NCBI RefSeq assembly: GCF_018141445.1
Contig: NZ_CP058649.1
Coordinates: forward strand, 5,785,001 to 5,849,000
DNA from: Vallitalea pronyensis
GTDB taxonomy: Bacteria; Bacillota; Clostridia; Lachnospirales; Vallitaleaceae
Direction of reading: 5' to 3'
Length of the DNA: 64,000 bases
Positions within the stretch are counted from its first letter, which is position 1. Every line of letters begins with the position of its first letter. Position numbers and translations under genes: made by a program. This document shows, piece by piece, positions 1 through 64,000 of the stretch. The notes beneath the pieces were generated by a model, which saw only the letters and a list, made by a program, of their open reading frames with translations, had not been told where the DNA came from and did no database searches.

Positions 1-741
1 CTGATTCAATTCTTCATAAGCTTGAAGCACCTGGTATGTATGTTGATGAGAGAATGTATCCAAGTCATCGGTTTGAATGGATGTAATCCCTTCTTTTATG
101 GCTAACCTGCAAGCTTTAACAATCATGTTTTTAATGGTTTCGACAGAAGGTGCTGGCATGTGGTCATAGATTAAACCCATGGCATTTTCTCGAAATACCC
201 CTGTTGGTTGGCCTGTTTCGTCAAGATCAAAATGTCCTCCTTCTACTTGAGATGTATGCCCACTAATGCCAAGCATATTTAACGCATAGGAGTTAACCAC
301 AAGAACATGTCCACAAGCCCTTACGAAACAGATGGGTCTGTCCCTACTAATCTGATCCAAATCATGACGGTTTAATAATCTTGGTTTATCAAATACATTC
401 TGATTCCACCCTCGACCTCTTATCCACCCTTCTGATTGTGTTGCTTGGGCTGCATATTGCTTCCCTTCTTGAATAATACTTTCAATAGATGTTACCCCAA
501 CAAGTGATAACATATCGCTTACATGTGCAAAGTTCAATAAATGCATATGACTATCGTTAAATCCAGGTAATAACGTTTTACCATGCAAGTTAATCAATTG
601 TGTGTCGGCTGTTTGATCTGCTAATACAGATGTATCGTCGCCTACATTTGCAATTTTGTTGCCCAATACAGATACAGCACTGGCATATGGCTGATTTTTG
701 TTCATAGTTAAAACGGCTCCATTATACAATATAACATCCAT
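1..741 (-). CDS. YtcJ-like amidohydrolase (3' part missing)
   Basis: This minus-strand gene starts at an ATG at 739-741 and stays open to the left edge of the window, so only the first 247 residues are present. The visible product begins MDVILYNGAVLTMNK and has the metal-binding DSHMHL motif at about residues 65-70, followed by a long insert. That is the layout of the Amidohydrolase_3/YtcJ branch of the amidohydrolase superfamily, whose members hydrolyse C-N bonds in varied and mostly unknown substrates. A GGGGGA-type ribosome binding site lies just upstream (around 745-752). The C-terminal metal ligands lie outside the window, so activity cannot be judged. No signal peptide is seen, so it should be cytoplasmic. 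Confidence 0.85.
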   Translation of the reverse strand, partial: MDVILYNGAVLTMNKNQPYASAVSVLGNKIANVGDDTSVLADQTADTQLINLHGKTLLPGFNDSHMHLLNFAHVSDMLSLVGVTSIESIIQEGKQYAAQATQSEGWIRGRGWNQNVFDKPRLLNRHDLDQISRDRPICFVRACGHVLVVNSYALNMLGISGHTSQVEGGHFDLDETGQPTGVFRENAMGLIYDHMPAPSVETIKNMIVKACRLAIKEGITSIQTDDLDTFSHQHTYQVLQAYEELNQ

Positions 742-1122
742 GATACTCCCCCTTTCACCTAATTATTCATATGATTGGTGTTTAATCTTATCATGCATGG
801 GTTTAATCAAGAAAGCCATGCATGCTGTTCATCCATAAATTGTCACATACTTGCCTTTTTCATAAAGAACATGAAAATTGCCTCTGATACTGACACATTA
901 ATCCCATTGATTTATGATGATTATCTATGCTTATTATACGCGCTAATTCCCTAAAATAAAAGTTAAAAAAGAGGAATTAATAAACAGATACAACCATCTA
1001 CATGATAATATACCCTTTCCTAGGCTATACTATAGCTATGTAAAGTGTTATGAAGCTCTTTTAATTGGTATTCTATTTAGACAAGTAATCGTATAGATAA
1101 ATAATACATGAGGAGGATCATG
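742..1122. other. Intergenic region between divergent genes
   Basis: About 380 bases between the amidohydrolase (leftward) and the small membrane protein (rightward). It is AT-rich and should hold both promoters. I see no convincing paired -35/-10 elements, riboswitch or repeat. A TATACT hexamer near 1026 could be a -10 element but has no clear partner. Confidence 0.4.
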
Positions 1123-1665
1123 ATGGATAATCCCGTTTCAATTATCTTATTGATAATTTTTCTTTTTTTAATGATGAGGTTTTTGGAAATATCCAATAAA
1201 AAGCAACCACTTATTAAGGACAATACCATCATTTTAAGAGTCAACAAATTATATGGCATTATAGCAGTTATTGTTATTGTATTAGCTGTTATCGCTACAA
1301 TCATGGATATACCGGATATCACATCCCAATCAGAGGTGTTTAATATTCTAGGTATTAATGTGCTTGTCTTTACACTGAGTATTCCACTTTTATTAATGGT
1401 TAAAAACTATAAAGTGGAAGTTACCGAGGAGGTTATTACCCATTACAACATATTTGGTAAAGAAAAAGTAATCCGGTGGCAAGAAATAAAGAAAATCAAG
1501 TATGGTCGATTTTCTTCTGGATTATTTTTGCATACAGACGTAACCAAAATGACGCTATATACAATGTCCCTGACAGGTTTTTCAAGCTTTATTAAGATTT
1601 TAAAGAAAAAGCTAGAGCCTCATGTGTATCAAGATGTTTTAAGTGACCTGAATCGATTGGTTTAA
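1123..1665 (+). CDS. Small membrane protein with PH-like C-terminal part
   Basis: A 180-residue protein of unknown function. The start at 1123 is chosen because GAGGAGG (1110-1116) lies six bases before it; ATGs at 1108 and 1120 overlap or crowd that site. There are hydrophobic segments at about residues 3-17, 42-61 and 73-90. The soluble tail, rich in Tyr, Lys and Ile, contains a short pattern (VTEEVITHYNIFG, then IRWQEIKKIKYG) like that of bacterial PH-like (YdbT/YcxB-type) membrane proteins. That resemblance is weak and no function is assigned. It is a single gene followed by a strong hairpin shared with the convergent neighbour. Confidence 0.6.
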   Translation: MDNPVSIILLIIFLFLMMRFLEISNKKQPLIKDNTIILRVNKLYGIIAVIVIVLAVIATIMDIPDITSQSEVFNILGINVLVFTLSIPLLLMVKNYKVEVTEEVITHYNIFGKEKVIRWQEIKKIKYGRFSSGLFLHTDVTKMTLYTMSLTGFSSFIKILKKKLEPHVYQDVLSDLNRLV

Positions 1666-1685
1666 CTCTTTTGTAACATGCAAAT

Positions 1686-1727
1686 AAAACCGTCTTTATC
1701 CCCTAGAATCTAAGAGAAGACGGTTTT
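1686..1727. terminator. Bidirectional intrinsic terminator
   Basis: An 11-bp perfect stem (AAAACCGTCTT with AAGACGGTTTT) with A and T runs on its two sides. It lies between the convergent membrane-protein gene and the first DUF2935-like gene and can terminate both. Confidence 0.85.
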
Positions 1728-1751
1728 TCACTAATCCGTGTTTTTATATCC

Positions 1752-2630
1752 TTATACATCTTGACCGTACTGACTTTTCATGATTTTTTTAACCAATCCT
1801 TCAACATATTGATGCTCATCAATAATATGCTCAAGCACACCAAAGAATAATTCTGGTAGCTGCCTTTTTAGAAATGGCGGTAAGTACTGAGGATTATTCT
1901 TGAAATTCGAAAGAAAATTTAAGAAATCACGATTGAGTACCCGTAAGTCTTCTAGGACAGCCAACAGATTTTGGTTATTGAGCTTGGGATAGATGGATGA
2001 TAATGCATAAGCTACGTTGTTAAATCTATTGGTGATGTGTTTGAACTCTTTAACGGTACTCTTAGGTAATTGTTTCATTTCATCAGGCGCCACATTCATA
2101 ACCAAAGATGGGTGTTCTGCTCCAATCATACTCCAAAAATATATCTGTCCATAAATACACTGTAGAGGATTAGTACCCAGTCCCATTCTTCTAAAGCTTG
2201 CATGCATCACCACATCTTGTGGATGAACATCTCGCGTATACATGAGTGGTTTGAATATTTCTTTTACATACATTTGTTCGTACAGAAAATGATATGTAGC
2301 TTCATAGAGTATCGGGAACCCATTATAACCTTCAAACTTCAACCGCTCAAGTAATGCTATTAAATGGTCATTTACAGATAGAAATCTTTTTACCATGTAA
2401 TAGACATTGGTATCTCGTTTAACCTCCCCAAGGTCATTGTAAATACTTTGAAAGGATGTAAACAGGCGTTTCATCTCATCTTCAAAGCTTTTTTGTAAAA
2501 TTGCACCGTTTGGCTCAGCAGAATTCAATAAGACCTCAATATGCTCGTAAGAATTCTTGGCCCAAAATCTGATTGTCTCAATGGTAATACTGTTCACAAA
2601 AGAATATATCCCACAGTCAAACATATCCAT
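1752..2630 (-). CDS. DUF2935-like protein, copy 1
   Basis: A 292-residue, mostly helical soluble protein. It looks like an internal duplication: each half carries a helix with aromatic and His/Glu residues (FWAKNSYEH near residue 25, FWSMIGAEHPS near 165) and ends in an EH-rich helix (FFGVLEHIIDEHQY near 265). That repeated FWxxxxxEH pattern resembles DUF2935, a Firmicutes family with a two-bundle, probably metal-binding fold. The family assignment is recalled, not searched. The start MDMFDCG is preferred over the ATG two codons upstream because AGGAG then stands eight bases away. A closely related copy lies directly upstream, with its own promoter carrying the same palindrome. Confidence 0.65.
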   Translation of the reverse strand: MDMFDCGIYSFVNSITIETIRFWAKNSYEHIEVLLNSAEPNGAILQKSFEDEMKRLFTSFQSIYNDLGEVKRDTNVYYMVKRFLSVNDHLIALLERLKFEGYNGFPILYEATYHFLYEQMYVKEIFKPLMYTRDVHPQDVVMHASFRRMGLGTNPLQCIYGQIYFWSMIGAEHPSLVMNVAPDEMKQLPKSTVKEFKHITNRFNNVAYALSSIYPKLNNQNLLAVLEDLRVLNRDFLNFLSNFKNNPQYLPPFLKRQLPELFFGVLEHIIDEHQYVEGLVKKIMKSQYGQDV

Positions 2631-2657
2631 AAGCATCTCTCCTATGACAACAATATA

Positions 2658-2701
2658 TAGACTTAATACTATTATAGGAAAGTCTAGCTTATTTGTGACA
2701 A
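2658..2701 (-). promoter_or_regulatory. Promoter and palindromic operator of DUF2935 copy 1
   Basis: On the minus strand, TATAAT (2671-2676) sits inside a perfect inverted repeat TAGACTT-N15-AAGTCTA (2658-2686). A TTGTCA hexamer at 2696-2701 is a possible -35, with a rather long 19-bp spacer. The repeat straddles the -10 box, as expected for a repressor site. The same arms and spacing recur before copy 2. Confidence 0.6.
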
Positions 2702-2805
2702 CTACAATTCAGTCTCTCTTAGGATTTACACTCTTGCTGCTAAAAATAAAGGTTAATACCGCTTCTATTTCAAATGCTTAATTCAGGAGAACTTTCTTAG
2801 AAAAC

Positions 2806-2835
2806 GAAAAAAATGCAGAAGATATGTCTTCTACA
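2806..2835 (-). terminator. Terminator of DUF2935 copy 2
   Basis: Read on the minus strand, a 9-bp stem (TGTAGAAGA with TCTTCTGCA, one G-U pair) with a 4-base loop is followed by a run of Ts (2806-2813 on the plus strand as As). It directly follows the stop codon of copy 2, so the two paralogs are separate transcription units. Confidence 0.75.
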
Positions 2836-3714
2836 TTAATGATTGTGACCGTATATACCTTTCAGAATCCTATCACATAGGTCTTCTGCATACTCATGTT
2901 CCTTGATAATGTGTTCCAAAATACCAAAGAATATGTCAGGAAGACGTTTCCTAACGGCCTGAGGTAAATAGCGGTTATTCTTGGAAAGCTTTTCTAATAT
3001 CTTCAAAAATTCTTTGTTGAGTGTATCAAACTCCTTTATTACCATACGTAAATTTTCTTTATTAAGTTTTGGATATATCTGCGTTAGTTTATAGTTGATG
3101 CGATTAAACAGATGGGTCATGTTATCTAATTCATCTATGGTTTCTTCAGGTAATTGCCTCATTTCAGCTGGACTTATATTCATGATAATGGAAGGATGCT
3201 CAGCACCTATGATACTCCAAAAATACAGTTGCCCATAAATGCACTGTAACGGATTGGTACCTAATCCTCCTCTTCTAAAGTCAGCATGAATTAAGACATC
3301 TTGAGGCTGAACATAGCGTGTATTCAACAATGGTTTAAAAATTTCGCTCACATACATTTGTTCATATAAAATATGGTATGTCAGCTGGTATAAAATGGGG
3401 TAACCATTAAACCCTTCAAATTTTAACCGCTCTAGCAGGGTCACAAAATGATCATTAAGTGTTAAGAATCTTTTAACCATATGATAGATAATTCTTTCTC
3501 GGTTAGCAGGATTCAGTTCTTCATGAATGGCTTGAAAGGCATCATGTAATCGCTTCATTTCCTTATTGTAGCTTTCCGATAAAGCGGCATCATATGGCAT
3601 AGCAGAATATAATAGAACATCAATGTGTTGATAGGAATTCTTAGCCCAATACTTCATGGTATCCATGGTCATCGTATTCACAAAGGAATAAATCCCACAA
3701 TCAAACATATCCAT
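2836..3714 (-). CDS. DUF2935-like protein, copy 2
   Basis: A 292-residue paralog of the neighbouring gene and the same length. The N-terminus (MDMFDCGIYSFVN), the centre (RGGLGTNPLQCIYGQLYFW) and the C-terminal FFGILEHIIKEH segment are nearly identical in the two. The protein is helical, acidic and without a signal peptide. The conserved His/Glu positions in both halves suggest a metal-binding helical bundle (inference). The start is placed at MDMF, eight bases after GGGAG, rather than two codons upstream. The strong similarity and same orientation point to a local tandem duplication that carried its control region along. Confidence 0.65.
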   Translation of the reverse strand: MDMFDCGIYSFVNTMTMDTMKYWAKNSYQHIDVLLYSAMPYDAALSESYNKEMKRLHDAFQAIHEELNPANRERIIYHMVKRFLTLNDHFVTLLERLKFEGFNGYPILYQLTYHILYEQMYVSEIFKPLLNTRYVQPQDVLIHADFRRGGLGTNPLQCIYGQLYFWSIIGAEHPSIIMNISPAEMRQLPEETIDELDNMTHLFNRINYKLTQIYPKLNKENLRMVIKEFDTLNKEFLKILEKLSKNNRYLPQAVRKRLPDIFFGILEHIIKEHEYAEDLCDRILKGIYGHNH

Positions 3715-3742
3715 ATACATCTCTCCCAGACAACATTATTAC

Positions 3743-3767
3743 GACTTACTATCATTATAAGTAAGTC
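3743..3767 (-). promoter_or_regulatory. Palindromic operator over the -10 box of DUF2935 copy 2
   Basis: A perfect inverted repeat GACTTAC-N11-GTAAGTC encloses a minus-strand TATAAT (3754-3759). GACTT and AAGTC are 15 bases apart, exactly as before copy 1, while the bases between differ. That is good evidence for a conserved protein-binding site rather than mere duplication. Confidence 0.6.
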
Positions 3768-3851
3768 TATCATTTTTGTTACTCGTAATCATGATGTCAT
3801 CGTTCCATGTATCTATACGTATAAGTTCATAAACAGGTGCGCCTGGGCAAG

Positions 3852-3909
3852 AAAAAAGGGGATGTCTACTAGCCAACAGAATGGCTTCTATGAGACAGCT
3901 CCCTTTTCT
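3852..3909 (-). terminator. Terminator of asnA
   Basis: On the minus strand a long interrupted stem (AAAAGGGA with TCCCCTTTT outside, TGTCT with AGACA in the middle, AGCC with GGCT at the tip) is followed by a T-rich run. It lies about 55 bases after the asnA stop codon. Confidence 0.7.
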
Positions 3910-3966
3910 TATAATATCTAATGCATACACTATTTTAATTTTTGTGCCATTATCTTACTTGATATC

Positions 3967-4974
3967 TTATAATAAATTAATCCCTGCATTTTCACAGTCT
4001 TTTATCATTTCTTGAGGCCAGATACTTGCTTGAACTTCTCCAATATGGGCTTTTCTCAAGAAATACATACACATTCTTGATTGACCGATGCCACCACCGA
4101 TTGTATAAGGTAATACGTTATCAAGAATCATAGAGTGGAAAGCTAATGTTTTTCGTTTTTCTTCTCCTGCCATCACCAATTGCTTTTCAAGGGCATCTTC
4201 ATCCACACGGATACCCATGGATGATAGTTCAAAGGCTCGGTTAAGAACAGGATTCCAGAATACAATGTCACCATTAAGCTCCCAATCATCATAATCTGGT
4301 GCTCGTCCATCATGTTTTTCACCTGACTTCAATGCCCCTCCTATTTTCATAATGAATATGGCGAAATGTTCTTTGGCAGCCCTGTCTTCTCTTTCAGAAG
4401 GTGTAAGATCAGGATATTTATCTTCTAATTCTTGGGTGGTCAAGAACGTCAATTTTTCTGGTAAATGCTTACCAAGGAAAGGGTATTTTTCATAGAGATA
4501 GCTCTCCGTATCTCGAAATACACCATAGATTCTATTAACAACCTCTTTTAAGTAACTTTCATGGCGTTGTTGTTTGGTCATTACCTTTTCCCAATCCCAT
4601 TGATCCACATAGATGGAATGCAGGTTGTCCAGCTCTTCATCACGGCGAATGGCATTCATATCCGTGTAGATTCCATTATCCGGTTGAACTTTATATCGAT
4701 ACAGAGCCATTCGCTTCCATTTTGCTAAGGAATGCACAATCTCTGCTACTTTGCCTGTCTCTTGTATGTCAAAACTTACAGGACGCTCAAACCCATTAAG
4801 ATTATCGTTAAGTCCTGTTTCAGGTAAAACAAAAAGTGGTGCCGATACACGAGTAAGATTCAATGCACGGGCTAAAGCTTTTTCAAAATAGTCTTTTGTC
4901 TCTTTAATTGCAATTTCTGTTTCCATTAAACTCATTAATGAGTCATATCCGTTAATAATCATTAATCGTTTCAT
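3967..4974 (-). CDS. asnA: Aspartate-ammonia ligase (asparagine synthetase A)
   Basis: At 335 residues it has the usual length of AsnA. This cytoplasmic enzyme makes asparagine from aspartate, ammonia and ATP, and has a class II aminoacyl-tRNA-synthetase-like fold. Family signatures are visible along the whole length: [16 protein letters not shown]-type N-terminus, SAPLFV and [13 protein letters not shown] near residues 45-70, [11 protein letters not shown] near 120, the [16 protein letters not shown] region near 225, and the C-terminal [23 protein letters not shown] nucleotide-binding segment, here described by its key residues. It stands alone between its own promoter region and a terminator. 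A good GGAGG site precedes the ATG. Confidence 0.97.
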
Positions 4975-5084
4975 GTTGCCTCCTTGTCATGTTTAACATT
5001 GTTTTATATGTATCAAGCATATCAAGTTGATTCGCTTGTTTACTACGTTATCGCTTTATTTATTTATTACATTAAACCATGATA

Positions 5085-5206
5085 TCCATAAAAAGTAAAC
5101 ATCAACTTGTCAATTTCATATATTTTCTTGTGATTAAAAGTCCAAACTATCACATGCATGCACCAATTTCACACTTCATCATAAGCATATCTTATGTGTT
5201 TGTCAA
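5085..5206 (-). promoter_or_regulatory. Two possible tandem promoters of asnA
   Basis: On the minus strand there are two sigma-A-like pairs, each with a 17-bp spacer. The distal one is TTGACA (5201-5206) with TATGAT (5178-5183), and the nearer one is TTGACA (5108-5113) with TATGGA (5085-5090). The distal one gives a leader of about 200 bases. I looked for T-box features in it and did not find them. Confidence 0.5.
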
Positions 5207-5240
5207 GTTTCGCCTTTTCCTTATATAATTTTACGCGAAT

Positions 5241-5549
5241 TTATATGCCTATAAAAGGTGTTATATCTATATGATGAGATGCTAACATGTAATCTGAAAA
5301 TAACGTCACTGCAAGAATCAACACCACACTTATGACAACATATTTAATGCACCTAAAAGTTGCTGCAAAAATCTGGCTCTTTTCTTCCAAGATGAAGTAA
5401 AACAAATGACCAAATACAAGCATCATCACTACTGAAAATAGCTTAATGGGTATCAAGTAATAGAGGTTAGGAACCCCTGAGTTTAACAAGCTCATGATAT
5501 AACCCAATACATAAGCTATTAGAAAATATGTCAAGCGTTTCTTACTCAT
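5241..5549 (-). CDS. Small membrane protein, putative immunity partner
   Basis: A 102-residue protein beginning MSKKRLTYFLIAYVLG. The start is set at 5549 because AAAGGA stands just upstream; the longer reading frame would run far into the preceding gene. It has three hydrophobic segments, roughly residues 8-22, 30-52 and 67-88, so it is probably a three-pass membrane protein. Its start overlaps the end of the putative secreted effector gene by 8 bases, which implies translational coupling. A small membrane protein directly behind an LXG/WXG-like effector is a typical place for an immunity protein, but the assignment is inferred from position only. Confidence 0.55.
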   Translation of the reverse strand: MSKKRLTYFLIAYVLGYIMSLLNSGVPNLYYLIPIKLFSVVMMLVFGHLFYFILEEKSQIFAATFRCIKYVVISVVLILAVTLFSDYMLASHHIDITPFIGI

Positions 5550-6819
5550 ATAAAATAGTCCTTTCGTTGATGATGATGTCATCATCTTTTTCCTCTTGAT
5601 CTTGATTAAATAACGTTGAAATATTAAAAATATCCACACCAATAAGCGATAAACCACATGCTAATTTATCCAAGTATATGTTGGTGGACCTTACCAGCAA
5701 TCCACCGTTTGTATACACAAACTTGGCTAACGTACTGCCTTCCCTGGTGAAATATGAAAAAGTCTTAGCACCTTGGCTTACTTTTGTATAGCCAATAAAG
5801 CTCTTATACATATCAATGGAAGCTTTAGGCAAGTCTTTCAGACCTGATGCCAATGAAATCACTCCAATAACGAGCTGGGTTCCATTGTAAAAAACTTCGC
5901 CATACTCTTCCTTAAAGCCTAAAAAAGAACTTAATTGCTTATAACCTGCTTTCATAAAATTTCCTGTATCTCCATCTTTGTTTCCTTTAAAACCATTAAT
6001 GATCCTTGTAAAACCCCCTGAAGCATTACTTACGCCATCAACAGACATATAAAGCCCCCCTGCAATACCGATGCCTGTTGCTGAAGTTGCTGTGGCAATG
6101 GTAAGTCCTGCTGCTGTCTCTAATACACCACCAATCAACTGTAGTGTACCAATCCCTACTTCTCCCCATTCAACACCACTTGCCCAGGTTTTTAGACTTT
6201 CCCAATTCTCTTGAAAGAAATCACTTACATCGTCTTTCCATGATATCCATGTATCTCTCGCTTTTAGATATATCTCCGTACTATAGGCGGCAAAGGTTTC
6301 AATTTTTGAGTTAAGGAATTCTGTGGCATCTTGAAGTAAATCTTCCGCCTGTTTGCATGCGTTATTAATGACCTGACCAGTCTTTTTAAAGAAATCGCCA
6401 ATATGGTCAATACCCGACTGAATACCAGCGCCAACCCAGTCGAGAAAACCAGATTGTTTCTTATTGACATATACTTGGTTATGATTCATCATTGTTGGTC
6501 TTATACTATCGGTATGATTCAGCCCAACCATTGACAGTCGCTTCATTTCTAATGCTAGTCTTTCTTCTGCTTTTATGTAATGGTTAACCGACTCGCCTAG
6601 AAAATTTCCTACCTTATGCATATCCACTTCAAGTCTACTTAGATGGTGGTTTATCCTTTGAAACTGTCCTCGAATCGTTAATCTTTGTATAACCTCTGGT
6701 GATAGGCCATTTCTTACTGATACAAGATCATTTTGAATCCTTGATATGTTGGAAGCGATACCAAATAATTTACTCTCTTTTTCTTGCACCCTGTTTAATC
6801 TAATGAATAATTCAGACAT
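5542..6819 (-). CDS. Putative type VII-secreted LXG/WXG-like protein
   Basis: A 425-residue protein without a signal peptide. Residues 1-100 are predicted to be long amphipathic helices (SELFIRLNRVQEKESKL onwards), as in the N-terminal targeting part of LXG/WXG100-type exported proteins of Gram-positives. A linker follows (100-215) with several Trp residues. Then comes a Gly/Ala/Thr-rich hydrophobic stretch, about residues 225-265 (AAGLTIATATSATGIGIAGG and following), and a mixed C-terminal domain of 280-425. The hydrophobic stretch could insert into membranes. No known toxin catalytic motif was recognised. It is coupled to a small membrane protein gene. No ESX/Yuk secretion genes occur in the window, so secretion is inference. 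Confidence 0.55.
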   Translation of the reverse strand: MSELFIRLNRVQEKESKLFGIASNISRIQNDLVSVRNGLSPEVIQRLTIRGQFQRINHHLSRLEVDMHKVGNFLGESVNHYIKAEERLALEMKRLSMVGLNHTDSIRPTMMNHNQVYVNKKQSGFLDWVGAGIQSGIDHIGDFFKKTGQVINNACKQAEDLLQDATEFLNSKIETFAAYSTEIYLKARDTWISWKDDVSDFFQENWESLKTWASGVEWGEVGIGTLQLIGGVLETAAGLTIATATSATGIGIAGGLYMSVDGVSNASGGFTRIINGFKGNKDGDTGNFMKAGYKQLSSFLGFKEEYGEVFYNGTQLVIGVISLASGLKDLPKASIDMYKSFIGYTKVSQGAKTFSYFTREGSTLAKFVYTNGGLLVRSTNIYLDKLACGLSLIGVDIFNISTLFNQDQEEKDDDIIINERTILYE

Positions 6820-7162
6820 ATTAACCTCCCCTATAGTTTATCATATTTCTGATGATATGACTATTCGTTTAACTTTTATTATTATTCCTATCATCAGGTT
6901 ATCTTATTTTCACAACTTGTTCAATAAATCTTGACAGAATGCACATATAAAAGGATAAAATGCATATTACAATACATATATCCTCATTGTTACTCTATCT
7001 AAGTAGTTTCCATCGTCATACATCGTCAAAATACAGCATTTTTCTTTGCCTCTCTTAAACAAGACTATCTTATTATTGTAATCGACAGTCTACTGCTTTA
7101 TAATCTAAGATGTACCATTATCTACCAACCTATTAATTATTTACTCAAAGAGGAGGAGTTAA
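6820..7162. other. Divergent intergenic region with lipoprotein promoter
   Basis: Roughly 340 bases between the putative effector (leftward) and the SPOR lipoprotein (rightward). A clear rightward promoter is present, TTGTAA (7076-7081) with TATAAT (7099-7104) and a 17-bp spacer, about 60 bases before the lipoprotein start. I see no other structured element. Confidence 0.6.
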
Positions 7163-7717
7163 ATGATGAAGAAACGATTGATAATTACATTATTATTATG
7201 TACATTAGCTGTTGCAGGGTGTTCAAAAAAAGAGTCAGACATACCAAATGAACCAACAACTGGTGATACCGTGGACAATGTAGATGACACCACTAAACAA
7301 GAATTAGCTGACGCCATGGACAAAATAGACTCTTTAGAATCTCAACTGGATAATAACAATAAAGAAATTAGTACGTTAAGTCAGAAGGTTGATGACTTAA
7401 CAACCCAATTAGATGAACAGAAAGAGGAGGCATCCGAGTCTGCCTCAGAGACCACGAAGACGACTACTAAGACAAGCACGTCTCAAACAACCAAATCCAA
7501 AAGTTATTACCGGGTTATTGCTGGTTCATATGCCAATAAAGCTAATGCAGATAAAATGGTTAAAACCCTAAAAGAAAAGGATTTTGACGCTTATGCTGCA
7601 GCTACGAATGGCGGTTATCGGGTAATTACAGGTACATATTCATTGAAAAAAAATGCAACCATTAAACAGAATGCATTAAAAAGTGCTGGCTATGACAGTT
7701 TTATTACCTATGAATAA
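7163..7717 (+). CDS. Lipoprotein with coiled coil and SPOR-like domain
   Basis: A 184-residue exported lipoprotein. The first 20 residues are a signal peptide ending in the lipobox LAVAGC, so Cys20 (counted from 7163) should be lipidated and anchored outside the membrane. Residues 45-90 are a coiled coil (repeated DKIDSLESQLDNNNKEI pattern). A Ser/Thr-rich linker follows, and residues 115-184 form a SPOR-like domain with two short repeats (YYRVIAGSYANKANAD and GYRVITGTYSLKKNAT). SPOR domains bind denuded peptidoglycan, often at septa or during spore-envelope remodelling. AGGAGG lies six bases before the ATG. The UPF0173 hydrolase gene follows after 32 bases, probably in the same transcript. 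Confidence 0.8.
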   Translation: MMKKRLIITLLLCTLAVAGCSKKESDIPNEPTTGDTVDNVDDTTKQELADAMDKIDSLESQLDNNNKEISTLSQKVDDLTTQLDEQKEEASESASETTKTTTKTSTSQTTKSKSYYRVIAGSYANKANADKMVKTLKEKDFDAYAAATNGGYRVITGTYSLKKNATIKQNALKSAGYDSFITYE

Positions 7718-7749
7718 ACCCTATGTTATCTAAATAAGGAGGAGATAGG

Positions 7750-8433
7750 ATGAATATAACGTTTTTGGGGCATTCAGCCTTTTATCTTGAAAGTGGCGAT
7801 TATCAAGCCATCATCGACCCTTTTATAACGGGTAATGCTGCAAGCCAGATAGGTTTAGATGGCTTTGAGCACCTGACACATATATTTGTAACCCATGCAC
7901 ACGGGGATCATCTAGGGGACGCCGTTACACTAGCTCAAAAAACCGGTGCTAAAATTGTGACCAATTTTGAACTGGCTAATTACTTGACCATGCATCATGA
8001 CGGTATTTCTGTCCATCCTATGCATATAGGCGGTCGGGCTATCGTTGATGGGGTTATTATCAAAATGACACCTGCCCTTCATGGATCAGGTATCATGACG
8101 GAAGAAGGCCAGATCTATTCTGGCGGCACACCTTGTGGTTTTCTCATTGAACATGACAATAAGAAAATATACCATGCTGGTGATACAGGTCTAACAATGG
8201 ATATGCAGCTACTTGAAATGGAGCATGTTGACATAGCCATGCTGCCTATTGGCGGTAATTTTACCATGGATATGGACGATGCCGTAAGAGCTGCTGACTT
8301 TGTTCAGCCAAAAGCCATTATACCCATGCACTATAACACCTTTCCACCCATTCAGGCTGACCCTTATGCCTTTGCAGATAAGGCTGCTTACCCTGTTCAT
8401 GTCATGAACACAGGGGACATCATTTCTATCTAA
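7750..8433 (+). CDS. UPF0173 metal-dependent hydrolase (YtkL-like)
   Basis: A 227-residue metallo-beta-lactamase-fold protein, the normal length for UPF0173. It shows the family start MNITFLGHSAFYLE, the metal-binding THAHGDHLGD motif near residue 50, a downstream HAGDTG near 140, and a final PMHYNTFPPI near 195. These supply the two-metal site typical of the superfamily. Substrates of UPF0173 enzymes are not established. It is cytoplasmic, lies 32 bases after the SPOR lipoprotein gene, and is followed by a strong terminator hairpin. Confidence 0.92.
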   Translation: MNITFLGHSAFYLESGDYQAIIDPFITGNAASQIGLDGFEHLTHIFVTHAHGDHLGDAVTLAQKTGAKIVTNFELANYLTMHHDGISVHPMHIGGRAIVDGVIIKMTPALHGSGIMTEEGQIYSGGTPCGFLIEHDNKKIYHAGDTGLTMDMQLLEMEHVDIAMLPIGGNFTMDMDDAVRAADFVQPKAIIPMHYNTFPPIQADPYAFADKAAYPVHVMNTGDIISI

Positions 8434-8554
8434 ACTACTGTGTGGACAATAAGAGACCTTGTGATGACTTACATAACAACCATAAAAGCTATTGTACGTA
8501 ATCCTTTCATATCGTATGGTGGCGTAAAGTAAATAGAGAATGAATCATTAACCA

Positions 8555-8588
8555 AAATAAGAGGCCAGCGTTAAGCAACCTCTTATTT
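8555..8588. terminator. Bidirectional terminator
   Basis: A 10-bp perfect stem (AAATAAGAGG with CCTCTTATTT) lies between the convergent UPF0173 and DUF2278 genes. A/T runs on the flanks allow function in both directions. Confidence 0.75.
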
Positions 8589-8627
8589 ATTACAAAATCT
8601 ATATAAATCCACCACATGCTACATGGG

Positions 8628-9296
8628 TTAATTAATGTGTTTCTTAGCCCTTTTTAAGCGATGACCCATACAGTCATCCGTGTCCCATGATTGTGATTGA
8701 AAGGCTAAAAAGATGCCAATCCAATGATCACGACTGGGATAATGAAATAATAAACAACCGTCTTGAAATATACCATCATCATTTTTCCAATGCCTCACAT
8801 TGCCTTGATTCATATGAATATCATGCATACCCATAGCAGGCTGAAAACGAAAAATCCTATCTTCTTTGCAATAATTATTGCTTTTCCACCTTGTGCCAAA
8901 GACGTAAAGGTCCGCATCCCTTTCAATGGCATCGATCACATAGTGATTTAATTTTTCATTTAAGTCATTATTCGGTCCATGTCGATCATGAGGAATATTT
9001 TTCATGGATTCACGGGTGAACCCAAGTTCACTTCGTACATAATCAATGGTGCAATACTGACTATAAAAAAAACCATAAGGTAAACGCTTAATCTCTTGTG
9101 TTACCTCATGGGTAAAATTTTCATCTGTATAAAAAAGTACTTCTGATAACACATCATAAGATTTTATATTAACGGATATACGATAATCTTCTTGACCAGC
9201 TCGTACATGCACTTGATAATGGGGACGTTTCTTATCCCGTTCCTGTTTTGTGGCAATAACCTTACACTTTAACACACCATAGGTCTGTAAACTCAT
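8628..9296 (-). CDS. DUF2278 family protein (YukJ-like)
   Basis: A 222-residue cytoplasmic protein of the DUF2278/YukJ family, whose function is unknown. The N-terminus (MSLQTYGVLKCKVIATK), the central PHYQVHVRAG and YRISVNIKS strands, and the later HDIHMNQGN and DGCLLFHYPSRDHWIGIFLAFQSQ segments (the last given as landmarks) match that family as I know it. The start at 9296 is supported by GGAGAGGAG six bases upstream; the longer frame lacks such a site. In Bacillus the homologue lies near type VII secretion genes, but here only the putative LXG-like gene two transcription units away fits that. Monocistronic. Confidence 0.75.
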   Translation of the reverse strand: MSLQTYGVLKCKVIATKQERDKKRPHYQVHVRAGQEDYRISVNIKSYDVLSEVLFYTDENFTHEVTQEIKRLPYGFFYSQYCTIDYVRSELGFTRESMKNIPHDRHGPNNDLNEKLNHYVIDAIERDADLYVFGTRWKSNNYCKEDRIFRFQPAMGMHDIHMNQGNVRHWKNDDGIFQDGCLLFHYPSRDHWIGIFLAFQSQSWDTDDCMGHRLKRAKKHIN

Positions 9297-9405
9297 GCTG
9301 TTCTCCTCTCCATCAGTCGTCAAGATATTTATTCTATTATACAAAAAACTTGAAACCAAAGCAATGGATAAATAATGTGTAAAGCAATACGTTTAATGCA
9401 CACAT

Positions 9406-10689
9406 TTACGGTGTTTCATCCTTAAAATCCAAGATGAAGTCAATGATTTTGGCTTCTGGGGAAGGGTAAATGGCTTGTACATCCGCATAAGGTCTAGAAA
9501 CAGAGTCATTAGCTTGTCTAATGAGTTTGTTAATGTACCCGTTCTTAAAGATATCTTCAATAATGGTATCATAACCCTCCACACATTTCATGGAATAGAC
9601 TCTCTGCCCTACACCGCTGCCATGGATAAGTGCCTGTAATAGAAACCCACCAGCTGATGTCTGGTCTACGAGTAGTTTTTCCTTAACATAGTAATTGTTC
9701 AAAATGCCTTCTGCTGGGGGTAAAGGGTAGTCCATATCCACAACATGTGTTCTCGCCAAATCCTCCGACGACATACCAAAATAGGCGTACCCAATATAAT
9801 CTTTATGGGCATGTTTCATTTGAAACATGGGATCACCCCAAGTAGCGTCTACATGATAGTACTCATCATCCATTTTTACCAAATTCCATGCATGACCGAT
9901 ATTGCTACCGTCCGTATTTAGGGCAAAACCTGTTACATAGATGGATACCATATCCAGTTGATGCATAAGATATTGTAATGTCCGGGCATAACCTGCACAT
10001 ACGGAACGACGCCCCACTAACACACTGTATATATTTTGATGATCAGGGGCGTTAAGATCATAAGTTGTTCTTTGGATAATGGTATCGTAGAGATATTTAA
10101 CCTTCTCATAATCTCCCCATTTATGCTGGACTTTTCCTAGGAGCTCATTCACCACAATTTCCATTTCTTTTTCTTTTCGTTCACGTTCTTCTTTCGTCAC
10201 ATTATAGATAATCCTAGCCGACTGTATCCTGTCATGTTTATCCATATAATACACAAAAGACTTCACATAAAAAATCTCTGGTGCATCATGCATTAACGCT
10301 GTGTAAGCTTGTGTAAATTCATCTTTTCCAACAACAGCCACTTCAAAAGACTCTGTGTTATGATTCAAGATATTGATGAATAAGTCATTATAAACCAATT
10401 GGCCGTCAGCAGAAAGAAACTGCTTTGCATATTGATGCTGTTCCTGAGCATCCATTTCATTCTCTTTAACCTGTTTACTCTCCCGTGATTGCTTAGCTAA
10501 TGCATGGGGAACCGTCTCAGCAACAGGCAGGGTATCCATACTCTCCACTTCTATATCCGTAGGATTATTCCCAGCAACATCATCCATGTCTCTTCTTGTA
10601 TCGGTGATACCATGTGCAATTTGTAGCACAAACCACAAAACAGCAGTCCATATTATAGCCCCAACTATACGTTTTATCCCTTTAATCAT
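9406..10689 (-). CDS. Membrane-anchored transglutaminase-like protein
   Basis: A 427-residue protein with an N-terminal membrane anchor at about residues 8-27 and a charged linker to about residue 80. A transglutaminase-like (papain-fold) domain follows at about 175-310. The catalytic triad can be read: Cys in GRRSVCAGYA, His in NIGHAWNLV and Asp in YYHVDATWGDP. Bacterial members with this layout are usually extracellular peptidases or cell-wall or protein-processing enzymes; no substrate can be named. GAGGAGAGGG lies before the ATG. It is not coupled to a neighbour: 114 bases separate it from the MutS-like gene upstream. Confidence 0.82.
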   Translation of the reverse strand: MIKGIKRIVGAIIWTAVLWFVLQIAHGITDTRRDMDDVAGNNPTDIEVESMDTLPVAETVPHALAKQSRESKQVKENEMDAQEQHQYAKQFLSADGQLVYNDLFINILNHNTESFEVAVVGKDEFTQAYTALMHDAPEIFYVKSFVYYMDKHDRIQSARIIYNVTKEERERKEKEMEIVVNELLGKVQHKWGDYEKVKYLYDTIIQRTTYDLNAPDHQNIYSVLVGRRSVCAGYARTLQYLMHQLDMVSIYVTGFALNTDGSNIGHAWNLVKMDDEYYHVDATWGDPMFQMKHAHKDYIGYAYFGMSSEDLARTHVVDMDYPLPPAEGILNNYYVKEKLLVDQTSAGGFLLQALIHGSGVGQRVYSMKCVEGYDTIIEDIFKNGYINKLIRQANDSVSRPYADVQAIYPSPEAKIIDFILDFKDETP

Positions 10690-10803
10690 ATAACCCTCTC
10701 CTCACACCAGCATCTAAGTTCATGCTCTCTCCTCATTACGCTGCAAAGCCTACAAAGAAAACAATCATGGACCATCCTTGTTAAAGAGTTATTCTATGAG
10801 CAT

Positions 10804-12612
10804 CTATTTTGTAATATGAATACCGATCTGTCTCATGAGATAAACCGCATTAAAGGTATCCGAAACACCTGGATACAAGGTATAATCAAAATAGATCTTG
10901 TCCCCTTTATAAAACTCTTGAAAATGATAATTAGCTATTTTTGAATGGGGTTCATCCGCTAATTCCGCTAACTCCAAATCATGTGTGGACACCAGGCCTA
11001 ATGTAGGTCCTTCAGCTAATTTTTTAATCAGTGTTTTAGCACCAATATGTCTATCCCTTGAATTGGTACCCTTGAAAATCTCATCCAATAGATAAAAGAT
11101 ATGCTTACCTTCATTGGCTGCTTGGATGATTCTTTTTATGCGTATTAACTCCGCATAAAAAGAAGATACCTTATTATCAATATCATCTTTTACCCGCATG
11201 GAGGTGTATATATCCATAATAGGACAATGAAAATATTGAGCACATACAGGTGCTCCTGCATAAGCAAGTATCATGTTGATGCCAATGGTACGTAAAAATG
11301 TACTTTTACCTGACATGTTAGAACCCGTAATCAGTAAAGAAGTGCGCTCTTTTCCAAAAATAACACTGTTACATACACGTTCTTCCTCATGTATTAGGGG
11401 ATGTCCCATGGCTTCTGCCATGATTTCACGCTTATGATAAATGGTAGGCATCACCCATTGGGGCTGTTCATAGGTAATGGTGGCAATACTACATAAAGAT
11501 TCCAGCTCGCCTAGCACATCTAACCATCGATCCAATGCCTGTCCATATTTTGCCTTCCATCCTTCAAGAGCAAACATACAATGATAATCCCAAAAAGTCA
11601 ATATATCAAATAAAAGATAAAATTGGAAATACCTCAAACTAATCATATCCATAATCTGGTCCAGCTTTTTTATTTGCATGGATGCGGTTTTTTTATCTCG
11701 ATACTTTAATTTTCTTTTTAAGTCTTGCAGCAAAGGTGTTTCAAATGTTTCTTCCTCAAACAAACGGATCATCTGTTCATAGACCTGTATTTGTTTTCGA
11801 TAGTTCCCAACGGCAATTAAAGGACTGCTTTTTGTAAAAAAATGAAAAACCACGATGCCCGTTTGTATCAGAAAGGCAATAAATGCAACATGTTTCATAA
11901 TACCCGGTATGATAAACGCCATGATAATACTAGGAATGGTGATAAAAGGCATTAACCTAATGAACCATTTTAAAGGTTTTTTTAAGTAGAATGCATCCAC
12001 TTTCTTTCCCCATTTAATCAATTCTGTCTCATCTTCAATGGGCTTCTTTTTTTCCATCATGCCCACAGCACGAAAGTTCTGGACCCATTTCATCTTCGAA
12101 GCAAGTTCTGTTACAGCTTCTTGGCGTTTTACGATGTTTTCTTTCGTCTTATGAGGACGAACAAGTGCATCCCTTAATTTTTTTTCTCCAATAGGCGTGT
12201 TGGTATGATTCATCCACTGAAACAACGAACGTTTTCCAAACAAATCAAGATCGTATGAAAAAGCATGATGTTCATCCACGTACATGGCTCCCGATAGCTC
12301 ATTGTCACCCCATTGACCAATGATATGATTTATGCCATAAGCGTTAATATCGTACATGGCTTGGGCCAATGTTTTTTTTCGATTAACCTTATGATGCATG
12401 ACCACTAAACCTATAAATACAACAAGGGTAACACATAGCCCCGCAATAACATAAACATAATTTTTCTGCTCATACATCCAAAGTGCAAAGATAATCCCTG
12501 CAAGTAATAGGATTAAACGCATATTACTGTATCGATTACTTCTCTTTTTTAGTTCTTCTAAAACTTCTTCATAATGTTTTCTTTGATTTTTATACTCCCT
12601 TTTCGGGCTCAT
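10804..12612 (-). CDS. Membrane-anchored MutS-family ATPase
   Basis: A 602-residue relative of the mismatch-repair ATPase MutS. The C-terminal third has the MutS ATPase core: Walker A GSNMSGKST at about residues 430-438, a FYLLDEIFKGTNS Walker B/D-loop near 510-522, and the STHDLELA His-switch near 547. The N-terminus has two membrane segments (about 33-46 and 54-73), with two more hydrophobic stretches near 220-258. The mismatch-recognition domain I is absent, so it is not a classical repair protein. The start at 12612 places GGGAGGT about six bases upstream; the ATG five codons earlier overlaps that site. Such membrane MutS-like proteins are common in Firmicutes and of unknown role. Confidence 0.88.
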   Translation of the reverse strand: MSPKREYKNQRKHYEEVLEELKKRSNRYSNMRLILLLAGIIFALWMYEQKNYVYVIAGLCVTLVVFIGLVVMHHKVNRKKTLAQAMYDINAYGINHIIGQWGDNELSGAMYVDEHHAFSYDLDLFGKRSLFQWMNHTNTPIGEKKLRDALVRPHKTKENIVKRQEAVTELASKMKWVQNFRAVGMMEKKKPIEDETELIKWGKKVDAFYLKKPLKWFIRLMPFITIPSIIMAFIIPGIMKHVAFIAFLIQTGIVVFHFFTKSSPLIAVGNYRKQIQVYEQMIRLFEEETFETPLLQDLKRKLKYRDKKTASMQIKKLDQIMDMISLRYFQFYLLFDILTFWDYHCMFALEGWKAKYGQALDRWLDVLGELESLCSIATITYEQPQWVMPTIYHKREIMAEAMGHPLIHEEERVCNSVIFGKERTSLLITGSNMSGKSTFLRTIGINMILAYAGAPVCAQYFHCPIMDIYTSMRVKDDIDNKVSSFYAELIRIKRIIQAANEGKHIFYLLDEIFKGTNSRDRHIGAKTLIKKLAEGPTLGLVSTHDLELAELADEPHSKIANYHFQEFYKGDKIYFDYTLYPGVSDTFNAVYLMRQIGIHITK

Positions 12613-12767
12613 CGTATAACCTCCCATAATTCCATTTTCATCATTACTACCATATCATATATATGCTTTTTTTTAAAGCCATAAATGTGCGATTTCCCCA
12701 ATCATCATTTGTGCATATTGTTCATTTAATATGTAATAAACTACGTTATGATTGTTAGTTTTTATCA

Positions 12768-12796
12768 TTGACACTTTTTTGTCAAAGGAGTATTAT
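12768..12796 (+). promoter_or_regulatory. Promoter of the c-di-AMP riboswitch transcript
   Basis: TTGACA (12768-12773) and TATTAT (12791-12796) with a 17-bp spacer face right. Transcription would begin just before the riboswitch. Confidence 0.65.
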
Positions 12797-12814
12797 TAAG
12801 TCATAATTTAATAG

Positions 12815-12945
12815 CACATGCTTAATTCGTAAGAAGCGGGGGACCCACCTTTTTGGGGCGAATTCCATTGTATAATGGATAGGATACTCTTTCAGTCCGA
12901 GCCCGACAGCTAACCTCGTCAGCGTTGAAAGAGAGTACGCTTGTT
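12815..12945 (+). ncRNA. ydaO-type cyclic di-AMP riboswitch
   Basis: The region carries the diagnostic conserved blocks of the ydaO/yuaA motif in the right order: a GCTTAATTCG-type opening, then GCGGGGGACCCACC and TTTTGGGGCGAATTCC (12836-12865), then CCGAGCCCGACAGCTAACC with GTCAGCGTTG and GAGAG (12898-12935). The motif binds cyclic di-AMP and normally turns expression off when c-di-AMP is high. It lies on the plus strand, follows a good promoter and is followed by an intrinsic terminator, so it should act by transcription attenuation. The next gene on this strand is the SPFH protein. Exact ends are approximate. Confidence 0.93.
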
Positions 12946-12974
12946 ATTGGAATCTATCATAAAGACTTACCAAG

Positions 12975-13001
12975 ACTCTAAGTACTCCTTAGAGTTTTTT
13001 T
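12975..13001 (+). terminator. Riboswitch-controlled terminator
   Basis: An 8-bp perfect stem (ACTCTAAG with CTTAGAGT) followed by seven Ts, 30-40 bases after the c-di-AMP aptamer. It is the expression platform that decides whether transcription continues into the SPFH gene. Confidence 0.9.
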
Positions 13002-13288
13002 GTTGTCTTTTTTTACTCTATTATGTTAACCATAACCTAAAAGCTATGGCTTTAACATATTACCTTGATTCCGTAAGTTGAGTTCTTTCCATTGGGAATA
13101 GTCTTCAACTTATAATAAGTACGACAACCGCACCATTAAGGTTTAACGCTTCTTCATTAGGCAGGGTTTTTAGATTATTTTATATAGAGAATAACGACAA
13201 AGTAACGATCAAAGCGTGATTCTGTTTGATGAGAAGCCGCATCCTGATAGATGGATGAGGGGCGTATTTCCAGGAAAGAAGGGGTAAT
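13002..13288 (+). other. Long leader between riboswitch terminator and SPFH gene
   Basis: A non-coding stretch of about 290 bases. It can form at least two further hairpins: AAGTTGA with TCAACTT (about 13076-13113, with an inner TTCC/GGAA pair) and CATCC with GGATG near 13242-13257. A second regulatory step or an internal promoter is possible, but I cannot identify one. Confidence 0.4.
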
Positions 13289-15304
13289 ATGTTACAAGCA
13301 ATATTGATAATTGTGGGATGTATAGTGGTTATCTTAGGTGCACTATGGCTTATTGGGTTTCGAGTAATTCCCAATAACCGGGTAGCAGTTGTAGAAAAAT
13401 GGTGGTCACGAAGTGGATCATTGGATGAGAAAATTATTGCATTGAACAAAGAAGCAGGTTTTCAACCTTATGTGTTACGTGGTGGTGTTCATTTTCTAAC
13501 ACCGCTGATGTATCGGGTGCATATCTGTCCACTGGTCACTGTACCTCAAGGTGAGATCGCTTATGTGTTTGCAAGAGATGGTGAACCTTTGCCTGAGACA
13601 CAGACTCTAGGCCGTGTGGTGGATGCATGCAATAACTTTCAAGATGTTATAGGTTTTATCAATCACGGTGGACAAAAAGGTATTCAACGTTCCATTATCC
13701 GTGAAGGTACCTATGCTTTTAATTTAGCTCAGTTTGTGATCATTACAAAAGAGCATATTTACAGCCTTCCACTTGAAAAGAGTGATGCTGCCACCATTCA
13801 GAAAATGGCTGACAAGATTCATGAACGTCAAGGCTTTACACCCATTATCATTAAAGGTGTCGACGATATGCTAGGTATTGTCACCGTGCACGATGGACCA
13901 TCCCTCTCCCAAGATCACATCGTTGCTCCAACAGTAGGGGATGACAGCATGCAAACAGCCACCTATCATAATAATTTCCAAGATATCACAAAATTTCTAG
14001 CTGCTGGTGGTTATCGAGGTCGTCAATATCAAGTCTTGACCGAGGGAACTTATTTTATTAATCGGATGTTTGCAACCATTGAATTAATTGACAAAACGGT
14101 GATACCTGTTGGTAGTGTTGGTGTGGTTATCTCCTATATTGGGGAACATGGTGAAGATGCATCTGGAGAAGAATATAAACACGGTGAGTTGGTTAAAAAA
14201 GGCTTTAGAGGTGTATGGAAAGACCCATTAACACCAGGTAAATACGCTTTTAATACCTATGCAGGTAAAATTGTTGAAGTACCTACTACCAACATCATCT
14301 TAAAGTGGATTTCCAATGAAGGCGGGGAACATCTTTTTGACTCTAACCTAAAAGAGGTTAATCTTATTACCAAGGATGCTTTTGAACCATCTTTACCTTT
14401 ATCTGTAGTCTTACATATTGACTATCGGAAAGCACCTTTTGTGATTCAACGCTTCGGGGACATTAAAATGCTGGTTGATCAAACCTTAGACCCCATGGTA
14501 TCGGCTTACTTTAAGAACATTGGTCAAAGTAAGACTTTAATTGAACTTTTACAGGAAAGAAGCGAGATTCAAGACATGGCTGCTACCCAGATGAAGGTTA
14601 AATTCCAGCATTATAACATTGAGCTTGAAGAGGTCCTCATAGGTACCCCCTCTTCATCAAAAAAGGATAATAAAATTGAGATTATTTTAGATCAATTACG
14701 AGACCGGCAAGTGGCTATGGAACAGATAGAAACCTATAACCAACAACAAAAAGCGGCTGTGAAAGAACGTGAATTAAAAGAAGCTCAATCAAAGGCAGAA
14801 CAACAAAAAGCCTTAACCCAATCTGAAATCAACATAGAAGTTCAAGATAATGCTGGTAAAGCCGCTTATCAACGTTCCTTACATGACGCGGAGAAAATTA
14901 AAGCTTTAGCCATTGCAGAATCCGAAAAAGAAGCTAAGATGGGTATTGGTAAAGCCATCGCTATTCATGAACAAGTTAAAGCATATGGTGGACCAAAATA
15001 TCAAGTCTTACAAGATATTGTCACCAAGTATACGGCAGCTATTGAGAATGGCAGCATACAAGTTGTACCAAATACCTTGGTAAACATGGGCGGAGAGGGT
15101 TCTGGCAACATAAATCCATTGGAAGCATTTATCACACTTCTATTGGCTAAGGAATTTGATGACGATCATCATGATTCGGATAACCGCAACATGTCCGCTG
15201 ACTTACAAGCCTTTAAAGAGCAATTATTACACAAAGAATCCCATAAAGAAACACATGAAAACAAAATGAAGGGTAAACAACAGGCACGTGAAAAAACCAA
15301 GTAA
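13289..15304 (+). CDS. SPFH (flotillin/stomatin-like) membrane protein
   Basis: A 671-residue protein with one N-terminal membrane segment (about residues 3-24), then IPNNRVAVVEKWW, the usual start of an SPFH/Band 7 domain. A repeated module follows: NNFQDVIGFINHGGQKG...REGTYAFN near 110 and NNFQDITKFLAAGGYRG...TEGTYFIN near 230. The second half (about 475-560) is a Glu/Lys/Gln-rich coiled coil (EQIETYNQQQKAAVKERE onwards), as in flotillins, followed by a charged C-terminal tail. SPFH proteins form large membrane-associated cages or rings and scaffold proteases or membrane domains. It is a single gene controlled by a c-di-AMP riboswitch and closed by a strong hairpin. Its client is unknown. 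Confidence 0.85.
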   Translation: MLQAILIIVGCIVVILGALWLIGFRVIPNNRVAVVEKWWSRSGSLDEKIIALNKEAGFQPYVLRGGVHFLTPLMYRVHICPLVTVPQGEIAYVFARDGEPLPETQTLGRVVDACNNFQDVIGFINHGGQKGIQRSIIREGTYAFNLAQFVIITKEHIYSLPLEKSDAATIQKMADKIHERQGFTPIIIKGVDDMLGIVTVHDGPSLSQDHIVAPTVGDDSMQTATYHNNFQDITKFLAAGGYRGRQYQVLTEGTYFINRMFATIELIDKTVIPVGSVGVVISYIGEHGEDASGEEYKHGELVKKGFRGVWKDPLTPGKYAFNTYAGKIVEVPTTNIILKWISNEGGEHLFDSNLKEVNLITKDAFEPSLPLSVVLHIDYRKAPFVIQRFGDIKMLVDQTLDPMVSAYFKNIGQSKTLIELLQERSEIQDMAATQMKVKFQHYNIELEEVLIGTPSSSKKDNKIEIILDQLRDRQVAMEQIETYNQQQKAAVKERELKEAQSKAEQQKALTQSEINIEVQDNAGKAAYQRSLHDAEKIKALAIAESEKEAKMGIGKAIAIHEQVKAYGGPKYQVLQDIVTKYTAAIENGSIQVVPNTLVNMGGEGSGNINPLEAFITLLLAKEFDDDHHDSDNRNMSADLQAFKEQLLHKESHKETHENKMKGKQQAREKTK

Positions 15305-15333
15305 ATCGTTAATCCATACGCAATAAGCGCAAT

Positions 15334-15373
15334 AAGACGCCTCAGTAGGTTATATCCCATACTGAGGCGTCTT
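15334..15373. terminator. Terminator between convergent genes
   Basis: A 14-bp perfect stem (AAGACGCCTCAGTA with TACTGAGGCGTCTT) lies between the SPFH gene and the convergent acetyltransferase gene. The hairpin is very stable, although the T-tract is short. Confidence 0.75.
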
Positions 15374-15392
15374 CCTGTTACATCTTTCTTGA

Positions 15393-15854
15393 TCACATTG
15401 ATTTTTCATACAAAAATAATTTGAATTCAGGGTTCTTTTTATTGGGCATGACTTCACCCGTCTTCACATACCCCATTTTCTCGTATACATGATGATTTCT
15501 GTAACTACGATAAGGCGTATCCAACTTCCATGTGGTTGCATCTGGACACTTTGCTTCAATTAAACGAATAGTCTGTTGACCGATACCTTTATTCTGATAT
15601 GCAGGATCAATAAAAATAGAGCCCAACGTATAGGTGCCATTGTGATGGTTAAAAACCATGATCCCACCAATTACTTGACCTTTTTTTAATATTTTGAAGG
15701 ATAAGCCGTTATCAATAAAACGTATCGTATGATGCTCCATATCAATTAACGGTGGATAATCACCATACGTGTTTTTATCATCCTGAAATGCTTTAATGGC
15801 TATTTCTGTCATCATTGGTAAGTCTTCTTTTTTTAATTCCTCTAGTTCAATCAT
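15393..15854 (-). CDS. GNAT family N-acetyltransferase
   Basis: A 153-residue cytoplasmic acetyltransferase. The acetyl-CoA binding motif A is seen as YTLGSIFIDPAYQNKGIGQQ near residues 77-97 (Q/R-x-x-G-x-G/A type, here QNKGIG), and the C-terminal HHVYEKMGYVKTGE is the usual motif B. The substrate cannot be told. The start MIELEEL at 15854 is preferred because GGAGGGG lies six bases upstream; the longer frame begins 12 codons earlier without a site. It follows the MerR-type regulator on the same strand after about 60 bases and may be read from the same transcript. Confidence 0.9.
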   Translation of the reverse strand: MIELEELKKEDLPMMTEIAIKAFQDDKNTYGDYPPLIDMEHHTIRFIDNGLSFKILKKGQVIGGIMVFNHHNGTYTLGSIFIDPAYQNKGIGQQTIRLIEAKCPDATTWKLDTPYRSYRNHHVYEKMGYVKTGEVMPNKKNPEFKLFLYEKSM

Positions 15855-15915
15855 CTTACACCCCTCCATCCTTTTGTGCCAATGAAACACATGTTTAACT
15901 ACCTTTCGTCATTAT

Positions 15916-16866
15916 TTATGATTTCCGTTTAACAGGCAATAATAGGTCCAACTGTTTCAGGCTAAAATCAATATCCTCTCGCATAAAGAAAGCATAGTCG
16001 ATACATTCTTCCAAACCTCTTCGATCATACTCTGGTGACCAATCGATTACAAAATCCTCATTCTGTTTAGCCCATTCACACAACTGCCCCCAACGTTCTC
16101 CAATTTCATTCATTTTGGTGGGAATAGCAGCAAAGAGTCCACCAGAAAATTCTTTCCGAACAAGTGGTGATGGCACTTCCAATTCTCTTGGTATGGTCGC
16201 CCACATCTCATAACCATATACTGGATTATCTTTGGTTGGCTCAGGATTATTAAATCCAAAATGTCTAAAACCCACTTTTTGGTCCAGTTGATGTTTCTGA
16301 ATAAAGGCATCCATGACTTTGGTACAGTCGTCCTCTGGATGATTACTTTCTACTTGATATGCTGCAAAGATCATCCTTGGTAATTGTACAAGTCGTACGT
16401 GGAGTGCTTCATTGGGTTTTATGTGATTCATCATACCCATCCTTTCAGAGAGGGATATTTGGAGAGCATCTTTTAATGCAGTTACTAAACCGTCTTCCGA
16501 TTCTTCCATATAAGCAAGAGCACCTTTAATATCCTGCTGAGATTGTATCATGCTAATTAAACGTTCTAAAACAAGACTTAAAGCTTCCAAAGACTTTGCT
16601 TCTTCTCGGGTTTCTTCAAGATGCTTTGTGAGCACTTCAATGGCCACATGAAGTGCTTTTGTCTTAAAAATACATTCAATATCTTGTACGGGCACTTTCA
16701 ATTTTCTTAGGAATAAAATTTGCTTAATTCTTCGAATACAAACATCATCATAATATCTGTATCCATTACATTTACGAATACTTGTTAATATCCGCTTTTC
16801 TTCCCAGTACCTAAGAGTCCGATTAGATATATGATAAGTCTTGGAGACTTCTCCTATCTGCATCAT
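15916..16866 (-). CDS. MerR-family regulator with GyrI-like effector domain
   Basis: A 316-residue transcription factor. Residues 1-70 are the MerR winged helix-turn-helix (MQIGEVSKTYHISNRTLRYWEE, then GYRYYDDVCIRRIKQI). A coiled dimerisation helix follows to about residue 130, and residues 160-310 form a GyrI-like small-molecule binding domain (VRLVQLPRMIFAAYQVE and YGYEMWATIPRE). This layout is that of BltR/BmrR-type multidrug sensors. The gene lies just downstream of an MFS transporter on the same strand, and its own promoter carries a classical MerR operator, so it is probably autoregulated. AAGGAGG lies before the ATG. Confidence 0.9.
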   Translation of the reverse strand: MMQIGEVSKTYHISNRTLRYWEEKRILTSIRKCNGYRYYDDVCIRRIKQILFLRKLKVPVQDIECIFKTKALHVAIEVLTKHLEETREEAKSLEALSLVLERLISMIQSQQDIKGALAYMEESEDGLVTALKDALQISLSERMGMMNHIKPNEALHVRLVQLPRMIFAAYQVESNHPEDDCTKVMDAFIQKHQLDQKVGFRHFGFNNPEPTKDNPVYGYEMWATIPRELEVPSPLVRKEFSGGLFAAIPTKMNEIGERWGQLCEWAKQNEDFVIDWSPEYDRRGLEECIDYAFFMREDIDFSLKQLDLLLPVKRKS

Positions 16867-16893
16867 TAGCTATGCCTCCTTCTCTCTAAAAAC

Positions 16894-16924
16894 ATGGTAC
16901 ACCCTTACGTGGCGTAAAGGTCAA
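16894..16924 (-). promoter_or_regulatory. MerR-type promoter with dyad operator
   Basis: On the minus strand TTGACC (16919-16924) and TACCAT (16894-16899) are separated by 19 bp, the over-long spacer characteristic of MerR-activated promoters. The spacer is filled by a near-perfect dyad, ACCTTTACG-CCA-CGTAAGGGT, with one mismatch. It lies directly before the MerR gene. Confidence 0.8.
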
Positions 16925-16948
16925 CTCTTTTTTTGTTTTCTTAGTACG

Positions 16949-18229
16949 TTATGCTACATCCTCTTCTTTAAATGCCAATGATCTATTGGCCTTATGCTTG
17001 TACTGTTGCTCTTTGATAAACAAGATAGCTAGCAGTACCAGTGCAATGATTGCAACAGCTGCAGTTAATACCCAACCTGTGGCACTGGGTTTTCCTACAA
17101 GGAACATGCCCATAAGTGCAGGTGATGATGCCCGTCCAGCATGTTGTATAAAACCAATCATGGAATTAAATCTGCCCCGGTGGTTAACGGGTGAATGGTT
17201 GGATATATAGACACCTGTATTCACCGTGGCAATGATTTCACCAGATGTCCATATGAACACAGTTACATAAAAAGGCCATAGAGTAGTTGAAAATGTTAGC
17301 ATACCAAATCCAATGATGTAAGTGATAGCGGCAATACCCACATTAATGATGGGTTTTATATTTTTTGTCAGATGCATCAGTATAGGTGTAAATAGAATAA
17401 CAATGATGGTGTTCGCTGTCATCACACTTCCAAATAATTTCGTACCTTGATTAATAAATAATTCTTCTAAGTGAAGGGGCATAACAAAACCATGTTGAAA
17501 ATAGACAAACCCTAAAATGGAATTAATGATCACAAATGCAACAAGAAAAGGTCTTCTAATTAACGCAACAAAAATATTGCTTTTTTCTTCTTTTTCCCCT
17601 TCTCGTTTGGAGTTATTGATGGCTTCAATCTGTTCTCTACTTGGTCGCGTATCTTTAATAAAAAAGACAACCAATAATAAACTTAACATGGATGTAAGAC
17701 CATCACCCCAGAATAACCAGCTCGTATAATTCTCAAATAAAAACCCTGCTAACATAAATCCAAATGCCAAGCCTAAATTCATACCTAAATACAATAATGA
17801 AAAACTCTGTTTTCGGTTCTCAGGTGTTGTTAAATCTGCTACCATAGCAGAACTTGCTGGAGCGGAGAAACTCCACAAAAAGCTGGAAGCAATGATTAAA
17901 TAGGTAATCATCATACTGTTACCAAGAAAACCACAGGAAAAAAGTATCATGGCAGAGGCTGCCCTTGATGCAAGTAAGATCGTCTTTCTGCTATAACGGT
18001 CTACAAGAAAACCTGAGATGATGGTACCTGGTATACCTGCAAAAGCAGAAAAGGTCATGTATAAACCAGCAGCATCTTTTTCAAGACCTATTCGTTTGGT
18101 TAGAAACATCAATAGGAATGCATGAACAAAGCCACCAACGGAATTAACAAATCGTTGTATAGCCAGTATGTATACCTCTCTTGGTAAGCCTTTGTACTGG
18201 GTGAATGAGTTAATAAATACTCTAAACAT
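16949..18229 (-). CDS. Major facilitator superfamily transporter
   Basis: A 426-residue membrane protein with about twelve hydrophobic segments and a charged cytoplasmic loop near residues 195-215, as in 12-helix MFS transporters. The loop 2-3 signature is visible as GFLVDRYSRKTILL near residue 60, and motif B/C-like glycines follow. Drug or metabolite efflux is likely from the family and from the neighbouring BltR/BmrR-like regulator, but the substrate is unknown. GGGGAGGAG lies upstream of the ATG. The regulator gene begins 82 bases downstream, with its own promoter in the gap. Confidence 0.88.
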   Translation of the reverse strand: MFRVFINSFTQYKGLPREVYILAIQRFVNSVGGFVHAFLLMFLTKRIGLEKDAAGLYMTFSAFAGIPGTIISGFLVDRYSRKTILLASRAASAMILFSCGFLGNSMMITYLIIASSFLWSFSAPASSAMVADLTTPENRKQSFSLLYLGMNLGLAFGFMLAGFLFENYTSWLFWGDGLTSMLSLLLVVFFIKDTRPSREQIEAINNSKREGEKEEKSNIFVALIRRPFLVAFVIINSILGFVYFQHGFVMPLHLEELFINQGTKLFGSVMTANTIIVILFTPILMHLTKNIKPIINVGIAAITYIIGFGMLTFSTTLWPFYVTVFIWTSGEIIATVNTGVYISNHSPVNHRGRFNSMIGFIQHAGRASSPALMGMFLVGKPSATGWVLTAAVAIIALVLLAILFIKEQQYKHKANRSLAFKEEDVA

Positions 18230-18361
18230 GTTACGTCTCCTCCCCTTCTATGTCTAATCCACTGTCTAAGAAACGTATCCTTAATGTCTTTGAAAATACT
18301 TCTATTTCATAGGCTAAATTCAAGGACTTTCCACGAAATTAAACGTAACAACAGTCGTTCC

Positions 18362-18494
18362 AATAGTAAAGGGGAATATTACGTCAGCAGATTAAACGTC
18401 CATGTTTAATAGTGCAACTTGTAAAAGTTGCTTGAACCCATGCTGAACGCGCCGTTTGTCCGTGGCTCGCAGCTCCATATTCCCCTTTACTATT
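18362..18494. repeat. Structured inverted-repeat element (MITE-like or RNA)
   Basis: Two 18-base arms, AATAGTAAAGGGGAATAT and its exact reverse complement, enclose 97 bases. The interior holds further perfect hairpins, ATTAAAC/GTTTAAT (18391-18410) and GCAACTT/AAGTTGC (18414-18431), and a G/C-rich part that can pair through GCTG/CAGC. The whole can fold as a multi-branched RNA. No transposase gene is near. The G/C-rich interior contrasts with the AT-rich surroundings. It could be a small non-autonomous mobile repeat or a structured RNA; copy number elsewhere in the genome would decide. The rest of 18230-18757 shows nothing else. Confidence 0.7.
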
Positions 18495-18756
18495 TCCACT
18501 CGGTATTGTTATCATACCTTGCATATGCATTTCATGGGCATTTCCTAGTAAGATAAAAAAGTGTATTCCATATATCATGCACTACCTTTGCTAAGTTGTC
18601 AAGCAAAAAATACAACCGCGCTTACGAACATATGTTCCATTATAAAGGATTGTAATGAAATTTGCAATGATTTTTATGCCATAGCACATCATTCTTTTGA
18701 AACCTATTGGGGGATGTTCCAAACAGATTTGTTTTAAAAATATCTATTAAAATGCA

Positions 18757-18794
18757 AAGAAAAAGTTGAATAATCCTCTTTGGACATTCAACTT
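18757..18794 (-). terminator. Terminator of the acidic membrane protein gene
   Basis: On the minus strand a 9-bp perfect stem (AAGTTGAAT with ATTCAACTT) with a 14-base loop is followed by a T-rich run, 57 bases after the stop codon. Confidence 0.7.
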
Positions 18795-18850
18795 ACTTCC
18801 TATTTTTGCGATTCAATTAAAATCTATTGGTCAACAATACGATGTTTGAA

Positions 18851-19480
18851 TTATTCTTTTTCTTCTTCATCTTTTTCTACAATAACTTCTACCGTTGAAC
18901 CTTCATCTTCGTTACGCACTTCAACGGTTACATCCGTATCTTCATCTTCTATAACTTCTTCTGTCTCTTCATCATCAACTTCAAAGTCTTCGTAATCTTC
19001 ATCTGCTTCTTCTTTCTTTTCATTTACAGAAAGTACAGCTCCTGTTAATTTATAATTGATATACACCGTTGGTTTATCTTCTAAATCGTTCACAATTTTT
19101 TCTATTTCTTCTTCTTCACTTTCTGGCTCATCTGATGAAAGTCCATTTTCAACTACAGCCTTACTGCTGGAACCTTGCATCTCAATCTGCCAGCCTTCTG
19201 GAACTTTGATTTCTATGACACTACATAGACCATAGATATCAATGGTAATTTCATCTTCTTCAATGACAGCCTCGGATAAGTCCATCTCAAGAACTGAGAA
19301 CATGGCTGCATATGAACCGCCTTCATACTCATCTTCTTCATAAGCTTTTTCTTTTGTTTTGAATAAAAAGACTTCCTTATAATTCTCTTTTAATTCCTGA
19401 TACTTTTTAAAGACTCTAAATCCTCCATAGGATGCTCCTGCAACAGCTGAAATTTTTAATGCTTTTTTTATGAATCCCAT
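18851..19480 (-). CDS. Acidic protein with LiaF-like beta domain
   Basis: A 209-residue protein of unknown function. A short hydrophobic N-terminus (MGFIKKALKISAVAGASYGG) is followed by a beta-rich region at about residues 60-110, reading FSVLEMDLSEAV, then IDIYGLCSVIEIKVPEGWQIE. That pattern resembles the C-terminal beta-helix of LiaF and related (toast_rack/DUF2154) proteins. The last 80 residues are almost a polyanion of Asp and Glu. The start at 19480 is chosen because AAAGGAGG lies seven bases upstream; the ATG two codons earlier is too close. It stands alone with its own terminator. A membrane-surface or stress role is conceivable but not shown. Confidence 0.65.
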   Translation of the reverse strand: MGFIKKALKISAVAGASYGGFRVFKKYQELKENYKEVFLFKTKEKAYEEDEYEGGSYAAMFSVLEMDLSEAVIEEDEITIDIYGLCSVIEIKVPEGWQIEMQGSSSKAVVENGLSSDEPESEEEEIEKIVNDLEDKPTVYINYKLTGAVLSVNEKKEEADEDYEDFEVDDEETEEVIEDEDTDVTVEVRNEDEGSTVEVIVEKDEEEKE

Positions 19481-19631
19481 GACCATTCCTCCTTTAAGTT
19501 TTTTCCAAATATTTCATTATTCTATTATAACCCAGTTACACTAGGAATGTAAATCACTATAATATTAAGTTTATATTATGTAGCATATCCAAAAATTATC
19601 CTAAACATGACTTATTTACATAAAAATGCTA

Positions 19632-19716
19632 TTGAAAAAGAAGAATGATTATGCTATAATATCGTCAGTGACCAATTGGTCACCATTTTCACAACAATCA
19701 GTGACCACCTGGTCTC
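19632..19716 (+). promoter_or_regulatory. Promoter and two operators of the TetR/hydrolase operon
   Basis: TTGAAA (19632-19637) and TATAAT (19655-19660) have a 17-bp spacer. Just downstream lie two similar palindromes: GTGACCAATTGGTCAC (19668-19683, perfect) and GTGACCACCTGGTCTC (19701-19716, imperfect), 33 bp apart, i.e. on the same helix face. They are the expected binding sites of the TetR protein encoded directly afterwards, which would block transcription start. Confidence 0.85.
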
Positions 19717-19731
19717 TAAGGAGGAATAGAC

Positions 19732-20355
19732 ATGCCAACACAACTTTTTAACGCTCTCGATCAAGAAAAACGATTAAAAATCACCCAGGAAGCCCTTCAG
19801 GAATTTGCAGAAAATAGTTATTCCGAGAGTTCCACCAATAATATCGTGAAAAGAGCTGGTATAAGTAAAGGCAGTCTCTTTAAATATTTTACCAACAAGG
19901 AAGATTTATATTTTTATATTCTAGATGATAGCATACAACGTTTCTTAGATAGTTCCAAAGAAGCAATAACCACCCTTCCTAATGATTTCTTTGAAAGAGT
20001 CGCCACCTATGCTGACATTGAATTCACTTGGTATATGCATCATCCTATGGCGTATAAGCTGATAAAAAAAGCTTTCATTGACGACCAAAGTGACATCTAT
20101 AAAAAGACCATTAAAAAATATCAAGTAATGGGTAACAGCTTTTATTACACCTTATTTCAAGATATAAACATGAACGGCTACAAATGGAATAAGAATAAAA
20201 TACTTGATATGTTAAGGTGGCTGTTAGAAGGCTTTAATGCATCCTTTATGAAGGATATAGCAGGTAATGAAGGGATTGATTCTATAAAAGATAGGTATTT
20301 AAAAGAGCTTCAGGAATACATGACCATATTAAAAGAAGGCATATGCAAAGAATAA
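19732..20355 (+). CDS. TetR-family repressor
   Basis: A 207-residue regulator. The helix-turn-helix is clear near residues 20-65 (ALQEFAENSYSESSTNNIV, then AGISKGSLFKYFTNKEDLYFYIL). The remaining helical domain is a ligand-binding part of the kind seen in TetR proteins that control lipid or small-molecule responses; the ligand is unknown. AAGGAGG stands before the ATG. The alpha/beta hydrolase gene follows after 12 bases, so the two form an operon that the protein probably represses through the twin GTGACC palindromes in its own promoter. Release on binding a substrate of the hydrolase would be a simple model (inference). Confidence 0.92.
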   Translation: MPTQLFNALDQEKRLKITQEALQEFAENSYSESSTNNIVKRAGISKGSLFKYFTNKEDLYFYILDDSIQRFLDSSKEAITTLPNDFFERVATYADIEFTWYMHHPMAYKLIKKAFIDDQSDIYKKTIKKYQVMGNSFYYTLFQDINMNGYKWNKNKILDMLRWLLEGFNASFMKDIAGNEGIDSIKDRYLKELQEYMTILKEGICKE

Positions 20356-20367
20356 GGAGGTTATATC

Positions 20368-21177
20368 ATGTTCTACCATGGAAAAGGGAAAAAAATAAAC
20401 ATGGGTGATACCCATATGGATTATGTGGTTTTTGGACGTGGACAAACGCCACTCATTATTCTTCCAGGGCTAAGCGACGGGCTGAAAACCGTAAAAGGTC
20501 AAGCATTCGTACTCGCCAATTATTACAAGCAATTTACCAAAGATTTTACCGTTTATGTGTTCAGCAGAAAAAATCATCTAAAAGAAGGATACAGCACACG
20601 GGATATGGCACGGGACCAATATCAAGTCATGGTAAAACTAGGCCTTAAAAATGTCTACCTCATGGGTGTATCCCAAGGCGGCATGATTGCTCAGCACTTA
20701 GCCATTGACTATCCGGAAATCGTACAAAAGCTTGTGATTGGAGTATCTGTTTCAAATCAAAATGAAACTCTTCAGGGTGTGGTAAAAAGCTGGATTAGAA
20801 TGGCTGAAAACCGTGACTATCAGTCCCTTATGATTGACACCATGGAGAAAACCTTTACCGATAAACATCTGAAGAAATACAGACCTTTTTACCCCATTAT
20901 CAGCAGGATGGGCAAGCCAAAAGCTTATGATCGCTTTCTAATACAAGCAAAAGCTTGCATGCACCATCAAGCTTATGATGAACTTCCTAAAATTACGTGT
21001 CCAACACTGGTCATCGGCGGTGATAGCGACCAAGTTGTTGGAAAAAATTCATCTGAAGAAATGGCTCATCAGATAGAAGGTAGTCGATTAGTCATCTATA
21101 AAGATCTTGGTCACGGTGCTTACGAAGAAACAAAAGATTTCAATCAGCAAGTCATAGACTTTCTATTGGATATGTAG
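20368..21177 (+). CDS. Alpha/beta-fold hydrolase
   Basis: A 269-residue cytoplasmic hydrolase. The nucleophile elbow is GVSQGG near residue 111 (Ser nucleophile), the oxyanion region is LPGLSDG near 34, the acid is probably Asp in GGDSDQVVG near 218, and the catalytic His is in DLGHGAYEE near 250. All parts of an active serine hydrolase are thus present. Members hydrolyse esters, lactones or related bonds; the substrate is not known. It is the second gene of a TetR-controlled operon, 12 bases after the repressor gene, and ends at a very strong hairpin. Confidence 0.9.
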   Translation: MFYHGKGKKINMGDTHMDYVVFGRGQTPLIILPGLSDGLKTVKGQAFVLANYYKQFTKDFTVYVFSRKNHLKEGYSTRDMARDQYQVMVKLGLKNVYLMGVSQGGMIAQHLAIDYPEIVQKLVIGVSVSNQNETLQGVVKSWIRMAENRDYQSLMIDTMEKTFTDKHLKKYRPFYPIISRMGKPKAYDRFLIQAKACMHHQAYDELPKITCPTLVIGGDSDQVVGKNSSEEMAHQIEGSRLVIYKDLGHGAYEETKDFNQQVIDFLLDM

Positions 21178-21213
21178 CCGATGTAGGCTATACAGTATAA
21201 AACACCCTAACAA

Positions 21214-21258
21214 ATAGCAATAAGGAATAGTTCTCCCCGAACTATTCCTTATTGCTAT
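21214..21258. terminator. Very strong bidirectional terminator
   Basis: A 19-bp perfect stem (left arm 21214-21232, right arm 21240-21258, 7-base loop CTCCCCG) lies between the convergent hydrolase and lipoprotein genes. Confidence 0.85.
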
Positions 21259-21282
21259 CCATATCATCAGCGTTTTTATTCA

Positions 21283-22074
21283 TTATTCTTCTTTTTCTAC
21301 TCGCATAACCATCTTTGCATCCACTTCAGCAGGATACTTCTCCCTAATGACTTCAGCATATACATCTATGACATCACCAGCTTCCAATTCAGAAAGATTA
21401 AAATCAACAACCGTACTCGATAGAATGATTACATGATATTCCATACCGTCCTTATCTTTTGTCATGAGCATCATTTCACCTGTTGCATCAATGCGGTCAA
21501 TTTTATCCACATTTAAGGTCATAGCTGAATCTTTCAGGTATACATGGTAGAGTATATTGTCACCATTAACGATATAGTCAACCATAAGACGATCGCCAAC
21601 TTTACTTGTTAATGGCTCACTGATAGTAAGTGTTATATCACCATCCGTAGATGCGATAACTACTTGCTGATCTGTCATTTCTTTGATGGTGCCTTCTACT
21701 CTTTTTATGGTGTCTCCCATGGTGGTATGCCGTACCGTAAAGTCCATCTTAATTTTTTCAACGGTATAATCCTTGTCCTTTTTTATAATACCTACTGTTT
21801 CGCCAACATAACACTTTTCAATGCCTTCCACATGGGTATAGTCTTTCATGGTATCACCTGATAGTATGGATACTGTCCCCTCTCTTATTGCATGAATTGT
21901 ACCGACAATGTCATACTTCTTCAAGTCTGTTGATGCATCGTTTTCTCCATGATTGTCGACTGAATCAGGTGTAGAAGTATTACCTTCATTGGCTTTGTCT
22001 TTATCATGTGTACACCCGGTTAATATCTGTGATGCAACGAATAAAATCAATGCTATTGTTATTATTTTCTTCAT
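21283..22074 (-). CDS. Lipoprotein of unknown function
   Basis: A 263-residue exported lipoprotein. The signal peptide MKKIITIALILFVASQILTGC ends in a lipobox with the Cys at residue 21 (landmark only). An Asp/Asn/Ser-rich linker follows, then about 200 residues of predicted beta-strands with repeated short units (VGTIHAIREGTVSIL near 45; VEGTIKEMTDQQVVIAS near 120; IDRIDATGEMMLM near 195). They look like three small OB-like or DUF3221-like barrels. No catalytic motif was recognised. The start at 22074 gives AAAGGAG proper spacing; the ATG three codons upstream almost touches it. Monocistronic. Confidence 0.7.
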   Translation of the reverse strand: MKKIITIALILFVASQILTGCTHDKDKANEGNTSTPDSVDNHGENDASTDLKKYDIVGTIHAIREGTVSILSGDTMKDYTHVEGIEKCYVGETVGIIKKDKDYTVEKIKMDFTVRHTTMGDTIKRVEGTIKEMTDQQVVIASTDGDITLTISEPLTSKVGDRLMVDYIVNGDNILYHVYLKDSAMTLNVDKIDRIDATGEMMLMTKDKDGMEYHVIILSSTVVDFNLSELEAGDVIDVYAEVIREKYPAEVDAKMVMRVEKEE

Positions 22075-22300
22075 CTTATTCATACTCCTTTTGCTTAGGC
22101 TTTTTCTAGTTATGTATATGAGACGCTATGGTTGACAAAAAAGTTCCATCCATTGTGTACATATTGTATAGACGTCATAAGCTGTAATCGCTTTACTAAC
22201 GACATATACGATGTCATGACCGAAAATCGCTTTTCATTTACCTAAGATTAGTATATGATGATAACATCTTACCAAGGAGCAAACATAGGGAGGTATACCA

Positions 22301-22954
22301 ATGAAACAAGTCTATGCGCCTGGTTGTGGGCTTATGATCTACCAACCGGAACTTGCCAAGAAAGTACACACCTTTTTAAATTCCACAAGAGGTCCTATTC
22401 AAGCACATCATATATGCTGCAAACACAACCCTTGCTTAGAAAAAGATACATTGATTATTAACACCTGTTCAGGATGTGATAAAAGATTTCGAACACTTTA
22501 TGAGGGTATAACAACCATAACTCTATGGGAAATATTAGCTGAAAGTGCAACATTTCCTTTTCCAGATTATAAAGGTTTAGAAATGTCTATTCAAGATGCT
22601 TGTCCTACCCGTTCAGAGAAAAGAGTACATAGAGCCATAAGAAAATTACTGAAAAAAATGCATATCCAAGTAATCGAACCCGAAAACACAGGTACCAAGT
22701 CTATCTGCTGTGGTGACAGCTTTTATGGAAAAATCCCAGTTGACCATGTGAAGGAACAAATGAAAAAAAGAGCACGTAACATGCCTTGTGATCATGTGGT
22801 TGTCTATTGTATTTCCTGCATTAAATCCATGTATATCGGTGGTAAAAAACCTCGCCATATACTTGATCTATTATTTAACATGCCCACAACCATCGGTACC
22901 TTTGAGCCAGACACTTGGCATAAAGAATTGAATCAATATATAGAAGCTCATTAA
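22301..22954 (+). CDS. CCG-type cysteine-rich (Fe-S) protein
   Basis: A 217-residue protein with Cys clusters typical of the heterodisulfide-reductase CCG domain: YAPGCGL at residue 5, HICCKHNP near 38, NTCSGCDKR near 55, DACPTRSE near 100, SICCGDSF near 131 and VYCISCIKS near 167. The domain occurs twice in HdrB, GlpC and LutA, where it binds a non-cubane or other iron-sulfur cluster and passes electrons. Here it stands alone as a short protein without its usual partner subunits. GGGAGG lies before the ATG. A soluble redox role in an anaerobe is likely; the partner is unknown. Confidence 0.8.
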   Translation: MKQVYAPGCGLMIYQPELAKKVHTFLNSTRGPIQAHHICCKHNPCLEKDTLIINTCSGCDKRFRTLYEGITTITLWEILAESATFPFPDYKGLEMSIQDACPTRSEKRVHRAIRKLLKKMHIQVIEPENTGTKSICCGDSFYGKIPVDHVKEQMKKRARNMPCDHVVVYCISCIKSMYIGGKKPRHILDLLFNMPTTIGTFEPDTWHKELNQYIEAH

Positions 22955-22997
22955 ACCATGGGGCTTTATCACGAAAACAAAATAACGTCAATGTGTA

Positions 22998-23031
22998 GGA
23001 AATGATAAGAGGTTAAGCTTTTATCGTTTCC
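22998..23031. terminator. Possible terminator hairpin
   Basis: An 11-bp stem (GGAAATGATAA with TTATCGTTTCC, one G-U pair) follows the CCG protein gene by about 45 bases. The T-tract is weak, so this is only probable. Confidence 0.45.
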
Positions 23032-23154
23032 AAAAACCTCTAGCCAGTAAAATTTCATTCATGTGACAGCCCCATGCAACACATGTCCATAGCAAATATC
23101 CACCTATAATAACCATGTTTGCAACAGACATTTGCATGCTTATCCATTACCATC

Positions 23155-23778
23155 TTATTCTGTTCCCATGGTCATCATTAGAAAACCTGAGAATGCAGCA
23201 TTGTTAGGTGCTAATGAAGCATCTACTTGTTGTTTCATAGCATTAATGTTCTCACGATATGTCACAAAGAAATCGTAACTTGGCCTTGGTTTGTAAGTAA
23301 GCCCCTCCAGCTCATATTTCTTAATGACATTCTTAACGGTTGTTGGTTTGAATAATAAATCTTTGTCTGGATAATAATAGCAGCGAAAAACGGTTAACAA
23401 GGTCCATTTCGCTAATTTATATTCAGACAATATGTCAAGAAGCTGATTAAATCCCTTCTCTTCATCACCATGAATCAATTCTTTTAATCCTGCAACAAGA
23501 ATCTTTTTGTTATCTATACGCATACCTCTTACTGCATCACGAAACTTAGGTTTTTCAAACAGTGATACCATAGAAGAACGAGTCACCATTTTGACCATGT
23601 TTTCTGCTGTTTCCTCTACTTGATTGAATGCGGAGGGCTTAAAACTCTCTTTCGCAAAATCCACAAGTTTGTCCATCTTATGCTTCTTGCTCATTTCAAC
23701 CATTTCAGGTGTATCAAAGCCCTGTGGGTATTCCATGAAAAATGTTCTTTCTGCTTCCTTTAGCTTATTGATATTCAT
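23155..23778 (-). CDS. Conserved-looking protein of unknown function
   Basis: A 207-residue soluble protein that I do not recognise. It is rich in Lys, Met and Phe and predicted to be helical. It reads like a substrate-size sensor or an uncharacterised cytosolic protein: EAERTFFMEYPQGFDTPEM near the start, RCYYYPDKDLLFKPTTVKN near 135 and a C-terminal GLTYKPRPSYDFFVTYREN. The start at 23778 (MNINKLKEAE) puts GAGGAG eight bases upstream; longer starts overlap that site. It stands alone, 250 bases from the next gene. Tidy codon use and a good ribosome binding site make it a real gene. Confidence 0.7.
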   Translation of the reverse strand: MNINKLKEAERTFFMEYPQGFDTPEMVEMSKKHKMDKLVDFAKESFKPSAFNQVEETAENMVKMVTRSSMVSLFEKPKFRDAVRGMRIDNKKILVAGLKELIHGDEEKGFNQLLDILSEYKLAKWTLLTVFRCYYYPDKDLLFKPTTVKNVIKKYELEGLTYKPRPSYDFFVTYRENINAMKQQVDASLAPNNAAFSGFLMMTMGTE

Positions 23779-23978
23779 CACCATTTCTCCTCTCTCGTTG
23801 ACCATTATTCTTATTATGCTTCACAATTGCTTGACTTTATTATACCACACATCTAAAAAACAAAGGGACTATGTGGCGTCTTGGGAAGCAAGTTATTGTG
23901 TTAAGAAAGTGTCCTTGACGCATATAAAAATGCTTTTACTTAACATGCTAAGTTAAAGACTTATCTATAAGACGATAA

Positions 23979-24007
23979 AGAGGTTTATACATGTATGCAT
24001 AACCTCT
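23979..24007 (-). terminator. Possible terminator of the second TetR gene
   Basis: A 7-bp stem (AGAGGTT with AACCTCT) with a partly paired 15-base loop, about 20 bases after the stop codon. The T-tract is poor. Confidence 0.45.
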
Positions 24008-24026
24008 CTCGTTACGTGTTTTATAT

Positions 24027-24569
24027 TTATTTTGCTTGAATGATTGCAGGAAACGTGTATTGATTAAATATCTCAAAATGAATGGGATCCTTCTCTAATT
24101 TGGATGCCAACATGGTCCCTTCAAAAGCAGCAAACAGTGCCTTTGCTTTTTCATCAGGATATTCAATGGCTTCACCCTTCAATATGTCTGTTATCCAAGA
24201 CGTCATCACGTTGTATAGCTCCAAAAGCTTCAACCGAAAGGATTCATTCTCATCCGATAACTCCACAACCAGATTTCCAAAGGGACATCCTCTTTTAAGC
24301 TCCAGCTCAACCAAACGATTAAAAAAGATATTAAAAAATTGCTTTATGCCTGCAATGGTGTTATCACTTTGACTCATGCCATAAGAGGTATCTTTAATAT
24401 ACAACTCAATAATCGCCAAGCCTAGCTCTTCCTTACTCTTAAAATAATGATAAAAAGAGCCCTTAGGAATGGATAGTTCATCCAATATACTTTTTATACC
24501 TACATGATGGTAGCCCTGTTCATGAATTAAACGAGCTGCCGTCATGATAATTGCTTCTCTCTTATTCAT
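24027..24569 (-). CDS. TetR-family regulator (LmrA/YxaF-like)
   Basis: A 180-residue regulator. The helix-turn-helix is plain (AARLIHEQGYHHVGIKSIL, then LSIPKGSFYHYFKSKEELG, residues 8-50). The later motif KRGCPFGNLVVELSDENE near 92-110 is typical of the LmrA/YxaF subgroup. The start MNKREAI at 24569 is preferred; a GTG five codons earlier is possible, and the ribosome binding site is weak in either case. It lies directly downstream of the PPOX-fold gene and has its own TTGACA-TATAAT promoter in the gap. The ACCGGTC palindrome before the PPOX gene is a candidate target. Confidence 0.9.
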   Translation of the reverse strand: MNKREAIIMTAARLIHEQGYHHVGIKSILDELSIPKGSFYHYFKSKEELGLAIIELYIKDTSYGMSQSDNTIAGIKQFFNIFFNRLVELELKRGCPFGNLVVELSDENESFRLKLLELYNVMTSWITDILKGEAIEYPDEKAKALFAAFEGTMLASKLEKDPIHFEIFNQYTFPAIIQAK

Positions 24570-24598
24570 ATAATCACCATACACTTTCTCTGGTGTTT

Positions 24599-24628
24599 AT
24601 TATAACTAATAAGATTTCCACTTGTCAA
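24599..24628 (-). promoter_or_regulatory. Promoter of the LmrA/YxaF-like regulator
   Basis: Minus-strand TTGACA (24623-24628) and TATAAT (24599-24604) with an 18-bp spacer. Downstream, CACCA and TGGTG (about 24575-24595) form a short inverted repeat that may be an operator. Confidence 0.65.
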
Positions 24629-24631
24629 TTT

Positions 24632-25081
24632 TTAATAATTATACTTATCCACGTGACCAAAACCTAAGCTGTTATCTGTCACTTCTACCTCATTCAATTC
24701 TATGCGATAGACGCTCATCATAGATGGGTCACCAGGTAACTCTTGTAGGAATGGATATTTTTGCATTAAAAGACCCATAGCTTTTTGCATTTCTTCTGGC
24801 TGCTCGACCTTGAAAGCTTTACCATTGGCTCTTATATATTTCACTTGTGCTAATTCTTGGATATTCATAGCTGGCTTATCTACCACAACGTATACACGAT
24901 TATCTTCTTTTAATTCAGCAACTTTTCTGGTGTTATTAAATGTCGTAAAATAAATATGTGATTCATTTTCTTGGTCAATAGCAAAATCAACGGATCTTAC
25001 ATTAGGGAATCCGCTATTATCTAAAGTAGCCAATCTTAATAGTTCATGTTGCTCAAGAATATCCTTAACCTTATTTCTCAT
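24632..25081 (-). CDS. PPOX-fold flavin-binding-type protein
   Basis: A 149-residue protein of the pyridoxamine 5'-phosphate oxidase-like split-barrel group. It has the usual order: a short helix (VKDILEQHELLRLATL), the strand with PNVRSVDFA near 27, IYFTTFNNTRKVAEL near 47 (cofactor phosphate contact region), and the YIRANGKAFKV strand near 85. Members bind FMN or F420 and act on diverse substrates, or serve as heme or flavin carriers. The start at 25081 has GGAGG ten bases upstream; the longer frame runs back over the promoter and operator. It is probably regulated by the adjacent TetR protein. Confidence 0.85.
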   Translation of the reverse strand: MRNKVKDILEQHELLRLATLDNSGFPNVRSVDFAIDQENESHIYFTTFNNTRKVAELKEDNRVYVVVDKPAMNIQELAQVKYIRANGKAFKVEQPEEMQKAMGLLMQKYPFLQELPGDPSMMSVYRIELNEVEVTDNSLGFGHVDKYNY

Positions 25082-25113
25082 AATAATTTGTCCTCCGCAT
25101 ATTTTTAATATTA

Positions 25114-25159
25114 GACCGGTCGTATACTTATTATAAAGGATAAACCACTTGTTTGTCAA
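25114..25159 (-). promoter_or_regulatory. Promoter and ACCGGT operator of the PPOX gene
   Basis: Minus-strand TTGACA (25154-25159) and TATAAT (25130-25135) with an 18-bp spacer. The perfect palindrome GACCGGTC (25114-25121) lies just downstream, near the start of transcription. It resembles AGACC(A/G)GTCT-type boxes known for LmrA/YxaF regulators, and such a regulator is encoded directly downstream. Confidence 0.7.
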
Positions 25160-25223
25160 ATGGTTTTTTATAACAAAGGATGCTTATTATATTTTGCGTA
25201 TCCATGGTCTACTGGATACTCCT

Positions 25224-25790
25224 TTATCCCTTCTTTTTCATATCGAGATTCATTAAACCAATACCTTTTATATCCCTAATTAACGTATCCGATGTCACAT
25301 GTATAGCCAGTTCTTCAATAGCAGAAATACTTGCTATGATACAGATAATCGTACCTAAAATCGTCACATCCATTATCTTGTACAGAAATGGAAATATGAA
25401 TAACAGTAAGCCAACCAATTTATTGGCATAGGTATGTAGGATAGCAAATGTATGATATTTCCAATAAGCAGTAACCACCGCCACCAACCTGATGACACCT
25501 ATGGCTGCAATCCATACAATTAAGCCTATTGGCAGGGTTAATAGGGGCACAAAAATGATGAGCATGACACTTAGTAATAGCATATCAGCAATACTATCTA
25601 GTAAGGCGCCTAATTTACTGGTTGTATTGGTTTTTCTGGCAATATAGCCATCAACCATGTCACTAAGCCCACATATGACATAGGTTAACCAAAACTCGGT
25701 ACTAAATGGTTCTATTACCGTTAACATGATGGCTAACAGTATGCGAAGTCCTGATAGTATGTTGGGTATATGTCTCTTCATTGGACCCAT
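25224..25790 (-). CDS. CDP-alcohol phosphatidyltransferase
   Basis: A 188-residue integral membrane enzyme of phospholipid synthesis. The family signature D(G/S)xxDG-x2-AR-x8-G-x3-D-x3-D is seen as SDMVDGYIARKTNTTSKLG with the following LLDSIAD, near residues 43-70. This site transfers a CDP-bound phosphatidyl group to an alcohol such as glycerol phosphate or inositol. Five or six hydrophobic segments fit the fold. The particular alcohol cannot be told; this is a second, accessory-type copy rather than an obvious pgsA in its usual context. Its ATG shares one base with the stop codon of the upstream acetyltransferase gene (TAATG), so the two are translationally coupled. Confidence 0.88.
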   Translation of the reverse strand: MGPMKRHIPNILSGLRILLAIMLTVIEPFSTEFWLTYVICGLSDMVDGYIARKTNTTSKLGALLDSIADMLLLSVMLIIFVPLLTLPIGLIVWIAAIGVIRLVAVVTAYWKYHTFAILHTYANKLVGLLLFIFPFLYKIMDVTILGTIICIIASISAIEELAIHVTSDTLIRDIKGIGLMNLDMKKKG

Positions 25791-26524
25791 TATAGTTTTC
25801 TATACCAATAGCGGTATATCTCTTTAAATCCTAACTGATCATATAGGTTTTCAGCAACCTTATTACCTACAACCACTTGTAAGTAAGCATGATTAGCCCC
25901 TAATCTCTTAGCTTCCGCAATGAGTTTATGCATAACAGCTTTCCCATAACCCTTACCTCGATAAGATATATTCACATGAATATCAAAAATACCCACATAC
26001 CCCTTATCCACAACACCATACCCAAAAGCCACAGCTTTTCCTTCTTCCTTATGTAGCACCCATATGGTTTTGCCGATAATGCTATTCAACATGGTCTTTA
26101 ATACTGTCTTGGTACTTTCTTTTTGAATATTTGTATTCTTGATGTACCCATTAACCCATTCTTTTTCTAATGAAAATGCGACATCTGTTGTTGGTTGAAT
26201 CACAGGGTTACATGCCTCCAAGTCTAATACCCTAACAGCTGTATCATCAACTTTATTATAGCCTAGAGCTTCTAGTGTATTATCCAAGTTGACTAAGTGA
26301 CTATTTGCTGTCATTTTATATATTGTGGGCAAATCAAGCTCGTTATAAAACCTTTTGCAGTAGTCAATTTTATCCTTCAAATCTATCTGGGAAGGATATA
26401 ACGGGTTAATTGAATTGGCTCGCTTTGTGTAGCCACCTGAAACCCTAAGTACCCATCCATCATACACATATGTGTGTAAAGATGGCCATGCATTCATGGA
26501 TAATTCTTCAATAAACCTTATCAT
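25790..26524 (-). CDS. GNAT family N-acetyltransferase
   Basis: A 244-residue protein with the acetyltransferase fold at the C-terminus: VGIFDIHVNISYRGKGYGKA near residues 170-190 carries the acetyl-CoA motif (R-G-K-G-Y-G), followed by GANHAYLQVVVGNKVAENLY and LGFKEIYRYWY. The N-terminal 130 residues (NAWPSLHTYVYDGWVLRVSGGYTKRANSI) are typical of two-domain GNAT proteins of this size. The acceptor is unknown. A good AAAGGAG site precedes the ATG. It is coupled to the CDP-alcohol phosphatidyltransferase gene downstream, although a joint pathway is not evident. Confidence 0.9.
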   Translation of the reverse strand: MIRFIEELSMNAWPSLHTYVYDGWVLRVSGGYTKRANSINPLYPSQIDLKDKIDYCKRFYNELDLPTIYKMTANSHLVNLDNTLEALGYNKVDDTAVRVLDLEACNPVIQPTTDVAFSLEKEWVNGYIKNTNIQKESTKTVLKTMLNSIIGKTIWVLHKEEGKAVAFGYGVVDKGYVGIFDIHVNISYRGKGYGKAVMHKLIAEAKRLGANHAYLQVVVGNKVAENLYDQLGFKEIYRYWYRKL

Positions 26525-26621
26525 GATTTCACTCCTTTAAGCTAAATATCCATTGAGTGAGACAGCTTTTTCTCGTTTTCATGTTCTATTTATTATGTAT
26601 AAAGTTACGTTTTACCCATTG

Positions 26622-28160
26622 TTAAGTAAGTTTTTTTTCAATGGGTTGATAGTCAAACCAATTAAAGGACACTTTTGTTTCTGCATGTGATACCACATAC
26701 ATGCCCATGTAAGTTCCAGTAAATTTCCCCTTGGCTACTTCTGTAGATATTAATTGCGTACGTCCTGTTCCAACGTACTGTATTGATGTCTCTGAGGTCC
26801 CCCATCCAAAAGCATAATGGTGTTTGTCACCTTTAACAGCCAAAACAATTGGTTGATCTTCTTTCATGTGGATTTCTTCTTGGTAATCAACCACAAAGAT
26901 ATCACCAACTGTTTTTTTGATCTGTAGATATCTCTGATTGTTGCATTGCACGATAGCAATCTCATAGTGGTGTTCGTCGCTGTAAAAAACAGTTAAGCCT
27001 GCCTCATCGCCATTTTTCATTGTCCCTGGTTCTACTGATGTCATGGCTAAGCAGTCAAAATGCTTCTGTCTTCTCCCTAAAAATGTCGGTGAATCCACCT
27101 CACTTAGTGTGACAGGTGTACCTGTTAAAATTAGCTTACCCTGCTCATGATTTAACTGGTAATTGGCTTTTTGGGGGTTACGAATAGTATTCCAATACAT
27201 CTTCATATTGGAAGATTTAAAAGTATCTCTTGAAGGTTCATTCTCCAGTATTACTTCTGTAAATGGACGTTCAACAGTCATATGTATGTCAATCTCTCTA
27301 CCTTCATTAATAACAGGCCATCCGTCATTGGTCCATGTAACTGGTGCTAAGAAAGTCTCTCTACCAAGATGATGCCATCCTTCAGCAGTTGGGCGTATAC
27401 CGAGAAAAACAAACCACCAATTACCATGATTATCTTCAACAAGATCGCCATGACCTGTTGCTTGAATAGGATTGCCTGCTGATTCCCGATGAGTGATAAT
27501 GGGATTGTGAGGACAACTTTCATAGGGTCCCCATATGGATTTTGATCGAGCTATGGTCTCCATATGGCCATACGAAGTACCTCCTTCTGCAACCATTAAA
27601 TAGTACCACCCATGACGATAGTATAAATGAGGAGCCTCCACATATGCTCCACCTGTACCCGTCCATAACTCTTTGGTTTCTGTTAATAATGTCCCAGTTT
27701 CAATATCTATCTCAGCAAGAACAATATGTCCAAAAAAAGCATCTGTACCTTCATTGGTGACGATATAGGTTTTCCCATTCTTGTCAAAAAATAATGTGGG
27801 GTCAATACCACCTATGTTTACCCATATAGGGTCCGACCATTCGCCATGAATATCATCGGTGTACACATAAAAATTACCACCTTTACCAATATTGGTTGTC
27901 ACCATATAATAGCGTCCATGATGGTGTCGGATAGTAGGTGCAAAGATTCCTGCTGATTTTCTAACTTTAGTTAGATTAAGTTGTGATGTTCTTGTTAGGC
28001 AATGACCTATCTGTTGCCAATGGACTAAATCTTTACTTTTAAATAACGGCACACCTGGAAAATATTCAAAAGTACTGGTTACTAAATAATACCAATCGTC
28101 CACACGACAGATACTAGGGTCGGGATAAAATCCAGATATAATAGGATTTGTATACTCCAT
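26622..28160 (-). CDS. GH43 glycosidase (beta-xylosidase/arabinofuranosidase type)
   Basis: A 512-residue cytoplasmic glycoside hydrolase of family 43. The five-bladed propeller domain (1-310) shows the three acidic residues of the family: Asp14 in FYPDPS (general base), Asp120 in GGIDPTLF (pKa modulator) and Glu175 in AYVEAPHLYY (general acid). A C-terminal beta-sandwich (about 325-505) completes the XynB-type layout of about 510-540 residues. Such enzymes release xylose or arabinose from short oligosaccharides; no signal peptide is present, so it works on imported sugars. It is a single gene, 150 bases downstream of the SMP-30 lactonase gene on the same strand. AGGAGG precedes the ATG. Confidence 0.92.
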   Translation of the reverse strand: MEYTNPIISGFYPDPSICRVDDWYYLVTSTFEYFPGVPLFKSKDLVHWQQIGHCLTRTSQLNLTKVRKSAGIFAPTIRHHHGRYYMVTTNIGKGGNFYVYTDDIHGEWSDPIWVNIGGIDPTLFFDKNGKTYIVTNEGTDAFFGHIVLAEIDIETGTLLTETKELWTGTGGAYVEAPHLYYRHGWYYLMVAEGGTSYGHMETIARSKSIWGPYESCPHNPIITHRESAGNPIQATGHGDLVEDNHGNWWFVFLGIRPTAEGWHHLGRETFLAPVTWTNDGWPVINEGREIDIHMTVERPFTEVILENEPSRDTFKSSNMKMYWNTIRNPQKANYQLNHEQGKLILTGTPVTLSEVDSPTFLGRRQKHFDCLAMTSVEPGTMKNGDEAGLTVFYSDEHHYEIAIVQCNNQRYLQIKKTVGDIFVVDYQEEIHMKEDQPIVLAVKGDKHHYAFGWGTSETSIQYVGTGRTQLISTEVAKGKFTGTYMGMYVVSHAETKVSFNWFDYQPIEKKLT

Positions 28161-28308
28161 GAGCTTGCCTCCTTTTTAAAATTGCAACGTATTATCGCGC
28201 AACTTTTTTATGGTTATTATACCTTATTTTCTTTTCTATATAAAGGCTCTACATGATACTATTCGTAACGAAGATGATCTCAAAATCCAGCTATTAATGC
28301 CCTATCTA

Positions 28309-29187
28309 CTACCCAAATGTATGCATTGGTAAACCCTTAACACCAGGTCTAACCCTAAACAACCCACCTGCAAATGGCTGTTTCGCTTTTACATGCTCAT
28401 CTACACCTATGCTGGCTGTTGTGATATAAAGCTCATCCAGATTCTTACCTCCAAAAGCACAGGACGTCACATTGCACACAGGTACATGAACTTTTTCCAG
28501 TAATTTCCCTGTAAAGGGATTAAAACGGTTTACAGCATAACCTCCCCACATTGCTACCCACAGCATCCCCTCAGAATCCATACACATGCCATCTGGGTGT
28601 CCTGCTCCCTCTGGTATTTCAATAACATAACGTTTATTGCTTAGTTGACCCGATTGAGCCTCAAAATCAAAGGCTGCTATTTTCTTCGTGGGTGTATCAA
28701 TGTAATACATGGTTTTATTATCAAGACTCCAAGCTATACCATTGGAAATCCTCACATTGTCGAGGACTTTTTGCACCTGACAGGATATATTCAGTACATA
28801 AAGACTTCCACGAGGTTCTTGATCCTGTTCATCTTTGCTCATGGTTCCTGCCCATAATCGTCCTTCACTATCACATTTTCCATCGTTAAACCGATTATGG
28901 GGCAAATGCGCTTCTGGGTCTAATAGATGTGTCATATGACGCTTCTCAAAGTCAATATGGTAAAACCCATCTTCAAGAGCTCCCACAAGACCTCCAGATT
29001 TTGCTACAGCAACACATCCCACGTTTTTACCCGTTATCATGGTGGTGTTGATTGTCGTCTCTGGATTGTACTGATGTATGTGGTTGGCTAAACAATCAAC
29101 CCAATACAATACTTGAGCTTTATGGTCCCAGCATGGACCCTCACCTAATGTTGCTTTTAAATCTAATATTAAATCTGGCTCATTCAT
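28309..29187 (-). CDS. SMP-30/gluconolactonase family protein
   Basis: A 292-residue six-bladed beta-propeller lactonase. Landmarks are TLGEGPCWDHKAQVLYWVD near residues 13-31 (metal-binding Glu), HNRFNDGKCDSEGRLWAGTM near 98-117 (substrate and metal region), ISNGIAWSLDNKTMYYIDT near 143-161, and GHPDGMCMDSEGMLWVAMWGG near 196-216 (Asp ligand), all given as landmarks. Family members open sugar lactones such as gluconolactone, xylonolactone or galactonolactone. Together with the GH43 gene next to it, oxidation of a pentose or hexose through an aldonolactone is plausible but not proven. Cytoplasmic. Confidence 0.92.
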   Translation of the reverse strand: MNEPDLILDLKATLGEGPCWDHKAQVLYWVDCLANHIHQYNPETTINTTMITGKNVGCVAVAKSGGLVGALEDGFYHIDFEKRHMTHLLDPEAHLPHNRFNDGKCDSEGRLWAGTMSKDEQDQEPRGSLYVLNISCQVQKVLDNVRISNGIAWSLDNKTMYYIDTPTKKIAAFDFEAQSGQLSNKRYVIEIPEGAGHPDGMCMDSEGMLWVAMWGGYAVNRFNPFTGKLLEKVHVPVCNVTSCAFGGKNLDELYITTASIGVDEHVKAKQPFAGGLFRVRPGVKGLPMHTFG

Positions 29188-29491
29188 ACATATTGCCTCC
29201 TTGACGTCACGCTATAATAAAATCCATACCTTTCTATTGTATGTCATCATCTAACCGTTGTAAAATACTAAATGATCATTCTCATAGCATGTCCTAACAT
29301 ACCTTTTTCCATGATGAATATGCTAATCATCATGTTACGCCGTCGTGTTTTTACAAGTATTATACCTCATCATCCTATAAAATAAAACTATCCTATTTTG
29401 GAAGTGTTCCTTACACCAAAAAAGAGGATAGATGATATGCCCCTATGATACCCAGCAATCCATAAAATAATAGAAGGAAGGTTATGTGAAT
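29188..29491. other. Intergenic region, no clear element
   Basis: About 300 bases between the divergent SMP-30 and tautomerase genes. It must hold both promoters, but no confident hexamer pair, repeat or RNA motif stands out. Confidence 0.35.
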
Positions 29492-29680
29492 ATGCCCGTT
29501 ATAAAAATTGATATGGGATTAACATCAAAAGAAGTTAAGAAAGAACTCATTGAGAAGGTAACAAAGGCTATGAGTGAAACAACCAACATACCTGAACAAC
29601 ATTTTACTGTCATTATCTCCGAAGGAGATGCTGATAATTTTGGTGTTGGTGGTGTTCAACTATCCGAGATGCATAAATAA
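29492..29680 (+). CDS. 4-oxalocrotonate tautomerase-like enzyme
   Basis: A 62-residue protein of the tautomerase superfamily. It begins MPVIKIDMG, so removal of Met leaves the catalytic amino-terminal Pro1. For that reason the ATG at 29492 is chosen rather than the in-frame GTG two codons earlier. Typical positions follow: LTSKEVKKELIEKVTKA, then IPEQHFTVIISE and the closing GVGGVQLSE. Such proteins form hexamers and shift double bonds of 2-oxo acids or catalyse related reactions; the natural substrate here is unknown. AAGGAAGG lies about ten bases upstream. Confidence 0.9.
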   Translation: MPVIKIDMGLTSKEVKKELIEKVTKAMSETTNIPEQHFTVIISEGDADNFGVGGVQLSEMHK

Positions 29681-29917
29681 TAGATGCATAAGATAACCCA
29701 GTAATTCAAACCCTAAAAAGTAGGAGCAGCTATTCTATCATGATAAAATGGCTATTTCTACTTTTCTGGTATACATATAGGGTGAAGTTGACATAACAGA
29801 TACTGTTTATAGAAGATTGTGATGTTACGTGATCAGCACAATCCTTTCATTCATGTTATACTGTAGGTATATCATGATAGATGCTTCATTTTGAAATATA
29901 AAAGGGGGGAGCTACAG

Positions 29918-30730
29918 GTGTTTAAGATACGATTTTTTAATGAGGTGGATCCATCGCTCAAGCCTTTCATTCGCCATTATTGGTATGTGAATAATGATGA
30001 AAACATAACCATTAGCCAGAATTTATTGCTCCCTATGGATCATGTTGATTTAATTATGAACATAGGAAATCCATGTATTTATGGGGAAGATCCTAACTTA
30101 TGTAAGCCAGAAAACATACATTTTCATGGCATCAGGGAGCATGCGTCAAAAATTACCCAATGGGGACGACTACGGTCGTTTGGTATTACCTATACACCAT
30201 GGGGGTTTTACTTCTTTACGAAAAAACCCATGGGACAATATGTTGATCGCATCGTTAATTTAAGAGAAACAAACACCATGCTTTGCCAAGAACTGTCTGC
30301 TCATATTGCACAATTTCATAACCCCTCATCCTTTATTAAGCAAATGGAAAAATCCTTGATGAAAAGTGTTCGTGCTACAGAAGAAGAACTCGATGAGTGT
30401 AGCATCATCGAAAATTTCATGGCATCCGATCTGCCACATATTCAGACTTATTGTGAAAGGAATGGGTTATCCACTCGAAAGTTAGAGCGTTTATTTAGCA
30501 AATATATTGGTGTTAGTCCTAAAAGATTTATGAATATCGTAAGATTTGAAGAATGTGCTAGAGATATTATATCTGGTAATGAATCCAGCCTAACAGATAT
30601 TTCGTATAGAAACGGTTATTATGACCAACCTCATTTTGTTAAGAATTTTAAAGGTTATACAGGCTATGCGCCTAGAGATTTCCAATCGGATAAACCAGCT
30701 CTCAAATCACATTTTGATTGTGATAGCTAA
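29918..30730 (+). CDS. AraC-family regulator
   Basis: A 270-residue regulator. Residues 1-110 (VDPSLKPFIRHYWYVNNDE, LLPMDHVDLIMNIG) form a DUF6597-type N-terminal sensing domain. Residues about 170-260 are the AraC double helix-turn-helix (QTYCERNGLSTRKLERLFSK and VSPKRFMNIVRFEECARDI, then QPHFVKNFKGYTGYAPRDF). The start is the GTG at 29918, eight bases after AGGGGGG; the upstream TTG would lie before that site. Target genes are not evident: the tautomerase gene lies 240 bases upstream on the same strand. Confidence 0.9.
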   Translation: MFKIRFFNEVDPSLKPFIRHYWYVNNDENITISQNLLLPMDHVDLIMNIGNPCIYGEDPNLCKPENIHFHGIREHASKITQWGRLRSFGITYTPWGFYFFTKKPMGQYVDRIVNLRETNTMLCQELSAHIAQFHNPSSFIKQMEKSLMKSVRATEEELDECSIIENFMASDLPHIQTYCERNGLSTRKLERLFSKYIGVSPKRFMNIVRFEECARDIISGNESSLTDISYRNGYYDQPHFVKNFKGYTGYAPRDFQSDKPALKSHFDCDS

Positions 30731-30750
30731 TATTTCTCTAACGGTTATAA

Positions 30751-30791
30751 AAAACAGTTAGTTTAACATGCAACGTTAAAACTAACTGTTT
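30751..30791. terminator. Bidirectional terminator
   Basis: A 16-bp stem (AAACAGTTAGTTTAAC with GTTAAAACTAACTGTTT, one bulged A) between the convergent AraC and nitroreductase genes. Confidence 0.8.
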
Positions 30792-30813
30792 CCATCATTC
30801 ATGTATGGCTATT

Positions 30814-31338
30814 TTATTTTTCAAACCCTTCATAGGATACGATTTCATCCAGAGGCTTACGGGTCTCTTGATGCCGGTCTGGTGATAGTGGTTCTTCACT
30901 TGCATAACCAATAGCAAGAAGATTAATGGGCTCTAGATAATCTGGCAGGTCAAAAACTTCTTTAATCACATCCGGTTTAAAATAATCAATCCAAACACTG
31001 CCAAGCCCTAATGCTGTTGCTTGCAACATCATATGATCCGTCACAATACTTGCATCAATATCCATCAATGATTTCCCATCAAATGGTCTAACCCATGATC
31101 CTTCCTTATGACTACATACCATGATGACAAGCGGTGCGTCATAGACATTGGCAGCTTTGCTGATCTTCTTTAATCCTTCTTCTTTCCTAAGAACAATAAG
31201 ATGATGTGGCTGTTTATTAGCACCTGTTGGTGCAATCCGACCGGCTTCTAAAATTGTAGCCACTTTACTATCTTCTACTTTGTCGGATGTGTATTTTCTT
31301 ACAGAATATCGCTTTTTTGCTAATGCTAAAAAATCCAT
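30814..31338 (-). CDS. Nitroreductase-family flavoprotein
   Basis: A 174-residue FMN-dependent oxidoreductase of the nitroreductase fold. Signatures are KKRYSVRKYTSDKVE near residue 8 (FMN phosphate contact by Arg), EAGRIAPTGANKQPHH near 32 (flavin and substrate site) and LGLGSVWIDYFKP near 117, with AIGYASEEP near 142. Members reduce nitro groups, quinones, flavins or enones. The gene is divergent from an HxlR-type regulator, and a palindrome in the shared promoter region suggests that regulator controls it, the usual arrangement for HxlR and electrophile-detoxifying reductases. Confidence 0.92.
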   Translation of the reverse strand: MDFLALAKKRYSVRKYTSDKVEDSKVATILEAGRIAPTGANKQPHHLIVLRKEEGLKKISKAANVYDAPLVIMVCSHKEGSWVRPFDGKSLMDIDASIVTDHMMLQATALGLGSVWIDYFKPDVIKEVFDLPDYLEPINLLAIGYASEEPLSPDRHQETRKPLDEIVSYEGFEK

Positions 31339-31404
31339 TATTCTTCCTTCCCTTCATTCTCCATTTTTTACGTATGGTTGATTTTTTATCAACCTATGGT
31401 ATTA

Positions 31405-31455
31405 TTATAACTATAATTATCATTTATTCAAGTATGCACTTTTAAGTGCTATACT
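31405..31455. promoter_or_regulatory. Divergent HxlR/nitroreductase promoter with operator
   Basis: The palindrome GCACTT-TT-AAGTGC (31436-31449), extended by AGTAT and ATACT, lies in the spacer of a rightward promoter TTCAAG (31427-31432) / TATACT (31450-31455). The leftward nitroreductase promoter uses TTGAAT with TATAAT (16-bp spacer), and its -35 borders the palindrome. One regulator bound here could control both genes. Confidence 0.7.
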
Positions 31456-31494
31456 ACCCAAAATGATACTGTAAAGAAAAGAGGTAAGAATACG

Positions 31495-31860
31495 ATGAAA
31501 CAATCCATGGATAACTTTAACTGTCCCATTGAAGCCACTTTGGCGCTTATTGGTGGCAAATATAAATCCCTTATTTTATGGCATCTTATCAATGAAACCC
31601 TACGTTTCAATCAATTAAGTAAACTTATTCCACAGGCAACACCCAAGATGCTTACACAGCAATTAAGAGAATTAGAGGCTCATGGCTTAATCAACCGAAA
31701 GGTTTATCCCGTTGTCCCCCCAAAGGTGGAATACACGTTGACAGATTTTGGGAAAAGCATCACGCCAATCTTAACCGCCATGCTGGATTGGGGTAATACG
31801 TATTTAGAAAAACATAATGCCACAACGCCTTGTACACCCAATGAACTTACCACTCATTGA
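31495..31860 (+). CDS. HxlR-family transcriptional regulator
   Basis: A 121-residue winged-helix regulator. It has the family features: Cys10 in [39 protein letters not shown] (recognition region) and [12 protein letters not shown]. In several HxlR proteins the near-N-terminal Cys senses aldehydes, quinones or disulfide stress, and Cys10 is kept here. It is divergent from the nitroreductase gene and probably controls it together with itself. A well-spaced AGAGG lies before the ATG. Confidence 0.93.
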
Positions 31861-31878
31861 TTGGACCTTAAGGTAAAC

Positions 31879-31913
31879 ATGGGAATACTCATTACAAGTG
31901 GGTATTATCCCAT
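31879..31913. terminator. Weak hairpin between convergent genes
   Basis: AT-GGGA-ATACTCA pairs imperfectly with TGGGTAT-TATCCC and overlaps the last codons of cbiK. It could end both transcripts. Confidence 0.4.
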
Positions 31914-32675
31914 CATCTCGGCAATACGTTGAAGAAAGATATGCTGTATTTCTTCTCTCTCCCCAAGTCCTTTTAATTGACAGTTTACCTGAATATGTTT
32001 TTCTTCTAGCAATGCCTTATAGGAATCTTCTTCCCCTGCCATATCGTTTATGGCATGATCCCCTGCTACCATCATTAAGGGTACCAATGTCATCTTCTTA
32101 TATGTATTTTCTATCTTATGAATCACATGGTCTATTTCAGGATAGCCCTCTACGTTGGCCAGGAGTATATCATCTCTTCTATCCTTTATTTTATTTTGCA
32201 GCATACTGTAGCAGGCGTTTGCAAAATGTTCCGTACCATGACCCATGAATAGAATACCTTCATGCTCTTTTTCTTCTGGTAAAGTATTCAATAACCCGTC
32301 AATGACTTCATCATAATGCCTTTCTTCATACAATAATGGAAGACCTAAGCTGATCTTTCCTTTCGTTCGATGCCGCATACGAATCACAGCATTTCTCACC
32401 TTTTCGTATTCATAACCTGGAATAATATGTAAGGGCTGCACATAAATTTCTTCCATGCCGGAATCAACCATTTTTCCCAGCGCTTCTAGGGGTGTATCCA
32501 CATGGATATCGTCTCGTTCTTTTAATTTTTTAATAATCATGTTGGATGTAAAAGCACGCCTTACCTGATAATCCGAATAGCTCTCTTCAATTTTTTTTTC
32601 TATGGATTCAATACACTTTTTTCTTGTGGCTGGATAAGACGTTCCAAAGCTAACGACTAATATTCCTTTTTTCAT
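31905..32675 (-). CDS. cbiK: Sirohydrochlorin cobaltochelatase
   Basis: A 256-residue class II chelatase of the CbiK type, which inserts Co2+ into sirohydrochlorin or precorrin-2 in the oxygen-independent route to cobalamin. Signatures are GILVVSFGTSYPATRKKCI at the start, YVQPLHIIPGYEYEKV near residue 78 and GILFMGHGTEHFANACYSM near 145 (metal-binding His). A C-terminal MMVAGDHAINDMAGEE supplies the other ligands. The second ATG (32675) has the better spacing to GAGGAGG. It is the last gene of the operon led by a cobalamin riboswitch, 12 bases after an ABC ATPase gene, which couples cobalt entry to its first use. Confidence 0.95.
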   Translation of the reverse strand: MKKGILVVSFGTSYPATRKKCIESIEKKIEESYSDYQVRRAFTSNMIIKKLKERDDIHVDTPLEALGKMVDSGMEEIYVQPLHIIPGYEYEKVRNAVIRMRHRTKGKISLGLPLLYEERHYDEVIDGLLNTLPEEKEHEGILFMGHGTEHFANACYSMLQNKIKDRRDDILLANVEGYPEIDHVIHKIENTYKKMTLVPLMMVAGDHAINDMAGEEDSYKALLEEKHIQVNCQLKGLGEREEIQHIFLQRIAEMMG

Positions 32676-32686
32676 CATGTCCTCCT

Positions 32687-33490
32687 CTATGATACCTTTA
32701 CTTTTTGCGTATAATTATTTAGGGTAAGTACAGAATTTAAGAGTGTTTTGGTGTATGGGTGCTTGGCTTCTGCCATGATGTTTTTACTTGCTAGCATGTC
32801 CACAAGCTTACCTTCATACATGATATATATGCGATCACAGATGTTTTCAGCCAGAGCTATATCATGTGTGATAAAAAGACTGGCATAGTTCTGCTGCGCC
32901 TTCATATCAAACAGCAGTTCTATGATGTCTTTTTGTATGGATACATCAAGGGCCGATGTACATTCATCACATATAATAAGACTTGGCTTAATACCCATTG
33001 CCCTAGCAATGACAATTCTTTGCAGTTGGCCTCCACTGAGTTCATTAGGGTATTTCTTCATGCAATGGCTTTCAAGATTAACCATCTGAAGCAATGCTTT
33101 TGCATGAGCATAGGCTTCTCGTTTAGGCATGCGTTGGAAATTAATAAAAGGTTCTGCTAAATATTGCCCCATGGTCATCCTTGAACTAAATGTATCCAAT
33201 GGGTTTTGAAAAATCATTTGAACCTGTTTATAATATTGTTTTAGATTTTTTCTTTGTAAGTGGGTGATATCTTCTCCCTTAAAAAACATAGCACCTTCTG
33301 AGGCCTGGGTTAAATGCGATATGATTCTTGCCAATGTACTTTTCCCGCAACCACTTTCGCCAACTAATCCGATACACTCACCTGGCTTAATTATCAGGTT
33401 AACGTCCTCAACCACCTTTACATAGTCACCCTTATGGTCTCGATATTGTTTACCAATTCCTTTTAACTCAAGAATCGCATTTTCTTTCAT
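32687..33490 (-). CDS. Opp/Nik-type ABC transporter ATPase (second subunit)
   Basis: A 267-residue ABC ATPase of the oligopeptide/nickel group (OppF/NikE-like). Walker A is GESGCGKST near residue 43, the Q-loop MIFQNPLDTF near 92, the signature LSGGQLQRI near 146 and Walker B SLIICDECTSALD near 167. It pairs with the ATPase encoded four bases upstream to drive the importer made by the two permease genes. In this operon the cargo is probably cobalt (see the riboswitch). The cbiK gene follows directly. Confidence 0.93.
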   Translation of the reverse strand: MKENAILELKGIGKQYRDHKGDYVKVVEDVNLIIKPGECIGLVGESGCGKSTLARIISHLTQASEGAMFFKGEDITHLQRKNLKQYYKQVQMIFQNPLDTFSSRMTMGQYLAEPFINFQRMPKREAYAHAKALLQMVNLESHCMKKYPNELSGGQLQRIVIARAMGIKPSLIICDECTSALDVSIQKDIIELLFDMKAQQNYASLFITHDIALAENICDRIYIMYEGKLVDMLASKNIMAEAKHPYTKTLLNSVLTLNNYTQKVKVS

Positions 33491-33494
33491 ATCA

Positions 33495-34277
33495 TCATCC
33501 TTTCATGTGAGGTATGGCCGCCAATAACTCCTGTGTATAGATTGTGCTTGGCTGTGTCATGACTTTGTCTGTTTTATCATGCTCAACCACGCTGCCATTG
33601 CGCATCACCATCATTTTATCAGACATATAAGCTGCACCACCCATGTTATGGGTTACCATGATAATACTGGTATGAAAATGCTCTCTCAGAAGCATTAACT
33701 CATCCATGATCTGTTTTTGTGTAAGAACGTCTAAGGCACTGGTTGGTTCATCTGCACATATTAATTTGGGTTCCAAAGCTAAAGCCATTGCAATAGCAAC
33801 CCTCTGCTTCATGCCGCCACTTAGTTGGAATGGGTAAGCATTCATGACCCTATCCGTCTCATGAAGATTCATTTTCACTAATGTTTCTTTGGCTAAATCT
33901 AACGCCTCTACCTTAGATAGCTTTTTATGGCTTTGAATACATTCGACGAATTGTTTGCCTATCCTCATAATGGGATTAAAGTAAGAACCTGGGTTTTGAA
34001 AAATCATAGCCATGTCATTGCCACGTAAGCTTCGCCACTGTTCTTTATTGTAATGGCGGATATTCTTCCCTTCAAAATATATTTCCCCTGATCGGATTTC
34101 TGCTAGAGGTGACAGCAGATTCATGATGGTTCGAACCAACGTTGTTTTACCACTACCGCTTTCACCAACAATACCTATAATTTCTTTATAACCAATGGTT
34201 AAATTAATGTCTTCAATGACATTTCCCTCGCCAGGATAGTGTACGGTGAGGGATTTCACTTCAAGTAGTTTTCTCAT
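33495..34277 (-). CDS. Opp/Nik-type ABC transporter ATPase (first subunit)
   Basis: A 260-residue ABC ATPase of the OppD/NikD type. Walker A is GESGSGKTT near residue 37, the Q-loop MIFQNPGSYF near 90, the signature LSGGMKQRV near 147 and Walker B LICADEPTSALD near 168. The C-terminal Fe-S or peptide-type extension of OppD is lacking, as in NikD. It is 16 bases downstream of the binding-protein gene and 4 bases upstream of the second ATPase gene. Confidence 0.93.
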   Translation of the reverse strand: MRKLLEVKSLTVHYPGEGNVIEDINLTIGYKEIIGIVGESGSGKTTLVRTIMNLLSPLAEIRSGEIYFEGKNIRHYNKEQWRSLRGNDMAMIFQNPGSYFNPIMRIGKQFVECIQSHKKLSKVEALDLAKETLVKMNLHETDRVMNAYPFQLSGGMKQRVAIAMALALEPKLICADEPTSALDVLTQKQIMDELMLLREHFHTSIIMVTHNMGGAAYMSDKMMVMRNGSVVEHDKTDKVMTQPSTIYTQELLAAIPHMKG

Positions 34278-34293
34278 CTTGTCTTAACCCCAA

Positions 34294-35847
34294 TCATTCC
34301 ATGGTTACCCGGTCATCAATATAATAGACTTCTGAAATAAATCGGTAAACACCACCTACATTTTTGTTGGTCACAATGGTTCCTTCTTGATAATATAAGA
34401 AAATAGAAGCCACATCGTCCATCAAAATCTTAGCACCTTCAGCACCCAACCTATGTCTTGAATCCTTATTCAGTTCCTTATCCAGTGCTAGACAGACCTT
34501 ATCTAAGTCTTGATTGCTGTAATGTCCATAATTGCCTGAGCTGTCTGTTTTATAGCTGGCTTCCAGAAAATATTGAGGGTCAGCCGTAGGGGCAGAAGTC
34601 CATCGCTCCCATAATAAATCATACTCGCCTGAACTGGCTATATCTGCATAGTTCTCTACTTGAACAATGTCCACACCTAGACCAATTTCCCTATATTGAG
34701 ATTGCATGGCCATACCAATGTTATTGGCATCATTACCATGATTTGATCTTGATATATAGGTAAGGATCATGTTTTCCCCATTCATTTCTCGAATACCATC
34801 CCCATCTGTATCAACCATGTTCAATTGATCCAATAGTTCATTTGCTTTTTCTGGATTATAAGGGTAGGCATCGTCTTCCTTCACATGAAAAGGCAGCATA
34901 TCATTAAAAGGTCCTTTAGCTGGAATACCCTTAACGATTTGACTTGCATAGGTGGCTTTATCGATACCGTAACATAGTGCTTGTCTAAACGCCAAATGCT
35001 TCATGTAGGGTTTGTCCATATTAATTCTTAAAAGGAACACCCTTAGATTGGGTCCTTTTTGGACCACATAATGATCATCGTTTTCAAATAAAGCCAGATC
35101 CTTTGGACTCACTTGAGTCGCTAAATCAATTTCACCAGATTGCAATGTCATGGTACGTGTTGAAGCATCCTGTATGTATTTCACATTGACCACATCCACA
35201 CCAATATCACCACTCCAATGGGATGTATGCTTATGGAGCGTCATACCAACACTGGGCGTAAAGGTCTCTACTTTGAATGCACCTGTTGTAATCGGCTTGA
35301 ATTTAAACTGCTCATCATCAGCCACTGATGCATCCACAATGACAAAAACCGGGTCTGCTAAATTGTTAATGAGGGTTGCATAGGGTATAGTGGTCTTAAT
35401 GGTTAATGTTTGCCCTTCTGCGGTGATGGATTCTACAGGGAATTTTACGTCATCCCGATCGGATATGTCTAAAGCTCTCTCAATAGACGCCTTACAAGCT
35501 TTGGCATCCACCACATGACCATTATGGAATGTGACATTTTCTCTTATCTGAAAGATGGTTGTCAGCTCATCCACTTGCTCATAAGATGCAGCAATAACGG
35601 GTTTGAATTCAAGGTTTTCATCCACTTGAACCAGGTTCTCTCCAATACCACATCGTGTTAACGCCCAACCATTCCAGCCTTCAGTGGGTTCAAGATTACT
35701 GTCAAACCAAAACACTGCCATGTTCAACACTTTTTCCTGTGCGGCTTCACCTGCGCCATTTTGATTGACCTGTTGTTGACGACTTTGTCCTGTACATCCC
35801 ATACATAGGACACTGATAATGATCAAGATGCTTACTAGTTTTTTCAT
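34294..35847 (-). CDS. Substrate-binding lipoprotein of the Opp/Nik-type importer
   Basis: A 517-residue extracellular lipoprotein of family 5 solute-binding proteins. The signal peptide ends in LCMGC (Cys17), followed by a Gln-rich linker. Family marks are NMAVFWFDSNLEPTEGWNG near 43, the FQIRENVTFHNGHVVDAKAC block near 112 (typical of SBP_bac_5), RQALCYGIDKATYA near 285 and YNPEKANELLDQ near 325. Members bind peptides, nickel or metallophore complexes. The cobalamin riboswitch before the operon and cbiK after it argue for cobalt, free or chelated. The operon order is permease, permease, binding protein, ATPase, ATPase, cbiK. Confidence 0.92.
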   Translation of the reverse strand: MKKLVSILIIISVLCMGCTGQSRQQQVNQNGAGEAAQEKVLNMAVFWFDSNLEPTEGWNGWALTRCGIGENLVQVDENLEFKPVIAASYEQVDELTTIFQIRENVTFHNGHVVDAKACKASIERALDISDRDDVKFPVESITAEGQTLTIKTTIPYATLINNLADPVFVIVDASVADDEQFKFKPITTGAFKVETFTPSVGMTLHKHTSHWSGDIGVDVVNVKYIQDASTRTMTLQSGEIDLATQVSPKDLALFENDDHYVVQKGPNLRVFLLRINMDKPYMKHLAFRQALCYGIDKATYASQIVKGIPAKGPFNDMLPFHVKEDDAYPYNPEKANELLDQLNMVDTDGDGIREMNGENMILTYISRSNHGNDANNIGMAMQSQYREIGLGVDIVQVENYADIASSGEYDLLWERWTSAPTADPQYFLEASYKTDSSGNYGHYSNQDLDKVCLALDKELNKDSRHRLGAEGAKILMDDVASIFLYYQEGTIVTNKNVGGVYRFISEVYYIDDRVTME

Positions 35848-35909
35848 TTCCTTCTCCTTCTTATCACTTATTGATGATAAACCTATTTAAACGATTATAT
35901 ATTGGTCAT

Positions 35910-36725
35910 TTATACATGCTTTGGATCTAAGATATCTCTTATGGCATCCCCAAGCATATTGAATATGGAAACCACGATAAAGATGGCTAATCCAGGATAG
36001 ATTAACAACCACGATGCTGTTTGCAGGTAGTCTCTGCCTTCATTTAACATATTTCCCCATTCGGGTGTTGGGGGTTGAACACCTAATCCAAGAAAGGATA
36101 GGCCTGCTAAGGATAACATCATCCCACCAATATCTAATGCAAACTTCACAATCAAGGGGGATATTATATTAGGTAAGATGTAGACCCTAATCACTTTCAA
36201 CTTGCTGGCACCACCCATCACAGCTGCATGTATGTACTCCCTATCTTTTATATCCAATACCAGGGTTCTTGTTAATCGTGCATACTTGGTCCACCAGATA
36301 ATGGATAGCGCTATGATGGTATATTTCATGCCTTGTCCTAATACACCTACAATGGCAATGGCAAACACAATATCAGGAAATGCCAATACTGTGTCAGCCA
36401 TCCGCATGATGGCTGTATCCACAAATCCTCCTGCTAATCCAGAAACAATGCCCAGGGTTAAACCTAAAACGAAGATAATACCCAATAATAAAATCGTTGT
36501 TCCAAGCGATACACGAGCACCATGTAAGATTCTTGAATAAATGCACCTTCCTACCTGATCTGTCCCAAAAGGGTATTGTTCACTGGGCTCCTGTAAGATA
36601 TTGGCAAAGTCCGTTGCTAATGGGTCATTGGGTGCTAATAAGGGTGCAATCATTGAAAAAATAATGGCTAGAACAGCAATGGAAGCAATCATCACAAAAA
36701 AGACTTTCTTTCTTTTAAACGTCAT
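35910..36725 (-). CDS. Opp/Nik-type ABC transporter permease (NikC-like)
   Basis: A 271-residue inner-membrane permease with six hydrophobic segments. The N-terminal APNDPLATDFANIL and PFGTDQVGRCIYSRILHGARVS are typical of the DppC/NikC group, and the EAA motif is HAAVMGGASKLKVIRVYILPN near 178-198 (landmark), which docks an ATPase. It begins 11 bases inside the end of the preceding permease gene, and GGAGG lies eight bases before its ATG. It forms the channel with that permease. Confidence 0.94.
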   Translation of the reverse strand: MTFKRKKVFFVMIASIAVLAIIFSMIAPLLAPNDPLATDFANILQEPSEQYPFGTDQVGRCIYSRILHGARVSLGTTILLLGIIFVLGLTLGIVSGLAGGFVDTAIMRMADTVLAFPDIVFAIAIVGVLGQGMKYTIIALSIIWWTKYARLTRTLVLDIKDREYIHAAVMGGASKLKVIRVYILPNIISPLIVKFALDIGGMMLSLAGLSFLGLGVQPPTPEWGNMLNEGRDYLQTASWLLIYPGLAIFIVVSIFNMLGDAIRDILDPKHV

Positions 36726-37662
36726 CTTGATAGCCTCCTAACCGAACTCTTGGGTCAAGTAACTGTGTTGTCACATCGACTAAGAAGTTAATGCTTACAT
36801 AGATAAATGCCATAAATAATACATAACCCTGCAACAAGGCGTAATCCCTATAGGTGACGGCATTAAGTGCCATGGAACCTAGACCCGGCCAAGAAAAAAT
36901 ATTTTCAACAATAACGGTACCTCCTAAGAGAACAGCAATGGATAAGCCCAGTAAGGTAATGATGCTCTTTAGGGCATTGGGTAATATATGCTTCTTCATT
37001 ATTCTCATTTCATGAATACCTCGGGCTCTTGCCCCCACCACATAATCTTCTGTGTACTGTTCCAATACTGCCGCCCTGATTTGGCGAATGTAGCGTCCAG
37101 ATAATGGTATCGCTAACGTTAAGGCTGGTAGTATAACACTATTAAGATCGTATGGATTTGTTATGGTAAACCAACGCTGCTTCACAACAAAGTAATAGAT
37201 TAATATCAACCCTAACCAAAAACTTGGCATGGATATGCCTGCAAAAGAAATGCCCTTAATCACCTGATCAATGAACGTATGAATTTTAACTGCAGATAAC
37301 ACCCCTAATGAAAGAGAAAAAACAATTAACAACACGATAGCAGCTACCGCTAACCGGATGGTCATTAACATCCGGCTACCTAAGACCACTGCTACTTGTT
37401 CTCTTTCAGAAGATGAATAACCTAAGTTGCCTCTTAATACACCAATCAACCAATTGCCATACTGTACGATAAATGGGTCATTAAGTCCCATTTCCTCTCT
37501 CGTTTTTTCTAATAATTCTTCTGTTGGTATAACATCATGAGCCGTTAACATCATTTCAGCTGGATCACTTGGGCTGATATATGTCAATAAAAAGGTAATA
37601 AAAGATGCCAGCAGCATCACGATTATGAGTTGTATGCCTCTACTTATAATGTATTTTCTCAT
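36715..37662 (-). CDS. Opp/Nik-type ABC transporter permease (NikB-like)
   Basis: A 315-residue inner-membrane permease of the DppB/NikB group with six hydrophobic segments. It shows the family beginning RKYIISRGIQLIIVMLLASF, the LTYISPSDPAEMML loop, the GLNDPFIVQYGNWL segment near 70 and the EAA-loop VVGARARGIHEMRIMKKHIL near 210 (landmarks). The start at 37662 has GGTGGA six bases upstream; the ATG two codons before it is too close. It is the first gene of the operon, about 190 bases after the cobalamin riboswitch. Confidence 0.94.
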   Translation of the reverse strand: MRKYIISRGIQLIIVMLLASFITFLLTYISPSDPAEMMLTAHDVIPTEELLEKTREEMGLNDPFIVQYGNWLIGVLRGNLGYSSSEREQVAVVLGSRMLMTIRLAVAAIVLLIVFSLSLGVLSAVKIHTFIDQVIKGISFAGISMPSFWLGLILIYYFVVKQRWFTITNPYDLNSVILPALTLAIPLSGRYIRQIRAAVLEQYTEDYVVGARARGIHEMRIMKKHILPNALKSIITLLGLSIAVLLGGTVIVENIFSWPGLGSMALNAVTYRDYALLQGYVLFMAFIYVSINFLVDVTTQLLDPRVRLGGYQDDV

Positions 37663-37727
37663 GCTCATTCCACCGTTTTCTTATTATTTACACCAAATAC
37701 GACATGATATGGGGTATTTTTCTAAAC

Positions 37728-37759
37728 AAAAAAGAGATACCCTTGACAAAAGTATCCCT
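37728..37759 (-). terminator. Riboswitch-controlled terminator before the cobalt operon
   Basis: Minus-strand stem GGGATAC with GTATCTC (one G-U pair) and a 10-base loop, followed by TTTTTT. It lies between the cobalamin aptamer and the first permease gene and is the likely off-switch at high B12. Confidence 0.75.
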
Positions 37760-37849
37760 TGCTTATATGTATATGCTCCAATTAACATCGAGTATCTAAA
37801 GTTCATATACCTGAAGAACGCATAAAGCAAACAGACTTCCCTCCGAAGT

Positions 37850-38030
37850 TGTATGAGTCCATTTATGGCAGGTCTCCTGGCTTACAATCACCCTACTCTT
37901 CACCTTCCCATCCTCAGACAGTGGTATACGAATTTCGTCATGCTTACAGTAGCGGGGGCTGCAAAGGTCTTACACCTTTTTCCCTATTCTCTCATGATGA
38001 GCACCATAAAATCTTCCCTATTCATTTTTA
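37850..38030 (-). ncRNA. Cobalamin (B12) riboswitch
   Basis: On the minus strand all conserved blocks of the cobalamin aptamer appear in order: GGTGCTCATCATGAGAGAATAG-GGAA (peripheral start, landmark only), GCAGCCCCCGCTACTGT, CCACTGTC, GATGGGAAGGTG, and the B12 box GCCAGGAGACCTGCC near 37862-37880. Cobalamin binding normally closes expression of B12 synthesis or cobalt transport genes. It is followed by a terminator hairpin and the six-gene importer/cbiK operon. Ends are approximate. Confidence 0.95.
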
Positions 38031-38038
38031 TTGATAAC

Positions 38039-38067
38039 AGTTTATCACCTTAGACAAAATTTGTCAA
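38039..38067 (-). promoter_or_regulatory. Promoter of the B12-riboswitch operon
   Basis: Minus-strand TTGACA (38062-38067) and TAAACT (38039-38044) with a 17-bp spacer, directly before the aptamer. Confidence 0.6.
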
Positions 38068-38115
38068 AAGTCTTTCTTATAAATTTTTGTAAATTTTTAT
38101 GCTTTTTCTTAATGA

Positions 38116-38913
38116 TCATTTCGTTTGATCTGGTTGGGTCATAAAAGCATTTCTAAAGACCGATGGACTCATACCTGATAGTTGTTTAAATTGCTTTGAG
38201 AAATAGGCAACATCCTTGTATCCACATAAGATTGCAATTTCATTGATGGTATAATTACTATATAAGATATAGTGTTTTGCCAAATTCATCTTCACCTGAA
38301 GACAATAAGTCATAGGTGTAACACCTATTTCCTGTTTAAATAATCGTAAGAAGTGATTGATTGAATAGCCGCATTGATTGGCTAAGTAACTCAGCGTATA
38401 GGGGTAAGTTGGTTTGTTGTTAATGCTATTCACGATTTTCTTAATCCGGCTCACTTCACTTGTTTTTAATTGGAGCAGCTGCTCACTTAATATGGCATTA
38501 AGCCAGATTAATGCTTCTTCTCTATTACCGGATTTGAAATCAGCTCTAAGATTCTCAAACAGCTTTCTTACAAACATTGGATTATCGTATATCAGCTTTG
38601 TTGAGCCCAAATGCTGGCCATAATTCTGGTGCAATCCCTCGCTTTCTCTAAAATAAACGGTTAAAACCGTTAATGGCTTATCCGGGTTGTGTTGGCAATA
38701 ATGAGCCTGTAATAGATTAAACAAATAGACATCGCCTTCTAGCAGTTTTGTAATACGACCATTGGTCTCTACAGTGGCTTCTCCTGATTCAACGTACCAT
38801 AAGTGATACCCTATCCAATTGTTCTTTTTGGTATACCAGTCCCATTCTGGCATACATTCCGCTTTATTTGAGACAATAATATCCCATCTTTTATTATTCA
38901 AAAAACGTTTCAT
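38116..38913 (-). CDS. AraC-family regulator (cupin type)
   Basis: A 265-residue regulator. The N-terminal cupin-like sensing domain (residues 15-120, with LWYVESGEATVETNGRI and VYLFNLLQAHYCQHN) is followed by the AraC double helix-turn-helix (YLANQCGYSINHFLRLFKQE near 185 and NEIAILCGYKDVAYFSKQFK near 235). The ATG at 38913 is used. There is no visible ribosome binding site; instead the -10 box lies six bases upstream, so the message is probably leaderless. The promoter is almost repeated 850 bases away, before the exported protein gene. The sugar sensed is unknown. Confidence 0.9.
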   Translation of the reverse strand: MKRFLNNKRWDIIVSNKAECMPEWDWYTKKNNWIGYHLWYVESGEATVETNGRITKLLEGDVYLFNLLQAHYCQHNPDKPLTVLTVYFRESEGLHQNYGQHLGSTKLIYDNPMFVRKLFENLRADFKSGNREEALIWLNAILSEQLLQLKTSEVSRIKKIVNSINNKPTYPYTLSYLANQCGYSINHFLRLFKQEIGVTPMTYCLQVKMNLAKHYILYSNYTINEIAILCGYKDVAYFSKQFKQLSGMSPSVFRNAFMTQPDQTK

Positions 38914-38919
38914 GGTGAT

Positions 38920-38948
38920 ATTATACAAGTTAAGGTTGATGTTGTAAA
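38920..38948 (-). promoter_or_regulatory. Promoter of the AraC gene, apparently leaderless
   Basis: Minus-strand TTTACA (38943-38948) and TATAAT (38920-38925) with a 17-bp spacer. The ATG begins at 38913, where transcription itself should start. The same promoter with the same flanking ATCACCAT occurs at 39776-39804. Confidence 0.7.
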
Positions 38949-39023
38949 TGTATTTTCAGTAGAAATATTAATTCCTGACGAATATGCGTGTATGAACCAT
39001 TATTAACATAACTTTATTATGGT

Positions 39024-39671
39024 TTATTGTGTGCACATGGGATGCCCTACTTCCCCTGTTAATGCATCGATTGGAACTGTACAGGAGCTTCCTCCTAAAC
39101 CATTAGATTCCCAATAAGAAACATACCATTTTTTCCCTCTAAAATCTGAAAAATCAATTTTTGATATATCTTTTATATTTTCAAATGCATCCATAAAATT
39201 TTGCAATGCTTTTTCAGGTAAGATGACGTCATCTGTTATTCTATTTGTCAATATCAATGTTGATCTTTTATGCTCCCATTCAATCACTACTTTTATTGCA
39301 GTATCCTTTTCAAAGAAAAGAAGCTCTTCAACCGTGTATTTATTCCCCTCTGTCAATGCTTTTTCACCCATAATAGGTCCTTTTGGAGTTTCAATGATAT
39401 ATTTAAAAGTGCCTGTATTGCTACCTTTAAACATGCGATAGAGATGTAATTGTGTCCGTTTATGCTTTCCCTGATTTATGACTTGATACTCCCCTTTCCA
39501 ATGCTGGTCAGACCCTTTGAAATACATGGTACACATAGGTACTGATTGCATTAATTCATGAACATTAGGGCTCCTTGTACTCTTTAATGGCAATGCATCT
39601 CTTGTTAACATATTAAGTGATAATACTAATGCAAAAAACATATACTTCATCCATAATCCTTTCACTTCCAT
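39024..39671 (-). CDS. Exported protein of unknown function
   Basis: A 215-residue protein. A hydrophobic N-terminus (WMKYMFFALVLSLNMLTRDALPL, about residues 7-28) is a signal peptide or anchor. The rest has a beta-rich pattern with repeated basic and aromatic residues (MYFKGSDQHWKGEYQVINQG near 47; KYTVEELLFFEKDTAIKVVI near 110) and ends GGSSCTVPIDALTGEVGHPM. A C-terminal Cys pair could form a disulfide. I do not recognise the family. The start at 39671 has AGGAGGG eight bases upstream. It uses a promoter nearly identical to that of the neighbouring AraC gene. Confidence 0.65.
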   Translation of the reverse strand: MEVKGLWMKYMFFALVLSLNMLTRDALPLKSTRSPNVHELMQSVPMCTMYFKGSDQHWKGEYQVINQGKHKRTQLHLYRMFKGSNTGTFKYIIETPKGPIMGEKALTEGNKYTVEELLFFEKDTAIKVVIEWEHKRSTLILTNRITDDVILPEKALQNFMDAFENIKDISKIDFSDFRGKKWYVSYWESNGLGGSSCTVPIDALTGEVGHPMCTQ

Positions 39672-39775
39672 ATGTAAAACCCTCCTACCTTGACTTTCCC
39701 TTATTAGACGCATGAACCCTTTATTTGTTCCACCTAGAATCTTACTGGTTAATCTAGAGGATCCATTATGGTGAT

Positions 39776-39804
39776 ATTATACAAATTTATCATGATATTG
39801 TAAA
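39776..39804 (-). promoter_or_regulatory. Promoter of the exported protein gene, copy of the AraC promoter
   Basis: Minus-strand TTTACA (39799-39804) and TATAAT (39776-39781), 17-bp spacer, followed by ATCACCAT as at the AraC gene. The hexamers and an ATACAA-N13-TTGTAAA inverted repeat are shared between the two sites, while the spacers differ. Confidence 0.6.
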
Positions 39805-39864
39805 TGGTATTTAGCTTCTATCATCATGTACAATAAACCTAAAATAGAAAGTGAGGTTATGCAC

Positions 39865-40935
39865 ATGAAACCAAAAGAGAGATTACTCAACAGTATCTAT
39901 GGAAAAGAGGTTGATCGGATTCCCTGGGCGCCTTTTTTAGCCTATTACTGGGATTTTCTAGACGAAGCAATCAAACAAAAGGGTCAATTTAACTATTACC
40001 AATCCATTGGAGCTGACCCGCTTTTTCGGGGTTCTCATGTCTTAGCCAAACCCATCTATCAACATTGTGACATAAGTACCAATGTAAAAGGTAACATGAA
40101 AGAAACCCGTTACACCACCCCTGTAGGTACTCTAACATTATTACATACCTATTCAGATACGGGGAATACATGGTATCTCACCACTCATCCCGTTCGATCA
40201 CAGGAGGATTTTAAAACACTGCAATATATATACGAGCATATCACCTTTGAAGAAAATATCTCTGCCTTTGAAAAAGATAAAGCTTGTTTGGGAAATGATG
40301 GTTTATATTTACCTGTTGTAGGGGTTATGGCAAAAACCTCTTATCAATCTTTGCTGGAACACTGGTGTGGAACCATTGACTTAACTTATGCAACCTTTGA
40401 CTATCCAGATATCGTAGAAGCGTGTTTATCGGCTATGAACCATAAGAATAAACAGATGGTTGAATTAAGTAGCAAATCATCAGCTGAGGGCTTTATCTTT
40501 TATGAAGATACATCAACAACCAACATTAGCCCTAGCATATTTGAGCAATACATTAAACCTGAAATTGACCAGTGGGGTGATATCATTCATGCTCATGATA
40601 AATTATTAATACATCATGCCTGTGGTCATCTAAAAGGTGTTATGTCACATATTGCAGACTCAAACATTGATGTGCTCGAGTCCATCAGTCCACCACCAAC
40701 AGGCGATATTGAGATTGTTGATGCAAGGGCTGTACTACCAGATCATATAGCTATCATTGGGGGCATTGAGCCTACCAAACTCCTGAATCTTCCTATGAAT
40801 GCCTTAGAACAATATGTAACTGAGCTGCTATCTGCCATGAAAGGCAGTCGTTATATACTGGCTAACAGTGACAGTTGTCCACCTGGTGTTGATGAAGAGA
40901 AATTTAAGATGATTTCTCAGTTGGTAAAGGCTTAA
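39865..40935 (+). CDS. Uroporphyrinogen decarboxylase-family protein
   Basis: A 356-residue protein with the URO-D/MtaA TIM-barrel fold. It begins MKPKERLLNSIYGKEVDRIPWAPF, the usual opening of this group, and later has YEDTSTTNISPSIFEQYIKPE near 210 and HHACGHLKGVMSHIADSNID near 245. The latter holds the His/Cys pair that binds zinc in corrinoid methyltransferase relatives. It is thus more likely a methyltransferase-type URO-D homologue than a heme enzyme, but no corrinoid protein gene is adjacent, so the reaction is unknown. The start at 39865 has GAGG about eight bases upstream; longer starts overlap it. A strong terminator follows. Confidence 0.8.
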   Translation: MKPKERLLNSIYGKEVDRIPWAPFLAYYWDFLDEAIKQKGQFNYYQSIGADPLFRGSHVLAKPIYQHCDISTNVKGNMKETRYTTPVGTLTLLHTYSDTGNTWYLTTHPVRSQEDFKTLQYIYEHITFEENISAFEKDKACLGNDGLYLPVVGVMAKTSYQSLLEHWCGTIDLTYATFDYPDIVEACLSAMNHKNKQMVELSSKSSAEGFIFYEDTSTTNISPSIFEQYIKPEIDQWGDIIHAHDKLLIHHACGHLKGVMSHIADSNIDVLESISPPPTGDIEIVDARAVLPDHIAIIGGIEPTKLLNLPMNALEQYVTELLSAMKGSRYILANSDSCPPGVDEEKFKMISQLVKA

Positions 40936-41072
40936 ACCTTCTGAGGGTTATCTCGTTTATCCTCAATCTGTGAAGATATACCATTTATTGATTATACCGT
41001 GTTACCTTAGCCGGTCTATAGTCCACCTATTTAAATGGTTGATGAAATTAATGAGATGGGTCTTTATAAAAT

Positions 41073-41123
41073 AAAAAACCTAGATTAATCAATACAAGCT
41101 AATTGATTAACCTAGGTTTTTTT
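41073..41123. terminator. Strong bidirectional terminator
   Basis: A stem of about 21 bp with one mismatch (AAAAAACCTAG-ATTAATCAAT, right arm 41103-41123) with A and T runs at both ends lies between the convergent URO-D and DUF3788 genes. Confidence 0.9.
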
Positions 41124-41143
41124 ACCCTTCATGATATGAACGA

Positions 41144-41581
41144 TTACGCTAAAGTCGTCTTTGGTTTTTTCTTTGCATGAAGTAATAGAAGGAATGCATC
41201 GATATCCGATTTTTCCAGAACTCTAATCCACATCCATCTTCCATCGTGTAACTGTTCTGTATGATTAAATATTGCCCTAACCGATTCATTTAATTGTTGT
41301 TTAACCCCTTCAACTTTGGCTGATTCTTTTGCACCTAATACAATTAATATAGAAAAAGCATTTTCTTCAGGAAAAAAATAACATAGTGTTTTACCACTCT
41401 TTCTATAACGTATGGACCAACCGTGCTTCTTACCAAAGAAGGATAATTCTGGCTTAAAATCATAGTGTTCCTTTACATACTTGTGTATATTCTCCCACAA
41501 GTTCACTCGATTTCCTATTAATTGCCCCATTTCATGTGCTGATGGTTGTTTTAACTTATTTAACATGCGTTCATATGCCAT
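41144..41581 (-). CDS. DUF3788 family protein
   Basis: A 145-residue protein. The pattern WENIHKYVKEHYDFKPELSF, GKKHGWSIRYRKSGKTLCYFFPEENAFSILIV and LHDGRWMWIRVLEKSDIDAF (landmarks) matches DUF3788, a small cytoplasmic Firmicutes family of unknown function. It is complete at the usual length, with GGAGG before the ATG. Confidence 0.85.
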   Translation of the reverse strand: MAYERMLNKLKQPSAHEMGQLIGNRVNLWENIHKYVKEHYDFKPELSFFGKKHGWSIRYRKSGKTLCYFFPEENAFSILIVLGAKESAKVEGVKQQLNESVRAIFNHTEQLHDGRWMWIRVLEKSDIDAFLLLLHAKKKPKTTLA

Positions 41582-41738
41582 GTTACACCTCCATTATTGT
41601 TATAGCCATTACAACAGCCCTATTTTTTATTGTTGTAATGCCTATAAACACATTATAATGGATGTTATCTGACAACAGCTTGTCATATTTAATGCTCTTT
41701 CTCATTGAACGTTATCATGATTCAATCCATGCCATGCA

Positions 41739-42395
41739 CTAACATGAAGTCTTCATGGCATGCTCAACGAATTTTCTTGCCAACATGGTTAATGCCTCAA
41801 ATCGATTTTCACGAATCAGTGCCTTATCCACAAGATTAGACCCTAGTCCAACCCCCATGGCTCCTGCCTCTATATAATCACCGATGGTATCCATGTCAAC
41901 CCCTCCAACGGCTAATAAAGGAATATGGTTAAGGGGTGCGGTAATGTCTCTCAAATAATCCACACCACCCATCTTAGCAATCGGAAAAATTTTTACGGCT
42001 TCTGCACCCGCTTCGTATGCATCTACAATCTCAGTTGGTGTCAATACGCCAGGAATTGGTGCTGCTCCCAATTCAAGGATTCTCTTAATAATGGTTTTGT
42101 TCATATTGGGGGATATCATATACTTTGCATGAGCTTTTGCAGCAAGTTCCACTTGTTCTATTGTCATGACTGTACCGGCGCCAACACATACTTTATCACC
42201 TAGAGCTTTTGAAATAGACTTAATTGCTTCATAGGTCTCTTGGTTACCTGTAGCACTTGCCTGATTAAAAGTGACTTCTATCATCCTTATACCGCCTGCA
42301 TACAATGCGTGACATGTATCAAGTAGTTTATCTTGTTCAATGCCTCTTATAATGGCAATGATTCTGTCCTTCTTGATTTGTTCTAATATAGACAT
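41739..42395 (-). CDS. KDPG/KDPGal-type aldolase
   Basis: A 218-residue class I aldolase of the Eda/DgoA family. Lys135 in AEAVKIFPIA is the Schiff-base lysine, Glu40 in GGIRMIEVTFNQ helps proton transfer, and GAGTVMT near 73 binds the phosphate side. It cleaves a 2-keto-3-deoxy-6-phospho sugar acid to pyruvate and glyceraldehyde 3-phosphate. Directly downstream (40 bases) of the galactonate dehydratase gene, it is probably the KDPGal aldolase of the De Ley-Doudoroff route, or a dual KDPG/KHG aldolase. It is the last gene of the operon. AGGAGG lies seven bases before the ATG. Confidence 0.93.
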   Translation of the reverse strand: MSILEQIKKDRIIAIIRGIEQDKLLDTCHALYAGGIRMIEVTFNQASATGNQETYEAIKSISKALGDKVCVGAGTVMTIEQVELAAKAHAKYMISPNMNKTIIKRILELGAAPIPGVLTPTEIVDAYEAGAEAVKIFPIAKMGGVDYLRDITAPLNHIPLLAVGGVDMDTIGDYIEAGAMGVGLGSNLVDKALIRENRFEALTMLARKFVEHAMKTSC

Positions 42396-42434
42396 ATTTT
42401 GACCTCCTATTGCTTGATATGATGGTGACCTGTA

Positions 42435-43595
42435 TTACCAATCTGCTATCGCTTGATCGTCAGGATTGAAAAACATGGGGTTTTCCCATTCACCATCATA
42501 CGCCATTTCCTGAATCATTTCTTCATTCACCTCAATACCAAGGCCATGACCTTTTGGAACATCCATATAACCTCCAATGACCTCAAAAGGTTTTTTCAAA
42601 TATTTTACGCCTCTATCCCAACCATTATCCATACAAGGGAATTCTTGAATGACAAAATTAGGTGTACATGCATCCACTTGAAGGCAAGCAGCTAAGGAAA
42701 TGGGTCCCAATGGATTATGTGGCGCAATCCCTGCGTAATAGGCTTCTGCCATGGTTGCAATCTTTCTCACTTCTAGTATACCGCCAGCATGACAACAATC
42801 TGGCTGAACAATAGCAACAGCTTGTTTTTCGATGATTTCTCGAAATCCCCATTTGGTGTAAAGTCTTTCACCTGCTGCAATGGGTATGGACGTGGCTTCT
42901 TTTACTTTTACCAAAGCATCTACATTTTCAGGCAGTACAGGTTCCTCAATAAAGACTGGATGATAGGGTTCCAGTGCCTTACAGAAGCGAATGGCCATAG
43001 CAGGTGACATCCTGCCATGACAATCAATGGCAAGGTCCATTTCATCCCCTACAGCTTCTCTTATTTTATGGAATTTGTCTACATATTCATCTAGTCTTTT
43101 TGGACTTTCCAGATAGTCAGTGGGTCGATCCGGTAAACCCAGTTTCAAGAAATTGAATCCTTCTGCTTGTCTTTTCAAGGCACATGCAACGAATTTTTCT
43201 GTGCTGGTATCGCCTGTATTTGGATAGTCACCATCAATATGTGGGTATACACGTATTTTATCTCGAACCTTTCCACCTAACATCTCATAGACAGGCATTT
43301 CATGATACTTGCCTTTGATATCCCATAAAGCCTGTTCAATACCACTTATGGCACTTACCATGATGGGTCCACCGCGATAGAATGAACCCCTATACATCAT
43401 CTGCCATAGACGTTCTATGTCACACGGATTTTTCCCTATTATCATTTTCCCCATGTTGTGAACCGCTGCTTCCACAATTTTGCTTTTACCTTCAATGACA
43501 GGTTCACCAAAACCAACGATACCTTCATCTGTAGAAATTTTCAAAAACAGCCATCTTGGTTTTACATGAAATGTTTCCAGTTTGGTGATTTTCAA
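42435..43595 (-). CDS. dgoD: D-galactonate dehydratase-like enolase-superfamily enzyme
   Basis: A 386-residue dehydratase of the mandelate racemase/muconate lactonising subgroup. It resembles E. coli DgoD closely at the start (MKITKLETFHVKPRWLFLKI, then GEPVIEGKSKIVEAAVH) and in FYRGGPIMVSAISGIEQALW. Metal ligands are Asp in LAIDCHGR near 187, Glu in FIEEPVLPE near 213 and Glu in PIAAGERLY near 240; the His/Asp pair is APHNPLGP near 290. It would dehydrate D-galactonate to 2-keto-3-deoxygalactonate. The start codon is TTG, seven bases after AAAGGATG. Gluconate or another aldonate is an alternative substrate. Confidence 0.9.
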   Translation of the reverse strand: MKITKLETFHVKPRWLFLKISTDEGIVGFGEPVIEGKSKIVEAAVHNMGKMIIGKNPCDIERLWQMMYRGSFYRGGPIMVSAISGIEQALWDIKGKYHEMPVYEMLGGKVRDKIRVYPHIDGDYPNTGDTSTEKFVACALKRQAEGFNFLKLGLPDRPTDYLESPKRLDEYVDKFHKIREAVGDEMDLAIDCHGRMSPAMAIRFCKALEPYHPVFIEEPVLPENVDALVKVKEATSIPIAAGERLYTKWGFREIIEKQAVAIVQPDCCHAGGILEVRKIATMAEAYYAGIAPHNPLGPISLAACLQVDACTPNFVIQEFPCMDNGWDRGVKYLKKPFEVIGGYMDVPKGHGLGIEVNEEMIQEMAYDGEWENPMFFNPDDQAIADW

Positions 43596-43644
43596 GTCAC
43601 ATCATCCTTTCTTAAGTTATGATTAACTTTTTTAACTTTACATG

Positions 43645-44487
43645 TTACTGCTTGACTGCTCCTGCTGTCATGCCACTAATAAAGTATTTCTGGAAGAATG
43701 TGAACATGATAATTAATGGGATACTGGCTACAATGGATGCCGCCATTAAATCATTCCAGAGCACATTATACTGACCACTGAATTCTGCAATACCCACGGT
43801 GAGTGTCTTCATATGATTATGTGTAATGAGTGTGGATGCAAAAAGAAAATCATTCCAACCCATTATGAATGCATAGATAGCTACGGACGTCATGCCTGGC
43901 ATGGTTAAAGGCATGATGACTTTTAAAAAAACTTGGAATTTGCTGCACCCATCGATGGTAGCTGCTTCATCTAGTGAACGGGGTATATCATTGAAAAAAC
44001 TGGTCATCATCCAAGTAGAAAAGGATAAGGCCATGGATATGTATACAAAAACAATACCCACATGGGTGTTAATCATATCAAAACGTCTAAGTATGGTGTA
44101 AAAAGGTACCAATAACATAACAGCAGGAAACATCTGGCTTACCAATAAAAATGACATAAAGGTCTTTTTCCCCTTAAACTTAAACCTGGTTATACCATAG
44201 CCTGCCAACGTTGAGCAGATAAGGGTAATCACCGTTGACAATGAAGCGTTAATAAAACTATTTTTGAATTGGGTTCCAAAGGGATATTCAATAAGAATAC
44301 GTTTGAATGCTCCAAAAGTCGGCTGCTCGGGTATCCACCTTAATGGAAGTGAAAATGTTTCTGCCTCTGTTTTAATGGCTGTAGACACCATCCATAAGAT
44401 AGGGACCAATACAAAAAAAGAAAAAATGATTAAAATGGTATAATGACCAAGGTTTTTAATGCTACGACTCCTTTTAGCTGTCAACAT
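43645..44487 (-). CDS. CUT1 carbohydrate ABC permease (MalG-like)
   Basis: A 280-residue inner-membrane permease with six hydrophobic segments. The EAA motif near residue 185, IPRSLDEAATIDGCSKFQVF, docks the shared ATPase and marks it as MalG-like; the C-terminus ends FQKYFISGMTAGAVKQ, typical of the group. It overlaps the upstream permease gene by 14 bases, so the two are coupled. No ATPase gene is in the operon; an MsmX-type ATPase elsewhere in the genome probably energises it. Confidence 0.94.
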   Translation of the reverse strand: MLTAKRSRSIKNLGHYTILIIFSFFVLVPILWMVSTAIKTEAETFSLPLRWIPEQPTFGAFKRILIEYPFGTQFKNSFINASLSTVITLICSTLAGYGITRFKFKGKKTFMSFLLVSQMFPAVMLLVPFYTILRRFDMINTHVGIVFVYISMALSFSTWMMTSFFNDIPRSLDEAATIDGCSKFQVFLKVIMPLTMPGMTSVAIYAFIMGWNDFLFASTLITHNHMKTLTVGIAEFSGQYNVLWNDLMAASIVASIPLIIMFTFFQKYFISGMTAGAVKQ

Positions 44488-45358
44488 TTATCTTAAACCC
44501 TCTTTCCATCACATATTTTATCACAAATATTATGGTAAATACAACAATGGCTACCGATGATCCTGCACCAAACTCAAAATATTCAAAGCTTCGCTTATAA
44601 ATATCAATACTGATAAGTGACGTGGCAGAGCCGGGTCCACCCTGAGTCAGTACCCAAACAATGGTATAGTGTTTGAACCACCAGATGATATCCAGCACCA
44701 GTGCCGTATAAATAACACCTTTAAGACTTGGAAGGGTGATATAGATGAACTTTTTCATACCCGTTGCCCCATCAATATCTGCTGCTTCATATAAATCCTG
44801 ATTAATATTCTGTAGACCTGCTAACAAAATCACCATAATCATGGGAAATCCCTTCCAGATACAAGCCAATACAACAGCTACAAAAGCAAAATCACCATCC
44901 CCTAGCCAAGATATGGGTTCCGATATCAAAGACAGGCTCATGAGGGTCTGATTAATCAGGCCATATAAAGGATTAAGAAGCCACTTGAAAGTCATGGCAA
45001 TGACAGATTCTGGGATCACCCAAGGCAGTATAAGGATTGCTCTAAAAAAAGTAATACCTTTTATATCCTTGTTTAATATATGGGATAGCAGGAATCCAAT
45101 GATAAAGTGTCCTGCCACCACAAACACCGTAAACTTCAATGTCAGTAATATGGATGTATAAAACTGTTTGTTTACAAGTACCTTTATATAGTTCTGGAAC
45201 CCGATAAAGTCCCAACGGCTGATAAGGTCTGTCTTGTAGAAACTAATGTACAATCCCCTAAGGAGTGGGTATATTCTTAATCCAACCATAAATAAAAGTG
45301 CAGGGAAAATATAGACATACGCGCCCAGCCGTCTTTTCTGTTTCATCATGATAGCCAT
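44474..45358 (-). CDS. CUT1 carbohydrate ABC permease (MalF-like)
   Basis: A 294-residue permease with six hydrophobic segments beginning near residue 12 (YVYIFPALLFMVGLRIYPLL). The EAA motif is INQDLYEAADIDGATGMKKF near 195-214, followed by YITLPSLKGV. It pairs with the MalG-like partner immediately downstream and takes sugar from the binding protein encoded upstream. AAAGGAG lies seven bases before the ATG. Confidence 0.94.
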   Translation of the reverse strand: MAIMMKQKRRLGAYVYIFPALLFMVGLRIYPLLRGLYISFYKTDLISRWDFIGFQNYIKVLVNKQFYTSILLTLKFTVFVVAGHFIIGFLLSHILNKDIKGITFFRAILILPWVIPESVIAMTFKWLLNPLYGLINQTLMSLSLISEPISWLGDGDFAFVAVVLACIWKGFPMIMVILLAGLQNINQDLYEAADIDGATGMKKFIYITLPSLKGVIYTALVLDIIWWFKHYTIVWVLTQGGPGSATSLISIDIYKRSFEYFEFGAGSSVAIVVFTIIFVIKYVMERGFKINVDS

Positions 45359-45404
45359 TACAAATCTCCTTTTACAAACTCTTTTTACACGTTAAATGAG
45401 AGGC

Positions 45405-46778
45405 TTAATTATTCACTTCAAGCAACAATTCTTCATTTCTGCTCATGAGGTAGTCTATGGCTTCATCTACAGATACACCATTGGCCATGATATTCGTGTA
45501 CGCCAAACCTACCGCATCAATCATCTGCTGATACATGGGGTATTTTTCAGGTATGTATACTTTATCTAAGGCTTGTATGAAACCTTTGTATGTTGGTTCG
45601 TTGAAGATAGGAGCAGATGTACTTTCCTTCCTTACAGGTAATCGGCCCGTTTTTTGAGCAAAATCAATAGCATATTTGGACGTATTCATAAATTTGAGAT
45701 AGTCAATAACGATTTCCTTATGTTCTGACGTCTTTGACACCGAATAACCCATAACACCAGCTGAAGCGCCAACGGCATTCTCTTTTTCAGGTATTAAGAA
45801 ACTACCTAATTTCCCATCAAGGTCAGGGTTCTTATTCAGTAATAGCCCCATACCATTAGAACCGGTAATCATCATGCCTGTCTTTTCAGTTGCCAGATAG
45901 TTAACAGCTTCTGTATAGCCTGTTTCTGTTGGTCCTGGAGGTACGACCTGATGTACAGTGTGTAAATCGGTAAAGAACTTAAGGGCTTCTTTAAATGCTG
46001 GGGTATCTAAGGTTGTTTTCCACTTACCATCTGCATAAGTAGCGTCTTCACATCCAAAGTTCCTAGCGATGTTCATAAATCGAGACGTACCAGAACCATT
46101 GTTTGTCCCGACCATGCTAAAGCCCCATCTATCTATTTTGCCATTCCCATCCGTATCTTTTGTCATGGCTTTTGAAACATCTAAAAAGGCATCCCAAGTT
46201 GTTGGTACTGCCATACCGGTCTCTTCCAGCCAATCGGTTCGATAGATTACCGCACTTGGTACGGAGAACCATGGGAATCTTGCCATTTCATCACCCACCA
46301 TAACATCGGCCAGAGCGCTTTCTAGAAAACCATCAAAGTACTCATCCGTTAGGTAAGGTCGAATATCTTCTAGAATGCCTAATTCTACTGCTTTTGGGAA
46401 AAAGTCAGGAAGCATGGTAAATGCATCTGGCAAGTCATTATTGGTAATATATGCTGTCATCTTCTTCGTGAGTTCGTTGGAAGGTGTACCTATGTAATGA
46501 ATCTTAATATTGGGATGTTGTGCCATGTAAGCGTCTGCCATGGCTTGCTCAAGTTCGCCCTCAACACCTTCTGTGATCGTTCCTGATAGAATATTGATAA
46601 CAACTTCCTTCTCAGCCTTATCTTGTTCATCCCCTGGTTTCTTTTCTCCTTGACTCATGGTATCATCCGATGTTTCTTTACTACCTTTTCCTGAATCATT
46701 ACTGCAACCACTAAATAGAAACACTGCCATCATGAGTATTAAGAGTATACTTAATATTTGTTTTCTTACTTTTGTCAT
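45405..46778 (-). CDS. Sugar-binding lipoprotein of the CUT1 importer
   Basis: A 457-residue extracellular lipoprotein of family 1 solute-binding proteins. The signal peptide ends in the lipobox LFSGC, then an acidic linker. Typical elements are VINILSGTITEGVEGELEQAMADAY (opening), AVIYRTDWLEETGM near 170, GIDRWGFSMVG-type segment near 205 and the C-terminal QALDKVYIPEKYPMY. The start at 46778 has AGGAGG six bases upstream; the longer frame adds 41 codons without a site. It is a clear paralog of the binding protein encoded before it. A terminator and a new promoter separate the two. Confidence 0.93.
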   Translation of the reverse strand: MTKVRKQILSILLILMMAVFLFSGCSNDSGKGSKETSDDTMSQGEKKPGDEQDKAEKEVVINILSGTITEGVEGELEQAMADAYMAQHPNIKIHYIGTPSNELTKKMTAYITNNDLPDAFTMLPDFFPKAVELGILEDIRPYLTDEYFDGFLESALADVMVGDEMARFPWFSVPSAVIYRTDWLEETGMAVPTTWDAFLDVSKAMTKDTDGNGKIDRWGFSMVGTNNGSGTSRFMNIARNFGCEDATYADGKWKTTLDTPAFKEALKFFTDLHTVHQVVPPGPTETGYTEAVNYLATEKTGMMITGSNGMGLLLNKNPDLDGKLGSFLIPEKENAVGASAGVMGYSVSKTSEHKEIVIDYLKFMNTSKYAIDFAQKTGRLPVRKESTSAPIFNEPTYKGFIQALDKVYIPEKYPMYQQMIDAVGLAYTNIMANGVSVDEAIDYLMSRNEELLLEVNN

Positions 46779-47088
46779 CTTTCTTCTCCTCCTTAATAAG
46801 TTATACAAAATAGATGCTACATGATTTAACGCCCCCATATACCCCCATTCTTTGATGCCATACCATGGACATGCTAAATCACTGGGCCTATCGTTTATCA
46901 TCTATTTGATGTCATTATTATAGATGAAAGTATATGGCGGATAAATGAGTTGACGGTCGCACTATTTATAATTATTCAATTTAAACACATAATTTTTCAC
47001 AGGTGAAAGCGTCATTTATAAAAAACCTTGATTTTTTTATAATGAGGTCAAAAAAAGAACCACATGATTGCGGTTCTTGATATGATGG
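46779..47088 (-). promoter_or_regulatory. Intergenic region with regulated promoter of the importer/dgoD operon
   Basis: About 310 bases between two paralogous binding-protein genes. A minus-strand TATAAT (46917-46922) has only a poor -35, TTTATC (46940-46945), with a 17-bp spacer. A poor -35 suits activation by the YesN-type regulator encoded upstream. The first 40 bases after 47048 hold the terminator of the preceding operon. Confidence 0.5.
47048..47078 (-). terminator. Terminator of the YesM/YesN operon
   Basis: Minus-strand stem AAGAACC with GGTTCTT, followed by a run of Ts, right after the stop codon of the sensor-linked binding protein gene. Confidence 0.8.
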
Positions 47089-48426
47089 TCATTCCTGTTC
47101 ATTTTTTATATTGGAATTATCAATAATTTGTCTGATTCTATTGGCTGCTTCTTTGGCTGCTATTCTAGGCTCTTGACTCTCCGTTAAGACCTGTTGATAA
47201 GCTTGACCCAGAATATCAGGCATATCTGCATAATAGCTAACTCTAGGAAAGGGTTCAATATATTGAAAAGCTTCATAGAAACCACTATATGCATCATCTC
47301 TGCCTAACACAACTTCTCCTGCATATACGGTAGAAGGTATTCTTCCTGTTTGCTCGAACCAACGGATCTGGTTATCCTTTTCTAGAAGAAACCTTAAGAA
47401 TCGTACAGCTTCTTCTTTATGGGGACTTGTTTTTGCAATGGAGTAGCCATGAATGCCCAAGGTTGATGTATGCTGGCTGCCCATGGGTATTAAGAAACTA
47501 CCCAGCTTTCCTTTTAAACCTGGATTCTTTGCCAATATGGAAGCCATGGCGTGTGAACCGGTTATCATCATGGCTGTCTTTTCATTTTTCATCCATTCAA
47601 TGGCTTCTTCATAACTGACCTCAACAGGTCCAGGTGGTACGACTTTGTGTTTGGTATAAAGTTCACCATAATAGGTCAAAGCAGCAATACCTTCAGGACT
47701 ATCCATATCTGTTACCCACTGGTGGTCAGCGTATCGAAGCTCATAAGCTCCAAATGATCTCAATACATTGGTGAACCGAACTGCCCCTGAATTATTTTTA
47801 GCACCCACTAATGCCAAACCCCATCGGTCGATAACACCATCTCCATTGGTGTCTTCTGTTAACGCTTTAGCAACTTCCAGAAAAGCTGACCAATCTTTTG
47901 GAACCGTTAACTTTTTTTCTTCAAACCAGTCCGTTCTGTAAATAACACCCATGGATACCATGGACCATGGTAAAAAAACCATTTCCTCATCTTGAATGGC
48001 TTCAATCATCAATTCTGGATAAATTTGTTCTAGGAAAGAATCGTCAAAGAAACGCCTTAAATCAGCTATGATATCAAGGTCATATAGTTTATTCCGAAAT
48101 TCTGGGAGATTGACAAATATATCGGGCATATTATCTTCAATGGCCAAGGTGGATAGTTGGGTGGAAACATTATTAATGGGTACACCAATGTACTCGATGA
48201 CAATATCTTTGTTTGCAGCCATGAATGTTTCAGCTAGTTGTTGTTCAAGTTCTTTTTCTGGACTTTCTACAATCGTTGTAGAAAGCACCTTAAGAACCAC
48301 CTTTTTAGCTGATATCTCTGTTTCTTTCTGGAAATCTGACTCTGTGGTTTCTTGGTGTTCAGTATCCGTACACCCTGTCACCATAAAGAACACCACCATA
48401 AAGATAACACCCTTGACATATTTCAT
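47089..48426 (-). CDS. Sensor-linked sugar-binding lipoprotein
   Basis: A 445-residue lipoprotein with lipobox FMVTGC at residues 14-19. It is a paralog of the importer's binding protein, sharing stretches such as VIYRTDWFEEKKLTVPKDW, DRWGLALVGAKNNSGAVRF and KNEKTAMMITGSHAM (compare NEKTGMMITGSNG-like parts there). It lies 23 bases behind the YesN gene and ahead of a terminator, so it is made with the two-component system and not with the permeases. It may present the sugar to the histidine kinase, as a co-sensor; that role is inferred from gene order. Confidence 0.88.
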   Translation of the reverse strand: MKYVKGVIFMVVFFMVTGCTDTEHQETTESDFQKETEISAKKVVLKVLSTTIVESPEKELEQQLAETFMAANKDIVIEYIGVPINNVSTQLSTLAIEDNMPDIFVNLPEFRNKLYDLDIIADLRRFFDDSFLEQIYPELMIEAIQDEEMVFLPWSMVSMGVIYRTDWFEEKKLTVPKDWSAFLEVAKALTEDTNGDGVIDRWGLALVGAKNNSGAVRFTNVLRSFGAYELRYADHQWVTDMDSPEGIAALTYYGELYTKHKVVPPGPVEVSYEEAIEWMKNEKTAMMITGSHAMASILAKNPGLKGKLGSFLIPMGSQHTSTLGIHGYSIAKTSPHKEEAVRFLRFLLEKDNQIRWFEQTGRIPSTVYAGEVVLGRDDAYSGFYEAFQYIEPFPRVSYYADMPDILGQAYQQVLTESQEPRIAAKEAANRIRQIIDNSNIKNEQE

Positions 48427-48449
48427 AAAACCACACCCCTATGAAAGAT

Positions 48450-50033
48450 TCAACTACTTTTTAATTGCTTTCGGTAAACGTTTGGACTCATGTTAAACTT
48501 CTTCTTAAACACGTTACTGAAATAATAAATGTTATCATAACCGATTTCATCACTTATTTGTGTGATGGACTTATCCGTGGTTCGAAGTAAAATCTTAGCC
48601 ATCTCCATTCGGTAATCCGTGAGATAATGGGTCACATTAACCCCTACTTTCTTCTTAAACAGGGAACCGAAATAACTGGCAGACATGTTTAGACGTTCTG
48701 CTAAGAAGGAGACGGTTATATCATGGCTATAATGGTTCTGGATATAATCAAGACATCCTTTAATATCCTTGTCCAATGTATCGTCTCTCATTACCTTGAG
48801 ATGCTTAAAATACAACGTGTTAAACCTTTCAAACCAATCCATTGTCTGGTGCATGTATTCAAAATGTCTTAGTTCTGACCTTTCTGCTATACCATCATAA
48901 CCTGTTATATCCTGAAACTGCTGGTGATATAATTTCAGTTCTTTTGAATACACATGAAGCATTTCATCCAGATCCCCATTGAATGTTTGTCGAACAAAAG
49001 ACATGCTTGCTTCAGACACATCATGAAAATATTGCTTCCAGACATCAGCTGCTTGTTGCGCATCTCCGTATTCTATAGCCCTTTCAAGGTTGCGTTCCAT
49101 TGTTGTGTCAAATAATAATTTATCATGCTCTATGAGACCGTCTTTCTTACTGCTTGCCTCATACAGAATGGATTCAGGTCCATGAATAAATCGTTTCTCA
49201 TTAACCTTATCTAAAGCGTCTAGAGCCTTTTTAAAGTCTTGTAAATCTATGGCTCTAGCGTTCAAGGCTACAGAAACCGTGATTTGCATATAACGACTAA
49301 GGGCTTTCTGCAAGTCTTCTAACATGTTACTAAGCTTATTTTGCAACATCACCTTGGCATTCATGACACCCACATAATGTAAATCATCCAGACGAAACAC
49401 ATCTCCTGTACCATAGTCATTAATGATTTCCGACGTAAGGTTCATGACCGATTGAGCAAAAAGCCGTCGATCCGATGGGGAACTGGCTGGTTTTCTCTTC
49501 GTACATGTATCCACTGTAAACAACATAAGACACCCTTCACTGCTCGTGAGCTTACTTCCCTTTTTCTGAAGCAGGTCCAAATCCAATGGACATTCATCAC
49601 TGGCAATTCTCTGCCATTCTTCCTGAAGACTCATTGTTTTCTCGTCACCTATAGCGGATCGTATGGATTGTTGTACAGTAAGCAGCAGTTCCAGCAGCTT
49701 TTGTGAATTAACAGAAAGCTTTAGTATATAATCAACTGCGCCAAGCCGTAGTGCTTGTTGAGCATAGATAAAATCCTCATGACAACTAAGGATGATGACT
49801 TTCACATCGATAGCCTCATCTTTAATCGCCTTCAATACCTCAATGCCGTTCATAACAGGCATCTCAATGTCAAGGAGTACAATATGGACTTCTTCCTGCC
49901 TTAATATGGCCATCGCTTCTTTTCCATTACTGGCCTCACCAATGACTTCAAAATAATGTTGCCCCCAATCGATTGATGATTTTATACCCACCCTAACCAA
50001 CAATTCATCGTCAACTATCAGCACTTTTGTCAT
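48450..50033 (-). CDS. YesN-type response regulator with AraC domain
   Basis: A 527-residue cytoplasmic regulator. Residues 1-120 are a receiver (TKVLIVDDELLVRVGIK; phosphoacceptor Asp in VLLDIEMPVMNG near 55; Lys in ILKLSVN near 104). A middle region of about 300 residues follows, and the last 100 residues are an AraC helix-turn-helix pair (VSFLAERLNMSASYFGSLFKK and QISDEIGYDNIYYFSNVFKK). It should bind the promoter of the importer operon when phosphorylated by the kinase. The start at 50033 follows GGGAGG and overlaps the kinase gene by 23 bases. Confidence 0.93.
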   Translation of the reverse strand: MTKVLIVDDELLVRVGIKSSIDWGQHYFEVIGEASNGKEAMAILRQEEVHIVLLDIEMPVMNGIEVLKAIKDEAIDVKVIILSCHEDFIYAQQALRLGAVDYILKLSVNSQKLLELLLTVQQSIRSAIGDEKTMSLQEEWQRIASDECPLDLDLLQKKGSKLTSSEGCLMLFTVDTCTKRKPASSPSDRRLFAQSVMNLTSEIINDYGTGDVFRLDDLHYVGVMNAKVMLQNKLSNMLEDLQKALSRYMQITVSVALNARAIDLQDFKKALDALDKVNEKRFIHGPESILYEASSKKDGLIEHDKLLFDTTMERNLERAIEYGDAQQAADVWKQYFHDVSEASMSFVRQTFNGDLDEMLHVYSKELKLYHQQFQDITGYDGIAERSELRHFEYMHQTMDWFERFNTLYFKHLKVMRDDTLDKDIKGCLDYIQNHYSHDITVSFLAERLNMSASYFGSLFKKKVGVNVTHYLTDYRMEMAKILLRTTDKSITQISDEIGYDNIYYFSNVFKKKFNMSPNVYRKQLKSS

Positions 50034-51831
50034 AATCTGCCTCCCTGATGATTGGTAATACAATTGTTATTTTGATACCCTTTCCTATTTGGCTGAAAAG
50101 CTTTAAACCATATGCCTCACCAAACATCAATTTGATGCGTTGATGTACATTCCCCAGACCAATACCACTATACCTGCCTTTTGTTTCATTTTTTTCCATG
50201 GATGCAACCAACTGTTTTAGATGTTCTGGCTCCACGCCCACCCCGTTATCTTCAACCCTAAAACACAAGTTTTCATCCTCTATATACCCTTTGATCTCAA
50301 TATGAATGTTTTTCTCCTCTTGTCCTTTTATACCATGAATCAAAGTATTTTCAACTAAGGGCTGAAGAATGAGTTTGGGAACCATCCATGTTTTAATACC
50401 TTCTTGTAAGGTAATGGACATGGTGAACTGTTGATTGTATCTGGCTTTTTGGATATTAAGATAACTGTTGATATTTTCAATCTCATCACCAATGGGTATG
50501 CATTCGTTCATTTTGCCTATGCTCATTTCCAGCAACCTGCCAAGGGATGCAATCAGGTCTGCCACATTAGGGGCTTGATTGATAACGGCTATCCATTTAA
50601 TGGTATTCAAGGTATTGAATAAAAAATGAGGATTAATCTGTGCATACAGCACTTGCAGCATCAATGCTTTCTCTTTCTCCTTTTCTTGCTGAATATTTCT
50701 AATCAATTGATTGATTTGATGTATGGTTATGTTAAATCGCTTTCCCAACTGAGCGATTTCATCTCTACCCTTAACGGGAACCGTCAGATCAAATTTCCCC
50801 TGCTCAACATCTTGCATCTGGAGCATTAACTTTTTTAATGGAAGGGTAATACTGTAAATCAGAATGTAACTGATAATAATAAATATCAGCAATACACCAA
50901 GAAGGAGAATCAGATTCTTGCTCCTCTGGTCAATGACTTGAGAGAATAGATTTTCATAATTACTGACCTTAATCAGATACCAACCTGTCAAACTATTTTT
51001 TGTGTAACTGATGAATTGATGATTTCCATCTTCTTCATAACTAAAATGATTACGATTCTTATACAAAATAGCATTAACATAGGGTTTTGCAGCCAAGTTT
51101 GTACCAATGTGCTCCCGCTCAACATCACTAACCACCGTACCCCCTTTATCAACAACTAATATGTTGTCATCGTTTTCTCCCGTCAGCAGGTCATAAATCA
51201 AATCCTGCTCTTCATAAGTAATGGTCATGACACCCCGCCAAGACAGTTCAGCACTTTCATTAATCAATCGGGCTAACGTAATGAGGTAGACATGCTTATC
51301 ATGATCCCAGTGAAAAACCCAAGACTGGTAACCTTTATCCTTCATACTATCTGCAAACCATGTTTGTTCGCGCCAAGCTATATCTTTATCGGAATTTCTC
51401 TTAGGAAGCGATGTATATATATTGTTCTGAAAATCAAAAAGGGTGAGGGTATTGTTATACTCCGACAATATGGTTTCTCTAGCGATGTTAAAACTATCAT
51501 TGATCACCAGATAATTCTTATAATAGTGCTGTAGCTTTTCCCATTCATCTGCCTCAATGGACGGGGTTCCATTAAAAAGCACCTCTTTCACCTGCTTATT
51601 AATGGCAAAAAAGTTCATAGCTTTGACCACTTTATCCAATTCGTCTTCAATGACCTTGTTCAACTGTTCTAAATCTCTAGCATTTTCTTTCTTAATCTGT
51701 TCACGAAGAATATCTTCCGTAGTCTTGGAATAACGATAAGAAATGATTAATAGAGGCAATACAAGAAAAATGAGAATAACCAACAGCATTTTGGTTTGAA
51801 CGTGCTTAAACCGATACAGTCTCATTTTCAC
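50011..51831 (-). CDS. YesM-type sensor histidine kinase
   Basis: A 606-residue membrane kinase. Two membrane segments (about residues 15-32 and 303-325) flank an extracellular dCache-like sensor domain. A HAMP segment follows (LKKLMLQMQDVEQGKFDLTV near 335), then the His_kinase domain with the phospho-His in QINPHFLFNTLNTIKW near 420. The ATPase domain has N-box LVENTLIHG near 510 and G-boxes VEDNGVGVEP and GIGLGNVHQRI near 540-575. It senses an external sugar signal, perhaps via the co-encoded binding lipoprotein, and phosphorylates the YesN protein encoded next. Confidence 0.93.
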   Translation of the reverse strand: MKMRLYRFKHVQTKMLLVILIFLVLPLLIISYRYSKTTEDILREQIKKENARDLEQLNKVIEDELDKVVKAMNFFAINKQVKEVLFNGTPSIEADEWEKLQHYYKNYLVINDSFNIARETILSEYNNTLTLFDFQNNIYTSLPKRNSDKDIAWREQTWFADSMKDKGYQSWVFHWDHDKHVYLITLARLINESAELSWRGVMTITYEEQDLIYDLLTGENDDNILVVDKGGTVVSDVEREHIGTNLAAKPYVNAILYKNRNHFSYEEDGNHQFISYTKNSLTGWYLIKVSNYENLFSQVIDQRSKNLILLLGVLLIFIIISYILIYSITLPLKKLMLQMQDVEQGKFDLTVPVKGRDEIAQLGKRFNITIHQINQLIRNIQQEKEKEKALMLQVLYAQINPHFLFNTLNTIKWIAVINQAPNVADLIASLGRLLEMSIGKMNECIPIGDEIENINSYLNIQKARYNQQFTMSITLQEGIKTWMVPKLILQPLVENTLIHGIKGQEEKNIHIEIKGYIEDENLCFRVEDNGVGVEPEHLKQLVASMEKNETKGRYSGIGLGNVHQRIKLMFGEAYGLKLFSQIGKGIKITIVLPIIREADYDKSADS

Positions 51832-52029
51832 TTAACCATCCTCTCTGAATAATATCTATATAGTATATGTCAATGCCATATAGTTTACAGGTTCAGTGCC
51901 TTTTTAACCATAGAGAAATTTACTCAGTTTTTATAAAAATTATATCATGACTATTGAAAATAATAAACATAGCGAATGGATAACGTTAAAAACCAGATGT
52001 ATTCATGTTTCCATGTTATACATAAGATT

Positions 52030-52068
52030 ATCCCCCTTCTATCTAAAACCAGTAGATAGAAGGGGGAT
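52030..52068 (-). terminator. Hairpin after the beta-propeller enzyme gene
   Basis: A 16-bp perfect stem (ATCCCCCTTCTATCTA with TAGATAGAAGGGGGAT, 7-base loop) 14 bases after the stop codon. The T-tract is short, but the stem is very stable and ends the sulfatase/oxidoreductase operon. Confidence 0.8.
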
Positions 52069-52081
52069 TAAATTGGTACTG

Positions 52082-54889
52082 TTAATGGTTAGTTGTATTC
52101 GAAAAAGTCACATCTACTATACTAAATACACCTGCTGGTACCGTTACATGAATGGTGTTGTTTTTTATTTTCAAAGTTTCCTGAGTAAGTATATTTTTAG
52201 CTTTCGTACCATTCATGTTTTGAAGCTTGATGGTCGCTTGACGCTCTTCGGGATTAACATAACCTGAATCCAGTATATAGATTCTTAAATGACTATTATC
52301 TATACGTACAACCGTCCATGCTACATCGCCCTCCACCACAACAGGCATGCGCTTTCTAGCTTGATTAAGTTTTTTTACAACTGTCTTTCTGTAGATATCG
52401 GGGTCTTGTTTTGTATCATTTTCGTCATAAAAGTATTTCCCATCTGTGGTAATCTTATCCACAAACCGACTGCCTTCAATGTCATAGTCGTCAGGTAGAA
52501 TAGGAATCATACCGTAATATGTATTGGGCAAAAAGTTACTCATTCTGTGTTTTACACCATAGCCATAGTTTGAAAAATCATGTTTAGCAGTAGGATACCC
52601 TGCCCAATAGCAGTCTAGTTGATCAAAAACGTATTTTTCATCATATGTTGGATCAAAAAGAGCAATATTATGACCATTTTCACCATGTTCAACGTAACCT
52701 TCATCAGGGGATTTCATTGCCAAAGCAACATCTGGAATAGACAATATATCCTCTCTTTCTGGCGTTATCAGTATGCCTTTATCGATCATTTTGTAGATAG
52801 GAATCGTCTGATCATTCTCCGGTAATACGAAATTCTGTAGATATTTAGCGCCTTGGGACATATGGTATACCATGTTTCGCATATAATGACTTTGTGTTTT
52901 TTGTGAACTCCATTCATATTGGCGATTATAGGATGCATTATCCTCAACCATTCGGGTGCCCCAGTTATCAACTGCTCCCGTTAACCAGATACCCATTCGG
53001 CCAGCGAGGCTTAATTCTGCTGTTCTGGTGTTGGTATCTTCTGTTGAAATAATCAATACATCTTTGTATTTTTCATTATAGAGCTGTGCCCAGATTGGGT
53101 TGTAGAACGTTCCTGTCCAAAAAATGTTTTTATTTCGGAAGAATACCTTTGCCGTACCATATTGCTGACAAAGTTCAGCCAGTGGTATTAACCGATTCTT
53201 AATGGCATAATCCATGTTCTCATCACTTTTTGCAAATTCTGAGAAGATAAACATCTTAAAATGGTTTGGGGCAGCCTTTAAAATTTCTTCTGCTGTGGAC
53301 ATGGAGAAATAAAATGGATCCGTTGTATGCCCTGCCCACACGGTAAAATCTTGACCTTCTGCTTCTAACCTCGTTGCTTCTGCAATAATTTGCTCTGCTG
53401 TCATGTCATATTTTTTCCTCTTATCTTTATGGGTAGCCCAATATTCGGACAAAGATGAACGATCATAGTCTTCTGTCCAAAGATAATTTTTAGGAAAATG
53501 TATGGCATCATTGGTCAGTGCGCTTTCTATTTTAGGATCAATATGATTTAAAGAAATAAGATGATCCTTCGAAATAGATTGTTGATAAGAAGGCATGACA
53601 AATGCATCAATTTGTTCATCCAGGGTACGTATATTCCCTTGAATCTCTTTTATCCTTCCCACTTGTTGTATATTTTCAAAAGCTTCTCCCCAATGGTCGT
53701 TATCTAGTTTCAAGGCATAGATTGCATCACCACCAGAAATATCACTTGCCATATAATAGGTATTGGTTTCAGGGTCAAATTCCCCTCCTGCAAAAGAAGC
53801 TGGCGCTGAATAGATAGCTCTAACTTCACCATCTAAATTTCGAACGAGAATATCACTTGCAAAAAACAATAATACATACTCATCGGACATGGAAGGAATA
53901 TTCACATAAGAAAGCTGTGCCATTCTATAATCACGACTTCTTAGCTGATCGTTAAAAGCTGTTGATTCATGATTTTCAATAAAACCACCTTCACTGTTGA
54001 AAACAGCCATTTCCCCTCTCGTCTGTTTAGAACTATAATAGGGTAAGAGTATCTCACATTTACCATCCTTGTTGATATCTTGCACCATACAACGGCCAAT
54101 AAACTTCTTCTTGGCTTTTAAATCCAAATCGTTGAAATCCGTTACCCATACAGGCTTGGACATATCATCTGGGTCCAGCATCATCATCAGGTTGGTGCGG
54201 TTAACAGAATATGTGATAACAGCAATAACATATTCTTTTCCTGTTCCATACATATCACCTGATATCACATGTCGAACCACTCCAGCTTGCTTGTTACTAC
54301 TATCGTCAGGCACATATGCATCAACTTTAGTGCCTGTAGCAGAAAGCTTATAAATATGCTTATCAATACCACCGGTTATGATATATTTCTTACCATCATT
54401 TCCTTGTACCGTGCAAACATTATAAAGAGGTGCAGGGGTTGTATATGACCATAACAAGCGACCCTTATGATTTAAAACATACAATGTACCATCACTAGAA
54501 GCAATCATACTTTCATCTTTGCCATCACCATCAATATCATCAACAAAGAGATCGTATGGAAAAGATTCCCCTGCTTGACTTGACCATAAGCGTTTTCCGT
54601 CAGCACTATATCCAAGTACTTTACCATCATATGCTGCTCCTACAACACCTCTAATACCATTCTTAAGGGTTGCGGGTTTAACATGATATATATGACTTCC
54701 TGTTGAAAATCCCGTTAATACTTCACTATGTTGAGTTGTTGCCTCCTTTTGGGTTTGAGCAAATACGCCCTCTTCAACAGGGTCTATCCTATCAGCCCCA
54801 TCTACGGGCATACCACTAAACATAAAACTAGCTAACATAACCAGTGATAAAAAGACAACTAACCTATATTTTTTATTACAACGCATCAT
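52082..54889 (-). CDS. Secreted beta-propeller enzyme, candidate lambda-carrageenase
   Basis: A 935-residue secreted protein. Residues 1-32 are a signal peptide (cleavage near VDGAD). Residues 65-410 form a PQQ/FG-GAP-like beta-propeller, with calcium-loop motifs DIDGDGKDE (119-127) and DINKDGKCE (271-279). Residues 490-800 look like an alpha/beta glycosidase-type region (acidic candidates in FIFSEFAKS near 551 and IISTEDTNT near 617). Residues 845-930 are a beta-rich tail. An N-terminal propeller joined to an unrelated catalytic part at about 940 residues is the design reported for lambda-carrageenase (GH150). Sulfatase and galactonate genes beside it agree. The family is inferred from layout only. 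AGGAGG lies seven bases before the ATG. Confidence 0.55.
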   Translation of the reverse strand: MMRCNKKYRLVVFLSLVMLASFMFSGMPVDGADRIDPVEEGVFAQTQKEATTQHSEVLTGFSTGSHIYHVKPATLKNGIRGVVGAAYDGKVLGYSADGKRLWSSQAGESFPYDLFVDDIDGDGKDESMIASSDGTLYVLNHKGRLLWSYTTPAPLYNVCTVQGNDGKKYIITGGIDKHIYKLSATGTKVDAYVPDDSSNKQAGVVRHVISGDMYGTGKEYVIAVITYSVNRTNLMMMLDPDDMSKPVWVTDFNDLDLKAKKKFIGRCMVQDINKDGKCEILLPYYSSKQTRGEMAVFNSEGGFIENHESTAFNDQLRSRDYRMAQLSYVNIPSMSDEYVLLFFASDILVRNLDGEVRAIYSAPASFAGGEFDPETNTYYMASDISGGDAIYALKLDNDHWGEAFENIQQVGRIKEIQGNIRTLDEQIDAFVMPSYQQSISKDHLISLNHIDPKIESALTNDAIHFPKNYLWTEDYDRSSLSEYWATHKDKRKKYDMTAEQIIAEATRLEAEGQDFTVWAGHTTDPFYFSMSTAEEILKAAPNHFKMFIFSEFAKSDENMDYAIKNRLIPLAELCQQYGTAKVFFRNKNIFWTGTFYNPIWAQLYNEKYKDVLIISTEDTNTRTAELSLAGRMGIWLTGAVDNWGTRMVEDNASYNRQYEWSSQKTQSHYMRNMVYHMSQGAKYLQNFVLPENDQTIPIYKMIDKGILITPEREDILSIPDVALAMKSPDEGYVEHGENGHNIALFDPTYDEKYVFDQLDCYWAGYPTAKHDFSNYGYGVKHRMSNFLPNTYYGMIPILPDDYDIEGSRFVDKITTDGKYFYDENDTKQDPDIYRKTVVKKLNQARKRMPVVVEGDVAWTVVRIDNSHLRIYILDSGYVNPEERQATIKLQNMNGTKAKNILTQETLKIKNNTIHVTVPAGVFSIVDVTFSNTTNH

Positions 54890-54989
54890 GACTTCTCCTC
54901 CTTAATTCTACCTACTATCAACCTACCCATTTGTTTCACTCTTTTAACAACTGGGTTTTCGACAACCTTGTCAATACGTAAGAATCTTA

Positions 54990-57200
54990 CTAAAACACCT
55001 TCACACCAAATACTTCAATATAACGTGCGCCATAAGTATTCTCAAAAGTAAACCGTATGGTTGTCACATTGTCATAGGTTTCCATAAATCTGTTCAATCC
55101 TTGGTAATTATTTCTTATGACTTTACATATTGAGTTATCATGTGTAATGATGTCTATCTTATAGTCCTTTACAAGTTGTCTAATAGGTGAACTAAAGTTG
55201 TTGGTCTCCATCTGTGGATTAAAGATAATCTGAATTTCTTCAATATTTTTCGGTGAAGGAAAGGTGATTTCTAGCCATGGATGTTCTTCCTCTTCTGAAA
55301 CCCATACATGGGGTAATCCATAGGGTCTAGAAAAACCATTTGCAACATTTTCTGCTGCATATAGGTGCTGCGACGGTGTTATGTTTCTAAAACCAATACA
55401 TCGAGATACTTCGTCATTTAAGGGAAGCTTCTCAATGAATCTTTTAATTTTATGCTCACTCCTTTCATCAAAAATCAATGTAGGCGCTCCAGTGATACGT
55501 TCTTTTGATACATAAACGTTAAGTGCTTCATGTTTCATCAATATAATATAATGTTTCATATCTTTTGAACGACTACATTGAAGGGGTAATGTCAACCATC
55601 CATCAAAATTGCCATCTACGGAGACATGGATTTCCTTTACCTTATAATCGGGAAAGTAATTCTCAACATGTTCACCACCAAATACAGCAACATGAAGCAG
55701 TTGCTCTCGTTCTGTCTTGTTCTTTAATTTTATGTCAACACTTTCCAACGTTTCTGTCGTTGTTGGCAGCACAAGACAGAAGTTTTTATCTAAAGTCACA
55801 TAATCAGTAACCTTGGTGTTCTCCATTAATCTTACTGATGAAGATGTTATGTGAGCATCTTTAACATAGCCTACGTCTTCCTTCATGCCAAGAATATACT
55901 GTCCATCTCGTTGTAACACCTGTTGTAACTCTTTCATATATGGCTTATCACGTATGTTTCTTGGCATGACTTGATGTTTGATGGATAGGGCAGCTGCTGT
56001 TCCAACAGCTTGGGCCATGGCTGACAATGTCTGTTGAACTCTTATTGAACCCAATGCAACATGGGTAGCGCTGGTAATACGTCCTGCTAAAAATAAATTA
56101 TGGATATTCTTAGAATACATCATACGGTATGGTACTTGGTATAACCCTGGAACGAATCCAAACTGAGACGGTCTGCCATGACCATATATCCCCCCCACAT
56201 CATGAATATCAAGGGACCAACCTGCTACGGATACAGCATCTTCAAATACAACTTTATTCTCAATATCCTTTTGATTGAGCACATAATCCCCATAGAATCT
56301 TCTAGATTCCCGTTTACCAGGCATGGATGCTACCCATTTCAAATACAGATTATCCACATCATCAAATTGGCCACTGTTCTTTACATAGTCCCAATAGCCA
56401 TAGACTAGTTTTCTAAGCTCTAATGTGATGGCATTGTCATCTTGAATGGTATCCAGCTCACCACCATAGGACAGCCACCAGATACCATCAATTTCATCGA
56501 TGTTTTCTCTAACTTTTCTACCTGTTTCTGGTCGAATAAACCATTTTAATATGTCATCATTATGATAGTCATAGGCAAAGGCTGGTTTTACATAGGGTAT
56601 TTTCTTATTCTCTCGACCTACTTTGAAGAGAATACAACTTCCCATCACCTTATGGTCAGCTTCATCTACTGCAAGGCTTTCATCATAGGCATCTTTGGAT
56701 TCTCTCCCCACTGTATATAGGGCACCAGCTGCATGAGCAATCGTTCCATCACCTGAAGCGTCCACAAATAAAGGGCTTTTGAAAAGGTATTCTTTTTCTG
56801 TTCTTAGTTGCCTGCCATAGACAGCCATTATATTTCCATTATCCATGCTGACATCATAGGCTTCTGTGTTTGAAAACAATGTGATATGAGGTTCTCGTCT
56901 AACCATCTCCAATAATGCCATATCTGTTAATTCATAATCATCTTTTGTGTTATACCTTGGATTATACTTAAAGATTTCCAGCTTAATCTCATCCGATATG
57001 CCTGCTTCTCTGGCATAATAAGATATTGAATGAGATGAACCATTATAATGGACACGAAGCTCACTGCTATGATTCCCGCCTAAAACTGGACGATTATTTA
57101 CCAATGTAACTTTTAAGCCTTTTCTTGCTGCTGCAATGGCCGCTGTCATACCAGCCATGCCACCGCCAATGACTGTTAATTCACTTGTTATGATTTCCAT
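54990..57200 (-). CDS. FAD-dependent oxidoreductase with beta-sandwich tail
   Basis: A 736-residue cytoplasmic flavoprotein of the FAD_oxidored (PF12831-type) group. The dinucleotide motif VIGGGMAGMTAAIAAARKG opens the protein (residues 11-29), the NRPVLGGNHSSELRVH segment lies near 35-50, DASGDGTIAHAAGA near 147-160 and GRITSATHVALGSIRVQQTL near 373. The last 200 residues form a separate beta domain (ITFPSPKNIEEIQIIFNPQM), reminiscent of a discoidin-like sugar-binding fold. Such genes sit in many polysaccharide loci, but their reaction is mostly unknown. It begins one base after the sulfatase stop codon, so the pair is tightly coupled. Confidence 0.88.
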   Translation of the reverse strand: MEIITSELTVIGGGMAGMTAAIAAARKGLKVTLVNNRPVLGGNHSSELRVHYNGSSHSISYYAREAGISDEIKLEIFKYNPRYNTKDDYELTDMALLEMVRREPHITLFSNTEAYDVSMDNGNIMAVYGRQLRTEKEYLFKSPLFVDASGDGTIAHAAGALYTVGRESKDAYDESLAVDEADHKVMGSCILFKVGRENKKIPYVKPAFAYDYHNDDILKWFIRPETGRKVRENIDEIDGIWWLSYGGELDTIQDDNAITLELRKLVYGYWDYVKNSGQFDDVDNLYLKWVASMPGKRESRRFYGDYVLNQKDIENKVVFEDAVSVAGWSLDIHDVGGIYGHGRPSQFGFVPGLYQVPYRMMYSKNIHNLFLAGRITSATHVALGSIRVQQTLSAMAQAVGTAAALSIKHQVMPRNIRDKPYMKELQQVLQRDGQYILGMKEDVGYVKDAHITSSSVRLMENTKVTDYVTLDKNFCLVLPTTTETLESVDIKLKNKTEREQLLHVAVFGGEHVENYFPDYKVKEIHVSVDGNFDGWLTLPLQCSRSKDMKHYIILMKHEALNVYVSKERITGAPTLIFDERSEHKIKRFIEKLPLNDEVSRCIGFRNITPSQHLYAAENVANGFSRPYGLPHVWVSEEEEHPWLEITFPSPKNIEEIQIIFNPQMETNNFSSPIRQLVKDYKIDIITHDNSICKVIRNNYQGLNRFMETYDNVTTIRFTFENTYGARYIEVFGVKVF

Positions 57201-57201
57201 A

Positions 57202-58653
57202 TTATGTCTCCTTTACATAACCACCCATTCTTACCCAATCGCCAGTAAGATGATGAGCCCACGAATGTTTGGCATCCTTGGCATATGCATAGGATTCAAA
57301 CACATCACCATTCCCTAAAATCCTAGGATCTCTTGTTTCTATGAGTTTTTCTTTAAGTTCCAAGTACAATGCCTTTTTTAAGACGTCATAATCTTTATTT
57401 TGAGCCAGATTCTCCATACATTCTGGATCTTTTTTTATAGCATATAGCTCTTCTTGAGGGCGTAAGCCAAAAGTATAGTTATAATAGCAGTTGTCCCCTT
57501 TTGCATGCAGGTGTAATATTTCCTCTTTGGTAGGACAATTAGCACAGTTGGTATAATACGTTTCAGGATTGCCGGACGGGTATCGTGATGGTTCAAAATT
57601 ATGAATATATAAATAGTCAGGTGTCCGGATGCACCTTACAGGATATCCTTTATCTTCTGCTCTTCCCATATCGTGCCTTTCTCTTCCCATATAGGCTCTA
57701 TTTCTCTGTGGATTAACAAATCCGTCTCTCTCTGAAAGCAACACATCTAGAAGACTCTTTCCTGGCATTTCTTTTGGTATATCTAAACCTGCAATGTCCA
57801 AAAATGTAGGTGCAAAATCAATAAAACTGACTAAATCGTCTATTACCCGATTGCCTTTAAAGGCTGGACAACTGATGATTAAAGGTAGGTTTAAGTCTTG
57901 TTCATACATTTGACCTTTAATTCTTGGAAATGGTGCGCCATTGTCCGATGTCACAACGATGACCGTATTGTCCATTTCACCGATTTCCTCTAGTTTGTTG
58001 ATGATACCGCCTAATTGCTTGTCAAACCAGTCAATTTCAAAAGCATAATCGCACAGGTCACTTCGAACTTTATCGTTGTCAGGAAAATAAGCTGGAACGG
58101 TTACATCTTCTAACTTTTTACCGTGATAGACGCCTTCACCCTCTATGTATTTACGATGTGGTTCTTTGCAACCGTACCAAAAACAGAACGGTTGACCGTC
58201 TTCCCTAGCTTCCAAAAACATATCAAAATTACGGACATAATCAATGGTGCTGATGAGCGAATGTTCAGGAGGTGTCAATGTCATTTTGTTATACGCGTTA
58301 CCAGCAGGATTACGTATTAATCCGCTTCTTTCCCAATTGCCTGGTCCCCAGCCTTTTCCTGTATAACCAATATGATAACCGGCCTCTTCCAATAAATCAG
58401 GATATAAATGAAAATCATTGGGAAAATAACAGAAATGTGTACATGCCTCTTTTAACTGCCATGTGTGCATACCCGTTAATATACTTGCTCTTGAAGGCGC
58501 ACATTTGGGATTCGTTGTAAAAGCGTTGTTAAATAGAACCCCTGTTTTTGCTAGTTGGTCCACATGAGGTGTATGGACAAATTTATGGCCATAAGCACCC
58601 ATATGGGATGCATCATCTGCAATAGCAAATAGAATATTTAATTTGTCTTTCAT
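57202..58653 (-). CDS. Sulfatase of family S1
   Basis: A 483-residue type I sulfatase, which removes sulfate esters from sugars. The active-site motif CAPSRASILTG begins at Cys51, to be converted to formylglycine. The calcium ligands are Asp13 and Asp14 (IADDASHMGAYG) and Asp237-Asn238 (VTSDNGAP), and Lys100 is in YTGKGW. No signal peptide is present, so desulfation probably happens inside the cell after import. It resembles the N-sulfoglucosamine/arylsulfatase side of S1, but the sugar position attacked cannot be read from sequence. No formylglycine-generating enzyme gene lies in the window. The FAD oxidoreductase gene follows directly. Confidence 0.93.
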   Translation of the reverse strand: MKDKLNILFAIADDASHMGAYGHKFVHTPHVDQLAKTGVLFNNAFTTNPKCAPSRASILTGMHTWQLKEACTHFCYFPNDFHLYPDLLEEAGYHIGYTGKGWGPGNWERSGLIRNPAGNAYNKMTLTPPEHSLISTIDYVRNFDMFLEAREDGQPFCFWYGCKEPHRKYIEGEGVYHGKKLEDVTVPAYFPDNDKVRSDLCDYAFEIDWFDKQLGGIINKLEEIGEMDNTVIVVTSDNGAPFPRIKGQMYEQDLNLPLIISCPAFKGNRVIDDLVSFIDFAPTFLDIAGLDIPKEMPGKSLLDVLLSERDGFVNPQRNRAYMGRERHDMGRAEDKGYPVRCIRTPDYLYIHNFEPSRYPSGNPETYYTNCANCPTKEEILHLHAKGDNCYYNYTFGLRPQEELYAIKKDPECMENLAQNKDYDVLKKALYLELKEKLIETRDPRILGNGDVFESYAYAKDAKHSWAHHLTGDWVRMGGYVKET

Positions 58654-58712
58654 CTTGCTCCTCTCCCACCATCATCTATCACGATGACAGTATCTTGTCG
58701 TTATTGGCATTA

Positions 58713-59585
58713 TTAACCTTTTATAGCTCCAATCATCACACCTTTAACAAAGAATTTTTGTATAAATGGATAGATGCAAAATACAGGTATAATGGAAACC
58801 ATGATTGTGGCGTACTTAATGATTTGACCAATATCTGCTGACACATCAATATCAATACCCATGTTGGCTTCGTCCAGTCGGCTTTGTAAAACAATTTCTC
58901 TTAGAAAGAGCTGTAATGGGAAAAAGTCACGGTCACGTAAGTAAATTAACGCTTGAAACCATTGATTCCAATGTGCAACGCCATAATATAAAGCCATAAC
59001 GGCAATGGTTGGTTTAACCAAAGGTAAAATAATTTTTGTCAATACATGCACTTCACTGGCACCATCAATCTTAGCAGATTCCATTAAACTGGATGGAATG
59101 GCTGCAAAAGAAGTGCGCATAATGATGAGATTGGTTGTGGTAATGGCTGTTGGCAGCAGTAATGTGAGTCTTGACGTACCTAACAGGCTGCTGACAACCC
59201 AATAGGTAGGAATAAGTCCCCCCGAAAATTGCATGGTAAAGATAACAATCAAGGTTAGAATCTTACCTAAGTACAAGTCCTTCTGGGCAAGCACATAAGC
59301 CCCTAAGGATGTCATGAAAAGATTAATGGATGTTCCTACAATCACATAAAACAGGGTATTGAGGTAACCTGTTGTTACCGCAGGTGTTTTCATAACCAGC
59401 CGATAAGCTTCAATGGTAAAGCCAAGAGGTTTCAATAGTACCCCTCGATGGGCTTGAAATAATGCTGGGTCACTAATTGATGCAAAGAGGACATAGAGAA
59501 CAGGATATAGGGTAGTGACACACAACATGGTTAACATGACATAATTCACCACATCAAATATACTTATTTTTTTTCTGTTTACCAT
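58713..59585 (-). CDS. LplC/YtcP-like ABC permease
   Basis: A 290-residue inner-membrane permease of the large-substrate CUT1 subgroup (LplC-like). It has six hydrophobic segments, the opening FDVVNYVMLTMLCVTTLYPVLYV, the EAA motif IPSSLMESAKIDGASEVHVL near 185-204 and the closing IQKFFVKGVMIGAIKG. Relatives carry uronide or sulfated oligosaccharides and pair with an MsmX-type ATPase encoded elsewhere. It is 12 bases downstream of its partner. Confidence 0.94.
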   Translation of the reverse strand: MVNRKKISIFDVVNYVMLTMLCVTTLYPVLYVLFASISDPALFQAHRGVLLKPLGFTIEAYRLVMKTPAVTTGYLNTLFYVIVGTSINLFMTSLGAYVLAQKDLYLGKILTLIVIFTMQFSGGLIPTYWVVSSLLGTSRLTLLLPTAITTTNLIIMRTSFAAIPSSLMESAKIDGASEVHVLTKIILPLVKPTIAVMALYYGVAHWNQWFQALIYLRDRDFFPLQLFLREIVLQSRLDEANMGIDIDVSADIGQIIKYATIMVSIIPVFCIYPFIQKFFVKGVMIGAIKG

Positions 59586-59597
59586 ATGAATTGCCTC

Positions 59598-60560
59598 CTA
59601 CCATAAGCTGGTCTCGCTTAATTTTTTACTCACTTTATTAGCCATGATTAATAGACTAAAATTAATGATGGCATTAAATAGCCCAACTGCTGTTGAATAG
59701 CTAAAGTCGGCTTCTTCTAAACCTCTTCTATACACAAAAGTTGATATGACATCTGCTGTATCATAGATAATAGGGTTGTAGAGAAGAATTATTTTTTCCC
59801 ATCCAAGGTGCATCATTCTACCAATTCGCATAATGAGTAAAATGGTGATTGTTGGTGCGATGCCAGGTAATGTCACATGCCATATTTTTTTGAAACGACC
59901 GGCTCCATCAATATCAGCAGCTTCATATAAGTTAGGATTGATACCTGATAACGCTGCCAAGTAAATAATGGTTCCCCATCCAATGTTCTGCCAAATATTA
60001 CTGCCTACAAATATAGGTCGAAATAAGGCAGATACAGCTAGTAGATTCTTCCTCTGAAAGCCTATAAAGGCTAATAAATCATTGATAAGTCCATCGGTTC
60101 CAACTAAGTCAACGATAATCCCTGCCACCACTACAGCCGATATAAAATGGGGCATGTAAGTCACTGTTTGAACGGTTCTCTTAAATTTTCTGCTTCTGAC
60201 TTCATTTAGCAGTAATGCTAAGATAATAGGCGCTGGAAAACCAATCAATAAATTATAAAAATTAATGAACAGTGTATTTTTTACCAACCGCCAAAAGTAC
60301 TGGCTGGTCAAAAAATCTATAAAATGCTTCATACCTACCCAATCGCTGCCCCAAATCCCTCTACCTGGTCGATAATCTTTGAATGCAATGACGATACCAA
60401 ACATTGGACCATAGTGAAAAATAAGATAGTATAACAATACGGGAATGACCATGATATAGATTGTTCGATGTTTCTTAAAATCTTCTGCAATTTTTGCGCG
60501 TATAGTCGTTTTCTTATGCTTCGTTTTTTCAAGCTTAACGGTCTTCGATAGCTCTGCCAT
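59598..60560 (-). CDS. LplB/YteP-like ABC permease
   Basis: A 320-residue permease of the LplB group. A charged cytoplasmic N-terminus (residues 1-33) precedes six membrane segments. Signatures are YIMVIPVLLYYLIFHYGPMFG near 35, FKDYRPGRGIWGSDWVGMKHF and the EAA motif INPNLYEAADIDGAGRFKKI near 210, then WHVTLPGIAPT. It forms the channel with the LplC-like permease; the binding protein gene is 30 bases upstream. Confidence 0.94.
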   Translation of the reverse strand: MAELSKTVKLEKTKHKKTTIRAKIAEDFKKHRTIYIMVIPVLLYYLIFHYGPMFGIVIAFKDYRPGRGIWGSDWVGMKHFIDFLTSQYFWRLVKNTLFINFYNLLIGFPAPIILALLLNEVRSRKFKRTVQTVTYMPHFISAVVVAGIIVDLVGTDGLINDLLAFIGFQRKNLLAVSALFRPIFVGSNIWQNIGWGTIIYLAALSGINPNLYEAADIDGAGRFKKIWHVTLPGIAPTITILLIMRIGRMMHLGWEKIILLYNPIIYDTADVISTFVYRRGLEEADFSYSTAVGLFNAIINFSLLIMANKVSKKLSETSLW

Positions 60561-60589
60561 GTTTTGCCTCCTAGTTCACCCTTCGTATC

Positions 60590-62215
60590 CTATCGCTTAT
60601 TGTATCGATTGAGTGCAGACTGTTGGTATCCAATCACTTCAACAATACCTAATTTTTTGATATTGGCAACGAATTTATCATAATTCTCTATAGGTTCTAT
60701 TCCCATGATAAATTTTGTCACCATTTCTTCCACATAAGTATCTACTTCACTCATTATATTGGCCGTCTTTTCGCCTTCTTCTAAGGTTGGCGTCATACTT
60801 GTTGGTAAGGCATATGCGAAATCTGCTTTCATCCATTGTTCCCAGCCATCTTGTTGGGTAGGTAAACTATACATGTACTGTTGGTCACCCCAGTCCCAAT
60901 AGGTATTTAAATCTCGAAATAAGAGTTGGCGGTTAGCATCAGGCCGGGAAACACCGTCAGGGTTATTGTTAATGTAATCTGTAAACGCTCTTGAACCATC
61001 TTCTTTATAATTGAATGTAATACCTTCCTGTCCCCAGTAAATAAGCTCTCTGCCTTGCTCACTGTATAAAAAGTCCACATACTTAATAATGGTTAAAGGG
61101 TCATTTGCACTTGACGTTATGAATGTTCCCTCATCTTTAACATTGGGTACGTAATGTCTAAGATGTACCCTATCCCCTTCATTTAATACGGGGTAAGGTA
61201 AAGCTTTTAATATCAGTTCTTTATTATCCACTTCTGCTACCTTGACCAAGGAATTAAAGTAACTCAAATGACCAATGGTTGTTGCTAATTCACCACTTAC
61301 CAACATGGGTTTAATATGCTTATTCAAATCTCTTGATACATAATCTGGATCAATTAAACCTTTGCTGTACCAATCCCGCATTAACATGATATAATCTTTG
61401 TAACCTTCTTCTATAGGACCATATTTCACAACGCCGTCAACTTGAAAGAAGGTGGAGCCAGATGGTACACCGTAAGCACCTGAAAAAGCATCCCATAAGC
61501 CTTCTAATCCATTTTTTGCACTCCATGATAAAGGAATTTTGACACCATTTTCTTTAAATGCTGTTAGCAGTTCTTCCCAATCTGCAATGGTTACAGGTGC
61601 ATCAAGACCCGTCTCCTTTAAGTATTTCTCATTAACCATAGGTCCAAAAAAGCTCAACCCCCGCATTTCAGGGTCTGGTATGATTGCACCAAATGAGATA
61701 AGATTGCCGTCATCGGTGTAGCTGTCTTTTCTTACGGATTCATCTGCATTTATAATAGCCATGTAGTTGGGTGCATTGGCTTTAATCAATTCTGTCATGT
61801 TCTTGAGAATAATACCATCATCTACAGCAGCGTCAACACCGCCTCTATAATGTTTTTGAAGACTTATATGGATTGCATCTGGCAATTTAGCTGAACTGAG
61901 TACTAGATTCAATTGTTGTTCTTCCTGGCCAATGGGAGGGTTTATAAATTTGGGCCGAACGCCTGTTGCTTCAGCTAAGATGTCATAATAAGGATGGTCA
62001 TTATGACTATCCATGACTTTAGCTGTTCTTGCGTTGATGGACCGCCAAAACTTAAATGTTGTATTGCCATCTCCAATTCTACCATCTGGTTGAACGTTCG
62101 ACGATGGCGTACCTTGAAGTGAGCCAGACTCACTTACCTTCTTGCCTTGACAAGCAACCAAGGATAAACCAAGCACCATTACCAGAAATAAAACAATTGT
62201 TCGTTTCATGTTCAT
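60590..62215 (-). CDS. LplA-like oligosaccharide-binding lipoprotein
   Basis: A 541-residue extracellular lipoprotein, the size usual for LplA-type binding proteins that take large oligosaccharides. The signal peptide ends in LSLVAC. Marks are TTFKFWRSINARTAKVMDSH near 45, SFFGPMVNEKYLKETGLDAP near 185 and GWEQWMKADFAYALPTSMTP near 465. The start at 62215 has AGGAGG nine bases upstream. It is the first gene of the LplABC-sulfatase-oxidoreductase-propeller operon and should deliver the fragments cut by the secreted enzyme. Confidence 0.93.
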   Translation of the reverse strand: MNMKRTIVLFLVMVLGLSLVACQGKKVSESGSLQGTPSSNVQPDGRIGDGNTTFKFWRSINARTAKVMDSHNDHPYYDILAEATGVRPKFINPPIGQEEQQLNLVLSSAKLPDAIHISLQKHYRGGVDAAVDDGIILKNMTELIKANAPNYMAIINADESVRKDSYTDDGNLISFGAIIPDPEMRGLSFFGPMVNEKYLKETGLDAPVTIADWEELLTAFKENGVKIPLSWSAKNGLEGLWDAFSGAYGVPSGSTFFQVDGVVKYGPIEEGYKDYIMLMRDWYSKGLIDPDYVSRDLNKHIKPMLVSGELATTIGHLSYFNSLVKVAEVDNKELILKALPYPVLNEGDRVHLRHYVPNVKDEGTFITSSANDPLTIIKYVDFLYSEQGRELIYWGQEGITFNYKEDGSRAFTDYINNNPDGVSRPDANRQLLFRDLNTYWDWGDQQYMYSLPTQQDGWEQWMKADFAYALPTSMTPTLEEGEKTANIMSEVDTYVEEMVTKFIMGIEPIENYDKFVANIKKLGIVEVIGYQQSALNRYNKR

Positions 62216-62360
62216 ACTGTAATACCTCCTAAGTTTCATTAAGTTAATTTTAGATGAATGTTTCCATGGCTATAATGTACCAAGTTTCACCTTAATCGTA
62301 AATCAGCTATTTTAAACCATTCTTCTATGATTTTTTAACGACAGACTGCCTTAAATACGC

Positions 62361-62390
62361 AAAAAAACTGCAAATCTACTGAATTTGCAG
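62361..62390 (-). terminator. Terminator of the membrane AraC sensor gene
   Basis: Minus-strand stem CTGCAAAT with ATTTGCAG and a 7-base loop, followed by seven Ts, just after the stop codon. The LplABC operon therefore starts from its own promoter. Confidence 0.85.
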
Positions 62391-62411
62391 CATCGTATCA
62401 TTTTGCTTTTG

Positions 62412-64000
62412 CTAATATTGACTATTTTTTCTATACTTCCCAGGTGTTATACCTTCATATCTTTTAAATACTCTTATAAAAACATCGCTATTGAGGTAAC
62501 CGTACTTAACTGCTATCTCTTTAATGGTTTCATTGGACTGATTGAGTGCAGTCTTGGCTTTTCCTAATCGAACCAGATGAATGGCATCAGATAGATTCGT
62601 ACCTGTTAACTTTTTATATTTTCTTGATAGCTCATAGATATCCATATGAAAATGGTTCGCTAATTGTGACACCGATAGTTCCTGATCCATGTAATGTTTT
62701 TGAATGTATACGTCTATTTCTGACATAATATGTTTCACTTGTCCTGAATGGTTTTTCTTAACATCCACTTCAATTAATGTTAATAAGTCAATAATAGCCT
62801 CACGTAACGCTTCAATGGTCTGGAAGTTTGTCAGTTTCTCATAAACTTCTTCAAATGAAATCATTTCAGAATTCATACCATCTTTATCAATGCTATTCAT
62901 TAGAATATTAATAATACCAAACATCCTACATTTGACAATGTTAATTTTAGGATTCTGGTTTTTCAAGACTAAGTTAAATAGATTATTAATGATATTTTTA
63001 GCTTTACCGTACTCCCCATTTTCTAACATGCGAACAAAATTGGCTTCATGTTGGTAGTATTTGATTTCATGGCTCCTTTTATGTTCTTGGTCACCATCAT
63101 AATGAATAATACCCTTTTTCCCAAATACGATGTTTTGCTCCAGTGCGTGGAGTGCTTCTTCATAAGCTTTATGAATATTCTCTATATCCACCTTGCGTTT
63201 ACTGACTGCAATATGGATGTCTAAGTCTACTATGTCTTTGCTAAATGTTTCAAGCCACCTTCGAAAACCGTTGTTTCTGTAGACATCTTCTGAGTAATTA
63301 ACAAGTGCCACAATCATACCATTAAAATAAATCGGATAGATTTCTGAATTACCCCTATGGTCCCTAAAGGTATCCATAAAATCATTTTTTAACTGCTCCA
63401 TAAAAGCTAAAAACATATCATGAGCATTGCCAGTGACATTGTCATCAGTATGCATGTAGAACATCACAACATTTGAATAGGTGCCTGGAAGCTTCACGCC
63501 ATAAAAATCCATTAACCTCATGTATTCTTCTTTATCCCTAAACGCCTGAGTGATGAGCCGAATTAGGAAGTACTTCTGCATATAATCTTTATTTTGCAAC
63601 ACATTCTTTTCCAATCTTTCTTGTTTCTCTTTGGTTTCTATAGCATAGGACTTCAGCGATTCAAAAGCATTATCCATACTTCCAAATGGCGTTGATGAGT
63701 CTTCTCTTAGTAACTCAATTGTGGATAATAATGGGTCATATCTTTTCTTCTTAATAAGAACAATGGCAACGATACTCATGATGATAATAACCAGTAAACT
63801 TAATAGTGCTATCACATGTCCTCCTATGATCGGTTTTTTGAAGGTTGATGCAGGAATAACAATAAAATAGCGCCAATTAATTTCATCGGAACTCACCGTA
63901 TAGGTATAGTAATCTTCCTGATTATTTTCATGGATACGTCCTTCCCCATCTTCTTGAATATGAGATAGCACATCATGAGTAAAATCCATGGCACCATATG
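62412..64000 (-). CDS. Membrane AraC-type sensor-regulator (5' end missing)
   Basis: At least 529 residues are present. The frame stays open to the right edge, with Tyr-Gly-Ala codons before the first visible Met, so the real start lies outside. The order is the end of an extracellular dCache-like domain, a membrane segment (GHVIALLSLLVIIIMSIVAIVL, about residue 60 of the visible part), a long cytoplasmic linker region and a C-terminal AraC pair (VSQLANHFHMDIYELSRKYK and ETIKEIAVKYGYLNSDVFIRVFK). One-piece regulators of this kind sense sugars outside and control the neighbouring transporter operon, here probably LplABC-sulfatase. A terminator follows. Confidence 0.9.
   Translation of the reverse strand, partial: YGAMDFTHDVLSHIQEDGEGRIHENNQEDYYTYTVSSDEINWRYFIVIPASTFKKPIIGGHVIALLSLLVIIIMSIVAIVLIKKKRYDPLLSTIELLREDSSTPFGSMDNAFESLKSYAIETKEKQERLEKNVLQNKDYMQKYFLIRLITQAFRDKEEYMRLMDFYGVKLPGTYSNVVMFYMHTDDNVTGNAHDMFLAFMEQLKNDFMDTFRDHRGNSEIYPIYFNGMIVALVNYSEDVYRNNGFRRWLETFSKDIVDLDIHIAVSKRKVDIENIHKAYEEALHALEQNIVFGKKGIIHYDGDQEHKRSHEIKYYQHEANFVRMLENGEYGKAKNIINNLFNLVLKNQNPKINIVKCRMFGIINILMNSIDKDGMNSEMISFEEVYEKLTNFQTIEALREAIIDLLTLIEVDVKKNHSGQVKHIMSEIDVYIQKHYMDQELSVSQLANHFHMDIYELSRKYKKLTGTNLSDAIHLVRLGKAKTALNQSNETIKEIAVKYGYLNSDVFIRVFKRYEGITPGKYRKNSQY

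Follow-up and report, generated by a model that had tools for sequence, protein, structure and literature searches.

A GH150-family gene predicted to encode a secreted lambda-carrageenase, at the end of an apparent sulfatase and ABC importer operon in Vallitalea pronyensis

Lambda-carrageenan is a heavily sulfated sugar of red seaweeds, and GH150 enzymes are described, in a passage of PMC12549532, as acting exclusively on this substrate. The founding GH150 enzyme is CglA from Pseudoalteromonas carrageenovora, taken here to be WP_104644226.1 (L021:42345-45170) on the basis of its position, length and GH150 match. The same bacterium has a second GH150 gene in PUL 8 (L018:14905-17601), which, judging from gene order, is the apparent counterpart of GH150B from P. 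distincta U2A, an assayed lambda-carrageenase (PMC12549532). The characterised lambda-carrageenan pathway of P. distincta U2A also includes S1_8A, a galactose-2-sulfatase, together with an S1_15 galactose-6-sulfatase, a GH110 alpha-1,3-galactosidase and a GH2 beta-galactosidase. PMC12549532 presents the lambda-carrageenan scheme of Pseudoalteromonas as periplasmic, and reports that GH150 crystallisation failed, the catalytic machinery being placed only as a conserved patch. An earlier note, made from the DNA studied here, gave Gram-negative marine bacteria as the known sources of characterised lambda-carrageenases; this is corrected by Cga-L50, a lambda-carrageenase purified from a Bacillus (as cited in PMC11202985). 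In the fish gut, kappa-, iota- and lambda-carrageenases have also been reported for Bacteroidia and Clostridia MAGs taken together, in a passage that does not assign GH150 to a class (PMC11333855). Given these publications and the occurrence of GH150 in Epulonipiscium, finding a lambda-carrageenase in a Gram-positive bacterium is no novelty in itself. No assay of the Bacillota GH150 branch was found in the literature examined.

The window (the whole stretch of 64,000 nucleotides analysed) contains a GH150 gene with the following features:

52082-54889, minus strand: GH150-family (lambda-carrageenase) gene, 935 aa, predicted secreted (open reading frame with Pfam PF25292, PF25290 and PF25291)
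54797-54889, minus strand: predicted signal peptide, roughly residues 1-31 with an approximate end (residues 10-24 hydrophobic)
53717-54646, minus strand: beta-propeller domain, residues 82-391 (PF25292, E 1.4e-46, 159.9 bits)
52487-53470, minus strand: catalytic (middle) domain, residues 474-801 (PF25290, E 1.3e-94, 317.9-319.7 bits)
52109-52336, minus strand: C-terminal beta domain, residues 852-927 (PF25291, E 1.2e-27, 96.2 bits)
53237-53239, minus strand: codon of Glu551, candidate general acid (invariant in 14/14 rows; follows the predicted strand 544-550)

The open reading frame starts with ATG, ahead of which lies AAGGAGGAG (54903-54895). The highest 15-residue mean hydropathy of the N-terminus is 2.68, at residue 10, and the protein has exactly two D-x-[DN]-x-D-G loops (residues 118-123 and 271-276), in agreement with the signal peptide, the length of 935 residues and the N-terminal propeller with two loop motifs noted earlier. 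The propeller, middle and C-terminal lambda-carrageenase profiles were all matched, in family order and far above the Pfam cut-offs of about 27 bits each. The second half, previously seen as a single part unrelated to the propeller, does match the GH150 profiles, but as two domains rather than one unit. Of the two assignments initially proposed, GH150 or a sister family, the profile scores favour the former: by sequence, the window protein is a GH150 member, because its middle domain (319.7 bits) outscores that of the second GH150 of P. carrageenovora (189.8 bits). Its identity to CglA is 27.5% over the whole protein and 31.6% over the middle domain, and its identity to assayed or assay-linked enzymes is only 28-32%. 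That the protein is instead a lyase, a GH16/GH82-type carrageenase or some other enzyme with only the propeller in common is extremely improbable; nothing was found in favour of this (the propeller by itself resembles many beta-propellers, and the modelled one matched other propellers), and GH16 and GH82 profiles were absent among the eight Pfam families matched at E up to 1. The strong matches of the middle and C-terminal domains to the lambda-carrageenase profiles refute this reading, unless the Pfam family is mixed.

The GH150 gene is the last of an apparent operon, closed by a strong terminator-like hairpin and encoding a lipoprotein, two ABC permeases, a sulfatase, an FAD-dependent oxidoreductase and the GH150 protein, with the following surroundings:

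62412-63989, minus strand: AraC-type regulator (PF12833, PF00165)
62367-62391, minus strand: terminator-like hairpin, ahead of the transporter genes
60590-62239, minus strand: lipoprotein (hydrophobic N-terminus with LVAC at its end)
59598-60560, minus strand: ABC sugar permease (PF00528)
58713-59585, minus strand: ABC sugar permease (PF00528)
57202-58653, minus strand: sulfatase, S1_8A-like, 483 aa (PF00884, E 3.2e-38)
54990-57200, minus strand: FAD-dependent oxidoreductase, 736 aa (PF12831, E 5.6e-83)
52030-52068, minus strand: terminator-like hairpin, 13 bases past the GH150 stop codon (16-pair stem; -27.1 kcal/mol, z -5.6)
50011-51831, minus strand: histidine kinase with Cache and HAMP domains (PF06580, PF02743, PF00672)
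48450-50063, minus strand: response regulator with an AraC-type DNA-binding domain (PF00072, PF12833)
42435-43595, minus strand: D-galactonate dehydratase (NCBIfam NF010624, 500 bits, cut-off 311)
41739-42395, minus strand: KDPG-type aldolase (PF01081; TIGR01182, 167 bits, cut-off 156)

The lipoprotein has no binding-protein Pfam match and is presumed, from its position beside the permeases, to be the binding protein of the ABC importer. The sulfatase carries a CAPSR maturation motif at residue 51, and the oxidoreductase has a weak C-terminal F5/8-type C domain (PF22633, E 0.0054, under the cut-off); no signal peptide was seen on inspection of either N-terminus. The sulfatase and galactonate genes reported earlier beside the GH150 gene are both present, but only the sulfatase gene is close, upstream of the GH150 gene with just the oxidoreductase gene between them and all three on one strand; the galactonate genes are some 8.5 kb off, past the terminator and the two-component system. 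The aldolase scored 153 bits against the phosphogalactonate aldolase model NF006600, under its cut-off of 207, and is presumed to act on 2-dehydro-3-deoxy-phosphogalactonate.

The best solved relative of the operon sulfatase is S1_8A of P. distincta U2A (E 4e-41, 144.7 bits; best PDB chain outside S1_8, 125.1 bits), so that the S1_8 galactose-2-sulfatase of the U2A pathway has a counterpart in the operon, by similarity only. There are 40 sulfatase-profile matches in the genome, some of them long frames that may be other superfamily members, and nine of these frames matched P. carrageenovora sulfatases. Among the nine, the window sulfatase is the best match to RS20350 and RS20500 and, for RS20330, ranks second with a deficit of 2 bits; these would be the three S1_8 enzymes of that bacterium, of which a passage of PMC6262041 assigns two to PUL 8 and the third to PUL 9. 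Two others of the nine (L011:1783-3519 and L015:10170-11558) are the best matches, at about 25% identity, to two sulfatases of P. carrageenovora taken to be S1_15 (galactose-6-sulfatase) enzymes. The genome also encodes a sulfatase-maturing enzyme (above cut-off), a single GH110 (L013:6933-8588), the best PDB relatives of which are the U2A GH110 enzymes (7jw4, E 3e-85), and a GH2 (L011:9462-11870) 37% identical to the PUL 8 GH2, a likeness at family level only, with further GH2s at loci L010 and L012. On the 6.25-Mb contig, the GH110 and the examined GH2 genes map to 1.74-1.96 Mb, a long way from the operon at 5.84 Mb.

Taken with the domain matches, these genes suggest that the window protein is probably a GH150 lambda-carrageenase, secreted and endo-acting, from a Gram-positive bacterium with a presumably marine, anaerobic life. 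The enzyme would be exported from the cell, bind the sulfated galactan through conserved arginines in a cleft between the propeller and the catalytic barrel, and hydrolyse beta-1,4-galactosidic bonds, with even-numbered neo-lambda-carrageenan oligosaccharides as products. Import of these would fall to the lipoprotein and the two permeases of the operon; inside the cell, the S1_8-type sulfatase, which has no signal peptide and would be activated by the anaerobic sulfatase-maturing enzyme, would strip 2-sulfates, and the GH110 and GH2 enzymes encoded elsewhere would release galactose, part of which could pass through D-galactonate. The analysis establishes the enzyme family, the gene order and the presence of the partner families, from which secretion, substrate, product, cell location, pathway order and mode of life are inferred. 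The low identity to assayed enzymes, the Glu at the place of an arginine of CglA, the distance of the GH110 and examined GH2 genes from the operon and the low-confidence models of the catalytic part (see below) count against this reading. The window would hold a lambda-carrageenan gene set of a Gram-positive chromosome in which an ABC importer and a sulfatase devoid of a signal peptide take the place of the periplasmic scheme of Pseudoalteromonas.

PF25290 was found in one of 398 genomes of the phylum sample (the window genome itself), in four of 392 of the order sample (the window genome and three of one genus) and in one of six of the genus sample. Searches for GH150 gave two loci in genome contigs, two plasmid records and one phage record, and none was confirmed in viral contigs, which were scanned twice. 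The GH150 copies of the three same-order genomes are near-identical to those of named Epulonipiscium/Epulopiscium records, in line with the clostridium-like host that had been proposed. The window genome has three further GH150 domain sets, two of them fused in one 1877-residue protein. The ten Bacillota rows aligned hold eight distinct sequences, because L016 and L017 are near-copies of L009 and L006 (and were left out of alignment A5 as such); L007, a near-copy of L009 with unknown residues, was kept in alignment A1 and left out of A2 and the tree.

Eighteen of 19 chosen conserved positions are identical in all 14 GH150 rows, CglA included, the sole exception being E649. A GH150 descendant that has lost its activity and is secreted to bind or sense carbohydrates could be envisaged with four domain sets in one genome, since some copies could then be non-functional, but E551, E617, D650, D524 and H521, the candidate catalytic residues, are intact in all four, and this reading is very unlikely. 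Glu551 corresponds to CglA Glu533, Asp650 to Asp631 and Glu649 to Arg630.

A further alternative concerns the substrate. In the tree, the Bacillota rows form one clade (support 97/97), apart from CglA, and all ten carry Glu at the position of CglA Arg630; Arg is likewise present there in Flammeovirga and MT835799, and Asp in the second GH150 of P. carrageenovora. This arginine may be one implicated by docking in a Maribacter enzyme, under a constant offset of 118 that fits five of the eight docking arginines (a rival offset fits four of eight in CglA). The preferred sulfation pattern of the Bacillota branch may, therefore, differ from that of CglA, and the substrate could be a differently or less sulfated galactan, for instance lambda-type regions that are under-sulfated, or a different galactan of red algae. 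Consistent with this idea, U2A GH150B, to which the Asp-bearing enzyme apparently corresponds, yields incompletely sulfated oligosaccharides (a passage of PMC12549532). The exclusive activity on lambda-carrageenan described for the family, the proximity of the operon sulfatase to the galactose-2-sulfate enzyme S1_8A and the retention of the four other mappable docking arginines in the window protein argue against it, and such a substrate is unlikely; a lambda-carrageenase remains the preferred reading.

The fold of the catalytic part has been approached through models and remote matches. AlphaFold models from three-row alignments had mean pLDDT values of 50.6 and 51.7; beyond the propeller, only part of the barrel and the C-terminal domain were well modelled, with low confidence for the catalytic part, in which residues 498-636 show a beta/alpha pattern. 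No PDB chain matching a GH150 catalytic domain was found. GH98 membership was rejected (Glyco_hydro_98M, 18.2 bits, under the Pfam cut-off of 23). Homology between the catalytic barrel and GH98, which would make Glu551 the acid, is a weak lead only. Residues 570-646 matched Sp4GH98 (24.9 bits, phmmer E 1.5e-4; next non-GH98 match, E 0.077) about as well as RgGH98 matches it in this region (24.7 bits, an approximate comparison because query lengths differ), and Glu551 would fall some two residues from the acid of GH98 when counted without gaps. The stretch beat all 300 shuffles in nine of 14 GH150 rows, but not in tandemN, tandemC, L008, P. carrageenovora GH150B or MT835799; aligned pairs fell in the register of the window protein in 12 of 14 rows, that protein included (only 12 pairs in MT835799), and in neither tandemC nor GH150B. 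These rows are not independent, being kin of the window protein, and the stretch was picked for matching it. The 12-row catalytic profile (A5) gave no PDB match at E up to 10, no GH98 was retrieved with two other GH150 catalytic domains as queries, and GH98 was not among the best 25 of 29 families at E up to 10 for 13 full-length GH150 members, the window protein included. Foldseek found nothing at E up to 0.001, GH98 ranking 14th behind other glycosidases. In the VIA structure list for the half barrel only, GH98 rows stand high (9h6h_A, Z 8.4, 151 aligned, rmsd 3.8; 2wmg_A, Z 7.8, 146 aligned, rmsd 3.5), with Z values in the range the tool calls ambiguous and tied with other rows, among them an unrelated barrel (3can, Z 7.5). 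PF08306 had no match in 398 phylum genomes or the window genome, where controls were equally silent, so that absence is not implied, and a plasmid search with the stretch found nothing.

A joint proposal remains tentative: GH150 would be an unrecognised GH98 relative, its barrel derived from the same endo-beta-1,4-galactosidase fold, with Glu551 (CglA Glu533) as acid and Asp650 (CglA Asp631) as candidate base; the Bacillota branch would have swapped the sulfate-binding Arg630 for Glu and would cut a less or differently sulfated lambda-type galactan; and the three GH150 proteins of the genome, one a double-headed fusion, would serve different sulfation states. The residues kept across a distant new branch, together with the GH98 lead, would narrow the catalytic search to a few mutable residues.

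Sp4GH98 and RgGH98 belong to a family of endo-beta-1,4-galactosidases and xylanases, with substrates that differ from that of GH150. CglA has the same three domains as the window protein, a similar length (942 against 935 aa) and the same invariant residues, but belongs to another clade and has Arg630 where the window protein has Glu649; its gene lies on a Gram-negative plasmid in a region with TonB-type uptake genes, whereas the window gene lies on a Gram-positive chromosome beside an ABC importer. The second GH150 of P. carrageenovora shares the three domains and an acidic residue at the Glu649 place, and its neighbours, according to a passage of PMC6262041, are two GH110, one GH2 and two S1_8 genes; it differs in its long branch, with 32.5% identity over the middle domain. 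The GH150s of Candidatus Epulonipiscium viviparus (L016) and Epulopiscium sp. AS2M-Bin001 (L017) belong to the same order and clade as the window protein (39-45% identity over the middle domain), and in Ca. Epulonipiscium viviparus GH110-like and sulfatase-like genes share one stretch with the GH150 gene, a further point in favour of the lambda-carrageenase reading. The two proteins are longer (1165 and 1043 aa), and their neighbourhood is unlike the window operon.

The gene at 52082-54889 on the minus strand is an open reading frame preceded by a ribosome-binding site, and its 935-residue product starts with a hydrophobic stretch and contains D-x-[DN]-x-D-G loops at exactly two places. These features, together with a propeller recognised by Pfam, bear out the secreted-type propeller protein described in the earlier note, and the guess made there of the lambda-carrageenase (GH150) family was upheld by three Pfam domains, all far over cut-off:

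residues 82-391, lambda-carrageenase propeller (E 1.4e-46)
residues 474-801, lambda-carrageenase middle domain (E 1.3e-94)
residues 852-927, lambda-carrageenase C-terminal domain (E 1.2e-27)

No NCBIfam match was obtained at E up to 0.1. The protein is a sound GH150 member, predicted with good confidence to be an endo-lambda-carrageenase, and it adds a member to an already known family.

The gene lies at the downstream end of a minus-strand run composed, in order, of a lipoprotein, two ABC permeases, a sulfatase, an FAD-dependent oxidoreductase and GH150, with intergenic gaps of 1 to 100 bases:

60590-62239, minus strand, lipoprotein
57202-58653, minus strand, sulfatase
54990-57200, minus strand, FAD-dependent oxidoreductase

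A hairpin with 16 pairs (-27.1 kcal/mol, z -5.6) sits 13 bases past the GH150 stop, a second hairpin lies upstream of the lipoprotein gene, and a promoter scan performed no better than shuffles (47 found versus 46.1 expected). We infer that these genes form one operon, dedicated to sulfated galactan, in a clostridium presumed to be marine. The oxidoreductase ends in a weak galactose-binding (F5/8 C) domain. The region past the terminator encodes a two-component pair (histidine kinase, response regulator), another set of ABC genes, a KDPG-type aldolase and a D-galactonate dehydratase (500 bits against a cut-off of 311); sulfatase and galactonate genes had been noticed near the GH150 gene from sequence alone, and both are there, the former within the operon and the latter beyond its terminator. 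The nearest solved relative of the operon sulfatase is S1_8A (9bb9; E 4e-41, 144.7 bits, versus 125.1 bits for the best non-S1_8 chain), described in PMC12549532 as the galactose-2-sulfate sulfatase with which the lambda-carrageenan cascade in Pseudoalteromonas distincta U2A closes. The operon sulfatase carries the CAPSR motif and, as no signal peptide was seen, probably works in the cytoplasm. The window also has two riboswitches far over the gathering score, for cobalamin (37850-38023, minus strand) and c-di-AMP (12809-12940, plus strand).

The 6.3-Mb genome encodes four GH150 middle domains in three proteins, the other two being a single-set paralog and a double protein with a hydrophobic N-terminus and propeller, middle and C-terminal domains twice over:

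L012:10622-13312, single-set paralog, 896 aa
L010:8441-14074 (C1 about 1750440-1756073), double GH150 protein, 1877 aa, two complete domain sets

The double gene is neighboured by an ABC permease, GH127, a sulfatase and GH3. Upstream of it, a 1014-residue protein (L015:11872-14916) combines propeller repeats of the sortilin/BNR type with a weak CBM_4_9 match. The genome also has 40 sulfatase-profile matches, a sulfatase-maturing enzyme over cut-off, GH2 enzymes and one GH110, the best solved relatives of which are the U2A GH110 enzymes. Three porphyranase-type (PF18206) matches (C1 4812935, 4293683 and 5261381) were found in this genome and none in the five congeners searched; the species may, thus, have gained several red-algal polysaccharide genes, porphyranase-type and GH150. 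Algal CAZymes are on record for Vallitalea, and GH86 genes for V. pronyensis (PMC11077953).

The most useful product of the analysis is a short list of residues for mutation. Eighteen of the 19 conserved positions chosen are identical in all 14 GH150 rows, including D489, R491, W518, H521, D524, E551, R585, K587, W591, E617, R646, D650 and R671. The two AlphaFold models are of poor quality as a whole (pLDDT 50.6 and 51.7); they place beta/alpha units at residues 465-615, with E551 directly after strand 544-550 and E617 after 612-616. For the two assayed U2A GH150s, no crystals are reported, and the presumed catalytic site is described only as a conserved patch (PMC12549532). Docking placed eight arginines in the groove of a truncated Maribacter enzyme (PMC11202985); at a constant offset of 118, five of them fall on arginines of CglA, the founding GH150 enzyme of Pseudoalteromonas carrageenovora, and three on none, giving the following inferred correspondence:

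Maribacter Arg355, CglA R473, window R491
Maribacter Arg448, CglA R566, window R585
Maribacter Arg509, CglA R627, window R646
Maribacter Arg512, CglA R630, window E649
Maribacter Arg519, CglA R637, window R656

The chosen residues, including E649, are identical in the window protein and both halves of the double protein. CglA, Flammeovirga and MT835799 carry Arg at the CglA R630 position, against Glu in all 10 Bacillota rows and Asp in the second P. carrageenovora GH150.

A link to GH98 (endo-beta-1,4-galactosidases and xylanases) is suggested by a match of residues 570-646 to Sp4GH98 (E 1.5e-4 with a 203-residue query, for which the next non-GH98 match has 0.077; 4e-4 with the whole protein), at 24.9 bits with the 203-residue query, versus 24.7 bits for Sp4GH98 against RgGH98 over this stretch with a 76-residue query. 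We take Glu158 and Asp251 to be the acid and base of Sp4GH98, which makes D650 a candidate base. PF08306 remained under cut-off (E 0.0016). The RgGH98 acid is Glu411 (PMC8730463); if residue 1 of the 7q1w chain is residue 50, this acid precedes the stretch by 18 residues, two residues off E551. Among structure-comparison rows (VIA list) covering the half barrel alone, GH98 chains 9h6h_A (Z 8.4, rmsd 3.8, 151 aligned) and 2wmg_A (Z 7.8, rmsd 3.5, 146 aligned) stand beside the unrelated 3can (Z 7.5), in a range classed as ambiguous, where rows up to 1 Z apart are tied. However, GH98 was not retrieved with the GH150 profile or with two further GH150 domains as queries, and the shuffle test succeeded in only nine of 14 rows, both of which count against the link. 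A literature search found no paper pairing GH150 or lambda-carrageenase with GH98.

GH150 was present in one of six genomes sampled from the genus, four of 392 from the order and one of 398 from the phylum, each sample including the window genome. The remaining three in the order sample are Epulopiscium-type: L009 is almost identical to the named locus L016 (Candidatus Epulonipiscium viviparus), L006 to the named locus L017 (Epulopiscium sp. AS2M-Bin001), and L007 resembles L009, as judged by eye. One stretch of Ca. E. viviparus has GH110-like, sulfatase-like and GH150 genes (L016:1521-3134, 5508-7133 and 8323-11820), making it a putative locus for lambda-carrageenan in this giant bacterium of the fish gut. 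In L017, a shorter GH150-like frame (11710-12690) directly after the full gene keeps only the propeller-region start and C-terminal-domain end, through either a deletion or an assembly fault. MT835799.1, an unverified record from human faeces labelled 'Bacteriophage sp.', encodes a GH150 enzyme (17883-20714) flanked, by eye, by sulfatase-like and GH2-like frames, and looks like bacterial DNA filed as phage.

Carrageenan loci have been reported in Firmicutes including Epulopiscium, with kappa/iota-type query genes (PMC5698469), and kappa-, iota- and lambda-carrageenases collectively in Bacteroidia and Clostridia MAGs, with GH150 in some gene clusters (PMC11333855). GH150 is also reported in Alistipes (PMC11748540) and a Bacteroides MAG (PMC13168452), and a Bacillus lambda-carrageenase is cited (PMC11202985). 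In the text retrieved by a search for Vallitalea with carrageenase or carrageenan, no Vallitalea GH150 was found named. The middle domain is 61% identical to that of the single paralog, 53-55% to those of the fusion halves and 39-45% to those of Epulopiscium. A tree of 14 rows groups the Bacillota rows in a single clade (97/97) and puts CglA, Flammeovirga and the phage-labelled scaffold in a separate one (100/100); the second P. carrageenovora GH150 is a long branch of unsure placement, and the direction of transfer cannot be read from this tree because it is rooted at midpoint. Compared with the known enzymes, the middle domain is 31.6% identical to that of CglA and 32.5% to that of the second P. 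carrageenovora GH150 (the loci of this species are described in PMC6262041), and 33.7% to that of Flammeovirga.
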